Assembly: GCF_018678075.1 (NCBI RefSeq)
Contig: NZ_JAHHIR010000077.1
Location: forward strand, 1 to 51,374
Length of the DNA: 51,374 nucleotides
Origin: Epibacterium ulvae
GTDB taxonomy: Bacteria; Pseudomonadota; Alphaproteobacteria; Rhodobacterales; Rhodobacteraceae
Direction: 5' to 3'
A program made the translations under genes and the position numbers. Below, one piece after another: positions 1 to 51,374 of this stretch. Numbering within the stretch: position 1 is the first letter of the stretch; every line of letters begins with the position of its first letter. A model generated the notes under the pieces. It was not told where the DNA came from. It worked only from the letters and a program-made list of their open reading frames with translations, and did no database searches.

Positions 1-1
1 A

Positions 2-100
2 GGTGAAAAATCGAGGTGCCCTGTAGCGTTTGATGCATTCAAAGGTGGTTTTGCCATGCTGTTCCGCACAGCTTTTCCATGGTGGGGGAAGAGCCGATGA
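2..100 (+). CDS. possible 3' end of an upstream transporter gene (partial)
   Basis: An open frame enters from the window edge and ends at a TGA at 98-100, which overlaps the ATG at 97 of the next gene (ATGA overlap). Such overlaps are typical between co-transcribed ABC-transporter genes, so this may be the C-terminus of a companion permease or ATPase. Only about 32 residues are visible, ending in MLFRTAFPWWGKSR, and no domain can be recognised. It may be a chance open frame. The next gene is itself frameshifted, so this one may be decayed as well. Confidence 0.25.
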   Translation, partial: GEKSRCPVAFDAFKGGFAMLFRTAFPWWGKSR

Positions 101-785
101 CCGCGTTCTTGCAATCTCTTTTTGGCGAATTCTACGGCAAGATGATCTTTATCTTGCTGGAGGCGACACAGTACACAGATCTATCTGTCGCTGGTGGCGT
201 TTATTGGCGACGGTCTGATTGGCCTGGTCATGACGGTGCTGAAGATTGTTCCAAACAAGGGCACACGCGCCTTTGCCACCGCCTATATCTGGCTGTTTCA
301 ATCAATCCCCTTGCTGATGCTCTTGTTCCTGATCGGGCTGGGCGTGCCGTCCTTCTTTCGCATCGGCGTCTCACCCTGGGTGGCGGCGGGCCTGTCGCTG
401 ACGCCGTTGACCAGCGCCTATATGTCCGAGGTCTGGCGCGGTGCATTGCAAAGCGTTTCCAACGGCCAACGGGAAGGCGCGCGCGCTTGGCATGAGCTGT
501 CCGCAAATCCTGATGGATGTGATCGCCCCGCAGGCCTTGTGCATCGCCACACCGCCGACCGTTGGGTTCATGGTGCAGGTGATCAAGGGCACCTCGATGG
601 CGTATACCATCGATTTCACCGACCTGGTGCGCTGGGGCAAGAAAATTGCCAACAGCCCGGTGCCCGGCACAGAACCTTTTGTCGTCATTCCCATCGTTGC
701 GCTGGTTTATTTCGCGCTGTGTTTTCCGCTCTCTCGATGGTCGAAATCCCTAGAGCGCAAACGGGCACGCAACGCCACTCGATAG
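97..785 (+). pseudogene. amino-acid ABC transporter permease, two frameshifts
   Basis: The three frames read in sequence give a polar amino-acid permease of the HisM/GlnP type, about 230 residues, an inner-membrane subunit of an amino-acid importer. The N-terminal part starts at ATG 97, behind a GGGGGAAG-like ribosome site, and reads in frame 1 to about 177. Homology resumes in frame 2 from 179, implying one extra base near 175-178. Frame 2 carries the central membrane segments and the start of the EAA loop (QREGARA). At a GC run at 477-486 the frame shifts again; one more GC unit would restore QREGARALGMS, and frame 3 continues to the stop at 783-785. The binding-protein gene follows 34 bases later. 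Two independent lesions argue for a true pseudogene, although sequencing error in the GC run cannot be excluded. Confidence 0.8.
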
Positions 786-819
786 CTTTTAACCAAACGT
801 CCAACAGAAAGGTAACCTC

Positions 820-1569
820 ATGCTAAATAAGTTGAAAACCACTTTGATCGCCGGTGCCGTCAGCACGCTGGCATTGCTGCCCTTGGGTGGGGTGGCTGAC
901 CAGCTGACCGACATTCTGGAAAAAGGCACCATCACCATTGGTGTGCCAGAAAACTTCCCGCCGTTTGGCTCGGTGGGTGCCGATTTCGAGCACGAAGGCT
1001 ATGACGTCGACATCGCCAAGCTGATCGCCGAAGATCTGGGTGTGGAACTGGAACTGAAGCCGATCACCTCCAAGCAGCGTATCCCGTTCCTGACGTCGGG
1101 TACTGTGGATCTGGTGGTCTCCTCGATGGGTGCAAACCCTGAGCGTGCCAAATCCGTCTGGTTCTCCTCTGCCTACGCCCCCTTCTTCTCCGGCGCATTT
1201 GCAGCACCTGGCGTGACCGGCGGCACCATCGAAGATCTGGAATTGTTCAAAGCCCTGCCTGAAGGCGCGGAGCTGATCCGTTTTGGTGACAACGCCGCCA
1301 CCCTGTCGGCCTATCTTGCAGGTCAAGTTGACGTGCTGGTGACCGGCAACACCGTTGCGACCGGCCTTGTCGCGGAAAACCCGGACAAAGCGCTGGAAAC
1401 CAAATTCATCGTGCGTCGGTCCCCGGCGTCTATCGGCGTGAAATCCGGTGAATCGAACATGCAGCAGTGGGTCAACGTATTTGTTCTGCACAAGAAACTG
1501 GGCGGCGTTCTGAATGAGCTGTCCGTAAAGTGGTTGGGCCAAGAGTTGCCCGATCTGCCCAGCCTCTAG
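820..1569 (+). CDS. amino-acid ABC transporter periplasmic binding protein, probably internally shortened
   Basis: A periplasmic solute-binding protein of the polar amino-acid family (SBP_bac_3), the partner of the permease upstream. It has an N-terminal signal peptide (MLNKLKTTLIAGAVSTLALL, cleavage near residue 26) and then typical family blocks: TITIGVPENFPPFG, GYDVDIAKLIAEDLGV, RIPFLTSGTVDLVVS and RFGDNAATLSAYLAGQVDVL. It is 249 residues, against about 265-280 for relatives. The segment that normally links the two lobes, ending in a 'DLAGKTIGV'-like strand, is missing between APGV and TGGTIEDLEL (near base 1215), so an in-frame deletion of about 20 codons is likely. The ribosome site GAAAGGTAACC lies just before ATG 820. 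The stop codon is formed at the edge of the IS element inserted at 1569. Given the broken permease, the protein is probably no longer functional. Confidence 0.75.
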   Translation: MLNKLKTTLIAGAVSTLALLPLGGVADQLTDILEKGTITIGVPENFPPFGSVGADFEHEGYDVDIAKLIAEDLGVELELKPITSKQRIPFLTSGTVDLVVSSMGANPERAKSVWFSSAYAPFFSGAFAAPGVTGGTIEDLELFKALPEGAELIRFGDNAATLSAYLAGQVDVLVTGNTVATGLVAENPDKALETKFIVRRSPASIGVKSGESNMQQWVNVFVLHKKLGGVLNELSVKWLGQELPDLPSL

Positions 1570-2243
1570 GGTCAGGACCCATTGATTTCCGCTTAGGGTC
1601 GTGATTCACGATTCAAAAACCGAGTGGTGACCATGTCTGATCTATTTTGGCTGACGGATGCGCAGATGGCGCGTCTTGAACCCTTCTTCCTGAAATCACG
1701 CGTTCACTGCCCGGCAGGTCATTGCATAGCAATGTCCCGAGAGGGGATGATCGCCGTGTTTTGGGCGGGATTATTTTCATTAACTGCAATGGTTTACGAT
1801 GGCGTGATGCGCCTGCGGCCTATGGCCCGCAAAAGACGCTCTACAATCGCTGGAAGCAGTGGAGCGACAAGGGCGTCTTCGCCCGGATAATGGTGGGTCT
1901 GGCTGCCGAGCACGGCGAACAGAAGACCGTCATGATCGACCCGACTTATCTCAAGGCCCACCGAACAGCGACCAGCATGGGCGTGAAGTAAGGAGGATTA
2001 GGCATTGGTCCAGTGAAACAATGCCCCGACGAAAGGGGGCGTGGACGCCTGACCGGAAACAGCGGAAGAAAACCATTAAATACGACAAGCGCCGATACAA
2101 ACGGCGCAACCGGATCGAGATCATGTTCGGCAGGCTCAAGGATTGGCGCCGTGTGGCAACCCGCTACGGCCGCTGCCAGAAGGTCTTCCTGTCAGCCATC
2201 GCCCTCGCCGCAACCGTCATCTGTTGGCTATGAGGCCTGAACC
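1569..2243 (+). mobile_element. degenerate IS5-family insertion sequence
   Basis: The left end GGGTCAGGACC (1569-1579) and the right end GGCCTGAACC (2234-2243) are imperfect inverted repeats. The element is flanked by TA on both sides (1567-1568 and 2244-2245), a plausible 2-bp target duplication. It contains fragments of an IS5-type DDE transposase (IS427-like group). At 675 bp it is shorter than the related copy at the other end of the window (869 bp), because the middle of the transposase is deleted. It lies between the binding-protein gene and that gene's terminator. Confidence 0.8.
1633..2233 (+). pseudogene. IS5-family transposase remnant (frameshifts and internal deletion)
   Basis: The N-terminus is clear from ATG 1633 (MSDLFWLTDAQMARLEPFF). 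The frame is then disturbed by a short insertion around 1705-1735 containing the palindrome CATTGCATAGCAATG. Homology continues in other frames: IIFINCNGLRWRDAP, YGPQKTLYNRWKQWSDKGVF and MIDPTYLKAHRTATSMGVK, the last including the first catalytic Asp region (MIDPTYLKAH). A stop follows at 1989-1991. After a second short palindromic insertion (2001-2025) there is a trace of GRGRL, then a deletion of a few hundred bases. The C-terminal block KYDKRRYKRRNRIEIMFGRL and the DDE-end region follow, ending at 2233. The second catalytic Asp region is missing, so the element cannot move by itself. Confidence 0.85.
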
Positions 2244-2271
2244 TAAGCTGCGGTCACATTAAAATCTCCAG

Positions 2272-2303
2272 TGGCGCGTCAATGGATGCGCTAGTTTTTG
2301 TTT
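2272..2303 (+). terminator. Rho-independent terminator of the amino-acid transporter operon
   Basis: TGGCGCGTC (2272-2280) pairs over nine positions, including two G-T pairs, with GATGCGCTA (2285-2293) around the loop AATG. The run GTTTTTGTTT follows. Before the IS element inserted, this hairpin would have lain about 25 bp after the binding-protein stop codon. Confidence 0.7.
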
Positions 2304-2330
2304 GCAAGATCTCACCAAGGTTTCAGCGGT

Positions 2331-3761
2331 TTATGGCCCGGTCGAGACGAGGAAATAGACCCATTCCCCTTTGAAGTCGGGATGTGTCGCACGCATGTCT
2401 GCGACACGGTTCGTCAGCCAGTCCAGATAGGGTGCGGCAGGTTCAATCAAGGGGCGGTTCCCGTCATACAGCGGGTGCGAGGCGGCAAAGGCCACCACGA
2501 TTTCCCGCCCAAAGGGGGGTGCGATGAGCAGTTGCAGCCCGGTGGTCTGACCCGCACGGGCGCCGACGGAAAAGGGCTGTTTTTCGCGCAGCTCAATCAG
2601 CGGCGCGTGTTCGTTGGGACTGAGGTGCAGAACGTTTCCCGCCGCATCCAGATAATCCACATAGACATGCGCCGGGTAGTCCGGGCCGGTCAGGTCCAGA
2701 AACAGCAGATCGCCGGCGCGGAAATCAAAGGTCTTTACGTGCGCATCCGCCCCCAACAGGGCCGGGTTGGTGATCTGATCAGTGCTTTGCGGCAGGCCGA
2801 CGCTTTGGATGGCTTGCAGCGCGCCACATTGGGGACGCGGCAGCAACGCCATCTTGTCAGAGACCGCGATATTGCTGCCCATCTGTTGTTGTAAAAGCGC
2901 CAGCACCGGAGCCTTGAGACCCGGATCGGGCAGGTGGCCGCGTACGTTGAGCGTTGTGGAGTCGGGGTCGAATTCTACTTGCAGCCGGGAACACGGCACC
3001 TGCGCCAGGATCTGAGCCACCCCGTCGCGCAACGGATCGGATTGGGCCGACAGGTCGCCGGGTTGAGTAAAGCTTTGGAAGGCGGCGAGGGATTGCGCGT
3101 CGATGTCCTGGCTTTCGCCTTGGAAGGCGAGTTCTGCCTTGATCGCCTGGCCGCTTGGGGTTTGCACAACCAAGGTTTGGGACGGCGGGGCGAGGGTTGT
3201 TGTTGTGTCACCAGCAATCGCCGCCAGTGGGATCTGCGCGCCCGTGTTGGTGAGCGCCGCAGCTTGCACCACCGGCGCGGTGGATGCGGCCAGGGTCGCC
3301 GTCACAGGGCGTTGCGCGGGGAGATCGGCGACCGGCAGGCGGGTCGCGGCCAGTTGGGCCGTGGGTGCGGTTACCGCGCTGGCCGAAATGCTTGGCAGGG
3401 CGGCTGGTTGGCTGGTCGCTACCGGAGATGCGCTGGCGGTGAGGGGCGTGCTGGGATCTGTGACCGCAGTCAGCGGTGTCGTGTGCGGCGCGAGGGCGGG
3501 CGCGGTTGAGAGCGGCACAGCGCCAGAGGTCAGCGACTGGCCCTGTGTGTCTTGTGCGGGCGTTGCGTCGCCGGATGTGTCACGGGCCTGAGCGCTGTCC
3601 TGGCGGACGGGTTCAGAGTGGACAGATAATTGGCTGGTCACCGTGGGTTGCGGCGCGATGGGGCGGGCGTTGAACTGCTGCCATGCCACCATGACCACCG
3701 CAGCATGAAACGCCAGCGAGCCGCCAAGTGCCAGCGCCCAGAGGCTTGTCCGGTGCCTCAT
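2331..3761 (-). CDS. TonB-like single-pass envelope protein with BON-like and DUF4384-like C-terminal region
   Basis: This 476-residue protein has one N-terminal membrane anchor (ALALGGSLAFHAAVVMVAW, about residues 9-28), typical of TonB/TolA-like proteins that pair with ExbB/ExbD. A long Pro/Ala/Thr/Ser-rich periplasmic stretch follows (about 30-230). A small mixed domain comes next (about 240-310), with two conserved Cys (in VPCSRLQV and RPQCGALQA) and a BON-like strand TTLNVRGHLPDPG. The C-terminus (about 320-476) is a beta-rich DUF4384-like domain with the motif DAAGNVLHLSPN. The same architecture forms the extracytoplasmic part of the PpkA kinase at 35210-37330. It is the last gene of the minus-strand operon and overlaps the upstream exbD-like gene by 4 bases. 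I infer that it transmits or senses envelope state for the adjacent ExbB/ExbD-type motor. A true TonB C-terminal domain is not evident. Confidence 0.6.
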   Translation of the reverse strand: MRHRTSLWALALGGSLAFHAAVVMVAWQQFNARPIAPQPTVTSQLSVHSEPVRQDSAQARDTSGDATPAQDTQGQSLTSGAVPLSTAPALAPHTTPLTAVTDPSTPLTASASPVATSQPAALPSISASAVTAPTAQLAATRLPVADLPAQRPVTATLAASTAPVVQAAALTNTGAQIPLAAIAGDTTTTLAPPSQTLVVQTPSGQAIKAELAFQGESQDIDAQSLAAFQSFTQPGDLSAQSDPLRDGVAQILAQVPCSRLQVEFDPDSTTLNVRGHLPDPGLKAPVLALLQQQMGSNIAVSDKMALLPRPQCGALQAIQSVGLPQSTDQITNPALLGADAHVKTFDFRAGDLLFLDLTGPDYPAHVYVDYLDAAGNVLHLSPNEHAPLIELREKQPFSVGARAGQTTGLQLLIAPPFGREIVVAFAASHPLYDGNRPLIEPAAPYLDWLTNRVADMRATHPDFKGEWVYFLVSTGP

Positions 3762-4165
3762 CGCGCCGCCTGTTCGGTGTTTGGGGTGACCACCAGCACG
3801 ACCTCAGCAAAGCCAAGCTCTTCGCCCAGGGTGATCAGCGGCAGCACGTGACGGGTGGCGGTCAGATGGTGGGCGTTGATGCGCAGGCGGAGGTTGGCGT
3901 CATTGGGTTTTAGCGTCTCACCCAGATCCGCAAGGGTGACCACGGCGCCTGCGTAGGCCAGCGCGCCGTCCTGGGCGACCGAAATGGTTGCGCCGCCGGT
4001 GGGCATGTCCTGCCCGCTGAGCGCGACCGGTGGGGAGACATCAAACGGCGCTGTGGCATCCATCCGCCCAATCAACATGAAGAACACCAGTAGGAAAAAC
4101 ACCACGTCGATCAGGGTGACAATGGTGTCGGATTGCACGGGGGGACGGGGGCGGCGCAGCTTCAT
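3758..4165 (-). CDS. ExbD/TolR-family protein (second copy)
   Basis: A 135-residue ExbD/TolR-type protein. A short basic cytoplasmic N-terminus (MKLRRPRPPVQSD) is followed by one membrane helix (TIVTLIDVVFFLLVFFMLIG, residues 14-33) carrying the conserved Asp (VTLIDVVF) used for proton coupling in this family. A periplasmic domain of about 95 residues follows. It overlaps the first exbD-like gene upstream by 4 bases (4162-4165) and the TonB-like gene downstream by 4 bases (3758-3761), so the three are probably translationally coupled. Two ExbD/TolR paralogues in tandem recall other Exb-type systems in which two ExbD proteins make a heterodimeric peg in the ExbB pore. Confidence 0.85.
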   Translation of the reverse strand: MKLRRPRPPVQSDTIVTLIDVVFFLLVFFMLIGRMDATAPFDVSPPVALSGQDMPTGGATISVAQDGALAYAGAVVTLADLGETLKPNDANLRLRINAHHLTATRHVLPLITLGEELGFAEVVLVVTPNTEQAAR

Positions 4166-4572
4166 GGACGCGCCTCAAGCCGTAGGATACGCAGGTCAGA
4201 CAGGCCGGATTGTGCTGCCAGATCCATCAGCACGACGGTGGATTGCAACGGCGCTGCGCCCGAGGGCAGCAGGAGCAACCGGGTTTCCGGCGCGGTGCGC
4301 GCGGTTTGGGCCAGAAGTGCGCGCAGATCTTCGCGCGACAGGGATGTGCCGCGTGCCATAAAGCCACCGTCGGCGGAAATGCGGATCATCAGCGAGGCAC
4401 GGTCGGTGCCTTGGGCGGCCCCCGACCCGCTGGCGGGCTGCACCACCGGGATCATATCGAGGTTCAGATAGGTCGAGGTCACCATGAAAAACACCAAGAG
4501 GATCATCATCACATCGATCATCGGAACGAGGGAGATCAGAGCCCTTGGGGATTGGCGACGGGTGAGTTTCAT
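4162..4572 (-). CDS. ExbD/TolR-family protein (first copy)
   Basis: A 136-residue ExbD/TolR-type protein. Its N-terminus MKLTRRQSPRALISLVPMID leads into a membrane helix containing the signature VPMIDVMMILLVFFMVTS with the conserved Asp. The rest is a periplasmic domain. It lies 4 bases after the ExbB/TolQ-like gene and overlaps the second exbD-like gene by 4 bases. Its signature is closer to the ExbD/TolR consensus (LVPMIDV) than that of the second copy. It is expected to form the rotor or plug of a proton-driven ExbB/ExbD-like complex. Confidence 0.88.
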   Translation of the reverse strand: MKLTRRQSPRALISLVPMIDVMMILLVFFMVTSTYLNLDMIPVVQPASGSGAAQGTDRASLMIRISADGGFMARGTSLSREDLRALLAQTARTAPETRLLLLPSGAAPLQSTVVLMDLAAQSGLSDLRILRLEARP

Positions 4573-4576
4573 CGCG

Positions 4577-5194
4577 CTACCGGGTGCTTTCGATCAACAT
4601 CAACTCGCTCACCGCGCCTTCGATGGTTTGGGCGGTGCGGTCGATGCGGGCGGCGAACAGACCGGCGGCAACTGCTGCAGGGATGGCCACCAACAGGCCC
4701 GCAGCGGTGGTCAACAGCGCTTGCCAGATGCCCCCCGCCAGGATCGAGGCATTGGCCGCGCCTTGGGCCAGTTCCAGATCCTGAAAGCTTTGGATCATGC
4801 CCAAGACGGTGCCCAACAGACCCAAAAGCGGAGAGACCATGGCGATCAGTTCCAACAGGCGGATCAGGGTGTTGAGCTTGCTGACTTCTTCATTGCCGCG
4901 CCGTTCCAGTTCACGTTCCAGCGGGCCCGCGGCCACGCCGCGCTCTAGCGAGGACATGGCGAAATGCAACACCCGGTCGGCGGGCACGCGGGAGGCGGCA
5001 ATCCGGCGGCTGGCGGCGGTCCGGTCGCCCCCGGTCCACTCCTGCAACGCGGCAGAGCGGTTGGAGGCACCGGCGGCGGCGGGCCAGAGCTGGACGATCT
5101 TGGCGATGATAATGCCGATCGAGACCAGCGACATCAGCAACAAAAGCACAAGGATCGGGGCGCTGTTGCCCAATGTGTCAAACGGCAGGCCCAT
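4577..5194 (-). CDS. MotA/TolQ/ExbB proton-channel family protein
   Basis: A 205-residue protein with three membrane helices in the usual ExbB/TolQ arrangement: about 12-32 (APILVLLLLMSLVSIGIII), then a cytoplasmic loop of about 80 residues rich in Arg and Glu (ELERRGNEEVSKLNTLIRLL), then about 115-137 (LELIAMVSPLLGLLGTVLGM) and 158-182 (LLTTAAGLLVAIPAAVAAGL). The block SPLLGLLGTVLGMIQSF and the Thr-rich third helix are family hallmarks. It is followed by two ExbD-like genes and a TonB-like gene, a complete energy-transducing cassette. Whether it works in Tol-like envelope maintenance, uptake or secretion cannot be told from sequence, but its position next to T6SS genes favours a secretion-linked role. 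Confidence 0.88.
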   Translation of the reverse strand: MGLPFDTLGNSAPILVLLLLMSLVSIGIIIAKIVQLWPAAAGASNRSAALQEWTGGDRTAASRRIAASRVPADRVLHFAMSSLERGVAAGPLERELERRGNEEVSKLNTLIRLLELIAMVSPLLGLLGTVLGMIQSFQDLELAQGAANASILAGGIWQALLTTAAGLLVAIPAAVAAGLFAARIDRTAQTIEGAVSELMLIESTR

Positions 5195-5197
5195 GGG

Positions 5198-5626
5198 TTA
5201 CTGCACCAATTGGGCGGTTGCGCGGGACGACAGCGACAGGATCGAGAAGCAATCCATCGACTCCTCGTTCTGGGGGGTGCAGGCGGGAATATCGTGGAGC
5301 AGCATCTCGGAAATATCCGCGCAGGCGATGTCGGGGATTTCAAACAGCTTCAACGTGGTGCGTTGCACGGGCAGGGGGGCGGCATTGATCGACAAGAGCC
5401 GGTCGATCACGCCCTGTTGGTCCAAAATGGCCAGCGACATCTCAAACGCTTCAAAGGATTTGCCGGAGCCATTGCGAAACAGGAAGAAGGCCCGGCACCC
5501 GCCGCCGTCGATCTGTTCTGTTTTGTTGAGTTCGACGCCCAGGGGCCCCGCTTCCTGGGCCATGGTGGCACCGGGCAGGAGTGCCACCGTCAGAGCCATC
5601 GCAAATCCTCGGAATTGTTGAAACAT
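5198..5626 (-). CDS. small secreted protein of unknown function
   Basis: A 142-residue protein with a clear signal peptide (MFQQFRGFAMALTVALLPGATMAQ, cut after AMA-like TMA near residue 23; no lipobox). The mature part has four Cys (in GGGCRAFFLF, DIACADI, PACTP and MDCFS) that could form two disulfides. Its mid-section (FRNGSGKSFEAFEMSLAILD) resembles a small beta-sandwich and reminds me of unnamed periplasmic proteins next to ExbB genes in alphaproteobacteria, but I cannot name a family. The ribosome site TGGAGAAG precedes ATG 5626. It lies 3 bases before the ExbB/TolQ-like gene, so it probably acts with that complex in the periplasm. Confidence 0.65.
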   Translation of the reverse strand: MFQQFRGFAMALTVALLPGATMAQEAGPLGVELNKTEQIDGGGCRAFFLFRNGSGKSFEAFEMSLAILDQQGVIDRLLSINAAPLPVQRTTLKLFEIPDIACADISEMLLHDIPACTPQNEESMDCFSILSLSSRATAQLVQ

Positions 5627-5661
5627 CGTCTTCTCCAGCCAAATTTCTTTGATGCGTAATG

Positions 5662-6510
5662 TCAGGTGAGTTGGGTCAGCGCCGCTTCGACCCGGTCCAT
5701 CACCGCGCTTGCCTTGTCGGGGTTCTTGTCTTTCAGAAGGCGCGCGGCCAGGTGGACGGCGCGATCCAGTTTGTCGCGTGCAGGCCCCCCAGAGGAGCGT
5801 GCGATATTGGAGCTGAGTTTGCGGGCGCGTTCGGCCCCGGATTGCAGGGCGCGCCCTTGTTGTTCCCGCTGGGCGCGGTCCATGGCGGCGCCTTCGTCTT
5901 CGCGATCCGCACCGATACGGGCGATGGCGCGTTCGATCACGGTCAGGGTGGTTTCGGCCGGTTGCAGGTCACCATTGTTGATCTGGGTGACGCATTTGGC
6001 CAGCGCGCGTTTGAGTTTCAGCTCCAACTTGCCGGGGGCCAGCGCGATGCGGGGTTCAATCCGTTTCAGACGGCGGATCAGCGGCTGCACGGCCTGGTCT
6101 TCTTGTCCGGTGGTATCCAGATCGTCGGTATCCTCGGCCTCGGCCGACTGGCCGCCACCTTCGGGTTTGAGACTGTCGAGCATATTGCCGCCGCTGTCGA
6201 CAAAGACCACATTCACGCCCGGACGATTCTGTTTCAGGAAGCGTTTGAACAGTCCGAGCGTCGATTTTGCGTAATCTTCACAGATCATCTCGGCCACATC
6301 AGAGCGCGCGGTGTAGGTTCCCCACATCATGGGCGCGGTGCCGCCCGACTTTTTCATTAAAGGTCTAAGAGTTTCAGGCTTATTGCCGGGTTGGATCATC
6401 AGCAACGGATCCTTGCCAGCGTCCATACAGAACCCAAAACACATGCGTTTCTTGGCTCCTTCGCGTATCATAACGCGAATATCCGCCCCTTCGATCCTTG
6501 TCGCAGCCAT
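5662..6510 (-). CDS. conserved-looking cytoplasmic protein of unknown function, first gene of the ExbB/ExbD operon
   Basis: 282 residues, no signal peptide or membrane helix. The N-terminal half (about 1-115) looks globular and mixed alpha/beta (IRVMIREGAKKRMCFGFCMD, GVNVVFVDSGGNML). An acidic linker follows (QSAEAEDTDDLDTTGQED, about 122-140). The C-terminal half is helical and charged (IRRLKRIEPRIALAPGKLEL onward), resembling a coiled or bundle domain. I do not recognise a named family. It is the first gene of the operon that diverges from tssA, which suggests a T6SS-accessory or regulatory role. It reads cleanly with codon use like its neighbours. Confidence 0.6.
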   Translation of the reverse strand: MAATRIEGADIRVMIREGAKKRMCFGFCMDAGKDPLLMIQPGNKPETLRPLMKKSGGTAPMMWGTYTARSDVAEMICEDYAKSTLGLFKRFLKQNRPGVNVVFVDSGGNMLDSLKPEGGGQSAEAEDTDDLDTTGQEDQAVQPLIRRLKRIEPRIALAPGKLELKLKRALAKCVTQINNGDLQPAETTLTVIERAIARIGADREDEGAAMDRAQREQQGRALQSGAERARKLSSNIARSSGGPARDKLDRAVHLAARLLKDKNPDKASAVMDRVEAALTQLT

Positions 6511-6685
6511 ATTTCGACACTCTCAGAAACTCGTGAAAAGAATTGACTTTAGGATGCCGATAAGGCTTCCTCTGGGTCAAGTTATTGTTTTGGGTTCTGT
6601 GGTTTGGACGTGCAGCGGGAGGGGATCTGCCGGTCACGTTTTTTGCCGTAATTGAACACGTTGTCGAGTTTTGGGGGGTCATTGC
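6511..6685. promoter_or_regulatory. divergent promoter region between the ExbB/ExbD operon and the T6SS operon
   Basis: This 175-bp gap separates two head-to-head operons, so promoters in both directions are expected. The tssA ribosome site TTGGGGGG lies at 6671-6678. A TTGACT at 6543-6548 could be a plus-strand -35 element and the reverse complement of 6576-6581 gives TTGACC, but neither has a convincing -10 partner. I assign no specific sigma or regulator site. Confidence 0.4.
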
Positions 6686-7744
6686 ATGGATCCTGAGATC
6701 CTTTTGCAATCAAAAAGTGAAGCCGCGCCGAGCGGCGAAAATCTGGAATACGATCCCGTCTTTGCCGAAATGGAATTGGCGGCCAAACCCGGCGAAGAGT
6801 CGGTGATGGGTGACGAGCGGATTGAGGCGAGTGATCCCGACTATCGCGAGGTCCGCACCAAGGCGGTTGAGGTTCTGGAGCAGAGCCACGAATTGCGTGC
6901 GGCCGTGTTCCTGGCGGATGCCATGTTGAACATCGATGGGCCCGAAGGCTTTGCTAAAGTGACCACCTATGTGCGGGGCTGTCTGGAGCAATTCTGGGAC
7001 AGCTGTCATCCCGAGCTGGATGAAGACGATGGCGATCCCACTATGCGGATCAACGCGGTGCAGGATCTGTGTGGTCAGCCCGATGGGATGGCGGGTCCAT
7101 CGCCGGTCTACCGGTCGCTGCGGCGGGTGCCCTTGACCAACAGCCGTGGTTTTGGCCGCTTTTCCCTGCGCGACATTGAGGTGGCCGAAGGGCTGTCTGC
7201 CGCGCCGAGCGATATGGAGAACCCGCCGGATACGGCAACAGTTGGTGCGGCCTTTCAGGACAGTGACGCCGAGGAGCTGGCTGGTTGGCTGGCGGCGTGG
7301 GAACAGGCCGAGGCGGACGTGCGCGCGATTTCGGCCGTGTTTGATGACAAGACACCGGGGCAGGGCCCCGAGCTGGATCCGCTGATCAAATTGCTGCGCA
7401 CGCTGTCTGCCAAGATGCGCGATCTGGGCGGGATGAGCGGTGCCGGTGATGCAGATGATGCGCCCGTTGCGGCGGATGATGCCCTAGCGACAGGCGGCGC
7501 TGTTGCTGCAGCCCCTGCGACGGCTGGCGTGCCCGGTGCGATCAATACCCCTGCGGATGTGTCCAACGCGTTGGACCGCATTATTGCCTATTATGACCGG
7601 GTTGAACCGTCCAGCCCGCTGCCGATCATGTTGCATCGTGCCAAACGATTGGTGGGCGCAGACTTTATGACGATCATGAAAGACATGGCGCCCGAGGGTG
7701 TCGACAATGTCAATCTGATCGGCGGTATCGAAGACGACGATTGA
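6686..7744 (+). CDS. tssA: TssA (ImpA) T6SS baseplate/sheath-cap protein
   Basis: A 352-residue TssA-type protein. The ImpA N-terminal domain is recognisable (SGENLEYDPVFAEMELAA, residues 20-37, and VRGCLEQFWDSCHPELDEDD, about 98-117, the hallmark W/CHP-like block). A Gly/Ala-rich linker with VAAAPATAGVPG follows (about 255-285). The short C-terminal domain (PADVSNALDRIIAYYDRVEP, SSPLPIMLHRAKRLVGADFM) is the type found in the short TssA class. TssA guides baseplate assembly and tail-tube/sheath polymerisation. The start at ATG 6686 is preferred over an upstream TTG at 6671 because the G-rich ribosome site lies between them. It is the first gene of the plus-strand T6SS operon. Confidence 0.92.
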   Translation: MDPEILLQSKSEAAPSGENLEYDPVFAEMELAAKPGEESVMGDERIEASDPDYREVRTKAVEVLEQSHELRAAVFLADAMLNIDGPEGFAKVTTYVRGCLEQFWDSCHPELDEDDGDPTMRINAVQDLCGQPDGMAGPSPVYRSLRRVPLTNSRGFGRFSLRDIEVAEGLSAAPSDMENPPDTATVGAAFQDSDAEELAGWLAAWEQAEADVRAISAVFDDKTPGQGPELDPLIKLLRTLSAKMRDLGGMSGAGDADDAPVAADDALATGGAVAAAPATAGVPGAINTPADVSNALDRIIAYYDRVEPSSPLPIMLHRAKRLVGADFMTIMKDMAPEGVDNVNLIGGIEDDD

Positions 7745-7759
7745 CCCAATTGGGAACAG

Positions 7760-7783
7760 GGCGATGGGCACGAACCCTTCGCC
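7760..7783 (+). other. intercistronic hairpin between tssA and tssB
   Basis: GGCGA (7760-7764) pairs with TCGCC (7779-7783) and GGG (7766-7768) with CCC (7775-7777) around the loop CACGAA, with one T-T mismatch. No T-run follows, so it is not a classical terminator. A 10-bp palindrome CCCAATTGGG (7745-7754) lies immediately upstream. It could mark an mRNA processing or stability site ahead of the highly expressed sheath genes. Confidence 0.5.
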
Positions 7784-7813
7784 TCTATCAGGTGACGAGT
7801 TAAGGAGAGCTAG

Positions 7814-8326
7814 ATGGCCGACAGTTCACAGAAGTTCATTGCCCGTAACAGGGCGCCACGGGTCCAGATTGAATATGATGTGGAGCTTTATGGCGCCGAG
7901 AAGAAGGTCCAACTGCCCTTTGTCATGGGGGTGATGAGCGATCTGGTCGGCAAATCCGAAGTCGAACAGCCTGCTGTTGCGGACCGGAAGTTCCTGGAAA
8001 TCGATGTAGACAACTTTGATGACCGGATGAAATCGATGGCGCCGCGCGCGGCTTTTGCCGTGCCCAACACCTTGACGGGTGAAGGCAATATGGCGGTCGA
8101 CATCACCTTTGAAAGCATGGATGATTTCAAACCTGCCGCTATCGCCGCCAAGGTCGAGCCGCTGCGCGAGTTGTTGGAAGCCCGCACCCAGCTGTCGAAC
8201 CTGATGACCTATATGGATGGTAAGACCGGTGCCGAGGATTTGATCTCAAAGATCATTCAGGATCCGAGCCTTTTGAAAACCCTTGCCGCGCAGTCCAAAC
8301 CGGGCAGCGATGAGAGCGAAGAATAA
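7814..8326 (+). CDS. tssB: TssB (VipA) small sheath subunit
   Basis: 170 residues, the usual length for TssB/VipA, which forms the contractile sheath as a heterodimer with TssC. Family features are RVQIEYDVELYGAEKKVQLP, the strand LPFVMGVMSDLVGKSEV, LEIDVDNFDDRM and the helix region KVEPLRELLEARTQLSNLM. The ribosome site TTAAGGAGAGC precedes ATG 7814. tssC follows after a short gap. The first 140 residues are closely matched by the N-terminus of the fusion protein encoded at 19252-22866, at both protein and DNA level, so the two are recent paralogues. Confidence 0.97.
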   Translation: MADSSQKFIARNRAPRVQIEYDVELYGAEKKVQLPFVMGVMSDLVGKSEVEQPAVADRKFLEIDVDNFDDRMKSMAPRAAFAVPNTLTGEGNMAVDITFESMDDFKPAAIAAKVEPLRELLEARTQLSNLMTYMDGKTGAEDLISKIIQDPSLLKTLAAQSKPGSDESEE

Positions 8327-8340
8327 GAAAGGAGCGGATG

Positions 8341-9837
8341 ATGGCTGAACAAGATCTCCAACAGGAAGCGGCCGCTGGCGAAGCGGCATTTGGTTCCAGC
8401 GAATTTGCAAACCTTCTGCAAAAGGAATTCCGCCCCAAGTCGGATCAGGCAAAAACGGCTGTTGAAAGCGCCGTCAAAACCCTTGCCGAACAGGCGCTGG
8501 CAAACACCGGGCTGATTTCGGACGACGCGCTGCGCTCGATCGAGAGCATTGTCGCCGAGATTGACAAGAAGCTGACGGAACAAGTGAACCAGATCCTCCA
8601 CAATGAGGAATTCCAGCAGCTCGAAAGCGCATGGCGCGGGTTGCACTACCTGGTGAACAACACCGAAACCGACGAGATGCTCAAGATCCGGGTGATGCCG
8701 ATCACCAAGAAAGAGCTGGGTAAAACGCTCAAGAAGTTCAAAGGCACCGCCTGGGACCAGTCCCCGATCTTCAAGAAGCTTTATACCGAAGAATTCAGCC
8801 AATTGGGTGGTGAGCCCTATGGCTCGCTGGTGGCGGACTTCCATTTTGACCATTCCCCGCCAGACATCGAACTGCTGGGTGAGATGTCCAAGATCGCAGC
8901 CGCAACCCATGCGCCGCTGATAACGGGTGCGAAACCAACCCTGTTCCAGATGGACAGCTGGGCGGAATTGTCGAACCCGCGCGATCTGACCAAGATCTTC
9001 CAGACCCCGGAATACGCCGCTTGGCGCTCCTTGCGGGACAGCGAAGATGCGAAATACGTCGGCCTTGCGATGCCGCGTTTCCTCGGACGTCTGCCTTATG
9101 GCTCCAAAACCGACCCGGTTGAGGAATTCGCCTTTGAGGAAGACACCGCAGGTGCGGGCAGCGAGAAATATGGCTGGGTCAATGCGGCCTATGGCATGGC
9201 GGTGAACATCACCCGTTCGTTCAAAATGTACGGCTGGTGCTCGCGGATCCGCGGTGTTGAAAGCGGCGGTACGCTGGAGGATCTGCCATCGCATACCTTC
9301 CCGACCACCGATGGTGGCGTGGACCAGAAATGCCCGACCGAGATCGCGATTGACGACCGTCGCGAAGCGGAACTGGCGAAAAACGGTATGATGCCGCTGA
9401 TCCACCGCAAGAACACCGATGTGGCAACATTCATGGGCGCGCAGTCTTTGCACAAGCCTGCCGAATATGACGATCCGGATGCAACCGCCAACGCAAACCT
9501 GGGCGCCCGTCTGCCCTATCTGTTCGCGACCTGCCGGTTTGCCCATTACCTGAAATGTATGGTGCGCGACAAAGTCGGCTCCTTCAAGAGCCGTCAGGAT
9601 ATGGAAAACTGGCTGCAGGAATGGATCAACAACTACGTGGATTTCAACGCTGACATTTCGTCAGAGTCTGAAAAGGCGCGCAAACCACTGGCTGCGGCAG
9701 AAGTGGTTGTGGAAGAGGTCGAAGGCAACCCGGGCTACTACAGCTCCAAGTTCTTCCTGCGTCCCCATTACCAGCTGGAGGGACTGTCGATTTCGCTCCG
9801 CCTGGTATCCAAATTGCCTTCAGAAAAGGGAGGTTAA
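8341..9837 (+). CDS. tssC: TssC (VipB) large sheath subunit
   Basis: A 498-residue TssC/VipB sheath protein of normal length. Recognisable blocks are NEEFQQLESAWRGLHYLV, LVADFHFDHSPPDIELLGEM, AMPRFLGRLPYGSKTDPVEE and the C-terminal YYSSKFFLRPHYQLEGLSIS, the last forming the handshake strands that link sheath subunits. ATG 8341 is chosen over ATG 8338 because the AAGGAG ribosome site at 8329-8334 is better spaced for it. It lies between tssB and hcp. A shortened TssC domain occurs again in the fusion protein downstream. Confidence 0.97.
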   Translation: MAEQDLQQEAAAGEAAFGSSEFANLLQKEFRPKSDQAKTAVESAVKTLAEQALANTGLISDDALRSIESIVAEIDKKLTEQVNQILHNEEFQQLESAWRGLHYLVNNTETDEMLKIRVMPITKKELGKTLKKFKGTAWDQSPIFKKLYTEEFSQLGGEPYGSLVADFHFDHSPPDIELLGEMSKIAAATHAPLITGAKPTLFQMDSWAELSNPRDLTKIFQTPEYAAWRSLRDSEDAKYVGLAMPRFLGRLPYGSKTDPVEEFAFEEDTAGAGSEKYGWVNAAYGMAVNITRSFKMYGWCSRIRGVESGGTLEDLPSHTFPTTDGGVDQKCPTEIAIDDRREAELAKNGMMPLIHRKNTDVATFMGAQSLHKPAEYDDPDATANANLGARLPYLFATCRFAHYLKCMVRDKVGSFKSRQDMENWLQEWINNYVDFNADISSESEKARKPLAAAEVVVEEVEGNPGYYSSKFFLRPHYQLEGLSISLRLVSKLPSEKGG

Positions 9838-9904
9838 CATTTCACAAATCACCCTTGGTTCTCAACGCACGTAAACGGTTACTGATTTTTGAAAGGACAG
9901 CACA

Positions 9905-10408
9905 ATGGCTGCGAATATGTTTATCGAGATCTCCGACATCGAAGGGGATTCGATGGAGCAAAAACACGAAAAGTGGATTGTTATTGAATCGGCGAGCTGG
10001 AACGTTGAACGCTCCGTCGAGATGAGCGATCTGGGGTCTACCCAGCGTATGCACGCCAACTCCAACTTTGGTAAGGTTGAGCTGACGTCGCAGATGGGCA
10101 AAGCCTCCAACGAGATCGCCAAATCGGTGGCCAACGGCACAATTCGTCCTGAAATCACCATGCACTGGTGCCGCTCGGGTGACGCACAGGCCGATGGTCT
10201 GCTGGAATATTCCGTTTGGAAGTTCAAGGAAGTGGTGATCGACAGCTATTCCCTGTCCTCCAGCGCGGATGGCATCCCGGAAGAGACCTGGTCGCTGGCC
10301 TATGCCGCGATTGAGCACACGTATAAGTCCACCAACCAAAAGACCGGTAAGCTGGAAAGCCCAGTGGTCTTTAAGTGGAACGTACAAAAAGGCAAGTTCG
10401 AGTACTGA
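9905..10408 (+). CDS. hcp: Hcp (TssD) tail-tube protein
   Basis: A 167-residue Hcp-family protein, the hexameric ring that stacks into the inner tube and is secreted. Characteristic blocks are MFIEISDIEGDSMEQKHEKW, IVIESASWNVER, NGTIRPEITMHWCRSG and VVIDSYSLSSSADGIPEETW, ending with VVFKWNVQKGKFEY. The ribosome site GAAAGGA is well placed for ATG 9905. A 67-bp leader separates it from tssC, and a strong hairpin follows at 10422-10446, as expected for a gene expressed above its neighbours. Confidence 0.96.
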   Translation: MAANMFIEISDIEGDSMEQKHEKWIVIESASWNVERSVEMSDLGSTQRMHANSNFGKVELTSQMGKASNEIAKSVANGTIRPEITMHWCRSGDAQADGLLEYSVWKFKEVVIDSYSLSSSADGIPEETWSLAYAAIEHTYKSTNQKTGKLESPVVFKWNVQKGKFEY

Positions 10409-10421
10409 TCCGGACTATTTC

Positions 10422-10446
10422 ATGCCCCGCATCGATTGCGGGGCAT
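10422..10446 (+). other. strong hairpin after hcp (attenuator or mRNA 3'-end stabiliser)
   Basis: ATGCCCCGCA (10422-10431) is a perfect inverted repeat of TGCGGGGCAT (10437-10446) around the 5-base loop TCGAT. No T-run follows, so complete termination is unlikely. It more probably reduces read-through into tagJ or protects the hcp message from 3' decay. Confidence 0.65.
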
Positions 10447-10479
10447 GGCCCAAGTAACCAGTATCCCCGGAGCCGTGCC

Positions 10480-11283
10480 ATGACCGCCGAAGACTATCTC
10501 AAAGCGGGCGATCCCGTAAAAGCGCTGGCTGCGTTGCAAGACAGTGTGCGCAAGGATCCGTCCAATCCAAAGCTGCGGATCTTTCTGTTTCAGCTGCTGT
10601 GTGTCCTGGGAGATTGGAAACGGGCGATTGCCCAGTTGAAATTAAGCGCGGAACTGGACGAAAGCGCCACCATGATGGCGCAGACCTACCGCGAAGCGAT
10701 TATCTGCGAAGTTTACCGTGACAAAGTGTTTGCCGGTGAAAAGGACCCTTTGATCCTGGGCGAGCCCGAGCCGTGGCTGGCGCATCTGATCGAGGCGCAG
10801 AAACATCTGGGCGCCGGTCGCGTCGAAGAGGCGGCGACATTGCGCGCCAAAGCGTTCGACCAAGCCCCCAGCAGCAGCGGGGCGCTGAATGGTGTGTCCT
10901 TTCAATGGGTTGCCGACGCCGATGTGCGGCTTGGCCCGGTGTTGGAAGTGCTGATCAATGGGAAATATTACTGGCTGCCGTTCGCCCAGATCCAAAGCCT
11001 TGAGATCGAAGAGCCAAGCGATCTGCGCGACACCGTTTGGATGGCGGGTGTCTTGACGCTGGTCAATGGCGGTGAGCTGGCGGCCTTGATCCCGACGCGG
11101 TATCCGGGCTCTGCCCAGGGCGACGCGGCGACCAAAATGGCCCGCGCCACCCAGTGGCAGGATTTGGGCCATGACACATTTGTCGGGCTGGGCCAGCGGT
11201 TGTTGGCGACCGATCAAAGCGATGTGGCCCTGATGGATGTGCGGTCGCTGGTGATGGCGGGAGATGCCGACACAGATGGTTGA
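10480..11283 (+). CDS. tagJ: TagJ/ImpE T6SS accessory protein
   Basis: A 267-residue ImpE/SciE-family protein (TagJ, HsiE). The N-terminal half has TPR-like helices (AEDYLKAGDPVKALAALQDS, KLRIFLFQLLCVLGDWKRAI). The C-terminal half carries the ImpE signature WVADADVRLGPVLEVLINGK and YYWLPFAQIQSLEIEEPSDL. In Pseudomonas the homologue binds the N-terminus of TssB and is associated with a subset of T6SS. The start at ATG 10480 follows a CCGGAG ribosome site. Its end overlaps the start of tssE. Confidence 0.9.
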   Translation: MTAEDYLKAGDPVKALAALQDSVRKDPSNPKLRIFLFQLLCVLGDWKRAIAQLKLSAELDESATMMAQTYREAIICEVYRDKVFAGEKDPLILGEPEPWLAHLIEAQKHLGAGRVEEAATLRAKAFDQAPSSSGALNGVSFQWVADADVRLGPVLEVLINGKYYWLPFAQIQSLEIEEPSDLRDTVWMAGVLTLVNGGELAALIPTRYPGSAQGDAATKMARATQWQDLGHDTFVGLGQRLLATDQSDVALMDVRSLVMAGDADTDG

Positions 11284-11773
11284 CAAGTCTCTTGCGGAAC
11301 GGCTGCAACCCTCCCTTTTGGATCGGTTGACCGACAACGATCCCGGAAATCGAAAAGAAGCGCGCGACAGTCGGGTGATCGACCTGCACCGGTTGCGGAT
11401 GATCATCCAACGGGATCTGTCGTGGCTCTTGAACACGCAAAACGCCGAATGCCATTTTGATGCGGAACGGTTTCCCCGTGCGGCGGCCTCGGTTTTGAAT
11501 TTCGGCCTGTCGGAGGTTTCGGGAAAATACACCGGCAGCGAACGCGCCGAGGCGATCCGCCTGTCGATTGAAAACGCGATTTCCCAGTTTGAGCCGCGCA
11601 TTATCGAAGGTTCGGTCGACGTGCAGCTGAGCGAGGGGACCGATGCGGCTGATATGACCGTCGGTCTGGATATTCGCGCCGATATGTGGGCGCAACCGAT
11701 GCCGTTGGAGCTGTATTTGCGCAGCAAGGTCGACCTGACAACCGGCGAAGTCGACGTGGATCGGGGGGGCTGA
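11276..11773 (+). CDS. tssE: TssE baseplate protein (gp25-like)
   Basis: A 165-residue gp25/lysozyme-like baseplate protein that links the sheath to the wedge. Recognisable parts are LQPSLLDRLTD near the N-terminus, SRVIDLHRLRMIIQRDLSWL, LNFGLSEVSGKYT and the C-terminal beta strands (MPLELYLRSKVDLTTGEVDV). ATG 11276 overlaps the tagJ stop by 8 bases; ATG 11264 is an alternative four codons upstream, but it abuts the GGGAG ribosome site. tssF follows within 4 bases. Confidence 0.92.
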   Translation: MVDKSLAERLQPSLLDRLTDNDPGNRKEARDSRVIDLHRLRMIIQRDLSWLLNTQNAECHFDAERFPRAAASVLNFGLSEVSGKYTGSERAEAIRLSIENAISQFEPRIIEGSVDVQLSEGTDAADMTVGLDIRADMWAQPMPLELYLRSKVDLTTGEVDVDRGG

Positions 11774-11776
11774 TCC

Positions 11777-13654
11777 TTGGACACGCGACTGCTGGAGCAT
11801 TACGAATCTGAACTGACCTTCCTGCGCGATATGGGGGCGGAGTTTGCCTCTGCCTATCCCAAAATCGCCGCCCGTCTGGGCATGGAAGGGGTCGAGGTTC
11901 TGGACCCCTATGTGGAGCGCCTGTTGGAGGGCGTGGCCTTTTTGTCGGCGCGAGTGCAGCTCGAATTGGAGCTGCAATATCCCAATTTCACCTCTAACCT
12001 GCTTGAGATCATCTACCCGCATTATCTGGCGCCAACACCGTCGATGATGATTGCGGCCTTTGAACCGGACAAGGCGAATTCGGCTGTAAAATCAGGGTTT
12101 AAACTGCCTCGTGGCTCTGTGCTGCGCTCGCGTCTGACCGACGGGGCGCAGACCGCCTGCGAGTTTCGCACCGCTGCAGACACCGTGATGTGGCCGATCG
12201 AGATCACTGAGGCGCAATATATCAGTGGTCGCGGTGATCTGGTGGCAGCCGGAGTGGCCGCCAATGTTGATGCGCGCGCCGGTATTCGCCTGCGTCTGAA
12301 ACGCAGTGACGGGGAGCCGATCCGCGATCTGGACATGGATCGTTTGACGCTGTTTTTGTCCAGCGGGGCGGGCAACAGCTGGCCGTTGCTGGAACTTCTG
12401 TGCACTCAGGTGCAGGGGATCACCGCCAAATCCACCAACCGGCGGTCTGATTGGACCCACCGGGTGAGCGAGGGCAAAGTTGTCCAACGAGGCTTCAGCC
12501 CGGAAGAGGCGCTGTTGCCGCTGCCGCGCCGGGTGTTTGATGGCTACCGTTTGCTGCAAGAGTTCTTTGCCATGCCCGAACGCTTCCGTTTTGTGGAGCT
12601 TCAGGGGCTGCGGGAGGCTTTGACGCGTGCAGAAGGCGCCGAGGTCGATATCTACATTCTGCTGCGCGACGGGATGAACGCGGTGGCTCCTTTGGTTGTG
12701 CCCGAGACCTTTATGTTGAATGCCGTGCCTGCGGTGAACCTGTTTGAAAAACGCTGTGACCGGGTGCGCGTCACCCCGACCGAGACCGAACACCACGTGG
12801 TGCCAAACCGCACGGCGGGGCTGGATTTCGAGCTCTATGCGTTGAAATCGGTCACCGGGATCAGCGCGGCCGGTGCGGATGACGTGGAGTTCCGCCCGTT
12901 CTATTCCGCCGATGATTTCACCGCCGCTGGTGAAACCCACCCAGCCTATTACGCGATCAAACGCCGGATGCGGCAACGGTCCGAAAAAGAACGTCTGCGC
13001 GGGGTGCGCAGTTCCTATCTGGGTTCTGAGGTCTACCTGTCGTTGGTGGATCGCGCGCAGGCGCCCTATAGTGCGAAGCTGGAGCAATTGGCGGTCACGG
13101 CGCTGTGTACCAACCGCGATTTGCCGATGTTGCTGGCCACGGGTGATGCGGATGTGTTCCATCTGCCCGAAGGGGGTCCGATCAAGAAAATCACCTTGCC
13201 GGTGTCTCCCACGCGTCCACATCCGACGCTGGCCCAAGGCGACACCGCGTGGCGGCTGATCTCACATCTCAGCCTCAACTACGCGTCGATTGCGCAGACG
13301 GACCGTGGCCAATCCGCCGAAGCCTTGCGGGAGTTGATTGGTCTGTATGCGCCGCTTGGCAATCGGGTGACCGAGAAACAGCTGGAAGGGATCCTCTCTG
13401 TCAGCTCGCGGCCCATCGTGCGCCGGATGAGTGACCAGATCCTGTCGACAGCCGTGCGCGGGATCGAGATTACGCTGGGGTTCGATGAGAGTTTCTTTGA
13501 GGGATCAAATATTTATGCCCTGGGGGCCGTGCTGGAACGGTTCTTCCGCGGCTATGCCACGATCAACAGTTTTACTGAAACAGTCCTAAAAACCGAAAAA
13601 CGGGGGGAGATTGCCCGATGGCGTCCGACGGTGGGCCTCGGCCGGATGATCTAG
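11777..13654 (+). CDS. tssF: TssF baseplate protein
   Basis: A 625-residue TssF (VasA/ImpG) baseplate wedge protein of normal length. The N-terminus LLEHYESELTFLRDMGAEFA and SAYPKIAARLGME is the family signature. The segment VERLLEGVAFLSARVQLELE and the block NLLEIIYPHYLAPTPSMMIA follow. It begins with TTG at 11777 after the run GGGGGGCTGATCC, the only start that keeps the conserved N-terminus. It overlaps tssG by 37 bases. Confidence 0.95.
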   Translation: MDTRLLEHYESELTFLRDMGAEFASAYPKIAARLGMEGVEVLDPYVERLLEGVAFLSARVQLELELQYPNFTSNLLEIIYPHYLAPTPSMMIAAFEPDKANSAVKSGFKLPRGSVLRSRLTDGAQTACEFRTAADTVMWPIEITEAQYISGRGDLVAAGVAANVDARAGIRLRLKRSDGEPIRDLDMDRLTLFLSSGAGNSWPLLELLCTQVQGITAKSTNRRSDWTHRVSEGKVVQRGFSPEEALLPLPRRVFDGYRLLQEFFAMPERFRFVELQGLREALTRAEGAEVDIYILLRDGMNAVAPLVVPETFMLNAVPAVNLFEKRCDRVRVTPTETEHHVVPNRTAGLDFELYALKSVTGISAAGADDVEFRPFYSADDFTAAGETHPAYYAIKRRMRQRSEKERLRGVRSSYLGSEVYLSLVDRAQAPYSAKLEQLAVTALCTNRDLPMLLATGDADVFHLPEGGPIKKITLPVSPTRPHPTLAQGDTAWRLISHLSLNYASIAQTDRGQSAEALRELIGLYAPLGNRVTEKQLEGILSVSSRPIVRRMSDQILSTAVRGIEITLGFDESFFEGSNIYALGAVLERFFRGYATINSFTETVLKTEKRGEIARWRPTVGLGRMI

Positions 13655-14643
13655 GCCTTTACGGCCGTCTGGCGGCTGATCCAAAGGCACATCATATCTT
13701 TCAGGCGTTGCGCATTCTTGAAGCGCATAACGCCGACGCGCCGCGTTTGGGCGAAAGCCGCCGTCCCCGCCAGGATGCGGTGCGTTTGGGGCAGGAGGCC
13801 GAGCTGGCCTTTCCGCCGACGACCATTGCCGATTTCAAACCGGGAGGTGGCGGGGCACCGGCTCAGTTGACGAACCGTTTCTTTGGCCTGTTTGGGCCCC
13901 AGGGGCCGCTGCCGCTGCACCTGACCGGGTATGCGCGTGATCGCAAACGTAACCACCGCGACGGGGCCATGGTGGCGTTCGCCGATATGTTGACGCATCG
14001 GTTGATGGGTCTGTTGTACCGGGCCTGGTCGCAAGGGGCGCTCGCCAATAGTTTTGACCGTGATGATGACCAGATGGCGCGCCGCATCGCCTCGGCCTGC
14101 GGATATAACGCCGATGCGCTGTCGGACCGTGATGATATGCCGGATCTGGCGCGGTTGCATTTTTCGGGGCTGTTGTCCCAGGGCGCGCGCAATCCGGAAG
14201 GGTTGGAGACCATCCTGGAAGAATTCCTGGGCGTGCCGGTCACGCTTGAGGAATTTGTCGGCAGCTGGCTGCATCTGGAACCGGATGATCTGTGGCAATT
14301 GGGGCGCGGCACGTTGGGCCAGACCACAAATGTGGGTCAAAAGGTCTGGAGCCGCAGTTCTAAATTCCGCTTGCGGATCGGACCCTTGTCGCTGGCCGAT
14401 TACGAACGTCTGCTGCCCGGTGGTGACTCGATGGGCCGGCTGCGCGCCATTGTGCGCACTTATATCGGGGATCAGCTGGATTGGGACGTGAACCTTATCT
14501 TGGCGGGCGATGCTGTCCCGCGCAGCCAATTGGGTGGCAGCACCCGGTTGGGACACACCAGCTGGATCCGATCGCGTCCCGATCCGGACGTCGACCAGCC
14601 GGATGTAGATGATTTGTATTTGTACCCTGGCACAGCTCAGTGA
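13618..14643 (+). CDS. tssG: TssG baseplate protein
   Basis: A 341-residue TssG (VasB/ImpH) baseplate protein. Family features include FQALRILEAHN, LGQEAELAFPPTTIADFKPG, TNRFFGLFGPQGPLPLHLTG, LMGLLYRAWSQGA and LQWDVN-like QLDWDVNLILAGDAV near the C-terminus. The start ATG 13618 lies inside the end of tssF, behind GGGGGGAG, so translation is likely coupled. TssG forms the wedge with TssE, TssF and TssK. tssH begins 13 bases after its stop. Confidence 0.95.
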   Translation: MASDGGPRPDDLGLYGRLAADPKAHHIFQALRILEAHNADAPRLGESRRPRQDAVRLGQEAELAFPPTTIADFKPGGGGAPAQLTNRFFGLFGPQGPLPLHLTGYARDRKRNHRDGAMVAFADMLTHRLMGLLYRAWSQGALANSFDRDDDQMARRIASACGYNADALSDRDDMPDLARLHFSGLLSQGARNPEGLETILEEFLGVPVTLEEFVGSWLHLEPDDLWQLGRGTLGQTTNVGQKVWSRSSKFRLRIGPLSLADYERLLPGGDSMGRLRAIVRTYIGDQLDWDVNLILAGDAVPRSQLGGSTRLGHTSWIRSRPDPDVDQPDVDDLYLYPGTAQ

Positions 14644-14656
14644 GGAGTAACGAGTT

Positions 14657-17377
14657 ATGACCGAAATTAGCCGCGTCGCGCTTTTTGGTAAGTTGAACAA
14701 ACTGGGCTATCAGGCCGTCGAAAGCGCGACGGTCTTCTGCAAAATGCGCGGAAACCCCTATGTGGAACTGGTGCATTGGATGCATCAATTGTTGGCCGGA
14801 CAGGACAGCGACCTGCACCGGATTATCGCCCATTACGATCTGGACACCGGCAAGATCGCGGCTGAGATGACCCGCAATCTGGATGGGTTGCCGCGCGGGG
14901 CCTCGACGATCTCGGATCTGTCGGACCATTTGATGGACGCGATGGAGCGCGGCTGGGTCTGGGGCTCGCTGCTGTATTCCGCCAATCAGGTGCGCTCGGG
15001 GCATTTGCTGTTGGGAATTTTGAAGACCCCGGCCTTGCGCAATATTCTCACCTCGATCTCGCCAGAGCTGTCGAAAATCGGCGCCGATGATCTGGCGGAT
15101 AACTTCCATGACGCCACCGATGGCTCTCCCGAAGAAGGGTTGGCGCCACAAGATGGTTCAAACGTTGGGGGTGGGGCTGAGCCGGGCGAAGCCTCGGGCG
15201 CAATGGCGCCGGGTGCCATGGGCAAGGGTGAGGCGTTGGAGCAGTTCTGCACCGACCTGACCGCACAGGCCAAAAACGGTGAGATTGATCCCATTGTGGG
15301 CCGTGATGAAGAGATCCGCCAGATTGTCGATGTGCTGATGCGTCGCCGTCAAAACAACCCGATCCTGACCGGTGAGGCGGGCGTGGGCAAGACGGCTGTA
15401 GTCGAAGGCTTTGCCCTGCGGATCGCACGCGGTGACGTGCCGCCTGCACTGCAGGATGTGCGCCTGATGGTGCTGGACGTGGGTCTATTGCAGGCGGGTG
15501 CCAGCATGAAAGGTGAGTTTGAAAACCGCCTGCGTCAGGTGATCGATGAGGTTCAGGCAAGCCCAGTTCCCATCGTGATGTTTGTCGATGAGACCCACAC
15601 GCTGGTCGGTGCTGGCGGTGCGGCTGGGACCGGGGACGCTGCGAACCTGCTGAAACCTGCATTGGCGCGCGGCACCCTACGGACAATTGGCGCAACCACC
15701 TGGGCGGAATATAAGAAATATATCGAAAAAGACCCGGCGCTGACGCGTCGTTTCCAGGTCGTAAAAGTGGATGAGCCGGGTATCCCCAAGGCCGTTCTGA
15801 TGATGCGTGGCATTGCCACCATGCTCGAAGGTCACCACCGGGTTCAGGTGCTGGACGAAGGGATCGAGGCGGCAGTGACCCTGTCCGCGCGTTACATTCC
15901 GGCGCGGCAATTGCCCGATAAATCCGTGAGCCTCTTGGACACGGCGTGCGCCCGCGTGGCTGTCAGCCAACATGCGGTCCCGGCCGAAGTTGACGACAGC
16001 CAGCGCCGCATTGAGGCGCTGACCACCGAGCTGGAGATCATCGGCCGTGATGAGACCGCCGGCTATGAGGTCGCGGACCGACGCGCGACTGCGACCGCCT
16101 CCAAGGAAGCGGAAGAGGTGCGACTGGCCGATCTGACCGCGCAATGGAACAAGGAAAAGGCCTGCGTGGATGCGATCCTTGACCTGCGTGCCACATTGCG
16201 TGACGGGGCCGCGCCCTTGGATGCACCGGTTGACGAAAACGCACCAGCGGCGGAGGGCGCCACCGAGAGCCACTTGTCAAACGAAGACCGCGCCAAGTTG
16301 ATGCAAGAGCTCAAAGACAAAAACGCCGAGCTGGAAACCCTGCAAGGCGACCGCCCGCTGATCCTGCCGATTGTGGATCATCAGGCGGTGGCTTCGGTTG
16401 TGGGCGATTGGACCGGCATCCCCGTGGGGCGCATGGTCAAGGATGAAATTGAGACCATCTTGAGCCTGGAAACCCATCTGGCCAAACGGGTGATCGGACA
16501 GGATCATGCGATGCAGATGATCTCTAAACGCATCCAGACCAGCCGCGCCGGGCTTGATAATCCCAATAAACCCATCGGTGTCTTCATGCTCGCGGGCACT
16601 TCGGGCGTCGGGAAAACCGAAACTGCGCTGGCCCTCGCGGAGGTGCTTTATGGCGGTGAGCAAAACATCATCACCATAAACATGTCCGAATACCAAGAGG
16701 CGCATACGGTCAGCTCGCTCAAAGGCGCCCCTCCCGGTTATGTCGGCTACGGCGAAGGCGGCGTTCTGACCGAAGCGGTGCGGCGCAAACCCTATTCCGT
16801 GGTCCTATTGGATGAGGTCGAAAAGGCCCACCCGGACGTGCATGAGATCTTCTTTCAGGTGTTTGATAAAGGCATCATGGAAGACGGTGAGGGGCGGGTG
16901 ATTGATTTCAAAAACACCCTGATCCTGCTGACCTCGAATGCCGGGTCCGAGATGATCATGGATCTGTGCAGTGACCCCGATCTGATGCCGGAACCCGATG
17001 GCATTGCCAAGGCGCTGCGCGATCCGTTGCTGAAAATCTTTCCGCCGGCGCTGTTGGGGCGTCTGGTCACCATCCCCTATTACCCGCTCAGCCCTGATAT
17101 GCTGTCAGAGATCACCAAACTGCAGCTCGGTCGGATCCAGAAACGAGTGGAAGAAGCGCACAGCGTGCCCTTTGTCTATACCGACGCGGTGGTCGAAGAG
17201 ATCGTCAACCGCTGTCAGGAGCTCGACAGTGGCGGCCGCATGATCGATGCGATTGTAACCAATACCATGCTGCCCGAAGTCTCAAACGAGTTCCTGCGCC
17301 GCCTGATCGAAGGCAAGGACGCCGAGAAAGTCGCAATTGACGTCGCCGACGGCGAATTCACCTACAGCTTTGATTAA
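14657..17377 (+). CDS. tssH: TssH (ClpV) sheath-recycling AAA+ ATPase
   Basis: A 906-residue Clp/Hsp100 ATPase of the ClpV class, which disassembles the contracted sheath. It has an N-terminal Clp_N domain (about 1-150, FCKMRGNPYVELVHWMHQLL). The first AAA+ module has Walker A GEAGVGKT (about residues 239-246) and Walker B VMFVDETHTLVGAGG. A middle helical region follows. The second AAA+ module has GTSGVGKT (about 647-654), Walker B VVLLDEVEKAHPDV and LTSNAG. The ClpB C-terminal domain comes last. The start ATG 14657 follows GAGGAG. It ends the first block of core T6SS genes and is followed by the unusual three-gene insert. Confidence 0.97.
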   Translation: MTEISRVALFGKLNKLGYQAVESATVFCKMRGNPYVELVHWMHQLLAGQDSDLHRIIAHYDLDTGKIAAEMTRNLDGLPRGASTISDLSDHLMDAMERGWVWGSLLYSANQVRSGHLLLGILKTPALRNILTSISPELSKIGADDLADNFHDATDGSPEEGLAPQDGSNVGGGAEPGEASGAMAPGAMGKGEALEQFCTDLTAQAKNGEIDPIVGRDEEIRQIVDVLMRRRQNNPILTGEAGVGKTAVVEGFALRIARGDVPPALQDVRLMVLDVGLLQAGASMKGEFENRLRQVIDEVQASPVPIVMFVDETHTLVGAGGAAGTGDAANLLKPALARGTLRTIGATTWAEYKKYIEKDPALTRRFQVVKVDEPGIPKAVLMMRGIATMLEGHHRVQVLDEGIEAAVTLSARYIPARQLPDKSVSLLDTACARVAVSQHAVPAEVDDSQRRIEALTTELEIIGRDETAGYEVADRRATATASKEAEEVRLADLTAQWNKEKACVDAILDLRATLRDGAAPLDAPVDENAPAAEGATESHLSNEDRAKLMQELKDKNAELETLQGDRPLILPIVDHQAVASVVGDWTGIPVGRMVKDEIETILSLETHLAKRVIGQDHAMQMISKRIQTSRAGLDNPNKPIGVFMLAGTSGVGKTETALALAEVLYGGEQNIITINMSEYQEAHTVSSLKGAPPGYVGYGEGGVLTEAVRRKPYSVVLLDEVEKAHPDVHEIFFQVFDKGIMEDGEGRVIDFKNTLILLTSNAGSEMIMDLCSDPDLMPEPDGIAKALRDPLLKIFPPALLGRLVTIPYYPLSPDMLSEITKLQLGRIQKRVEEAHSVPFVYTDAVVEEIVNRCQELDSGGRMIDAIVTNTMLPEVSNEFLRRLIEGKDAEKVAIDVADGEFTYSFD

Positions 17378-17415
17378 GACACGGGACGCGTTCCGACGTG
17401 CGAGGAGACTATAAA

Positions 17416-18369
17416 ATGGCCGAAGTCACGAGAACCTTCGAACTGATTACAGTGCAAGCCAAGAACCTGGATCTGCCGGATGGGAAAATCACCCTGAAAG
17501 TGTCCGGCAAAGAGGTCGATACCTCGCTGTTGGCCCGGATCATGGAGCCGGTTTACGCCTATCTTAACGACTACCGCAAAATCGCCATCAACCCGGCGAT
17601 CCAGAAATACGACAAAGAATTCGAAGGGATGAGCGACAAGTCCGAGGTCGAAAAGAAGGCCAAACTGGTCAACGCCGAGCTGAAAAAACTGGTCGGCAAC
17701 CTGGAAAAAGAAGCCCAGAACCGGATCAAAGCGTCTTGGGAAAAGATCAAGAAAGAGAACAAGGCCTATACCAAGTGGAAGCTGAAGATCGCGGCCAATA
17801 TCACCTGGGGTGTGGTCAAAATCGGCAAGTCCATCGCCGCGCTTGTGGCCAGTTCCGGCGCGAAACTGGATGAATATTACAAGGTCGCCAAATCGGTCTA
17901 TGGCATCGCCAAAGAGGTCAAAAAGGCCATCGCCACTGAAAGCAAGGTGCGCGAAGACCTGATGAAAGCTTTGGAGAAGATGGCCAAGGCGACCAAGGAC
18001 GGCAAGGTTGGCAAAAGCCACATCACCGCCGTTGAAGACACGGTGAAGCAATATAAGGTCAAGCTGACCGCCGCGCGGCAAAAGGCGTCGTCGATGGCGA
18101 AACCTTTGGAAAGACTGCTGCAATTGCAAGACGATGGCGTGGCCGTCACCAAAAAGCAGGAAGCGACGATCAATTCGATGATTTCGCAGATCATTGAATT
18201 CAACACGACCGAACAGAACGGCCGCAAGTTCGCCGATATCGCGTTGAAGAAAACCAAGGAAGCGCAAGGGACTTTGGATCTGAAAACGATCAAAGCCCAT
18301 GCGGAAAAGGTCAAGAAAGCCATCGATATCGCGCTGAAAGTTTTCGAAGTCGCGTCGGATATTCTGTGA
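17416..18369 (+). CDS. Lys-rich, almost wholly helical protein of unknown function
   Basis: 317 residues, start ATG 17416 with ribosome site GAGGAG at 17401-17406. There is no signal peptide. The N-terminal 30 residues look like a small beta segment (TRTFELITVQAKNLDLPDGK, ITLKVSGKEVD). The rest is predicted to be long amphipathic helices very rich in Lys, Glu and Ala (EKKAKLVNAELKKLVGNLEK, KSHITAVEDTVKQYKVKL). One stretch (ITWGVVKIGKSIAALVASSG, about 131-150) is hydrophobic enough to insert in a membrane. I recognise no family. It lies between tssH and a voltage-gated channel gene, 29 bases before the latter, and shares operon and codon use. It might be a structural adaptor, a channel partner or a secreted pore-forming effector; the sequence does not decide. 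Confidence 0.7.
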   Translation: MAEVTRTFELITVQAKNLDLPDGKITLKVSGKEVDTSLLARIMEPVYAYLNDYRKIAINPAIQKYDKEFEGMSDKSEVEKKAKLVNAELKKLVGNLEKEAQNRIKASWEKIKKENKAYTKWKLKIAANITWGVVKIGKSIAALVASSGAKLDEYYKVAKSVYGIAKEVKKAIATESKVREDLMKALEKMAKATKDGKVGKSHITAVEDTVKQYKVKLTAARQKASSMAKPLERLLQLQDDGVAVTKKQEATINSMISQIIEFNTTEQNGRKFADIALKKTKEAQGTLDLKTIKAHAEKVKKAIDIALKVFEVASDIL

Positions 18370-18398
18370 TCAGCTAAGGGCTGACGGGGAGAGGGATG

Positions 18399-19259
18399 AT
18401 GAACGCAGACCAAGCCAATCCAAGTGAGAACACCCTGCGTGACAGGGTGCGCGCCTTTGTGGAAACCGACAAGGTTGGCAATGCCATTCTTGCGATCATC
18501 ATCTTCAACGCCATTATGCTGGGGCTTTCGACCTCGGCGCATGTGATGGCTGTGGCGGGCGGCTTTATCTCAGTTCTTGATGATATCGTTCTGGCGATTT
18601 TTGTCATCGAGCTGTTGTTGAAGTTGTACGCATATGGCTTTCGGTTCTTTACCTCGGCCTGGAATATTTTTGACCTGGTTGTGGTGGGCCTGGGCCTGTT
18701 GCCGGACCGTCAGGGCCTGTCGGCGCTGCGGGGCCTGCGCGTCATTCGCGCCATGCGGCTGTTGTCGGTGATCCCGCAGATGCGGGCAGTGGTGCAGGCT
18801 TTGCTGGATGCGCTGCCCGGCATGGGCGCGGTTATCATTATGATTTCCATCGTCTTTTACGTCTTTGGCGTGATGGCGACCCTGATGTATGGCGCCAGTT
18901 TCAACGAGTGGTTTGGCACCCTTGGCCGGTCGCTGTACTCTTTGTTTCAGATCATGACATTGGAAAGCTGGTCGATGGGCATCGTGCGCCCGGTGATGGA
19001 GACCTATCCGGCGGCCTGGGCGTTTTTTGTGCCGTTTATCATCATCACCGCCTTCTCGGTCCTGAACCTGTTCATCGGTCTGTTGGTCAACACCATGCAG
19101 TCCGCCGTGGAGGAAGAGGCCGAGCAGGAGTTTGAAAAACTGCGCGATCTGGTCCGGACCGAGACCGATATGGTCGACGCCCATGTGCTGGCGCTGCACG
19201 AGGAAATCAAAGCCTTGCGCCGCGAAGTTGCCGCCCTCAAAGGAGGCACGGATGGCTGA
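18399..19259 (+). CDS. bacterial voltage-gated sodium channel (NaChBac/NavAb type)
   Basis: A 286-residue six-helix channel subunit that should assemble as a tetramer in the inner membrane. S1 is about residues 28-47, S2 58-78 and S3 86-103. S4 (ALRGLRVIRAMRLLSVIPQM) has Arg at every third place (four gating charges). The S4-S5 linker, S5, a pore loop with the filter TLESWSM (the same as NavAb) in the block LFQIMTLESWSMGIVRPVME, and S6 (about 207-233) follow. The C-terminal tail ends in a heptad-like helix (ALHEEIKALRREVAALKG), the tetramerising coiled coil of BacNav channels. ATG 18399 is preferred to 18396 by spacing from GGGGAG. The end overlaps the next gene by 8 bases. Nothing essential is missing. 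Its presence inside a T6SS operon is unusual. Confidence 0.95.
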   Translation: MNADQANPSENTLRDRVRAFVETDKVGNAILAIIIFNAIMLGLSTSAHVMAVAGGFISVLDDIVLAIFVIELLLKLYAYGFRFFTSAWNIFDLVVVGLGLLPDRQGLSALRGLRVIRAMRLLSVIPQMRAVVQALLDALPGMGAVIIMISIVFYVFGVMATLMYGASFNEWFGTLGRSLYSLFQIMTLESWSMGIVRPVMETYPAAWAFFVPFIIITAFSVLNLFIGLLVNTMQSAVEEEAEQEFEKLRDLVRTETDMVDAHVLALHEEIKALRREVAALKGGTDG

Positions 19260-22200
19260 TAGTTCGCAAAAATTCATCGCCCGCAATCGCGCGCCGCGTG
19301 TTCAGATTGAATACGATGTTGAGCTTTATGGCGCGGAAAAGAAGGTGCAGCTGCCATTTGTTATGGGGGTAATGAGCGATCTGGTGGGCAAATCCCAGGT
19401 GGCGCAGCCCGCTGTTGCGGACCGGACATTTCTGGAAATTGATGTCGACAATTTTGACGCGCGCATGCGGGCCATGGCACCGCGTGCGGCGTTTTCGGTG
19501 CCAAATACACTGACCGGTGAGGGCAATCTGCCGGTTGATCTGACCTTTGAGAGCCTTGAGGATTTCTCTCCTGGTGCGATTGCCGCCAAGGTTGATGCGC
19601 TGAAACCGCTGTTACAAGCGCGCCAAGAGTTGACAACCCTGTTGGCCTATATGGACGGCAAGGCGGGGGCCGAGGCGCTGGTGGAGAAGATCCTGCAAGA
19701 CCCCAAGCTGTTGTCCGGGTTTGAGCCAGATGCCAGCGCGCCGGGGGATCTTGCGGCTGTGCTGGATGAATTGCGCGCGCAGACCCCGGATGGAGAAGAC
19801 GCGGTGGATGACACTGCTGCGGCTCTGGCGAGCTTGGCGGCGGCAACACCTGTCACCAATGCGCCGCCAGAACCCGACGCGCAAGCGGTGCTGGATGGAT
19901 TGGCGGCGTCCGCGCCGTCATCGCCTGTGGTCAGCGATACGGCCGCAGATGTTTTGGGTGCCCTTGCCGATGCGGCACCTGATGAGGGGCCAGAAGAGTC
20001 TGCCGCCGAAGGGGTTCTGGACGCATTGCGGGCCGAAGCGCCGACAGAGACCGCCAGCGATGTGGTTGATACGGACGGGATTTTGGCGGGCGTTGCGGAT
20101 GCAGGGGTGCAGATAGCAAGCGACGTGGCGGATGATGTTGCAGATATCCTCGGCGATTTGGCGGCGATTGAGACGGCTGAGGAGAGCGCAAACAAGGACA
20201 CGGCCACTGATGTGTTAGAGCAGTTGAGCGCTGCCGCACCACAGGGTTTGGAAGGGGATGAGGCCGATGTGGGCGACGTTCTGTCTGAGCTGGCAGCGGC
20301 TGTTCCGGATGCGCCCGAACCCACTGATGCAGCTGTAGCGACCCTAGCCGCGCTGGCAGATGCCGCTCCGGAGGAGATATCCGAGGTTGACATTGATCTG
20401 GGTGATTTACTGGGCGAGCTGGACCCCGCGCCGACTGAGGAAGATGGGGCAGGGGTCGCGGAAATTCTGGCGGGTCTGGAGTGCGCAGACGTGGTTGAGG
20501 GGTCTACGCGTGATGAAGCTGGAGATGCGTTAAACACATTCGCACCCGCGACTGAGATCGAAGAGAGTTCGGCGGCCGAGCTGGATGATATTCTGGGCGA
20601 CCTCGTGAGCGAAGGAGAAGAGGATTCATCGGATGAGCTCGCCGATATCCTTGGTGATCTGTCGTCTGATGTGGATGAGACGCCCCCCAACGATGATGTG
20701 ACTGAGATGCTGGCGGCTTTGGCTGAGGATGAGCCTGCTGCGGTGGAAGATGCCCTTGGTCTGGATGACCTGTTGGGGGACTTGACGGACACCGAAACTG
20801 AGGGTGCGGAGGCGGGTGAGGGTCTGGATGACATCCTTGCCGATTTGGGCCTTGATGATGAGCCCGAGGGGACCTCTGAGCCAGCCGCAGACGCGTCGGA
20901 TGATCTGGGATTGGACGATTTGCTGGGCGATCTGGGTCTTGACGACGACGCAGGCGATACAGGGCTGGATGATCTGCTGTCTGATATCGAAAGCAGCGAC
21001 GAAGGTGACGGAGAGGCGGATCTGGATGCGCTTTTGGCGGATGCGCCAGAAAACGTGGATGATGATCTGGCGGGGCTGTTGGATGCGCTTGATCTGGACG
21101 CGGCGACAGAGGGTGCGTCCGAGACAACCGTCGCACCTGCGCGGGACGCTATTGAGTTTCCTTTTGGCACAATGTCCGCCACGCGCCCGGCTGCAGAGCA
21201 GTTGAAACGCCGGCGCTTCCGGATTGCGGTTTTGGGGGATTTTTCTGGCCGTTCTGCCAAAAGCGTGCTGGGGATCGGCGATGACTTGGCCAACCGGCCC
21301 GCGCAGTTGTTGGATGTGGATACGGTTGAAGAGGTGATCGAGGGTTTTGCCGGGGATCTGGCCTTGCCCATCGGCAAAGACGGCGCGATTTTGAACGTGC
21401 CTTTGGGCGGGTTGGATGATCTGCACCCGGATGAGCTGTATGAAAAGCTGGATTTGTTTTCGGAATTGGCCGGGTTGAAACAGCAACTGTCCAGCGGTGC
21501 GACTGCGGATCATGCGGCGAAATCGCTAAAAGCCTGGGGTGAGAAATACGGCACCCCGGCGGCGGCACCCCGGTTGACGTCCTCGGCGACAACTGTTCCC
21601 GCCGATCTGCGGTTGAGCGATTTTCAAAGGTTGATTGGCGATACCACGCCGCAAGCCGTCGAAAGTTCCCCGGTTGAGGAATTGCTGCAGCGGGTGGTGG
21701 GGCCCCATATCCGTGCCTTGCCCGATCCCAATGCCACGGCGATGGCGGGTGCGGTGACGCAATCCTTGACCCATGCGATGCGCATGGTCTTGCACCATCC
21801 GGAGTTTCAGGCGGTTGAGGCGCAGTGGCGCACGCTGGATCTGATGGCGCGGTCGATCCAGACCGACGATACGCTTGAATTGATGCTCTATGACGTCTCA
21901 GCCGAGGAGTTGGCGGCGGATCTGGCGGCAGAGGAAGACCTGACACAAAGCGGGTTTTTGCGGCTGTTGACCGATGAGCCGATGGATCCGGAATTGGGGC
22001 GCGGCGGCTATTCGGCGATTGTCGGGCTTTATACGTTTGAGGAAACGCCCCCCCATGCGGAGCTGTTGGGACGTTTGGCGCGGGTTGCGGCCCATGTGGA
22101 TGCGCCGTTTCTGACGGCGATTGCGCCCACATTCCTGGCAAGCGCAAAGGAAGAGCGGCCCAAACTGGTGGCAGAGGCTTGGGATACATTGACCGGCATG

Positions 22201-22866
22201 GCCGAGGCCAGCCACCTTGGCCTGGTGTCGCCGCGTTTCCTGTTGCGCAGACCTTATGGTGCCAAAACCGATCCGATATACGAGTTTGATTTTGAAGAGT
22301 TTTCCCAATCCGAAGGGTTGAAAGGCATGTTGTGGGGCAATCCGGTTGCCCTGGCTGCGGTCCTGATGGCGCGTTCGTTCAAGGAGAACGGTCCGGGGTT
22401 GAATCTGGGCTCGATCATGTCCTTGGGTGAGATGCCCTATCACTATGTTTTGGACCGCTTTGGCGATCAGGTGGCGCTGCCATGTACCGAGCGCAACATA
22501 GATCTGGACAAGATCGCCGCCGCCAAGGAACGTGGGTTTATGGCCGTGTCGGCGGTCAAAGGGCGCGATGAAGTGCGGCTGACCTCTTTCATGGCGGTCA
22601 GTGGCGGGGTTTTGGCTGGTCCGTGGAGCGATATTCCACCGCCGCCGCCATCGCCGCCCAAGGTCACGGCCACGCCAGAACCCGCGCCTGATACGACCGC
22701 GCCTGCGTCGGAGGCACCCGCTGATGCAGAGGATCCGGCAGATCTGGATGCAGAACTGGATGCACTGTTGGCCGGTTTTGACGACACCACGCCGGATGCA
22801 GACGTGACCAGCGAGGGTGAGGATGATTTTGATGCGGAGCTTGCCGCATTGTTGGATGATTTGTGA
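19252..22866 (+). CDS. giant sheath-like fusion: TssB - acidic repeat linker - TssB-like - TssC-like
   Basis: 1204 residues, start ATG 19252 after AGGAGG, overlapping the channel gene by 8 bases. Residues 1-165 are a full TssB domain almost copying the cognate TssB (RVQIEYDVELYGAEKKVQLP, LEIDVDNFDARMRAM). Residues about 165-633 are an extremely Asp/Glu/Ala/Leu-rich linker built from repeated units such as VLDALRAEAP, VLSELAAAVP, then LDDLLGDL and LDDILADL. At about 634-750 a second TssB-like fold appears (RRRFRIAVLGDFSGRSAK). At about 785-1119 there is a TssC-like domain (HHPEFQAVEAQWRTLDLMAR, LGLVSPRFLLRRPYGAKTDP). The TssC part stops at RLTSFMAVSGG and lacks the C-terminal 100-odd residues that form the inter-subunit handshake in TssC. 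A Pro-rich hinge and an acidic tail (DFDAELAALLDDL) end the protein. I infer a sheath-associated cap, adaptor or regulator rather than a bulk sheath subunit. Confidence 0.85.
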   Translation: MADSSQKFIARNRAPRVQIEYDVELYGAEKKVQLPFVMGVMSDLVGKSQVAQPAVADRTFLEIDVDNFDARMRAMAPRAAFSVPNTLTGEGNLPVDLTFESLEDFSPGAIAAKVDALKPLLQARQELTTLLAYMDGKAGAEALVEKILQDPKLLSGFEPDASAPGDLAAVLDELRAQTPDGEDAVDDTAAALASLAAATPVTNAPPEPDAQAVLDGLAASAPSSPVVSDTAADVLGALADAAPDEGPEESAAEGVLDALRAEAPTETASDVVDTDGILAGVADAGVQIASDVADDVADILGDLAAIETAEESANKDTATDVLEQLSAAAPQGLEGDEADVGDVLSELAAAVPDAPEPTDAAVATLAALADAAPEEISEVDIDLGDLLGELDPAPTEEDGAGVAEILAGLECADVVEGSTRDEAGDALNTFAPATEIEESSAAELDDILGDLVSEGEEDSSDELADILGDLSSDVDETPPNDDVTEMLAALAEDEPAAVEDALGLDDLLGDLTDTETEGAEAGEGLDDILADLGLDDEPEGTSEPAADASDDLGLDDLLGDLGLDDDAGDTGLDDLLSDIESSDEGDGEADLDALLADAPENVDDDLAGLLDALDLDAATEGASETTVAPARDAIEFPFGTMSATRPAAEQLKRRRFRIAVLGDFSGRSAKSVLGIGDDLANRPAQLLDVDTVEEVIEGFAGDLALPIGKDGAILNVPLGGLDDLHPDELYEKLDLFSELAGLKQQLSSGATADHAAKSLKAWGEKYGTPAAAPRLTSSATTVPADLRLSDFQRLIGDTTPQAVESSPVEELLQRVVGPHIRALPDPNATAMAGAVTQSLTHAMRMVLHHPEFQAVEAQWRTLDLMARSIQTDDTLELMLYDVSAEELAADLAAEEDLTQSGFLRLLTDEPMDPELGRGGYSAIVGLYTFEETPPHAELLGRLARVAAHVDAPFLTAIAPTFLASAKEERPKLVAEAWDTLTGMAEASHLGLVSPRFLLRRPYGAKTDPIYEFDFEEFSQSEGLKGMLWGNPVALAAVLMARSFKENGPGLNLGSIMSLGEMPYHYVLDRFGDQVALPCTERNIDLDKIAAAKERGFMAVSAVKGRDEVRLTSFMAVSGGVLAGPWSDIPPPPPSPPKVTATPEPAPDTTAPASEAPADAEDPADLDAELDALLAGFDDTTPDADVTSEGEDDFDAELAALLDDL
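19750..21120 (+). repeat. acidic repeat region encoding the linker of the sheath-like fusion
   Basis: About 20 degenerate units of roughly 20-30 codons. The first half has the pattern (V/I)L..LA..AP (VLDGLAASAP, VLGALADAAP, VLEQLSAAAP, TLAALADAAP). The second half has the pattern LDD(L/I)L.DL followed by acidic residues (GLDDLLGDL, GLDDILADL, ELDDILGDL). DNA identity between units is low, so these are old protein-level repeats rather than recent tandem duplications. The predicted product is a highly negative, probably extended or partly helical spacer of about 460 residues. Confidence 0.75.
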
Positions 22867-22926
22867 TGATGAGGCGAGATATGACGAATTTACGCTCGCA
22901 AGCCTCCGATCCCGGAAGGAGGAGAC

Positions 22927-25038
22927 ATGGTAGTTAGTAAATCCCACGAAAGTGACATGGTCTGGATGGCGGGCAGCTATTCGGTGAAAGATCTGTTCAT
23001 GAAGCGGGCGATTGTGCGGGAGGGGTTGAGCCAACTGACCGAAACCACAATCGAGATCCAGTCCAAGAACAAAGCGGTGAAGCTGGATCAATTGGTCGGC
23101 AAAACCATGAACCTGCATGTGAGCGCGGCGGACAAGACCGAGCGCCGGTTTGCAGGCCTGTGTGTGTCCATCGAAAACATGGGGTTTCGCGATGGATACG
23201 GGCTTTATGTAGCAGAGGTGCGCCCTTGGCTGTGGCTGTTGACGCGTACTACGGATTGCCGTGTGTTCCAGGAAAAGACCGCCGTTCAGATCATCAAACA
23301 GATCTTTAGCGATCATGGGTTCAGCGATTTCCAAGACAAGCTGAGCGAGACCTATGAGGTGCGTGAATATTGCGTGCAATACCGCGAAAGCGACTACGAC
23401 TTTATCTGTCGGTTGATGGAAGAAGAGGGGATCTACTTTTATTTCGACAGCGAAAGCGGTGCTGACACGGTGGAGAAGATGATCCTATGCGATGGGATCA
23501 GTGCGCATTCGCCGGTCGCGGGCCATGCGGATATCGAATTTCATGCGCGTGATGACAATGACCGCCGCCGCGAGGATCATATCTCAGAACTGTCGATGGC
23601 AGAGAACCTGACCACCGGGAAAGTGTCGTTGAATGACTTTGATTTCCTGACCCCCTCTGCGGGGCTGGAGGTCAGCAGTGCCATTCCCAAAGGCTCGCAC
23701 AATCATAAGAGTTTCGAATTCTATGACTATCCCGGCCATTACCGCAAGGAAACCGGGCTGGGGAACAAACAGGCGCGGGTGCGGATGGAGGCTGAGGCGA
23801 TCCGCTACAAGCGCTGGCGCGGTGCGTCCAATGTGCGCACAATGGGGACCGGCAATACGTTCAAGCTGAAAGAACACCCGGACAAGGTTTTGAACGGCGA
23901 GTATCTGGTGACGGATGCGACGCATTATCTGCAAGTGTCAGGCGACTATTCCGAACGGGAACAGCGCAAGACCAAGGACAGCGATCAGGGCGAGATGCGG
24001 CGCGATATCAAGCCTGCGAATTTGGAATTCCCCGAAGAAGTTGCCGGGGACTCATATTCCTCCACCTTTGGGGCGATCGAAAAGGCCGAGCAGTTCCGCG
24101 CCCCGCTGGTGACCGCCTGGCCTGAGATCAGCGGTCTGCATACGGCGACGGTTGTGGGCTCAAGCGGCGAAGAGATCTGGACCGACGAACATGGGCGGAT
24201 CAAGATCCAGTTCCATTGGGATCGCGAAGGAAAGAAGGACGAGAAATCCTCGTGTTTTGTGCGGGTGATGACGCCATGGTCCGGAACAGACTGGGGCATG
24301 GTTGCGATCCCGCGCATGGGTCAGGAAGTGGTGATCCAGTTTGAGGAAGGTGACCCGGATCGGCCGATCTGTACGGGGATGTTGTTCAACAAGGACACGA
24401 TGCCGCCTTACACATACCCGGATGATCAGACGCAATTGGGGATCAAGACCAACTCCTCCAAAGGGGGCGGTGGTTATAACGAATTGATGTTTGACGATAA
24501 AAAAGACAGTGAGCTGATGCGCGTTCAGGCGCAAAAAGACCATCAGATGCTGATCAAGGACCGGTCAACGGTGACGATCGGTCTGGAGGCTCCCTCGCCC
24601 GAGGTGACGTCGGCGGATGACAAATCCTATGTGATGACGGTTGAGGAACATGTCACCGAGACAGTCAACAAGGGCGATCGGACCGAAACCGTGAAGACGG
24701 GCAACAAAATCGAGACCATCGAAAAAGGCGACATGACCGAGACGATCAAGATGGGCGACAAAACGGAAACCATCGAGATGGGCGATCACAAGGAAACCGT
24801 GAAGCTTGGCAATCTGACGGTGGATGTGACGGCCGGGAAGGTCAAGATGACGGCGGGGATGGAGATCTTGCTGCAGGTCGGTGCGTCCTCGGTCAAGATC
24901 GACAATTCCGGTGTGACAATCAAAGGACCGATGATCAAGATCGAGGGCAGTGGTATGGTGGAAGCCAAAGCCCCGATGACGACGGTCAAAGGCGATGCAA
25001 TGCTTACCCTAAAGGGTGGCCTGACGATGATTAACTAG
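22927..25038 (+). CDS. vgrG: VgrG (TssI) spike protein
   Basis: A 703-residue VgrG trimer subunit, the T6SS puncturing spike. It has an N-terminal gp27-like part (LTETTIEIQSKNKAVKLDQL, YCVQYRESDYDFICRLMEEE, GIYFYF). The gp5 OB-fold follows, around TDEHGRIKIQFHWDREGK, with VRVMTPWSGTDWGMVAIPRM and GQEVVIQFEEGDPDRPICTG. A beta-helix C-terminus contains a repeated GD.TETI-type motif (about residues 575-625). It ends at a short Gly/Met/Lys-rich tail (GDAMLTLKGGLTMIN) with no enzymatic extension, so it is a structural rather than an evolved VgrG. The ribosome site GGAAGGAGGAG precedes ATG 22927. A small accessory gene and a PAAR gene follow. Confidence 0.96.
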   Translation: MVVSKSHESDMVWMAGSYSVKDLFMKRAIVREGLSQLTETTIEIQSKNKAVKLDQLVGKTMNLHVSAADKTERRFAGLCVSIENMGFRDGYGLYVAEVRPWLWLLTRTTDCRVFQEKTAVQIIKQIFSDHGFSDFQDKLSETYEVREYCVQYRESDYDFICRLMEEEGIYFYFDSESGADTVEKMILCDGISAHSPVAGHADIEFHARDDNDRRREDHISELSMAENLTTGKVSLNDFDFLTPSAGLEVSSAIPKGSHNHKSFEFYDYPGHYRKETGLGNKQARVRMEAEAIRYKRWRGASNVRTMGTGNTFKLKEHPDKVLNGEYLVTDATHYLQVSGDYSEREQRKTKDSDQGEMRRDIKPANLEFPEEVAGDSYSSTFGAIEKAEQFRAPLVTAWPEISGLHTATVVGSSGEEIWTDEHGRIKIQFHWDREGKKDEKSSCFVRVMTPWSGTDWGMVAIPRMGQEVVIQFEEGDPDRPICTGMLFNKDTMPPYTYPDDQTQLGIKTNSSKGGGGYNELMFDDKKDSELMRVQAQKDHQMLIKDRSTVTIGLEAPSPEVTSADDKSYVMTVEEHVTETVNKGDRTETVKTGNKIETIEKGDMTETIKMGDKTETIEMGDHKETVKLGNLTVDVTAGKVKMTAGMEILLQVGASSVKIDNSGVTIKGPMIKIEGSGMVEAKAPMTTVKGDAMLTLKGGLTMIN

Positions 25039-25047
25039 GTGGTGGGT

Positions 25048-25641
25048 ATGAGCGGTCGATTTGATAATCTGGTGAAAGTGCCACCGGATCCTGTGGCCAA
25101 ATTGTTGTCGCGTGCCAATGTGTTGTTGAAGACGCCTCTGGAGGCGCCTCCGACGGCTTCGGCTGCGATGGTTTTGGATGAGCTGGAACAAAAAAGCGCC
25201 CTGGTGGATCTGTTGCGGGTCTGGGGCGTGTTGTTGCCTGCGCGTGAACGGGTGTGGTGGTCCTGTCTGGCGGCGCGCGACTATATCGGGCCGCGCAGCC
25301 CCAACGATCCACCGTCACTGGCCACGTCCGAGGCCTGGGTGCTGGATCCGTCCGAGGAAAACCGTGATGCGGCGCGGGTGACCATTGATCACGCCTATGT
25401 GGATGATGACACGGTGAACTGCGCGCTGGCGGTTCTGTATCACGACGGAACCCTTGGGCCTGGCGATTTGCGGCAATATCCGGCCCCTGCCGGGGCGGCA
25501 GAAACTGCGGCTTTTGCGATGAATATGGTAGCCTTGGGTCAATTGTCTGATAAGTTTGAAGAACACGGCCGCTTGCTGGTAGACCGCGCATTGGATATTG
25601 CCAAAGGAGGCCGTGGTGTGATCGCGGTCAACGACGCGTGA
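25048..25641 (+). CDS. T6SS-associated accessory protein, possibly DUF6931
   Basis: A 197-residue soluble protein without signal peptide. It is mostly helical, with blocks LVDLLRVWGVLLPARERVWW, SCLAARDYIG and AETAAFAMNMVALGQLSDKF. It resembles small proteins placed between vgrG and PAAR genes, which I recall as DUF6931; I hold this family assignment with little certainty. ATG 25048 lies 9 bases after the vgrG stop. By position it could be an adaptor loading cargo on the spike, comparable in role but not obviously in sequence to DUF4123 or DUF1795 adaptors. Confidence 0.6.
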   Translation: MSGRFDNLVKVPPDPVAKLLSRANVLLKTPLEAPPTASAAMVLDELEQKSALVDLLRVWGVLLPARERVWWSCLAARDYIGPRSPNDPPSLATSEAWVLDPSEENRDAARVTIDHAYVDDDTVNCALAVLYHDGTLGPGDLRQYPAPAGAAETAAFAMNMVALGQLSDKFEEHGRLLVDRALDIAKGGRGVIAVNDA

Positions 25642-25700
25642 TCGCCGCTTGGGTCGGTCGCGCGAAATGTGATTTGTTTGAAGAGTATATGAGGTAACGG

Positions 25701-26000
25701 ATGACTATGCCCCAGGCCCGAGTGGCGGATCTGCACGCATGTATGTTGCCCTCTACGCCGCCACCGCCCGTATTGCCGGTGCCGACGCCGATCCTGCCAC
25801 CTTGTGCGGTGCAAGTGCTGGTGGGCAAAATGCCCGCAGCCCGGATGACTGATATGTGCACGGCGGTCCCGCCGCACCCCATCATCAAAGGGTCCGGTAC
25901 GGTTTTGATCCAGAAATTGCCGGCAGCGCGGATGATGGATCAGGCAGCCTGTGGTGGGATGATCGTCAAAGGTGAATTCACCGTGCTTGTCGGCGGGTGA
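25701..26000 (+). CDS. PAAR-domain spike-tip protein
   Basis: A 99-residue PAAR protein that caps the VgrG trimer. The PAAR pattern is visible as two related halves: VADLHACML then PPCAVQVLVGKMPAARMTDM, and TAVPPHPIIKGSGTVLIQKL then PAARMMDQAACGGMIVKGEF. The two literal PAAR motifs (MPAARMTD, LPAARMMD) and His/Cys residues suit the zinc-binding tip. It has no toxin extension. A Pro-rich insert (STPPPPVLPVPTPILPP) lies near the start. It is 6 bases before the FHA gene. Confidence 0.93.
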   Translation: MTMPQARVADLHACMLPSTPPPPVLPVPTPILPPCAVQVLVGKMPAARMTDMCTAVPPHPIIKGSGTVLIQKLPAARMMDQAACGGMIVKGEFTVLVGG

Positions 26001-26006
26001 TCGGCC

Positions 26007-27410
26007 ATGGGCGTACGGCTTAAATTTCAAAGCTCAGGATCGGTGCCCGGACGGGGCAAGCCGGTTGTGATGAACGGACCCAGCCTGACCGTTGGGCGGG
26101 GTGCGGGCTGTGATCTGGTCTTGCCCGACCCGGACCAGCAGCTGTCGCGCAATCACTGTGTGATTGAGGACCACAATGGCAATCTGGTTGTTGTGGATCT
26201 GAGCGCCAATGGCACGTTTTTGAATTATGCCAAGATCCCATTGGGCCGCACGCCGACGCCGTTGAATGACGGTGATGTTTTATGTGTGGGCAATTATGAG
26301 CTGGTGGTTGAGGTTTTCGACAGTGCCGCCGCCATGGATCCGCTGAATTTGGCCCCGGCGGCTGCGGTTGCGGCCTCCCCCGGTGTGGCGGAAAATGCAC
26401 CCGACCCGCTGGCCCTGTTGGATGATGCAGGTCCCGGTGGTGATTTCCTGGATGATCTGTTGGGGGAGGGGCCGACCGGCCCGTCGCAGTTGAAACCTGC
26501 CGACCCGATTGACGATCTGTTGCCCCCGATGGGCGAAGACGAAGACCCATTTTTTGCCAAACCACAGGACGGACGCGACGGCGAAGGTGCCAGCTTGCCA
26601 CATCACGCCCCGTCTGCCTCGGACAGTTTTGCAAGCTCTGCCGCGCCGCAATCCTCGGTCATTCCGGATGATTGGGATGATGAGTTTTTCTCGGACCTTG
26701 GCCCAAAAGACGCGCCAGACCCGGCACCTGCCGCCGCGCCACTAGCGGCTGAACCCGTAGCAGATACACCGTTTGATGACCCGCCTGAGCCCGCACCCGC
26801 TGCTGCGCCTGTTGCCACAGCCGAGTCCGCAGATGCGTTGCAGGCCTTGTTGCAGGGTTTGGGCGCTGAAGATCTGAAAATCGACGCGGATGAGCATCAC
26901 AGCACCTTCCTGCGGATGGGGCGGGTGATGAAAACCTTGGTCACGGGGCTGCGCGAAATCCTGATGACGCGCACCACGATCAAGTCCGAGTTTCGCATTG
27001 AGCAGACGATGATTTCGGCCGGGGGCAATAACCCGCTGAAATTCTCGATCACGCCGGAACAGGCGATCGAGGCAATGGTGCGCCCGGCGACCAAAGGATA
27101 CCTCAGCCCGGAAAGCGCCGCCAATCAGGCGCTGGATGACATCAAAGCCCATGAGGTGGCGATGGTCACCGGTATGGAAGCCGCCCTCAAAGGGGTATTG
27201 TCGCGCTTGGATCCCAAGATGCTGGAAGGCCAGATCGAACAACGCGGAGGTCTTGGCGGGCTCTTGCGGGGGAAGAAGGCGCAGTATTGGGACGTCTACG
27301 AAAAGCTTTACGCCGAGATCGCAGATCAGGCGAAAAACGATTTCCATGAGTTGTTCAGCCGTGAATTCGCCAAGGCCTATCAGGCCCAGTTGGAACGGCT
27401 CAAAAATTAA
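26007..27410 (+). CDS. tagH: FHA-domain T6SS activator (Fha/TagH)
   Basis: A 467-residue protein with an N-terminal FHA phosphothreonine-binding domain (about residues 20-95: LTVGRGAGCDLVLPDPDQQL, SRNHCVIED, DLSANGTFLN). A long Asp/Pro/Ala-rich linker (about 105-270) contains the short acidic motifs DFLDDLLGEG and DPIDDLLPPMGED. The C-terminal conserved T6SS-FHA region follows (LRMGRVMKTLVTGLREILMT, RTTIKSEFRIEQT, HELFSREFAKAYQAQ). Fha is the phosphorylation target and readout of the PpkA/PppA switch encoded downstream. The linker motifs resemble those in the giant sheath-like fusion, which may point to a shared partner. Confidence 0.92.
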   Translation: MGVRLKFQSSGSVPGRGKPVVMNGPSLTVGRGAGCDLVLPDPDQQLSRNHCVIEDHNGNLVVVDLSANGTFLNYAKIPLGRTPTPLNDGDVLCVGNYELVVEVFDSAAAMDPLNLAPAAAVAASPGVAENAPDPLALLDDAGPGGDFLDDLLGEGPTGPSQLKPADPIDDLLPPMGEDEDPFFAKPQDGRDGEGASLPHHAPSASDSFASSAAPQSSVIPDDWDDEFFSDLGPKDAPDPAPAAAPLAAEPVADTPFDDPPEPAPAAAPVATAESADALQALLQGLGAEDLKIDADEHHSTFLRMGRVMKTLVTGLREILMTRTTIKSEFRIEQTMISAGGNNPLKFSITPEQAIEAMVRPATKGYLSPESAANQALDDIKAHEVAMVTGMEAALKGVLSRLDPKMLEGQIEQRGGLGGLLRGKKAQYWDVYEKLYAEIADQAKNDFHELFSREFAKAYQAQLERLKN

Positions 27411-27454
27411 GGCGCGGTCCGCGCCGATCGGGAGATTGGGTGCAGATCGCACCC
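27411..27454 (+). other. two tandem hairpins between tagH and tssK
   Basis: GGCGCG-GTC-CGCGCC (27411-27425) and GGGTGC-AGATC-GCACCC (27438-27454) are perfect 6-bp inverted repeats directly after the tagH stop. No T-run follows. The ribosome site AAGGAGAAGGAG of tssK starts just after the second. They may reduce read-through or set a processing site dividing the long operon. Confidence 0.5.
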
Positions 27455-27473
27455 CAAGGAGAAGGAGAGGCAT

Positions 27474-28814
27474 TTGTCCTGGGACAGTAAGGTGCTTTGG
27501 ACCGAAGGGTTGTTTCTACAGCCCCATCACCTGCAACAGCAGGACCGTTATGCCGAGGGGCTGATCTCCGGCCTAGCGCGACGTATTCGCCCCTATGCCT
27601 GGGGCGTCACCGCGCTTGAGATCGACCATGAAGCGTTGAAAATCGGCCAGTTCGCGGTGAAGTCCTGCGAGGGGCTGACCCATGACGGAACCGTGTTTCG
27701 GGTGCCGATGGCGGATGCTCATCCGCCCGCGCTGGAAGTGCCGCAAACGGTTAAGGACTGTGTGATTTACCTGACGGTGCCGCAACGCAGGCAAGGTGCG
27801 GTCGAAGTCGACCTGAGCGGCACGGAACGGTCCGCCAGCCGCTTGCGTCCGGCTACGCAGGAAGTGACCGATGTGACCTCAACCGAGATGAAACCGGTTG
27901 AGATCGACGTGGGCAAGCTGCGCCTGCAATTTGCGCTGGAGGTGGATGATCTGGCGGATCTGCTGGCCATCCCGATCGCGCGGGTGATCGAGGTGCGCGC
28001 AGATCAGGAAATCATTCTGGATCAGGCCTTTATCCCGTCGTGCCTGGATGTGCGGGCTGCGCCTGCCTTGTTCGGGTTCCTGCGGGAATTGGAAGGTCTG
28101 TTGGGGCACCGGATGGAGGCGTTAGCCGGTCGTTTGGCCGAGGCGGGCGGTGCACGGGGTGTGGCCGATATCTCGGACTTTATGCTGCTGACCGTGGTCA
28201 ACCGCGCGCTGCCATTGGTGCGCCATATGGCACAGGTCGAAAACCTGCACCCCGAAGATCTGTTTGCGGCCTGTGGGATGTTGGCCGGCGAGCTGTCGAC
28301 CTTTATGGCGGCGGACAAACAAGCGCCGGTTCTGCCGCCCTATACCCATGCGGATCTGACCAATTGTTTTGCGCCAACCGTGCGCACCCTGCGCCAATAT
28401 CTGAGCGCGGTGCTGGAACAAAGCGCCATTCCGATTAAGTTGGAGCCGCGCAAATACGGCATCTCGGTCGGGGTAATTGCAGATCGCAAGCTGATCGGCA
28501 ACGCGGGTTTCGTGTTGGCGGTGGATGCCGACATCCCCGCCGAAGACGTGCGCCGTCACTTCGCTGGTCAGACCAAGATCGGCCCGGTGGAAGAGATCCG
28601 GCAATTGGTGAACTCGGCCCTGCCGGGGATCACATTGCGGCCACTGCCGGTGGCACCGCGTCAGATCCCTTATCACGCGGGCGTGGTCTACTTCGAGCTG
28701 GACGCGGACAATACCTATTGGGGGAAAATGACCACCTCGGGCGGTATCGCGGTGCATGTATCGGGGCAATATCCGGGGCTCAAGATGGAGCTTTGGGCAA
28801 TTCGGAACGGGTAA
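27474..28814 (+). CDS. tssK: TssK baseplate-membrane connector
   Basis: A 446-residue TssK protein of usual length. The family-defining N-terminus is VLWTEGLFLQPHHLQQQDRY. Further blocks are SAVLEQS-like LSAVLEQSAIPIKLEPRKYG and the C-terminal HAGVVYFELDADNTYWGKM. TssK links the baseplate wedges to the TssL/TssM membrane complex. It begins with TTG 27474 after AAGGAGAAGGAG; no ATG exists that would keep the conserved start. tssL follows after 12 bases. Confidence 0.96.
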   Translation: MSWDSKVLWTEGLFLQPHHLQQQDRYAEGLISGLARRIRPYAWGVTALEIDHEALKIGQFAVKSCEGLTHDGTVFRVPMADAHPPALEVPQTVKDCVIYLTVPQRRQGAVEVDLSGTERSASRLRPATQEVTDVTSTEMKPVEIDVGKLRLQFALEVDDLADLLAIPIARVIEVRADQEIILDQAFIPSCLDVRAAPALFGFLRELEGLLGHRMEALAGRLAEAGGARGVADISDFMLLTVVNRALPLVRHMAQVENLHPEDLFAACGMLAGELSTFMAADKQAPVLPPYTHADLTNCFAPTVRTLRQYLSAVLEQSAIPIKLEPRKYGISVGVIADRKLIGNAGFVLAVDADIPAEDVRRHFAGQTKIGPVEEIRQLVNSALPGITLRPLPVAPRQIPYHAGVVYFELDADNTYWGKMTTSGGIAVHVSGQYPGLKMELWAIRNG

Positions 28815-28826
28815 GCGGGAAGCAGC

Positions 28827-30242
28827 ATGGCAGATTTTGACGATCCATTTGCAGAACCGGGTGATACCGATAAAACGGTGATCAAACCCAATCCGGGCGG
28901 GCGTCGCCCGGCGGCGGCTCCTATGGCTGCGCAACCCCCGGTGCAGGCTGCGGAACCCGTGGCCGAGACGCCTGAGTTGGACGCCTTTGGCCTGCCACAA
29001 CCGGCAGCTCCGGCCGCGCCCAAGGCGGCAGCCTCCAAGGCCACGCAGGTGGCGTTGACCGGGATGAACCAGCTGACGGCTTGCGCGACCTCGCTGTTTG
29101 CGCTGATCAGTCGGATCCGCAACCGTGCCCAGCATATGGACCCAGATAAGTTACGCCAAAGCGTTGTGGCCGAGGTGCGCGCCTTTGAAAATCGTGCGCT
29201 CAAGGCGGGGATCACCGCGCAGACGGTCAAAATCGCGCGTTATGCGCTATGTGCGACATTGGATGATGTGGTGCTGAACACGCCATGGGGCGGGCAGTCG
29301 TCCTGGGGTCTGCAGTCCATGGTCGGCACGTTTCACCGCGAAACCGTGGGCGGTGACCGGTTCTATGATCTGCTGGCCCGGCTGGAAAAGGAACCCGCTA
29401 CCAATATCGACATGCTGGAGTTCCTGTATATGTGCATGTCGCTGGGGTTTGAGGGCCGCCTGCGCGTTGAGCAGGGCGGCAGCGAAAAACACCTACAGAT
29501 CCGCGCCGGTCTGGCCCGGATTATTCGCGGCCAACGGGGCAATGTGGAACGGGATTTGTCACCGCGTTGGAAGGGGTTGGACAAACCGTTCAAAGCCCTG
29601 TCTGCCTGGCGTCTGGTCTGGTTGACGCTGGCGGTTCTGAGCACGGTTCTGGCGCTGCAGTTTGCGGGCCTCAGCTGGGCATTGTCGCGCGATACCGAAA
29701 ATGTGGTTGGTCAGCTGTCGGTGGTCGAAAGCGGTCCCGTTGCGGTTCTGGAACGGCGCGCGCCGCCGCCACCGCCGCCACCCCCAACGCCCACGATCGA
29801 GGAACAGGTGGCCAAAGTGTCAGGCTTCCTTGAAGCAGAAATCGCCGATGGCGTGGTCGAGGTTTTCCAATCGGGCAATACGTTGATCATTCGACTGGTC
29901 GGCTCTGGCATGTTCGGGTCCGGATCGGACCAATTGCAACGCGGATTTGTGGGCCCGGTTGACCGGGTGGCGCGGTCGTTGAACGATGAAAAGGGGCGGC
30001 TGATCGTGGTTGGACATTCGGACAATATTCCCATCCGCTCGTCTCGGTTTCCGTCCAATATGGCGCTGTCCCTGGCGCGGGCAAAATCGGTGATGACGGG
30101 CATGGCCAAAGTGATCGCCGATCCGGAGCGTCTGTCGGCCGAGGGTCGCGCAGACAAAGAACCCATCGCCGACAATGGCACCAGAGCCGGGCGGGCTCGC
30201 AACCGGCGGATTGAAGTCTTGCTGATCCAGGAGGCCGAATAA
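28827..30242 (+). CDS. tssL: TssL (DotU) membrane protein with C-terminal OmpA peptidoglycan-binding domain
   Basis: 471 residues. A cytoplasmic DotU domain (about 70-240: LTACATSLFALISRIRNRAQ, ATLDDVVLNTPWGGQSSWG, FHRETVGGDRFYDLL) follows an Ala/Pro-rich N-terminus. One membrane helix lies at about 261-281 (RLVWLTLAVLSTVLALQFAG). A Pro hinge (PPPPPPPPTP) leads to a periplasmic OmpA/MotB domain (about 330-470: RLIVVGHSDNIPIRSSRFPS, LSAEGRADKEPIADN, RARNRRIEVLL). The OmpA part should bind peptidoglycan and may compensate for the absence of a recognisable TssJ or TagL. The stop overlaps the tssM start by one base. Confidence 0.96.
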   Translation: MADFDDPFAEPGDTDKTVIKPNPGGRRPAAAPMAAQPPVQAAEPVAETPELDAFGLPQPAAPAAPKAAASKATQVALTGMNQLTACATSLFALISRIRNRAQHMDPDKLRQSVVAEVRAFENRALKAGITAQTVKIARYALCATLDDVVLNTPWGGQSSWGLQSMVGTFHRETVGGDRFYDLLARLEKEPATNIDMLEFLYMCMSLGFEGRLRVEQGGSEKHLQIRAGLARIIRGQRGNVERDLSPRWKGLDKPFKALSAWRLVWLTLAVLSTVLALQFAGLSWALSRDTENVVGQLSVVESGPVAVLERRAPPPPPPPPTPTIEEQVAKVSGFLEAEIADGVVEVFQSGNTLIIRLVGSGMFGSGSDQLQRGFVGPVDRVARSLNDEKGRLIVVGHSDNIPIRSSRFPSNMALSLARAKSVMTGMAKVIADPERLSAEGRADKEPIADNGTRAGRARNRRIEVLLIQEAE

Positions 30243-33200
30243 TGCTGAGGCGCTTCATTATCCCCTTCTTCAGCTCGATCTATACGGTGATGCTGCTGCT
30301 GGCGGTCGTTCTATCCTGCTGTATTTGGTTTTTTGCCCCCTTTATCGGCAATGACGCATGGCGTCCTTTTGATGCGGTGACCGCGCGTGTGGTCGCAATT
30401 GGCGTCGTGTGGTTCCTGATCCTGGCCATCCTGCTGACGGTGTTTTGGGTGCGTCGCAAACGCGATAAGGCGATGACCGAAGAAATCGTCGAGGCGGGGG
30501 ACACCCAAGACGATGACGAATGGGCCGAGGAACTGGTGGAGCTGCGCGGTAAGTTCAAAACCGCGATGTCTGAACTGCGCAAATCGAAAAACGGCCGCCG
30601 CCATCTGAAAGAGTTGCCTTGGTATGTGATTATCGGCCCTCCGGGCGCGGGCAAGACCACGGCGATTGTCAATTCCGGGCTGCAATTTCCGCTGGCGGAC
30701 AAGATGGGCAAGGCCGCCGTGGGCGGGATTGGCGGCACCCGGAACTGTGATTGGTGGTTCACCAATAATGCGGTTCTGATCGACACCGCGGGCCGTTACA
30801 CCACGCAGGACAGCGACGCCGAGGGAGACAATGCGACCTGGGTCGGCTTCCTGGGGCTGCTCAAGAAATACCGCAAACGTCAGCCGATCAATGGTGCGAT
30901 GATCGCGATCTCACTGTCGGATCTGTCGCTGCAGGATGAGATCACCCAGAAGTCCCACGCCCAAGCCATTCGTCGCCGCCTGTCCGAGCTGCGCGAAGAA
31001 CTGGGCGTGCGGTTTCCGGTCTATGTTCTGTTCACCAAGGCCGATCTGATCGCCGGGTTTCAGGAGTATTTTGATGTCCTGGGCAAAGAGGATCGCGAAC
31101 AGGTTTGGGGCTTTACGCTTGATCTGCCCAAGGGCAAGTCAGACGCGGGCCCCATTGCCCGATTTGATGAAGAATTCGCCGGTCTTCTGGGTCAGTTGAA
31201 TGCGCAGTTGCTGGAGAAGATGCAGGTAGAGACCGATCCCCAGCGGCGCGCGCTGGTGGCGGGTTTCCCGGCGCAGGTGGCCTCGATGCGCGGGGTCGCG
31301 CGTGATTTCCTGAACGAGGTGTTTCAGGACAATAAATTCGAACGCCGTCAGATGTTGCGCGGGATCTATTTCACCTCTGGCACCCAGGAAGGCACGCCGA
31401 TTGACCGCCTGATGCTGGGTATGGCGCAGACCTTTGGCATTGGTCGCCAGGCGATTGGCACCGGTAGCGGTTCCGGGCGGTCCTATTTCCTGACGCGCCT
31501 GTTCGAGGGGGTGATGTTCCCTGAGGCCGGACTGGTTTCTGCCGATGACCGTGTGGAGCGCCGCTATCGCTGGACCCGGCGTGCGGCGGTTACCGCAACC
31601 GTGCTTGTGTCGCTGTTGACCGGTGGTTTGTGGGTGAATTCCTATCTGAAGAACGCGGAATTTACCGACGATGTGGGCGAACAATTGGATGCGTTCCAGG
31701 CCGCCGCCGCAACGCTGCCACCCAGCCCGATTGGTGACACCGATCTGGTGCCCGTGGTCGAAGCGCTGAACATTCTGCGCGACCTGCCCGGCAACCCGGT
31801 TGTCGCCACGCCCAAGCCGGCGCGCGCGATGACATACGGTCTGTATCAGGGCGATGTGATTGGAACGCAGGCTGCGCAAACCTATCGCGGTGCTTTGAAC
31901 CAGCGCCTGCTTCCGCGGCTTTTGGTACGTTTGGAAGAGCAGATCTCGGCCAATGTGAACAATCCGGATGTGCTGTATGAGGCGCTCAAAATCTATCTGA
32001 TGCTGGGTCTGCAAGGGCCGATGAACCAGGATCTGGTCAAGGAATGGCTGCGGATCGATTGGGAATTGGTGCAATATCCTGGTGCGGCACGGATCACCCT
32101 GCGCGATGATCTGATGGCGCATCTTGAGGCACTGTTGGACCAACCCATGCAGGAGGTCGTGCTGAATGGCCCATTGATCCAACAGGCGCAGGACATCCTG
32201 TCGGAAATGCCGCTGGCGCAGCGGGTTTACACAGGCATCATCAACTCGACCAAGGCGACCAGCTTGCCGAAATGGCGTCTGACCGAAATTGGCGGCCCTT
32301 CGGTCAAACGTGCCCTGGTGCGCAGTTCCGGTAAGGCGTTGAACGACGGGATCGAGGGCATTTTTACCTATGACGGGTTCAACAATGTCTTTCTGCCCGA
32401 AGCGGTGAGCGTCGCCAAACGGGTGCAGCGCGAAAGCTGGGTTCTGGGACAGGCTGCCGAAGACACTCAGAGCCAGGCGGTTTTAGTCGCGCTCAGCCGC
32501 GATGTTTTGGACCTGTATTACAACGACTATGTGACCCGGTATGATCAGATCCTTGGCGATATTGATATCATCCCGCTGGAGTCGCTCAGCCATGCGGTGG
32601 AGGTCACCAATGTGCTGTCGGGGCCGACCTCGCCGATCAAAAACATCCTGACCGCTGTTTCAAACGAGACCCGCCTGACCGAAGACCGGTCCTTGTTGGA
32701 TTCAGGCGCTATCAACGAAGGCGTGTCGAATGTGGCCTCGATCGAGGCGCGTTCGGTGCTGAGTGTGGAGGCGCAGATCCTGTTGGAAGCGCTGGTGGAT
32801 TCGGCGCAAAACGCACCGGGTGAGCCGCCGCGCACGCCGGGTCAATATGTCGAAGACCGCTTCCAATGGCTGCACGATCTGGTGGCGCGGCCCGAACAGC
32901 AACCATCACAATTGGACGATCTGATGGGCGCGCTGCAACTGGTCTATCAAGAGCTGAACAAGATGTCGTTTAGCGGCATCACATCCGGCGAAGGCGGGCA
33001 GGCGTTGTTGCAGTTCCAACAGGCGGCTGCGCGGGTTGACGGGCCGTTGCAACGCTGGGCCAAGCAGATCACCGTGGGGTCTTCGGGGATCACATCCGAG
33101 GGCACGCGGGCCTCGATCAATGCAAGCTGGCAGGCAAATGTGTTGCCGTTTTGCGAGAAGGCCTTGGACAATCGCTACCCGTTCAACCGCCGCGCGCGGG

Positions 33201-33811
33201 CGGATGTGGCAATGGCGGATTTCTCCAAACTCTTTGCGCCGGGTGGTCTGATTGACGCGTTTGTTGATGATAACTTGTTGAAACATATCGATACCCGCAA
33301 CCGTCCCTGGACGTGGAAACGGGTCAACGATGTGGATCTTGGCATCAGCCCGGCGGTTCTGCAGCAGATGCAATATGCCGCCGAAATTCGCGATGCGTTT
33401 TTTGCTGGGGCAGCGGCACCCAAGGTGCAGTTCCAGATCACGGCCAAGGCGTTGGACCCCAAGGCCAAGGAAGTTGTGCTCGAAATCGACGGCGCCAAAG
33501 TGGGCTATGCTCACAAAGACGGCCAGCCGACGCCGGTGGCCGTGACCTGGCCGGGCTCGGTTGGTTTGGCACGTATTACGCTGTTGCCGGACAAACGTGA
33601 TGCCGAAAGCACCCTGTCGCGGGATGGGCCCTGGGCCTGGTTTCGCCTGCTCGACGCTGCCGAAGTGCGCAGGACCAATGTGTCGGACCGCCGCCGGGTG
33701 AACTTCCGGGTTGGCGGACGTCTTGCCTTGTTTGAGATGCAGTCGGGATCTGTGGTCAATCCATTCGCCCTGCCTGCCATGGCCAAATTCAGCTGCCCCA
33801 AGTCGATGTAA
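30242..33811 (+). CDS. tssM: TssM (IcmF) membrane-complex protein
   Basis: A 1189-residue TssM/IcmF protein of normal size. Two N-terminal membrane helices (about 8-36 and 49-72) enclose a short loop. A cytoplasmic NTPase-like domain follows, with an intact Walker A (GPPGAGKTT, about residues 131-139) and blocks WWFTNNAVLIDTAGRYTTQ and TKADLIAGFQEYFD. A third helix lies at about 448-468 (VTATVLVSLLTGGLWVNSYL). The large periplasmic part ends with the TssM C-terminal domain (FRVGGRLALFEMQ). It forms the trans-envelope channel with TssL. It overlaps tssL by one base, and tagF begins at its last base. Confidence 0.97.
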   Translation: MLRRFIIPFFSSIYTVMLLLAVVLSCCIWFFAPFIGNDAWRPFDAVTARVVAIGVVWFLILAILLTVFWVRRKRDKAMTEEIVEAGDTQDDDEWAEELVELRGKFKTAMSELRKSKNGRRHLKELPWYVIIGPPGAGKTTAIVNSGLQFPLADKMGKAAVGGIGGTRNCDWWFTNNAVLIDTAGRYTTQDSDAEGDNATWVGFLGLLKKYRKRQPINGAMIAISLSDLSLQDEITQKSHAQAIRRRLSELREELGVRFPVYVLFTKADLIAGFQEYFDVLGKEDREQVWGFTLDLPKGKSDAGPIARFDEEFAGLLGQLNAQLLEKMQVETDPQRRALVAGFPAQVASMRGVARDFLNEVFQDNKFERRQMLRGIYFTSGTQEGTPIDRLMLGMAQTFGIGRQAIGTGSGSGRSYFLTRLFEGVMFPEAGLVSADDRVERRYRWTRRAAVTATVLVSLLTGGLWVNSYLKNAEFTDDVGEQLDAFQAAAATLPPSPIGDTDLVPVVEALNILRDLPGNPVVATPKPARAMTYGLYQGDVIGTQAAQTYRGALNQRLLPRLLVRLEEQISANVNNPDVLYEALKIYLMLGLQGPMNQDLVKEWLRIDWELVQYPGAARITLRDDLMAHLEALLDQPMQEVVLNGPLIQQAQDILSEMPLAQRVYTGIINSTKATSLPKWRLTEIGGPSVKRALVRSSGKALNDGIEGIFTYDGFNNVFLPEAVSVAKRVQRESWVLGQAAEDTQSQAVLVALSRDVLDLYYNDYVTRYDQILGDIDIIPLESLSHAVEVTNVLSGPTSPIKNILTAVSNETRLTEDRSLLDSGAINEGVSNVASIEARSVLSVEAQILLEALVDSAQNAPGEPPRTPGQYVEDRFQWLHDLVARPEQQPSQLDDLMGALQLVYQELNKMSFSGITSGEGGQALLQFQQAAARVDGPLQRWAKQITVGSSGITSEGTRASINASWQANVLPFCEKALDNRYPFNRRARADVAMADFSKLFAPGGLIDAFVDDNLLKHIDTRNRPWTWKRVNDVDLGISPAVLQQMQYAAEIRDAFFAGAAAPKVQFQITAKALDPKAKEVVLEIDGAKVGYAHKDGQPTPVAVTWPGSVGLARITLLPDKRDAESTLSRDGPWAWFRLLDAAEVRRTNVSDRRRVNFRVGGRLALFEMQSGSVVNPFALPAMAKFSCPKSM

Positions 33812-34494
33812 TGGCGCAGGGGTTCGGAGCATACGGGAAAATCCCAGCCGTTGGAGACTTCTTTCGCCTGTCTCCGCCAAATGGATTTGTCCGTGTTTGG
33901 GACGCCTGGTTGCAAGAGATCCTGTCCGAGGCGCAGGCCGCCTACGGCGCGGATTTTGATGCCCATTACATGTCTGCGCCGATCTGGCGGTTCACCCTGC
34001 CGCGGGGGGTTGCGGGTGCGGGAAAAGTCATGGGCGTTTTGATGCCATCGGTGGACCGGGTTGGGCGTCGGTTTCCGTTGACGCTGGTGCAGGCGGTCTC
34101 CACCTCGGGGCCGGCCTCAGCAGATCACATGGGCGCAAACGCGGTATTTGAAAAACTGGAAGACCTGGCGTTGATGGCGCTGGACGACAATACGACATTG
34201 GAACTTTTGGGAGAAGGCCTGGCCGATATCCCCCATCTGGCCTTACCAGATGTGCCGCCTGTGCGGGGCAGCGGGGGAAATATTGTGGTGACCGGGATTG
34301 CAGCAGGGGACAGTCTGGCGCGGATCCTGGCGGGTCAGCTGATGGCAAAGTCAATGCCCGAAGCCGCGATCTGGAGTGCGGTTCTGGACGGGGTGCCACG
34401 TATGTTGGCCTGTCCGGGATTGCCCCGGGGACCTATGGCGACGGCCTTGTTTGACATGCATGCTCCCATCTGGAGGGAGGCACCACCGCTATGA
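33811..34494 (+). CDS. tagF: TagF (DUF2094/ImpM) post-translational regulator
   Basis: A 227-residue TagF/ImpM-family protein. The N-terminal signature is FGAYGKIPAVGDFFRLSPPN, followed by FVRVWDAWLQEILSEAQAAY, APIWRFTLPRGVAGAGKVMG and VLMPSVDRVGRRFPLTL. In Pseudomonas TagF represses T6SS assembly independently of phosphorylation. ATG 33811 overlaps the tssM stop, and its own stop overlaps the pppA ATG by 4 bases, so the three are coupled. Confidence 0.93.
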   Translation: MAQGFGAYGKIPAVGDFFRLSPPNGFVRVWDAWLQEILSEAQAAYGADFDAHYMSAPIWRFTLPRGVAGAGKVMGVLMPSVDRVGRRFPLTLVQAVSTSGPASADHMGANAVFEKLEDLALMALDDNTTLELLGEGLADIPHLALPDVPPVRGSGGNIVVTGIAAGDSLARILAGQLMAKSMPEAAIWSAVLDGVPRMLACPGLPRGPMATALFDMHAPIWREAPPL

Positions 34495-35213
34495 CCAACC
34501 AACGTGATTTTCGCTATACGGCGCAGACTCATACAGGGTTGGTGCGAAAGGTGAACGAAGACGCGGTGCTGGCCCTGCCGGATCACGATATCTGGCTGGT
34601 TTCGGATGGGATGGGCGGCCATGACGCCGGTGATTTTGCCAGCCGGTTGATTGCGGACAGCGTTGCAACAATTGCGGTCGGCCTGGACCCCACTGCGCGC
34701 ATGCATGCGCTGCGCGACGCCATCCAAGCGGCGCATAGCACCATCATTCAGGAAGCAGAGCGCCGTGGCGGTGGCACGATTGGCGCAACAGTTGCCGCCT
34801 TGTTGATGGTTCCCGGTCATTTCGTGGCGCTTTGGGCGGGCGACAGTCGGATTTATCGCCTGCGTGATGCCCAAGTTGAGATGTTAACCACCGATCATTC
34901 AGCGGTGGCGGCGTATGTTCTGGCGGGGCAGATGACCTGGGACGAAGCTGACCAACACCCGCAATCCAACGCCATCACCCGCGCGGTGGGTGTCGGGGAT
35001 GTGGTTGAGATTGACAAAATCCGCGGTGAGACCCAGTCCGGCGACCGTTTTCTGATCTGCTCGGACGGGCTGACGAAATACACGACCGAGGCGATGTTGC
35101 AGGACGTTTTGGGCAGTGCCAGCCTGGAAACCGTTGGCGATCAGTTGATGCAGATCGCGCTGACCGGGGGCGGGGCTGACAATATCTCGGTCATTGTGGT
35201 GGATGTGCTTTAG
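34491..35213 (+). CDS. pppA: PppA PP2C-type Ser/Thr phosphatase
   Basis: A 240-residue PP2C phosphatase with the metal-binding and core motifs in order: HTGLVRKVNEDAVL, WLVSDGMGGHDAGDFASR, ALWAGDSRIYRLRD, TDHSAVAAY, LICSDGLTKYTTE and GGGADNISVIVV. In the T6SS threonine-phosphorylation pathway it removes the phosphate that PpkA places on Fha and turns assembly off. It is the last gene of the plus-strand operon. Its stop codon overlaps the ppkA stop on the other strand. Confidence 0.95.
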   Translation: MTNQRDFRYTAQTHTGLVRKVNEDAVLALPDHDIWLVSDGMGGHDAGDFASRLIADSVATIAVGLDPTARMHALRDAIQAAHSTIIQEAERRGGGTIGATVAALLMVPGHFVALWAGDSRIYRLRDAQVEMLTTDHSAVAAYVLAGQMTWDEADQHPQSNAITRAVGVGDVVEIDKIRGETQSGDRFLICSDGLTKYTTEAMLQDVLGSASLETVGDQLMQIALTGGGADNISVIVVDVL

Positions 35214-37330
35214 GGATTGGCGGTGACTAGCATCTGCGTGTTGAGCGATGTGATCCGGCCAACATCCGCGTCTGAACTTTCTTTCAACGCTTCGGCAAAA
35301 CCTGTGGCGCTTTCGGTGGTTGGACGCAGACCTTCGAACAGCGGCGCGTTGGAGTGGAGCACCAGGACCTTGCTTTTGCCAAGCGAGCTGTCATCGACCT
35401 GAAAAGCGATGCCACCGTTTGTGGCGGCCTCCTGTAAATCAAAGGCCACCCGCACTGCAACCTCGCCCGCGCGCCCATCCCGCAAGTTTTCCACCGCATT
35501 GTCGGGACGGTTTATATTGGGCAGCAGGTGAAAGACGTTGCCCGAGACATCGAGGATCGACACCGTCAAAAAACCATCGGTCAGGCTGGCGGGTAAAACC
35601 AGGTCGATCACCGGGTTTTCACCCACATAAAAGCGACCCGATGGGTTTGGCGTGCCTTCACCGCCGACGGAAAAGGCCACATCGACCGGGCCCACCGGCG
35701 CTTTGGGCAAATGTTGTTCAACCACACATAGGGCGGCGTTCAGGACTTCCACGTCCAGAATGATCCGCCGCTCATCCGCTTGGGCGTGCAGGGCATCAAA
35801 CAATGTGACTCGGGTGGCGGTATCTGCAACCGGCCCTTTGACCTGCAGGCTTTCGTCCGGCGAATACCCCGTGGTCGACAAGGGCGGGTTCACCGTAAGA
35901 GCGCCGCAATCGGCGTGGTCTTTCAAGATGTCGGCCACGGTATGTGCGGCCAAGATTGGCAGTTCAAAGGCAACCTCAACCGGGCCGTCCAAGGCACCGG
36001 GCAAACGGCCACCAAAGGCCTGTTCCAACATCGCGGCCTGGCTCGCATCCGTTGTGGCGGCGGTAAGGGTGCCGGAATTTCCAGACAAGCTCAACTTCCA
36101 GGCCGGGAACGGCGACACAGCGGCCAGAACGGTTTCAATATCGACGCTCCAACTGTCGGCAATATCTCCGTTTGCGATGGTCAAATCGGCCTGTCCAGAT
36201 TGTTCGGACAGGGTGGTCAAGATCCGGTCATCCGGGACAAACCCACTGGCAGAGATCGTGCCATCGACCTTTTCGACCACCAGCGCAAAGGGGTCGGCGT
36301 TGGGCAGATTTGACCCTAAAACACCGTCCAGCGCACCGGAAAAGAACGCGGCCGCGCCGCCGCCAATTACCGCAACAGCAACCAAGGCGACCATTGGCAT
36401 ACGCGATTTTGGCGTTGGGTCGGGATCTGGTTTTGCTGTTGGTTTACTGGCTGCCTGCGGGACAATAATTGTCGCTTCTTCAATGGATTCCGGCGCGGGC
36501 GCAGCAATAGGGTGGTCAATGAATTGCACCACCTCGGTCGCAGATTGGAAGCGGTCATCGGGGTTGGGCGCGCACATGCGTTCGATCAGGGTCTTCAGCG
36601 GTTCCGGCACCGCATCCGTGTCGAGCGGGTTTTGTTTGTTCTCGACCACTTCCATCGGGTTGTTGCCGAGTTTTGGTGCCGCACCCCGGAAGTTCGCCAG
36701 GATCAATGCACCGAGCGAGTAGATGTCGGAACGCGCATCGGTTTGGCCGCTCAGCTGTTCCGGAGCTGCATAGGAGTATTTTCCGGCAAATTCATTGCCA
36801 ACAATGGTCTGCGCGCCGGGATTTGTGTCCTTGGCGATGCCAAAATCGATAATCACCGCTTCGGCGGGGTTGCCACCGCGCAGGATGATATTGTCGGGGC
36901 TAAGATCGCGGTGCACGATATTGCGCAGATGTGCGGCTTCCAACCCTTGGGCGACACAGCGACAGATGATCATCAGATCTTCCATCTCCATCGGGCCCTG
37001 CCGCAGTTTTTTGTCCAGCGCGGGGCCGTCAACAAAATCCATTAACAGATAGATATGCCCGTCTGGCGTCCGGTGGTTTTCGGAATAGCGCACCACCGCC
37101 GCGTGACGGATTTCACGGATGTTTTCCTCACGCGCCATGAGGACATGGAAATCCTCATTCGCTGCGTGTTCGCGTTTCAGCACTTTAACCGCGACGAGGT
37201 TACCGGAAATCTCGGACCGGGCTTTGTAGACGTCAGAGGTGCCTCCGCGACCCAACAGCCCTTCAATCCGATAGGTATTATTCAGAAGGTCACCCGGTTG
37301 AAACAGGTCACCGGGCATGGACTCCAACAT
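35210..37330 (-). CDS. ppkA: PpkA transmembrane Ser/Thr protein kinase
   Basis: A 706-residue kinase. The cytoplasmic Hanks-type domain (about 15-275) has a Gly-rich loop (LLGRGGTSDVYK), catalytic Lys49 (LVAVKVLKRE), HRD at 140-142 (VHRDLSPDNIIL), DFG at 162-164 and APE at 189-191, so it should be active. A Pro-rich linker and one membrane helix (about 311-331, MPMVALVAVAVIGGGAAAFF) follow. The periplasmic part has BON-like modules, two conserved Cys (DCGALTV, ALCVVEQ) and a DUF4384-like C-terminus (SILDVSGNVFHLLPN, VLVLHSNAPLFEGLRPT). That outer region matches the architecture of the TonB-like protein at 2331-3761. It is known to phosphorylate Fha in other species. It is convergent with pppA and co-directional with the OmpA gene upstream. 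Confidence 0.93.
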   Translation of the reverse strand: MLESMPGDLFQPGDLLNNTYRIEGLLGRGGTSDVYKARSEISGNLVAVKVLKREHAANEDFHVLMAREENIREIRHAAVVRYSENHRTPDGHIYLLMDFVDGPALDKKLRQGPMEMEDLMIICRCVAQGLEAAHLRNIVHRDLSPDNIILRGGNPAEAVIIDFGIAKDTNPGAQTIVGNEFAGKYSYAAPEQLSGQTDARSDIYSLGALILANFRGAAPKLGNNPMEVVENKQNPLDTDAVPEPLKTLIERMCAPNPDDRFQSATEVVQFIDHPIAAPAPESIEEATIIVPQAASKPTAKPDPDPTPKSRMPMVALVAVAVIGGGAAAFFSGALDGVLGSNLPNADPFALVVEKVDGTISASGFVPDDRILTTLSEQSGQADLTIANGDIADSWSVDIETVLAAVSPFPAWKLSLSGNSGTLTAATTDASQAAMLEQAFGGRLPGALDGPVEVAFELPILAAHTVADILKDHADCGALTVNPPLSTTGYSPDESLQVKGPVADTATRVTLFDALHAQADERRIILDVEVLNAALCVVEQHLPKAPVGPVDVAFSVGGEGTPNPSGRFYVGENPVIDLVLPASLTDGFLTVSILDVSGNVFHLLPNINRPDNAVENLRDGRAGEVAVRVAFDLQEAATNGGIAFQVDDSSLGKSKVLVLHSNAPLFEGLRPTTESATGFAEALKESSDADVGRITSLNTQMLVTANP

Positions 37331-37374
37331 CGCGGCCTCGTCGTTTGTGCAAAAGGATCAACAGAGACCGGGGC

Positions 37375-37959
37375 TTAACCGAGCGCCTGGAATTCTACGC
37401 GACGGTTCACATCCGCGCGCGGGTCATTGCTGTCAAAGGGCGCAGTTTCCCCCAGACCGATCGCTTTGAGCATATCATCGGCAACGCCGCAGGTGCTGAT
37501 AAGGTGACGGCGCACTTCTTGCGCGCGCAGCAGCGACAGCCGTTCGTTATAGGCCGCGGATCCGGAGCTGTCGGTATGGCCGATGATCTGGAACACGGTT
37601 CCGTCCATCAGTTTCATCGAGGTACACATATTGTCGAGCTTTGGTGCCTGATCCGAGCGCAGCGCGGCGCTGTCGAAATCAAAGGAGATCTGCACGTTGA
37701 TCTGCGTCTCGCGTTCGACGGGGGTATAATCCTCGGTCGCGGCGGCAACAGCGGTGGTGCCTTGGACCGCTTCATTCGCGGCGCCGCTGACGTTGGTATT
37801 TGGCACAATCACCAAGCCACGTGTCTTTTGCTTACGAAAGGCTTCGGTGATCTCTTCGACGCTCAATTCTTCGCCTGCGGCTTGTTGGGCGTGACCTGGT
37901 AGGACGCTAAAACACAGAAGAAAAACAGAGGCTTTTGAAACTTGGCTGAGACGTCGCAC
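37375..37959 (-). CDS. small periplasmic OmpA-domain protein
   Basis: A 194-residue protein with a signal peptide (RRLSQVSKASVFLLCFSVLP, cut near GHAQQ) and a C-terminal OmpA domain (about 85-194: INVQISFDFDSAALRSDQAP, IIGHTDSSGSAAYNERLSLL, RAQEVRRHL, RADVNRRVEF) expected to bind peptidoglycan. The GTG start at 37959 is chosen because GGAGGG lies 7 bases before it and it gives a good signal peptide; ATG 37977 is possible. It precedes ppkA by 44 bases on the same strand and probably shares its transcript. There is no lipobox. By analogy with TagQRST or TagL it may connect the kinase or the membrane complex to the cell wall. Confidence 0.85.
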   Translation of the reverse strand: MRRLSQVSKASVFLLCFSVLPGHAQQAAGEELSVEEITEAFRKQKTRGLVIVPNTNVSGAANEAVQGTTAVAAATEDYTPVERETQINVQISFDFDSAALRSDQAPKLDNMCTSMKLMDGTVFQIIGHTDSSGSAAYNERLSLLRAQEVRRHLISTCGVADDMLKAIGLGETAPFDSNDPRADVNRRVEFQALG

Positions 37960-38126
37960 GACCCGACCCTCCCTCATTAATACACAATCGATGATAATAG
38001 TATACCACACCCCGTGACCTGCCAATGGGGTGTCGCACAGAATGCGTTTCACATTTTCACATCTCTCTTTACGGGCGCCATCCACTTCGCGCAAACTGAA
38101 CACGGTTATGAGTATTTGAGGCTGCT
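37960..38126. promoter_or_regulatory. divergent promoter region (OmpA/ppkA versus M15 peptidase)
   Basis: 167 bp between head-to-head genes, AT-richer than the flanks, with TATTATCATCGATTGTGTAT-like sequence on the minus strand before the OmpA gene. Promoters in both directions are expected. I could not identify a specific regulator site. Confidence 0.35.
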
Positions 38127-38966
38127 ATGAAGTTATTGCCTGCCATCGTTTTGGCGATTGGGATCGTTTTGGCCCCTGTTATTTGGTTCGCATTGTCTTG
38201 GTTTTCGCCCCAAGACGGCGGGCAGGGTGCCTCCATCGATTCTGGGGCCCGGATTGAGATTGAGCTGTTGCGCCAACAGATCGAAGATTTGCAAATCCGC
38301 ACCGAAAAGGTTGAGGAAGAATTGTCCCGCCTGCCTGCTGGTGGGGTTGCGCCAAACGTTCCGCTTGTCGCCGATGAAGACGCAGAACAGCAGATTTGGG
38401 AACAGACCGAGGGGGCGGATCTGGATTACGCTCAGGTGGTTTTGATCGCGGATCGTTTGAATGTAAATCGCGACCTGCGGGTCACGGGCGGGCGTTACCT
38501 GACGGAGCGCCTTGGTCGACCACGCGAGAATTTAAGCGACGAATGCCAACCGATGACAAACCCGGATCTAAAAGAAAGACTGGTCACAGAGCGGGTTGGC
38601 CCCATCCGTGTCAGCATGTTGCGGCCAGCGATCGAAAGCCTAAAGGTCGTGTTTGAGAACATTCGCAAGGCTGATCCAGACCTATATCGGCGCATCAATA
38701 CGGCAGGCGCGCTGTGTGTGCGTCGCATCCGGGGCACGCAAAACGCTTTGTCGACCCATAGTTACGGTTTGGCCGTGGATCTGAATATCGACGGCCAACT
38801 GGACAATTTCACCGATGGCAAGACCCAGCTGGGCCTGACGATTATGGCCGATTTTTTCTTTGACGAAGGCTGGGTCTGGGGCGCTGGATTTCGCCGCGAA
38901 GACAGTATGCATTTTGAGATCAGTCGCCGCCAGTTGGACGCCTGGATCTCAGAAGGCAAATTGTGA
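38127..38966 (+). CDS. membrane-anchored M15-family peptidase (VanY/endolysin-like)
   Basis: 279 residues. An N-terminal membrane anchor (LPAIVLAIGIVLAPVIWFAL, about 4-23) is followed by a short coiled coil (IEIELLRQQIEDLQIRTEKV). The peptidase domain (about 100-275) has the metallopeptidase M15 zinc and catalytic pattern: STHSYGLAVDLNI (His211, Asp218) and SMHFEIS (His262). Such enzymes cut D-Ala- or L-Ala-D-Glu-type peptide bonds in peptidoglycan. The N-terminal helix would place the enzyme in the periplasm. It stands directly beside the ppkA/OmpA end of the T6SS locus, so it may open the cell wall for the apparatus. A role as cargo is less likely because of the anchor. It converges with the caspase gene, 2 bases between stop codons. 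Confidence 0.85.
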   Translation: MKLLPAIVLAIGIVLAPVIWFALSWFSPQDGGQGASIDSGARIEIELLRQQIEDLQIRTEKVEEELSRLPAGGVAPNVPLVADEDAEQQIWEQTEGADLDYAQVVLIADRLNVNRDLRVTGGRYLTERLGRPRENLSDECQPMTNPDLKERLVTERVGPIRVSMLRPAIESLKVVFENIRKADPDLYRRINTAGALCVRRIRGTQNALSTHSYGLAVDLNIDGQLDNFTDGKTQLGLTIMADFFFDEGWVWGAGFRREDSMHFEISRRQLDAWISEGKL

Positions 38967-38968
38967 TC

Positions 38969-40477
38969 TTATTCCTCAATCCCGTAAGCGCGGCGAATAC
39001 CGCGTTGGGTGCCGGGGCCAAAATCACCGTCAATTGCGCCTGCATAAAACGCTTTTTCGCGCAGTTTGACCTGCAGGGCGCGGCGGGTTTCCGGGGTGAA
39101 CATATTGGGCCGTTCACTCAGCAGGTTCAGGACGTCTGCACTGCCCGACCGCAAAGCCGCATAGAGGTAAAAGGCTGATTCCTCGGGACCCTTGCTTGGG
39201 ATCAAACCGTCGTCGATCAGCGCAGCAAAGTTAAACTGGGCTTGCGGATGACGTAGATCTGCGGCGCGTTCGAAAAACCGCAGGGCCTTTTGCGAGTCGG
39301 CAGGCAGGCCCAGACCGCCTTGGTAATGAAGAAAGCCCAAGTCGTTGATTGCATCGGCAAAATTCTGATCCGCCGCTGCGCGATAGAGCGACAGCGCTTT
39401 TTCTGCATCGGGTTCAACGCCCGTTCCGCGTTCATACAGTTTTGCCAACTCAAACTGCGCTTCAGGTGAGCCGGCATCCGCTGCTCGCTGCAGGAATGAA
39501 ACGGCCGCGGCAGGATCAAACCGTCCCTCATTTGGGTTTAATCGCATATAGGCCAAGCCCAACATGGACCGCGTATCGCCAAGGTCGGCCAGCGCAAGAA
39601 GCTGGTCTTCCTGGTCGGGACGAATGGCCGCCCATGCCTCAGTCGCTTTGTTGGACAATTGCGGCTGGCCGTCGGCAGCACCCGCCAAATAGAACGGTAT
39701 ACCGGTTAGTGACCCATATGTGTGGGGTTCCTGAAGGTTGCCGGTTTGTCGCAAAACGCTGTCGCGCACTTGCCGGAACATCAGGCTGATTTCCAATCCA
39801 GGCTCAACCATTTTGTCCATCAATGCCATGGCAAAGGGGCTGTTTTTGCCAGATCCGTCAAGCGCGACCTGACCATCCTTGGCTGCGAAAGCCACCATTG
39901 TGCCGCGATCAGGGTCCGCCGCAGCAAGGCCACCACCACCACCGCGCGCAGTCTGCTCAGTTGTTATCTGCGCGATTGTAGACTGAACTGGATCAATGCC
40001 ATCGCCCAGTGGATTGTCGCGACAACTGTCAAGGATGACGATCCGCATCTTGCGCGCCCGATCGACTGCCGCCAGAAGTTGTTTTAATGAAACCGATTGG
40101 CGTTGGACATCGCGGTTGCTTTGGACCTGAGCGTCAACTGGGATCAAGAAATTCTCGCCCTGAACCTCGATGCCGTGACCGGCAAAATAAACCAGCGCAA
40201 GGTCGGCCACTTCGGATCGGAAGGCAAAATCGTCCAACAGTTGAGTGATTTCCGCGCCGCTTGCATCAACCGCCAGTGTCACGTCAAACCCAATTGTCTC
40301 CAACGTGTTCGCCATGGCACGTGCATCGTTAGCGGTGTTGTCCAGGCCGGGCAGGGTTTCATAGCGCGCCATCCCCATCACCAACGCAATTCGATCAGAC
40401 GCCGCCCATCCGGCCTGACTGAAGGTCAGTGTGAAAATGACCAAACCACCCAATACGCGAAGCATCTTACAAACCAT
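38969..40477 (-). CDS. secreted caspase-like (C14) protein with Sel1 repeats and a peptidoglycan-binding-like C-terminus
   Basis: A 502-residue protein starting at ATG 40477 after AGGTGGG. It has a signal peptide (residues 1-26, ending QAGWAASD). A caspase-like p20 domain (about 27-255) carries the catalytic His101 (VYFAGHGIEVQGENFLIPVD) and Cys152 (VILDSCRDNPLGDG). Sel1-like repeats occupy about 285-440 (SMLGLAYMRLNPNEGRFDPA, ALSLYRAAADQNFADAINDL). The C-terminal segment (AFYAGAIDGDFGPGTQRGIR) resembles a PG_binding_1 module. Both catalytic residues are present, so it should be active. Metacaspase-Sel1 proteins are frequent in alphaproteobacteria, but their substrates are mostly unknown. Its tie to T6SS is by position only. 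Confidence 0.9.
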   Translation of the reverse strand: MVCKMLRVLGGLVIFTLTFSQAGWAASDRIALVMGMARYETLPGLDNTANDARAMANTLETIGFDVTLAVDASGAEITQLLDDFAFRSEVADLALVYFAGHGIEVQGENFLIPVDAQVQSNRDVQRQSVSLKQLLAAVDRARKMRIVILDSCRDNPLGDGIDPVQSTIAQITTEQTARGGGGGLAAADPDRGTMVAFAAKDGQVALDGSGKNSPFAMALMDKMVEPGLEISLMFRQVRDSVLRQTGNLQEPHTYGSLTGIPFYLAGAADGQPQLSNKATEAWAAIRPDQEDQLLALADLGDTRSMLGLAYMRLNPNEGRFDPAAAVSFLQRAADAGSPEAQFELAKLYERGTGVEPDAEKALSLYRAAADQNFADAINDLGFLHYQGGLGLPADSQKALRFFERAADLRHPQAQFNFAALIDDGLIPSKGPEESAFYLYAALRSGSADVLNLLSERPNMFTPETRRALQVKLREKAFYAGAIDGDFGPGTQRGIRRAYGIEE

Positions 40478-40612
40478 TGACCCACCTAACGAACATAACG
40501 CATGAAAACTATACTGCGAAATAGATCCCATACCAACATGATGCTGATCTGATCGGTGCAAAAAAATGCTGACATCACTCGCGTTGTGGGTTTCAGGATC
40601 TTGAATGCACAA

Positions 40613-40636
40613 CGCCGCCCCAGTTATGGAGCGGCG
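40613..40636 (-). terminator. GC-rich hairpin closing the che operon
   Basis: On the minus strand CGCCGCTCC and GGGGCGGCG form a 9-bp stem (one G-T pair) around a 6-base loop, 10 bases after the last che-operon gene. The following bases are not a clear T-run, so termination may be partial or Rho-assisted. Confidence 0.5.
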
Positions 40637-40645
40637 CCAAAGACA

Positions 40646-40972
40646 TTATACGTCCGTTGGATCGCCATGATCGCGTAAGCGCAAGCGCAACTTTTCCAAA
40701 GTCACTCCCGCGCTGGCGTGGTCGATATCCGCCGAACCGGTCTCTACGTTTTGTTCGCGCAGCGTTTCAAAGAAACTCCACATGCCAGCTAAGGTTTGAG
40801 ACACTAGGTCGAAATCTTGCAGCGCGCGAATTTCCTGGCTGTTAGGCTTGGTGCCGCGCTCAAAAACCGTCAAGACGACGTCTTCGAGCACCTGCACCTT
40901 TTCCTGTAGCTGGCGCATCTCGCGTGCTGAGACAGCACAGAGATCGTTTATAGCGTTCTCTGGGCCACTCAT
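40646..40972 (-). CDS. small helical protein of unknown function at the end of the che operon
   Basis: 108 residues, mostly helical (SAREMRQLQEKVQVLEDVVL, LVSQTLAGMWSFFETLREQN). No membrane segment, no cysteine-rich motif. It follows cheY with a 2-base gap (start 40972, cheY stop 40975), so it is co-translated with it. Its size and helical content could suit a CheZ-like or CheY-binding helper, but I see no CheZ active-site motif (DIPD-type phosphatase helix). Function unknown. Confidence 0.65.
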   Translation of the reverse strand: MSGPENAINDLCAVSAREMRQLQEKVQVLEDVVLTVFERGTKPNSQEIRALQDFDLVSQTLAGMWSFFETLREQNVETGSADIDHASAGVTLEKLRLRLRDHGDPTDV

Positions 40973-40974
40973 GG

Positions 40975-41361
40975 TTAGAGGCGACCCACAACTTGTTCGA
41001 TTGCCTGCTTCATGGTTGCAACCGTGAAAGGCTTTCGAATGATGTTGTTCAAACCAAAACGTTTGCCAACTTCGATCACCTCTGGTGTCGGTTTGCCTGT
41101 GACCAAGATAAAGCCTAAGCGTTGTGTTACACGATGTTCGCGCACCGCTTTTAGAAGACCCAAACCATCCATGCCTGGCATGTTGTAGTCAGAAAGAACA
41201 AGGTGGACTGGTGTCGCCGTTAACTTTTGAAAGGCCGACTGACCATTGTTTTCGACCATATAGTTGCTGATGCCCAAGTCATCCAGACATTGGGTTAGAA
41301 TGCCGCGGCTGGTGGACATGTCATCAACAACCATCACTCTCAACTGATCTTTCAAGCTCAT
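40975..41361 (-). CDS. cheY: CheY-type single-domain response regulator
   Basis: A 128-residue receiver domain with the acidic pair Asp13/Asp14 (VMVVDDMSTSR), phospho-acceptor Asp58 (VLSDYNMPGMDGLGLL), the Thr/Ser position (ILVTGKPT) and Lys110 (IIRKPFTVATM). There is no output domain. It is the second of two cheY genes in this operon. One may drive the motor and the other serve as phosphate sink, a common alphaproteobacterial arrangement; which is which cannot be read from the sequence. Confidence 0.93.
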   Translation of the reverse strand: MSLKDQLRVMVVDDMSTSRGILTQCLDDLGISNYMVENNGQSAFQKLTATPVHLVLSDYNMPGMDGLGLLKAVREHRVTQRLGFILVTGKPTPEVIEVGKRFGLNNIIRKPFTVATMKQAIEQVVGRL

Positions 41362-41394
41362 GTTATTTCCTCATTTGCTCGCTATGCCGGGCGC

Positions 41395-42204
41395 TTAGGA
41401 ATCCCCACCGGCTGGCGTGTTGATATATGTTGTAATTCCGGCAGTCTTAAAATGGGCAGATGCGGGCCCCGATATACGTTCAGAATGACCGATAAATAAA
41501 TACCCGCCTGGATTTAATATCCGCTGAAAAGCACTCCAGACCTTTTGCTGAGTAGGCGTGTCGAAATAAATCGCCACGTTTCGGCAAAAGATCGCATCGA
41601 ACTTTCCTTTGAAGGGAAACGGTTGGATTAGGTTTAGCGTCCCAAATGTAACAAGCGAGGTAATGCTGGAGGGCATCGTGTCACCTGCTAAATCTTTTGG
41701 CTTAAATTCACGCGGAATTTGCGCCAATTCGTCCAAGGGATATTTGGCAGCCTGCGCTTTTTGCACAACAACTGGATCAATATCCGTTCCCAGTATTTTT
41801 GCGTCCAAACGGTCAATGTCTGGACAAACAGATTTCAAAAGCATCGCAATGGAGTATGGCTCCTGCCCGGTGGAACAAGCAGCCGACCAAATGCGCAGAC
41901 GGCCACCGCGACGCGCCTGTTCAATCAGCGACGGTAGGTGATCATCGCGAAGCGTCTCAAAGTGATGCGGTTCGCGAAAGAAGTGCGTCACATTGGTTGT
42001 CAGCAAAGACAACAACTCGTTCTTTTCGCTGTCAGCATTTGGGCCTTCGAGCTTTGCGATGTAGTCTTTGAACTTGTCGATCTTGAGGTGCCGCAGACGA
42101 CGGGCGAGCCGGGATGACACCAACGGCTTTTTGCTGCTCGACATCGCCAATCCAAAATGCTTGTGAGCATATTGAGAGACGATCTCGAAGTCGGCATCGG
42201 TCAT
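41395..42204 (-). CDS. cheR: CheR chemoreceptor methyltransferase
   Basis: A 269-residue CheR from ATG 42204 (MTDADFEIVSQYAHKHFGLA). The N-terminal helical domain leads to the SAM-binding Rossmann domain (RIWSAACSTGQEPYSIAMLL, ILGTDIDPVVVQKAQAAKYP). Further blocks are KFDAIFCRNVAIYFDTPTQQ and GGYLFIGHSERISG. It methylates glutamates on chemoreceptors using S-adenosylmethionine. A TTG at 42249 overlapping the cheW stop is an alternative start, giving 15 more residues (MTIASPIDPKGQDFS), but the shorter form has a better ribosome site (AAAGGTCAGGA). Confidence 0.95.
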   Translation of the reverse strand: MTDADFEIVSQYAHKHFGLAMSSSKKPLVSSRLARRLRHLKIDKFKDYIAKLEGPNADSEKNELLSLLTTNVTHFFREPHHFETLRDDHLPSLIEQARRGGRLRIWSAACSTGQEPYSIAMLLKSVCPDIDRLDAKILGTDIDPVVVQKAQAAKYPLDELAQIPREFKPKDLAGDTMPSSITSLVTFGTLNLIQPFPFKGKFDAIFCRNVAIYFDTPTQQKVWSAFQRILNPGGYLFIGHSERISGPASAHFKTAGITTYINTPAGGDS

Positions 42205-42245
42205 TGAAAAATCCTGACCTTTGGGATCAATGGGGCTTGCTATTG

Positions 42246-42734
42246 TCAAAGCATCACCTGTTCCGGAGCAGAAATCACGGCGTCAAGGTTGATGATCCGG
42301 ACCATGGTGTCATTGTGGGAGATGATCCCTTGGATGTACTCCATAGTGTTGCGGCTATCGACTTGCGGGGTGTCCTGGATCTCTTCCGGATTGATCGAGA
42401 TAATCTCGGATACGGATTCAGCCAGCAGGCCGACTTGTTTGCCATGAACAGCGACAACAATCACAACGTTGCGTTCGGTTGCTTCGGTCTGTTGTAAGCC
42501 GAACCGCGCGGACAGGTCGTAAATCGGGATCACGGCGCCCCGCAGGTTCATTACGCCCAACACATCCGAAGGGGCGTGTGGTAGAATTGTAACCGGCGAC
42601 CAGCGTCGAATCTCGCGGATCTGGGTGATTTTCAGGCAGAATGCCTGGCCAGTGACCGCAAAGCTGACGAACTCACTGTACTGGGTATGTTTGACCTCTT
42701 GGTCAGCCTTTTTTGCTTCAGCTTGCGATGGCAT
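42246..42734 (-). CDS. cheW: CheW coupling protein
   Basis: A 162-residue CheW that links chemoreceptors to CheA. Family blocks are YSEFVSFAVTGQAFCLKITQ, IREIRRWSPVTILPHAPSDV, LGVMNLRGAVIPIYDLSARF and VGLLAESVSEIISI. The start at 42734 overlaps the end of cheA by 17 bases, so translation is coupled. Confidence 0.96.
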   Translation of the reverse strand: MPSQAEAKKADQEVKHTQYSEFVSFAVTGQAFCLKITQIREIRRWSPVTILPHAPSDVLGVMNLRGAVIPIYDLSARFGLQQTEATERNVVIVVAVHGKQVGLLAESVSEIISINPEEIQDTPQVDSRNTMEYIQGIISHNDTMVRIINLDAVISAPEQVML

Positions 42735-44868
42735 TGCTCATTCTCCGCTCGGTGTCAAAGGCGGCTGCCGCAGGCGAGGCCGCAATGATGCTTTCTGGAT
42801 CTAGGATCATGGCGATTTTACCATCGCCCAGGATAGTTGCCGCAGCCACGCCCGGGATGTTTCCACAGACGCCGTCGAGACTTTTGATAACAACCTGCCG
42901 CTGATCGAAGATGTCGTCGACAGCGAGGGCGCTTCGTTGGCCGGTTTCGGTTTCCACCAGAAGGTAGACGCCAGGTTGTTGATCCGATGCACCACGCAGG
43001 CCTAAAGCGCCGGCAACGTCGCAGATCGGAACGAAATTTCCACGGATCGACAACAAGGTGCCATCGGCGCCAAGATTGTTGATCATTTCATCGCTACCGC
43101 GCATGGTTTCGACGATCGATGTGATCGGCACAACCATGGTTTGATCCGCAACTGAGACAACCATTCCGTCCATCACCGCCAACGTCAGCGGCAGAATAAT
43201 GGTGAAGGTTGAGCCTTTGCCCGGTGTTGAAGAGATATTGATCCGGCCACCAAGCCCTGTAACGGCGTTCTTCACGACATCCATGCCAACGCCACGACCG
43301 GAGAGGTTGGACACCTCTTTGGCGGTCGAAAAGCCTGGCATAAACAACAGGTTGTCGATTTCAGCGTCCGTCAGCTCTGCGTTTTCGGGGATCAAGCCCT
43401 TTTCAGTCGCGATCTGTTTGACCCGCGGGCGGTTTACGCCGGCGCCGTCATCTCTGATCTCGATACAAACGCTGCCAGACCGATGCGATGCCGTCAGGCG
43501 AATTTCACCGGCTTTATCCTTGCCGGCAGCCTCACGACCTTCGGGTTTTTCGATACCGTGGTCGACCGCATTTCGCAGGATGTGAGTCAGAGGATCGGAC
43601 AGACGTTCGATAACGGTCTTATCGACTTCGGTCGCTTCTCCTTCGGTCACCAGCTTTGCGGTTTTCCCAGTGGCAGAGGACGCTTCGCGTACGATCCGTG
43701 CCATCCGCTGGAACAGGGGTTTAACCGGTTGGGCGCGAATGGACATCACGCCCTCTTGGATATCACGCGCCAAGTTTTTGAAACCTTCGAGTTCGGTTTC
43801 GACGTCACGCACATCGCCCGCATCCAAGTTCGCAATTTGCTGTGCGAGCATGGAGTGGTTAATGATGAGTTCTCCCACGGCGTTAATCAACCGGTCCACC
43901 CGCTCAAGATCGACACGGAGTGTAGGCTTTGGGCCTCGCTGTTCCGTCTTGGCGGTCTCGGCCTTGGGAGAAGAAGCTTTCTCTTCAGGTTTCACCGAAA
44001 CCTCTGCTTCTGGTGCGGGGACCGGGGCCTCAAAAGGGGCGGCAGGAGCCTCACTTGCGGGCGCGGCGTCGTCACCATCCGTGCCGAAAGCAGCATTCAG
44101 TGCTGCCAGTGCGTCTGCCTCGTCATCGGCATCGCCGTCTGATGAAATTGACAATTCACACAGTCCTTCAACGAATTCGAAAACAGCTTCGATGGATGAA
44201 CGCGATTCTGAGGATTTCAGCGAGATTTCCCAGGAAAGATAGCTTTCATCGACATCAATCGCGTCGAACCCAGGGAGCTCTGCATCATTAAGTTTGATGT
44301 CAACTTCACCTAGGTCAGACAAAGCTTGGAACAGGAAATATGGCTCGTTGCCGGTGCCGTACATTTCTTTGAGCGGCTGGAAACGGATTTGATAATCGCG
44401 TTCCGTGTCATCAACGATCGGCGCAGGCGCAAAGCCGCCGCCCATTCCACCACCCAGGCCCATAGGCTCAAAGGTGAGGTCTTCCTCTTCCTCAGGAATG
44501 TATTTCTGCAGCGCTTCGATGAGCACGTTGTGATGTGCTTCATCGGTTGTTCCGCCATCGCGCGCCGTCGCAACCAGATCTGCAAGATGGTCGCTGGAGC
44601 GCAGCAAAAGCTGAATCAAAGCCGCGTCGAATTCCAGTTTACCACTGCGCAACTCGTCAAAAACAGTCTCGAACTTATGGGCAAACCCCACCAGCTCATC
44701 CAGGCCAAAAGCCCCAGCGCCGCCTTTGATGGAGTGGACAGCGCGGAAAACCGCGTTGACGACCTCTTGGTCATGTTCGCCGCCTTCGACGGCGGTTAGA
44801 CCTTCATCCATTGCTTCAAGGAGGTCTTCACACTCCTCGAAGAATGTATCTTGAATGGACCCCGACAT
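42718..44868 (-). CDS. cheA: CheA chemotaxis histidine kinase
   Basis: A 716-residue CheA with full domain order. The HPt domain has the phosphorylated His45 (FRAVHSIKGGAGAFGLDELV). A middle region (about 130-320) with an Ala/Glu/Pro-rich linker follows. The dimerisation helices come next (RLINAVGELIINHSMLAQQI). The HATPase domain has its N, G1 and G2 boxes (ILRNAVDHGIEKPEGREAAG, IRDDGAGVNRPRVKQIATEK, LSGRGVGMDVVKNAVTGLGG). The C-terminal CheW-like regulatory domain has GNFVPICDVAGALGLRG. It lies between the STAS/cheY pair and cheW. Confidence 0.97.
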   Translation of the reverse strand: MSGSIQDTFFEECEDLLEAMDEGLTAVEGGEHDQEVVNAVFRAVHSIKGGAGAFGLDELVGFAHKFETVFDELRSGKLEFDAALIQLLLRSSDHLADLVATARDGGTTDEAHHNVLIEALQKYIPEEEEDLTFEPMGLGGGMGGGFAPAPIVDDTERDYQIRFQPLKEMYGTGNEPYFLFQALSDLGEVDIKLNDAELPGFDAIDVDESYLSWEISLKSSESRSSIEAVFEFVEGLCELSISSDGDADDEADALAALNAAFGTDGDDAAPASEAPAAPFEAPVPAPEAEVSVKPEEKASSPKAETAKTEQRGPKPTLRVDLERVDRLINAVGELIINHSMLAQQIANLDAGDVRDVETELEGFKNLARDIQEGVMSIRAQPVKPLFQRMARIVREASSATGKTAKLVTEGEATEVDKTVIERLSDPLTHILRNAVDHGIEKPEGREAAGKDKAGEIRLTASHRSGSVCIEIRDDGAGVNRPRVKQIATEKGLIPENAELTDAEIDNLLFMPGFSTAKEVSNLSGRGVGMDVVKNAVTGLGGRINISSTPGKGSTFTIILPLTLAVMDGMVVSVADQTMVVPITSIVETMRGSDEMINNLGADGTLLSIRGNFVPICDVAGALGLRGASDQQPGVYLLVETETGQRSALAVDDIFDQRQVVIKSLDGVCGNIPGVAAATILGDGKIAMILDPESIIAASPAAAAFDTERRMSNAIAS

Positions 44869-44869
44869 C

Positions 44870-45244
44870 TTATGCAGCTGCTCCCGTCACGCGCTTCAAA
44901 GCGAAGATCAGTGACTGGTCGTCAAAAGGTTTTGTGATCCAACCGGTTGCGCCGGCATCCCGAGCGCGAGCTTTCAATTCAGGCGCGCTTTCGGTGGTCA
45001 GAACCAGAATTGGCACTTTGGAGTTGATGCCGGTACCGCGCAGCTCTTCGATCACGCCAAAACCATCCAGGTTGGGCATGTTGATATCGGTGATCACGAC
45101 GTCTGGGGCAACATTTGGATACATGTCGACACCTTCGCGGCCATCAACGGCGCTGTGATATTCGAAGCCGGCCTCTTCCAGGGCGGCCGCAAGCAGATTC
45201 CGGATTGTGCGGGAATCGTCGATTGCCAGAACTTTGGTCTTCAT
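44870..45244 (-). CDS. cheY: CheY-type single-domain response regulator
   Basis: A 124-residue receiver domain with Asp9/Asp10 (VLAIDDSRTIRNLLAAALEE), phospho-acceptor Asp53 (DVVITDINMPNLDGFGVIEE), Thr83/Thr84 (ILVLTTES) and Lys105 (GWITKPFDDQSL). It is one base upstream of cheA and overlaps the STAS gene by 4 bases. The KPFD ending and the Thr-Thr pair are close to the CheY found beside CheA in many alphaproteobacterial clusters. Confidence 0.95.
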   Translation of the reverse strand: MKTKVLAIDDSRTIRNLLAAALEEAGFEYHSAVDGREGVDMYPNVAPDVVITDINMPNLDGFGVIEELRGTGINSKVPILVLTTESAPELKARARDAGATGWITKPFDDQSLIFALKRVTGAAA

Positions 45245-45528
45245 GCTGTTTCCTCGTCTTCAAATCGTGTGGGCTCCAGGCCCAGGAGTGTCAGGGATTT
45301 GCGGCATGTTTCACCGATATTTTTAACGGCAAAACCAAGCCCCTCAGAACGCCATTGTTGTTCAGCGCTCAGCAGCAATTGCAGGCCGCGCGAGGGCATG
45401 ACCTTTACGTTGCTGCAGTCGATCTCAACTGCTTGTGCCTGAGCACCGCGTAGAAAAGTGATAAGCGGTTCAAGCTCGGCAAATGGATTTGGCAAATCCA
45501 ATGAGAATTTTTGTGCTTCCATCGACAT
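45241..45528 (-). CDS. STAS-domain protein, first gene of the che operon
   Basis: A 95-residue single STAS domain. It has the core AVEIDCSNVKVMPSRGLQLL and the trailing helix region LGFAVKNIGETCRKSLTLLG. The site normally holding a phosphorylatable Ser has PSRG, so Ser regulation of the SpoIIAA kind is possible. It overlaps cheY by 4 bases, and is probably translated as part of the che transcript. ATG 45522, two codons on, is an equally good start. STAS proteins at the head of che clusters occur in alphaproteobacteria; their role is unclear. Confidence 0.85.
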   Translation of the reverse strand: MSMEAQKFSLDLPNPFAELEPLITFLRGAQAQAVEIDCSNVKVMPSRGLQLLLSAEQQWRSEGLGFAVKNIGETCRKSLTLLGLEPTRFEDEETA

Positions 45529-46043
45529 GTCCAGCGATTCGCACCCCCGTTGTTTGGCGACAGATTTGACTTTCGATGCAATATTGGTAGGGCGTGGGCC
45601 TTAATATTTGATTGCCGCCGCGCCCAACTTGCGGCCATTTTTTTATCAGCCCGATATTTTTGGATTGGTTGAGTTTTATATAAATTCCATCCAACCATGG
45701 GACCAGTGAACCTGATACAGGTTTATAGTGGCTCCAGGGCGACGTTTTGGCGTCACTGTAAAAGGTACATAAAAGATTCGCATTTTGGTGCCTCAAGCCT
45801 TTGGTTGCCGTTCTATCAGGTCCAATTCTTACCAGGACCGTTAATTTGGTTAGCTTGCAGGCGGATTGGAGATATTCTTTGGCGTATTTGGGCGTCGGAG
45901 CGTCAAAATAGCAGTGGGAGAAACTCTTCCGAAAGCTTTTCAAGCGAGTTTCCTTCTTGGAACACTCCGGCAGAGAGATTTATCTCGCCAGACCAAATTG
46001 ACTAAACACGGCACCCGTGCCGCATAAAAGTAAAGGTGCTGAA
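45529..46043. promoter_or_regulatory. 515-bp divergent intergenic region between the che operon and cheB-cheD
   Basis: No convincing gene is visible on either strand, and the region is AT-richer than its flanks. It should hold promoters for both che transcripts. An imperfect 31-base palindrome (45921-45951, arms AAACTC and GAGTTT with an inner GAAA/TTTC pairing) is the clearest structure. A smaller hairpin lies in GACGTTTTGGCGTC near 45742. No full CtrA site (TTAA-N7-TTAA) is seen. Confidence 0.4.
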
Positions 46044-47048
46044 TTGCCGTCTTCTTGCGTTTTAATCATTACAACTGACAAAAACTTCGCACGATCTCTG
46101 CAAAGTAATCTTCAGGCGGCCTATGCTGGCATGCAAGTGCTCTTGGCCAACAACCTGATGATGGCTTATAATCAAGCAGAGGCCGGGCAACCCAAATTCG
46201 CATTTGTGGAGGATGGTTTTACCAAACTTCCTGAATTTGAGATGATGCTGGCGCTGTTTAATGCCTTGGACGTGCGCTGGGTTTCGGTCATGGACGACAT
46301 GAACGCCGATCCTGCACGGCGTGCATCGCCGCTGTTGAACGTCGGCGCGGGTATTTTCGAACTTACCAAATCCGACAGCCCACGTCAGTTCATTCAATAC
46401 TACGACATGATGGTGAACGCGCCACGTCGTAACCAACCCGGTATGCGTGCGGCGTCACCTTCTGCACCGGCGGCACCGAGATCCAACAAAATGATTTTGA
46501 TCGGGTCTTCGACCGGTGGTGTAGAAGCGCTGCGCAATGTTTTGGTGGGTTTTCCACCCAGTTGCCCGCCAACCCTGATTGTCCAACACACTGGCAAGAA
46601 CTTTGGCCAGGGTCTCGTCTCTCTGTTGGATCGGATTTGTCCGGCGAAAGTGGTCTCTGTGGATGACAATCGGCCGATCGAGGCGGGGCATGTCTATGTC
46701 GCGGCAGGTCAAACTCGACATTTTGGCATGTCGCAACGCAAACCGCTGCGGACACGTCTGAAAGACGGCCCCCCAATCTCGGGCCATATGCCATCGGTGG
46801 ATGCGTTGTTCACATCTGCCGTGCCTTTTGCGCGCGATGTTGTTGCAACGATCCTGACGGGTATGGGCCAGGACGGCGCAAAGGGCCTTTTGGAGCTGCG
46901 CAAAGCCGGAGCGACGACATTCGCACAGGATGAACAAAGCTCTGTCGTTTATGGCATGCCACGCGTGGCATGGGAGAACGGCGGTGCACAGAAACAAGTT
47001 TCATTGTCGCGCATGGCAAATGCGCTGCTGCAAGCCTGCAAGACATAA
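46044..47048 (+). CDS. cheB: CheB-type methylesterase with a degenerate receiver domain
   Basis: 334 residues from the TTG start at 46044, chosen because AAAGGTG lies 5 bases before it; GTG 46017 would add nine residues. The C-terminal methylesterase domain (about 147-330) has the catalytic triad motifs: GSSTGGVEALRNVLVGFPPS with the active Ser near 156, VQHTGKNFGQGLVSLLDRIC with His near 182, and TGMGQDGAKGLLELRKAGAT with Asp. The N-terminal 130 residues align with a receiver fold (VLIITTDKNFARSLQSNLQA) but lack the acidic pair and the phospho-Asp context. It may therefore not be controlled by CheA in the standard way. cheD follows 23 bases later. Confidence 0.9.
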   Translation: MPSSCVLIITTDKNFARSLQSNLQAAYAGMQVLLANNLMMAYNQAEAGQPKFAFVEDGFTKLPEFEMMLALFNALDVRWVSVMDDMNADPARRASPLLNVGAGIFELTKSDSPRQFIQYYDMMVNAPRRNQPGMRAASPSAPAAPRSNKMILIGSSTGGVEALRNVLVGFPPSCPPTLIVQHTGKNFGQGLVSLLDRICPAKVVSVDDNRPIEAGHVYVAAGQTRHFGMSQRKPLRTRLKDGPPISGHMPSVDALFTSAVPFARDVVATILTGMGQDGAKGLLELRKAGATTFAQDEQSSVVYGMPRVAWENGGAQKQVSLSRMANALLQACKT

Positions 47049-47071
47049 GAGTTTTTGGGAAGGAACCTACC

Positions 47072-47632
47072 GTGAGCACTGTCTTTGTGAATAAGAAAAT
47101 CGTTACGGTACTCCAAGGGGAGTTCCAACTGACAACAGACCCGAATGTGGTTTTGTCGACTGTCCTTGGCTCGTGCATTGCGGCCTGCATTTTTGATGAA
47201 AAGAGGGGAGTGGGTGGTATGAACCACTTCCTATTGGCTGAATCCAATGGCGGACCTGCAAGTGCCCGATATGGTGTGCACGCGATGGAACTTTTGATCA
47301 ACGGTGTCATGAAACAGGGTGCCGATCGTCGTCACCTGCAAGCCAAAGTGTTTGGTGGCGCAAAAATGTCGGTCAATCTGTCGGATATCGGCTCCAAGAA
47401 CGCATCGTTTATCCAAGGGTTCCTACGCGACGAAGGCATCCCATGTGTCTCCTCCAGCGTTGGGGGAACCTCGGCGCGCCGGGTTCGCTTTCACCCGGTC
47501 AGCGGCGCAGCACAGCAAACCCGCGTTCAAAACGACCAAACTTTGGAAAACATCGAACGCACAGTGTCGCGGCCGACACCTGCGCCAGCTGCCAAACCGG
47601 CGGCAGGCACGGGCGACGTCATGCTGTTCTGA
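47072..47632 (+). CDS. cheD: CheD chemoreceptor glutamine deamidase
   Basis: 186 residues from GTG 47072 (ribosome site GGAAGGA). The catalytic Cys35 lies in VLSTVLGSCIAACIFDEKRG and the catalytic His52 in GVGGMNHFLLAESNGGP. Further family blocks are YGVHAMELLINGVMKQGADR and LQAKVFGGAKM. CheD deamidates receptor glutamines and can interact with CheY-type or CheC proteins. The C-terminal 50 residues are an Ala/Pro-rich tail beyond the usual CheD fold (about 160 residues). A terminator follows. Confidence 0.95.
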   Translation: MSTVFVNKKIVTVLQGEFQLTTDPNVVLSTVLGSCIAACIFDEKRGVGGMNHFLLAESNGGPASARYGVHAMELLINGVMKQGADRRHLQAKVFGGAKMSVNLSDIGSKNASFIQGFLRDEGIPCVSSSVGGTSARRVRFHPVSGAAQQTRVQNDQTLENIERTVSRPTPAPAAKPAAGTGDVMLF

Positions 47633-47659
47633 TCGCGACAACTACGTATGCAGGTACAG

Positions 47660-47690
47660 GCCGCACATATCGGGTGCGGCTTTTCTTGTT
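47660..47690 (+). terminator. Rho-independent terminator after cheD
   Basis: GCCGCAC (47660-47666) pairs perfectly with GTGCGGC (47674-47680) around a 7-base loop and is followed by TTTTCTTGTT. It separates the che transcript from modABC. Confidence 0.88.
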
Positions 47691-47801
47691 ATTGACTTGC
47701 GCCTTCGAATGCCGCACCCAGTTTGGGTGAAACTTTTGAGCCCGCGCAAACACTTGAGCAATCGCACGCTGCTGCAAGACCCTTTGTCATTTTTGGCAAG
47801 G

Positions 47802-48554
47802 ATGTGGTGGCGTGGCACATGCGCTGCCCTATTTGTTAGTTCCACAACTCCTGTTCTCGCGGATACAATTACGGTTTCTGCTGCTGCGAGCCTGAAACCG
47901 GTGTTCGATACGTTGGTGCGAGATTTCGAGGCGGAAACAGGCCACAGTGCCCAAGTGAATTTTGCCGGATCCTCGCTGTTGGCCCGACAGATAGAGCTTG
48001 GCGCGCCAGTTGATGTCTTTGTCTCAGCCAATCAACAATGGATGGATCATCTGGAAATCATTGGGTGGGTTGAAAACGCAAATCGTTTTCAGCTTGCTGG
48101 CAATCGACTGGCTTTGGTTTCTTCTTCCGAGGATGATCAATCAGCGGACGTTGAACCTGTGCTTTCGAACCTCGAGGGCCCCGACAGGATTGCCATGGGA
48201 TTGGTCACGGCAGTGCCGGCGGGAGAATACGGCAAAGCAGCGCTTGAATACCTGGAATTGTGGGATGATCTGCGCGATCAGGTGGTTCAGGTGGACAATG
48301 TGCGCGCGGCGCTCACGCTTGTACATTTGGGGGAAACTCGATTGGGCGTCGTTTATGCAACTGATGCAGCCAGTCTGGCTGAAGTGCATTTGGTGGGGCT
48401 GTTTCCGTCAGAAAGCCATCCACGAATCGAATACCCTGTAGCAGTTATTGGTCAGTCTCCATCCGACGCCGCGTTGGAGTTTCTGGCTTTCTTGCGATCC
48501 GATGTCACAAAGTCGCGGTTGAAGCAATTTGGCTTCCTCCCGGCAAACCCGTAA
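47802..48554 (+). CDS. modA: ModA molybdate-binding periplasmic protein
   Basis: 250 residues. The signal peptide is MWWRGTCAALFVSSTTPVLA with cleavage before DTITV. Mature ModA blocks are TITVSAAASLKPVFDTLVRD, NFAGSSLLARQIELGAPVDV, FVSANQQWMD, RIAMGLVTAVPAGEYGKAAL and GVVYATDAASL. It binds molybdate or tungstate oxyanions and delivers them to ModBC. ATG 47802 is chosen because it gives a normal signal peptide; an in-frame ATG at 47710 would add an implausible 30-residue leader. No ModE-like palindrome was recognised upstream. Confidence 0.93.
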   Translation: MWWRGTCAALFVSSTTPVLADTITVSAAASLKPVFDTLVRDFEAETGHSAQVNFAGSSLLARQIELGAPVDVFVSANQQWMDHLEIIGWVENANRFQLAGNRLALVSSSEDDQSADVEPVLSNLEGPDRIAMGLVTAVPAGEYGKAALEYLELWDDLRDQVVQVDNVRAALTLVHLGETRLGVVYATDAASLAEVHLVGLFPSESHPRIEYPVAVIGQSPSDAALEFLAFLRSDVTKSRLKQFGFLPANP

Positions 48555-48563
48555 GGGCGCGCG

Positions 48564-49259
48564 ATGCAAAACTTGCTCAGCCCTATGGAATGGCAGGCGG
48601 TGCTGCTCTCGATCAAAGTTGCGTTCTGGGCGACCTTGACGATGACGCCGCTTGCCTTGTTGACGGCCTATGCGTTGGTTCGGTGGGAGTTTCCGGGCAA
48701 GTCCATATTGAACGGTTTGGCGCATTTACCCTTGATCCTGCCGCCGGTGGTCACGGGATACATGTTGCTTTTACTGTTTGGCACCCAAGGGTTAGTCGGT
48801 GGTTGGCTTCAAGACATCGGTATCGTTTTGGCTTTTCGGTGGACCGGAGCCGCATTGGCGGCTGGGGTCATGGCATTTCCGTTGATGGTGCGGGCCCTGC
48901 GCTTGTCATTGGAGGCGATCGACATTCGCCTGGAACAGGCGGCTGCGACGTTGGGAGCCTCGCCGGTTTGGATCTTTGTGACCGTCACGCTTCCATTGAT
49001 GATACCGGGGGTATTGACGGGAACGATCCTTGCCTTCGCCAAAGCCTTGGGGGAATTCGGCGCAACGATCACATTTGCCGCGAATATTCCGGGGCAGACA
49101 CAGACGATACCCTCAGCAATTTATGCATTGTTGCAAGTTCCCGGCCAGGAAGCCGTCGCTGCGCGGCTTGTAGTGATTTCGGTCTGTCTTGCCTTGACCG
49201 CGTTGTTCCTGTCCGAGGCGCTGGCGCGTCGTGCGCGTAAACGGCTGGAGGGCATCTGA
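48564..49259 (+). CDS. modB: ModB molybdate ABC transporter permease
   Basis: A 231-residue inner-membrane permease with about five membrane helices. ModB-type blocks are LLSIKVAFWATLTMTPLALL, LPLILPPVVTGYMLLLLFGT, FPLMVRALRLSLEAIDIRLE, the EAA-like loop QAAATLGASPVWIFVTVTLP and LAFAKALGEFGATITFAANI. It begins 9 bases after modA and its stop overlaps the modC start (ATGA-type junction reading TGATG). Confidence 0.95.
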   Translation: MQNLLSPMEWQAVLLSIKVAFWATLTMTPLALLTAYALVRWEFPGKSILNGLAHLPLILPPVVTGYMLLLLFGTQGLVGGWLQDIGIVLAFRWTGAALAAGVMAFPLMVRALRLSLEAIDIRLEQAAATLGASPVWIFVTVTLPLMIPGVLTGTILAFAKALGEFGATITFAANIPGQTQTIPSAIYALLQVPGQEAVAARLVVISVCLALTALFLSEALARRARKRLEGI

Positions 49260-50335
49260 TGTTGGACGTTCGAGCGCGCCACCGATTTGCGGACTTTGAA
49301 CTGGATGCAAGTTTTGCGACGTCCGGTGGGATTACGGTTCTGTTCGGAGCGTCGGGGTCGGGAAAGTCGACGATTGCCAATTTGGTTGCGGGACTCTTGC
49401 GTCCACAAGAAGGTCGCGTTGTTTTGGGGGGCCGTGTTTTATGCGATCGCCAGAACAACATTTGGGTGCCGCCGCATCGCCGTCGGATCGGGTATGTTTT
49501 TCAAGATGCGCGACTTTTGCCGCATCTCACGGTGCGCAAGAACCTGACTTATGGTCGGTGGTTTTCCAAAGCGCCAAACGATCCAAAGGAATTTGCCCAT
49601 GTGGTTGATCTGGTGGGGTTGAATTCTCTGCTGGAACGTCGCCCTGCGCATCTTTCAGGGGGTGAAAAGCAGCGCGTTGCGATTGGGCGCGCGCTGTTGT
49701 GCGAGCCGGAATTGATTATCGCAGATGAACCTCTTGCTGCCTTGGATCAAGCACGTAAAGCGGAAATATTGCCGTATTTTGAACGTCTTAGAGACGCGAT
49801 TGACACGCCGATGCTATATGTCAGCCACTCCAGCTCGGAAGTGTCGCGTTTGGCGTCAACCGTGGTTGCATTGTCCGAGGGGCGGGTTCTGCAACAAGGC
49901 CACCCGGCATCGGTTTTTGGGAACCCTGCGGTCTTGCCTATGGGGCCACGCGGGGCTGGGTCCGTGTTGGAAGTCGTTGTGAGCAAACAACATTCCGATG
50001 GCTTGACTGAACTGTCGGCCGGCGGTCAGCGGCTATTTGTACCGCATACGCCACAGGCGGTTGGTGCCCGGGTGAGCGTTCGCATTGCTGCTCATGACGT
50101 TATTCTAGCGCGCAAATTGCCGGAGGAGATTTCTGCTTTGAACATTTTGCCGGGCCTCGTGACGCAAATACATATGGGTGAGGGGCCGGGTGCCATGGTT
50201 GCAATCGAAAGCCCTGCCGGACGCTTTCTGGCGCGGGTCACACAACGCAGCGTCCATCGATTGGACCTTGTTCCAGGTGCGAAATGTTTTGCGATCATCA
50301 AGTCAGTCGCGATAGCGCCCCGAGATATTCATTAG
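49259..50335 (+). CDS. modC: ModC molybdate ABC transporter ATPase
   Basis: A 358-residue ATPase. Walker A GASGSGKST is at residues 30-38 and the ABC signature is LSGGEKQRVAIGRALL. Walker B LIIADEPLAALD and the switch His (YVSHSSSEVSRLAS) follow. The C-terminal MOP-type regulatory domain (about 285-355: LNILPGLVTQIHMGEGPGAM, FLARVTQRSVHRLDLVPG) binds oxyanion and can inhibit transport. It powers molybdate import with ModAB. Confidence 0.95.
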   Translation: MLDVRARHRFADFELDASFATSGGITVLFGASGSGKSTIANLVAGLLRPQEGRVVLGGRVLCDRQNNIWVPPHRRRIGYVFQDARLLPHLTVRKNLTYGRWFSKAPNDPKEFAHVVDLVGLNSLLERRPAHLSGGEKQRVAIGRALLCEPELIIADEPLAALDQARKAEILPYFERLRDAIDTPMLYVSHSSSEVSRLASTVVALSEGRVLQQGHPASVFGNPAVLPMGPRGAGSVLEVVVSKQHSDGLTELSAGGQRLFVPHTPQAVGARVSVRIAAHDVILARKLPEEISALNILPGLVTQIHMGEGPGAMVAIESPAGRFLARVTQRSVHRLDLVPGAKCFAIIKSVAIAPRDIH

Positions 50336-50485
50336 ATTGTACCTAGCAGATTTTGATCGAAAAAGGCGGGACATTTCTTTTGAGCTATAGGGGCTCGGGT
50401 CCCTTCGCCATCTGCAACCTAAGTTTCGCTTTTTGACCATCGGCTGCAGTTGAATTTTTCTTAGAATTTCCGTCGAGAGATAGGG

Positions 50486-51279
50486 TTAGGCCAGGACACA
50501 TAACCAGAATATGACGGTTTCTGCGAGTGCGCGTACAGACAGGAAAACCTTTGGACAGCTGTCGTAACGGGTTGCTACGCACTGCCAGTCTTTCAACCGG
50601 CTAAACATGATCTCAATCCGGTTACGCCTTTTGTAGCGGCGCTTGTCATACTTGATTGCTTTGTCTCGTGATTTTCGGCCTGGGATGCAAGACGTGACAC
50701 CCATACTCACAAGGGCTTCTCGGAACCAATCCGCATCATAGCCACGATCCCCGAGCAGCCAGTCAGCTGCAGGCTACTCACAAACGCTCTGGCTCCGGTC
50801 CAATCGCTCATCACCTGACCAGCTGTCATAAAGAAGCGAACTGGTCACCCCATCGTGTCAGTCACAGCATGCAACTTTGTATTCATGCAGCCTTTGGTGC
50901 GCCCTATCAGACGTCCACGCCCCCCCCTTTTTAACCGACAAGCTGGAAGCAGTCCGGTGGGCTTTGAGGTACGTTGCGTCGATAGAAATCGTTTGTTGTC
51001 CGGTGCTTCAGCAGCAAGCCCTTCCATGATCCGGGCAAACACCCCTATGTCACTCCACCGTTTCCAACGATTGTAGAGCGCCTTGGCAGGACCGTATTCA
51101 TACAGCGCATCACGCCAGCGCAAGCCATTGCGATTGCGATTGCGATTGCGATTGCGATTGATAAAGATAATGCCACTTAAGGCACGTCGATCATCAACGC
51201 GCGGTACGCCATGGCTCTTTGGAAAATAGGGCCGAAGCCGCGCCATTTGATCTTCGTTCAGCCAGTAAACATTGCTCAT
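50486..51279 (-). pseudogene. IS5-family transposase, frameshifted
   Basis: The N-terminal part is open from ATG 51279 (MSNVYWLNEDQMARLRPYFP) through IIFINRN, a hexamer-expanded NR run, GLRWRDALYEYGPAKALYNR and WKRWSDIGVFARIMEGLAAE. One base is then missing near APDN, so the catalytic DATYLKAHRTA block is read out of frame. An extra G in the eight-G run near 50922-50930 restores the frame at GGRGRLIGRTKGCMNTKLHA. A stop follows soon after TDTMG. Homology resumes in another frame with CIPGRKS, YDKRRYKRRNRIEIMFSRL and ATRYDSCPKVFLS, ending at 50486. It cannot make an intact transposase. Confidence 0.85.
51127..51160. repeat. hexanucleotide tandem repeat (ATTGCG)5 inside the transposase remnant
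   Basis: Five perfect ATTGCG units and a partial sixth. On the minus strand they encode alternating Asn-Arg, turning the normal INRNG of the family into INRNRNRNRNRNG. The reading frame is kept, as the unit is 6 bases. Confidence 0.9.
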
Positions 51280-51374
51280 AAGGTCACCCAGATTGAGGGC
51301 AATGAATCACGCAGCCATCTCCGCCCCAAGTGGATTAATCGGTCCTGAGACTAATACGCCTTCAGATCCGTTTT

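Follow-up and report, generated by a model that had tools for sequence, protein, structure and literature searches.

The window (the whole 51,374-nt stretch of Epibacterium ulvae contig NZ_JAHHIR010000077.1 analysed here) encodes, in a T6SS cluster, a 1204-residue fusion protein whose TssB'C' core is predicted from sequence and structural models to be one joined, sheath-protomer-like unit that lacks the handshake-forming parts of both partners and has domains 2 and 3 left. By its domain content the fusion belongs to the TssCL family, published in 2022, so the protein itself is not new. Two points appear to be new: its TssC half lacks the strands locking sheath subunits to one another, and there is usually an overlap between its gene and a sodium-channel gene. 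The handshake-less core makes TssCL a testable part, a natural and probably non-polymerising mimic of the sheath. We tentatively favour the reading, possible rather than probable, that the fusion is a sheath adaptor which is tethered, does not polymerise, works on the TagJ/ClpV recycling machinery and, in clusters with the channel, connects to the inner membrane.

Architecture of the fusion and its gene neighbourhood

The fusion is encoded by one intact forward-strand ORF (19252-22866) running from an ATG at 19252 to a stop at 22866 with no internal stop codon, and its predicted order is a TssB copy, an acidic linker, a divergent TssB' domain, a TssC' domain and a tail (Table 1). As the initial annotation had stated, separate and normal tssB and tssC genes stand in the same operon. 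The fusion sits between tssH and vgrG in roseobacter-type clusters, and vgrG lies directly 3' of it in 78 of the best 80 named loci.

Table 1. Features of the fusion gene and its neighbourhood (positions in the window; residues of the encoded protein)
Feature	Position	Strand	Evidence or remark
Cognate tssB	7814..8326	+	PF05591 5e-59; same operon as fusion
Cognate tssC	8338..9837	+	VipB (70-372) and VipB_2 (382-493)
tagJ (ImpE family)	10480..11283	+	PF07024 1.2e-44
tssH (ClpV)	14657..17377	+	ClpV1 N-domain 4uqw matched residues 1-161, E 8.3e-58
ORF between tssH and channel	17416..18369	+	No Pfam match; other ORFs occupy its place in relatives
BacNav-type voltage-gated sodium channel gene	18396..19259	+	PF00520 1.5e-37; filter TLESWSMGIVRP
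N-terminal TssB (VipA) copy, residues 1-155	19252..19716	+	PF05591 E 3e-57; 80% identity with cognate TssB
TagJ-binding N-terminal segment of TssB copy, residues ~6-27			Putative, by homology
TssC-binding helix region of TssB copy, residues ~104-131
Acidic repeat-rich linker, residues about 168-633	19753..21150	+	138 D+E / 5 K+R; motifs such as LDDLLGDL
TssB' domain, residues about 653-765	21208..21546	+	hhalign 94.6%, E 6.5e-8; corresponds to TssB from residue ~33
TssC'-type N-terminal motif LSDFQRLIGD	21613..21642	+	Counterpart of TssC motif SEFANLLQKEF
TssC' domain, residues about 828-1116	21733..22599	+	PF05943 7.4e-40; hhalign E 1.2e-38; Foldseek 5n8n_B
C-terminal tail, 86 residues	22606..22863	+	GPW, LDALLAGF-type and terminal DAELAALLDDL motifs
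vgrG (tssI), downstream neighbour of fusion	22927..25038	+	TIGR03361 2e-167

In Pfam searches, T6SS_VipA (TssB) matched residues 10-155 at 193 bits (curated cut-off 24) and VipB, the TssC N-terminal domain, matched residues 834-1113 at 137 bits (cut-off 27), while the handshake domain VipB_2 (PF18945) had no match anywhere in the fusion. The NCBIfam TssC equivalog TIGR03355 scored 128.4 bits, under its cut-off of 271.5. TssB' had no Pfam match at 1e-3 and was recognised by profile-profile comparison with TssB, in which the template aligned from residue 33; two mismatched control pairings scored 0.4% and 0.05%. TssC' aligned with TssC at a probability of about 100%, only up to TssC residue ~375. 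Identity to the cognate proteins was 80% for the TssB copy (first 145 columns), 25% for TssB' and 32% for TssC'.

The AlphaFold model of the core and tail reached a pLDDT of 83.7 and a pTM of 0.82, with the tail as two helices of low to moderate confidence. Foldseek placed TssC chains at the top of its PDB matches (5n8n_B, E 1.1e-16), and the TssB chain 5urw_1A was matched weakly (rank 49, E 1.3, prob 0.44). TssB' modelled poorly by itself (pLDDT 63, pTM 0.38) and well jointly with TssC' (block means of 73-95 across its 140 residues), as expected for an intramolecular pair. Since the separate model failed to show the fold, the TssB identity of TssB' rests on the profile comparison and the joint model. 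Within the region 634-1119, for which the initial annotation suggested a profile search, TssC' was matched by both Pfam and hhalign and TssB' by hhalign only; the second, divergent TssB-like fold claimed there holds, with its start moved to about residue 653. The claim of a TssC-like part stopping before the C-terminal strands also holds, and the 86-residue tail that follows it had gone unlisted.

The linker, put at about 460 residues in the initial annotation, measures 467 aa. A relaxed LD-type motif occurs in it six times (composition shuffles averaged 0.07), and its length ranges from 209 to 983 aa among 28 proteins. The terminal motif of the tail is present in all of the best 80 named loci and in 42 of 43 of another set.

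Relation to TssCL and distribution

The same kind of protein was described in 2022 in roseobacter-clade T6SS clusters and named TssCL, with its role left open; the description gives two VipA domains, about 86% and 26% identical to TssB, and one VipB domain about 31% identical to TssC (PMC9515649). The window protein agrees in having two TssB/VipA domains (the second seen by profile-profile comparison only) and one TssC/VipB domain, the first VipA being near the cognate TssB and the second distant, in a cluster with separate tssB and tssC. In contrast to the present analysis, the pertinent passages of PMC9515649 describe neither the missing VipB_2 domain nor the C-terminal motif, and the words channel, linker, sodium, transporter and VipB_2 do not occur in its main text. 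Core-only forms and a putative TssC-type N-terminal motif in TssC' are further additions. TssCL is a conserved component of T6SS, and the literature searched yielded no function for it.

The fusion core is encoded in 40 of 394 same-family genomes and at no fewer than 80 named loci (the best 80). One locus (L112), in which the TssB-linker part and the core are two slightly overlapping ORFs, could suggest that separate genes were joined artificially by a frameshift or in assembly. However, among the best 80 named loci 68 have a complete 5' end, and in 55 of these the TssB copy is in frame with the core; the complete plasmid record of Leisingera methylohalidivorans has the joined form annotated as one CDS. 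This recurrence reduces the artefact to a negligible probability, it was rejected, and the single 1204-residue protein of the initial annotation stands.

An in-frame TssB copy is missing from 11 of 39 relatives in a first set and 12 of 68 in a second (complete 5' ends; the sets share genomes; L112 is one of the 12), and in one further locus of the 68 (L095) the copy is degenerate. These counts rule out, as the core function, the entry into the sheath by the TssB copy that was proposed earlier. PMC9515649, in the part relevant here, reports TssCL only from Alphaproteobacteria; core-only relatives were found in Eleftheria terrae (Burkholderiales) and in two genomes from other classes of the phylum. 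In two distant genomes (G715 and G901), the roughly 20 kb around the core-only gene include no recognised T6SS gene, which counts against the adaptor reading. The existence of core-only forms, also outside Alphaproteobacteria, indicates that the TssB copy is an add-on.

Missing handshake parts of the core

Because the TssB' alignment begins at TssB residue ~33 and that of TssC' ends at TssC residue ~375, the core is without the handshake parts identified in PMC5807055. The sections of that study on sheath structure also give the roles of domains 2 and 3, one element of which packs between rings. TssB' has no TssB N-terminal strand or TagJ-binding segment; the separate N-terminal TssB copy retains the strand. 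Compared with the TssB/TssC (VipA/VipB) heterodimer (5n8n, 3j9g, 5urw), TssB'C' would combine the TssC N-terminal-domain fold with a TssB-type partner in a single chain; unlike the heterodimer, it lacks the TssB N-terminal strand and the TssC C-terminal domain, and with them a handshake layer. TssB'C' would therefore be unable to polymerise into a tube.

In contractile phages and extracellular injection systems, the sheath protein carries both subunit halves on one polypeptide. The core resembles these proteins in this respect and gave weak structural matches to them (e.g., 9gtp, 8q1i). However, these matches had E-values of 0.0026 or worse, far weaker than those to TssC, and the fusion retains a T6SS-type TssC motif.

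The missing handshake parts may also be read as those of an end cap or length limiter, in which the pseudo-protomer would stack on a terminal ring through domains 2 and 3, among them the element placed between rings in the sheath account of PMC5807055, and block the next ring. We consider this unlikely, though worth weighing, because no feature favouring one sheath end was found among those examined, the TssB copy has no clear end-specific change, and clusters without the fusion are otherwise much alike (tagJ in 12 of 13; vgrG at most 281 nt after tssH in 11 of 13), which would make any cap optional. Each of the cap, limiter and anchor ideas of the initial annotation keeps some probability, the anchor having gained most.

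Conservation and origin of the N-terminal TssB copy

The TssB copies above 150 bits (27 genomes) are on average 98.8% identical to their own TssB in the N-terminal segment. Six TagJ-contact residues (K9, F10, R18, Q20, Y23 and V25 in HsiB1 numbering) are kept in all 27, A12 in 24 and L27 in 23. These contacts, and the binding of the P. aeruginosa TagJ homologue to the TssB N-terminus, are taken from the passages of PMC4239648 dealing with HsiB1. Judged by homology, the TssB copy retains the TagJ-binding segment known from P. aeruginosa, plus a TssB-like helix region, and may pair with TssC and enter the sheath. However, the divergence among copies is greater than among cognate TssB by a factor of 1.6 to 3 in all five segments compared, and the TagJ segment follows this pattern (3.1 vs 1.0%), which argues against its special protection. 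In the TssC-binding helix region, identity is 69.5% among copies and 86.5% among cognates. As the copy shows a constraint pattern like that of cognate TssB, it would be expected to fit anywhere along the sheath.

The greater overall divergence of the copies (mean identity of 79% vs 90% among cognates) and the variable linker length would suit an ordinary minor sheath subunit left by duplication, occasionally incorporated and with no special role. This is improbable, as dN/dS between the window protein and one relative (L077) is about 0.06 in the TssB copy and 0.05 in the core, the gene position is steady and the C-terminal motif is shared. In this pair, the TssB copy and core are under purifying selection; the linker and tail gave about 0.42-0.47.

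Repeated gene conversion holding the copy near its cognate was mostly unsupported, as most copies separate from cognate TssB in the tree. Many branches of this tree are weak, there is one clear exception to the split (G391, 99/95), and the copy/cognate label needs four changes, two of them forced by well-supported branches. The copy is only slightly more identical to its own TssB (83%) than to those of other genomes (81%), which also speaks against conversion. In 9 of 27 genomes, though, the own TssB ranks first among the 27, so some conversion is possible.

TssC' motif, TagJ and ClpV

The F, L and G of the TssC' N-terminal motif are the same in all 53 sequences compared. By eye, the motif was similar to that of the own TssC in five of six genomes (TssC'/TssC: window SDFQRLI/SEFANLL; Eleftheria DDFARLV/SDFSALL; G511 ILDTML/LLEQAI; G715 FLDSIMQET/LLSQIMTET; G901 DLLQSALDAT/LLDQAISAT) and poorly matched in G371 (ETMNRLF vs SDFAALL). 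By residue number, the window ClpV has R6, F10, I85, D87 and L88, the residues that PMC4239648, in its treatment of ClpV grooves, names for the charged-groove ClpV1 class. A TagJ gene, ClpV R6/D87, a TssC EFxxLL motif and a TssB SQKFIARN N-terminus together place the window system in the H1-type class (TagJ, charged-groove ClpV) as delimited in that part of PMC4239648. The same part proposes that TagJ recruits ClpV in the ClpV1 class and reports that no complex was obtained for the charged ClpV1 groove with a TssC N-terminal peptide, which makes it less likely that the TssC' motif docks directly on a ClpV of this class. Any likeness of the linker motifs to ClpV ligands carries little weight, given how much A, D, L and E the linker contains. 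The two fusion clusters in which no tagJ was in view (L065 and L142) are both core-only, but this number is too small to tie loss of tagJ to loss of the TssB copy.

In the adaptor reading, the TssB end would dock on TagJ, on the sheath through pairing with TssC, or on both, and the long acidic arm would tether the TssB'C' pseudo-protomer there. The pseudo-protomer, the tail and perhaps the motif-rich arm could then present ClpV/TagJ-type ligands, so that the fusion, bound to the sheath, would recruit, pace or restrain the recycling of contracted sheaths as an adaptor. Alternatively, a soluble, contracted-like protomer with exposed motifs might act as a ClpV decoy or brake, competing with real sheaths for TagJ and ClpV. 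The putative TssC-type motif in TssC', the TagJ contacts of the TssB N-terminus and the non-polymerisation deduced from the missing parts agree with a decoy. However, it would need neither a TssC-pairing TssB domain nor a channel partner, and the TssB copy is missing from core-only forms; we regard it as quite unlikely.

The overlapping sodium-channel gene

The gene upstream of the fusion encodes an Ion_trans domain, a Nav-type filter and S4 arginines, and matches solved bacterial channels with a best E of 3e-77. It is therefore assigned to the BacNav type, with voltage-dependent sodium conduction predicted; it belongs to the same family as NavAb and similar channels, with the filter TLESWSMGIVRP. 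Its stop overlaps the fusion start by 8 nt (19252-19259), and an overlap of 4-11 nt is found in 45 of 49 long-form loci having the channel. In two sets of fusion clusters with genomes in common, 29 of 34 and 54 of 66 contain the channel gene; none of the 13 related clusters examined that lack the fusion does. The channel is missing from 17 of the 100 fusion clusters in which both tssH and vgrG could be seen, which indicates that it is unnecessary for the basic role. Where it is present, the channel and the adaptor would probably be made in step, and the channel might anchor or regulate the adaptor at the inner membrane; the overlap lends indirect support to the membrane tether put forward earlier.

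A stronger proposal is a voltage-coupled trigger, in which the co-translated channel would sense depolarisation and position or fire the sheath through the fusion. The gene overlap and co-occurrence fit it, as do the conserved filter and S4 in 88 T6SS-linked rows and the split of T6SS-linked channels from the family's other BacNav channels by one branch (100/99) in a tree whose bootstrap had not settled. However, 17% of the clusters do without a channel, and overlapping genes are common in compact operons, leaving the trigger a rather low probability. Put more broadly, it is distinctly doubtful, though conceivable, that this T6SS has an electrical input, the channel and pseudo-protomer being a coupled pair that relays a change in membrane potential (e.g., on attack) to sheath assembly, firing or ClpV recycling. 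If functional, the coupling would directly link membrane potential to a contractile injection system, and a defined role would thereby fall to one group of bacterial sodium channels. No report of a coupling between TssCL and a sodium-channel gene appeared among the titles and abstract openings listed in the literature search. The filter is identical in the housekeeping BacNav group, and one long T6SS-linked branch of the channel tree (L071) meets that group.

Fusion gene and operon

The fusion is encoded by one intact, uninterrupted ORF with a product of 1204 residues, which bears out the single joined TssB-linker-TssB'-TssC' protein proposed in the initial annotation. The normal, separate tssB and tssC that it placed in the same operon are evident from the gene order: tssA-B-C-hcp-tagJ-E-F-G-H, an ORF without a Pfam match, an ion channel gene, the fusion gene, vgrG, a DUF6931 gene, tagH, K, L, M, tagF, and PP2C, with tssM and tagF assigned via a match to an annotated Leisingera cluster. 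Across the whole genome, PF05591 (T6SS_VipA) and PF05943 (VipB) each match two genes, the normal one and the fusion. The fusion observation is confirmed, and the protein has already been published as TssCL: the available text of PMC9515649 gives the name and domain architecture, reports that 20 of the 28 roseobacter reference genomes carrying a cluster of this kind have TssCL, and leaves its sheath role open. The new evidence narrows this role to that of a tethered pseudo-protomer without the handshake layer, which, as far as sequence can tell, may be linked to ClpV/TagJ recycling and whose gene is in most cases accompanied by one for a sodium channel.

Features of the window discussed in the text
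Feature	Position	Strand	Remark
ExbB/MotA-type, two ExbD-type, and DUF4384-like genes	2331-5194	-	immediately upstream of the T6SS operon
tssH-channel interval	17416-18369		
BacNav-type channel gene	18396-19259	+	filter TLESWSMGIVRP
Fusion ORF	19252-22866	+	
TagH	26007-27410		
PP2C phosphatase and Ser/Thr kinase genes	34491-37330		

An ExbB/ExbD-type set similar to the one in the window is annotated alongside the Leisingera cluster (L075, a Leisingera methylohalidivorans plasmid). The PP2C phosphatase, the Ser/Thr kinase, and TagH (FHA) probably provide phosphorylation control of the window T6SS.

The TssB'C' core

The core (about residues 653-1116) comprises TssB' and TssC'. TssB' was matched to TssB by profile-profile comparison only (94.6%, E 6.5e-8; mismatched pairings gave 0.4% and 0.05%), with the alignment beginning at TssB residue ~33; that of TssC' reaches TssC residue ~375 of 503, and PF18945 (VipB_2) is absent. 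Both sheath families were thus recovered in residues 634-1119, and the TssC-like domain does end before the handshake strands. In the P. aeruginosa sheath, according to the available text of PMC5807055, the handshake layer is formed by TssB strand beta1 and TssC strands beta11, beta12, and beta13, domain 2 by two TssB strands together with TssC strands, and domain 3 by helices of both. Placed on this scheme, TssB'C' would lack domain 1 of either partner and keep domains 2 and 3.

The predicted structure of core plus tail, which drew on 53 sequences of the window and the named loci, was confident (pLDDT 83.7, pTM 0.82). Foldseek matched it at E <= 0.001 to nine PDB chains, each from a T6SS sheath entry and of TssC type as judged by length (top chain 5n8n_B, 1.1e-16); a TssB chain appeared weakly at rank 49. 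TssB' modelled alone reached only pLDDT 63 and pTM 0.38, a low confidence that would fit a domain folding on TssC'.

Distribution of the fusion and its core

Core matches at E <= 0.001 occurred in 102 of 394 same-family genomes, mostly via the normal TssC only, and a core at >=47% identity (at least 47%) was found in 40 of the 394, the window's own counted. These 40, together with G371 (a family genome with a distant core relative), Leisingera methylohalidivorans, and Eleftheria terrae, make up a set of 43 sequences, of which 28 carry the TssB copy, 11 lack it, and four are cut by contig ends. A second set, sharing genomes with the first, consists of the best 80 among the 534 stretches confirmed in a genome-contig scan. 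The 5' end is complete in 68 of these best 80 loci: 55 have the TssB copy, 12 have <160 residues before the core, and one (L095, Sulfitobacter sp. M05) has a degenerate TssB. L112 (Pseudophaeobacter leonis), one of the 12, encodes the TssB-linker part in an ORF of its own; there, at 7887-11761, the TssB-linker and core ORFs overlap, by a true split or a frameshift. Among the best 80 loci, vgrG is present in all 80 and directly 3' of the fusion (<400 nt) in 78; 65 have tssH in view.

Outside the family, and besides the window's genome, full-core matches were found in two of 398 phylum-spread genomes (G715, G511), one of 385 class-spread genomes (G901), and Eleftheria terrae, all core-only. The core is thus spread more widely than the Alphaproteobacteria-only range in the available text of PMC9515649. 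The G511 and Eleftheria cores lie within T6SS clusters of different neighbourhoods (beside tagH and after tssK, respectively). No recognised T6SS gene was found across the ~20 kb surroundings of the G715 and G901 genes (L187, L189), which have unrelated neighbours and are separate from the T6SS genes that their genomes carry. The same text describes Tateyamaria clusters with two tssC genes of 34-37% mutual identity and no tssCL; these pairs may include core-only forms.

N-terminal TssB copy, linker, and tail

Fusion residues 1-155 are a TssB 80% identical to the operon's own. In a tree of 65 TssB domains, weakly supported in many places, fusion copies fell mostly apart from cognate TssB, except that of G391, nested next to its own cognate (99/95). 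Across 27 genomes, mean identity was 83% between own copy and own TssB, 79% among copies, and 90% among cognates. Copies scoring <150 bits left out, the TagJ-binding segment was 96.9% identical among copies and 99.0% among cognates, and the helix region 69.5% and 86.5%; over five segments, copies had diverged 1.6 to 3 times as much as cognates with a similar constraint profile. For one pair (window/L077, a named locus), dN/dS was about 0.06 in TssB, 0.05 in the core, 0.42 in the linker, and 0.47 in the tail. The degenerate L095 copy (75 bits) has a partly changed TagJ-binding segment.

The acidic stretch, put at about 460 residues initially, measures 467, with 138 acidic and five basic residues. 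It contains six relaxed LD-type motifs (mean 0.07 in shuffles) and two strict LDxLLxx[LF] motifs; across 28 linkers, the strict motif had a median of four and exceeded all 200 shuffles in 20. With G715, G511, and G901, distant short forms that end shortly after the core without the terminal-motif tail, excluded, a terminal [DE]xxLxA[LM][LM]xx[LM] motif was found in 80/80 named proteins and 42/43 of the other set (the exception being G371), and an LDxLL-type motif within the last 140 residues in 72/80 and 39/43, the sets sharing genomes. TagH of the window has LDDLLG-type motifs resembling those of the fusion linker.

T6SS class and candidate partner

T6SS classes are set by ClpV groove residues, the TssC N-terminal motif, and TagJ (PMC4239648, available text). 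The window T6SS falls with the P. aeruginosa H1 class because it has TagJ, ClpV R6/F10/I85/D87/L88 (assigned by residue number), and the TssC motif SEFANLLQKEF. For this class, the same text proposes that ClpV is brought in by TagJ bound to the TssB N-terminus; attempts by its authors to form a complex between H1-class ClpV and the TssC peptide did not succeed, an outcome that speaks against direct docking. At the place matching the TssC N-terminal motif, TssC' has LSDFQRLIGD. By eye, the TssC' motif resembles that of the own TssC in five of six genomes (window, G715, G511, G901, Eleftheria) and matches it poorly in G371, and the resemblance favours the ClpV/TagJ machinery as the putative partner of the fusion. 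The sole two fusion clusters without recognised tagJ in view (L065, L142) are both core-only.

Sodium channel next to the fusion

The channel stop overlaps the fusion start by 8 nt in the window. In the 49 long-form loci that carry the channel (from L075 and L077-L156), the overlap was 8 nt in 26, 4 nt in 16, and 11 nt in three; in three more the genes were 1 or 6 nt apart, and the remaining one was unscored; the junction was more mixed in short-form loci. Where tssH and vgrG were both in view, the channel was present in 54/66 of the named set, L075 included, and 29/34 of the other set, with genomes shared. It was absent in 13/13 related T6SS clusters without the fusion, 11 of which have vgrG 4-281 nt after tssH; these 13, a selection rather than a full census, came from family genomes with TssC but no close core match, and one, G371, has its distant core relative elsewhere in the genome. 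BacNav-type channels are common in the family, with matches, T6SS-linked ones included, in 101 of 149 genomes. In the channel tree, one branch split 31 T6SS-linked channels from 17 others (100/99; bootstrap unsettled, one long branch flagged). The window's genome has a second such channel, 49% identical, on a different contig. ORFs in the tssH-channel interval vary in sequence and number among genomes, from none to several kb, and the interval may be a site that takes up effector or immunity genes as cargo.
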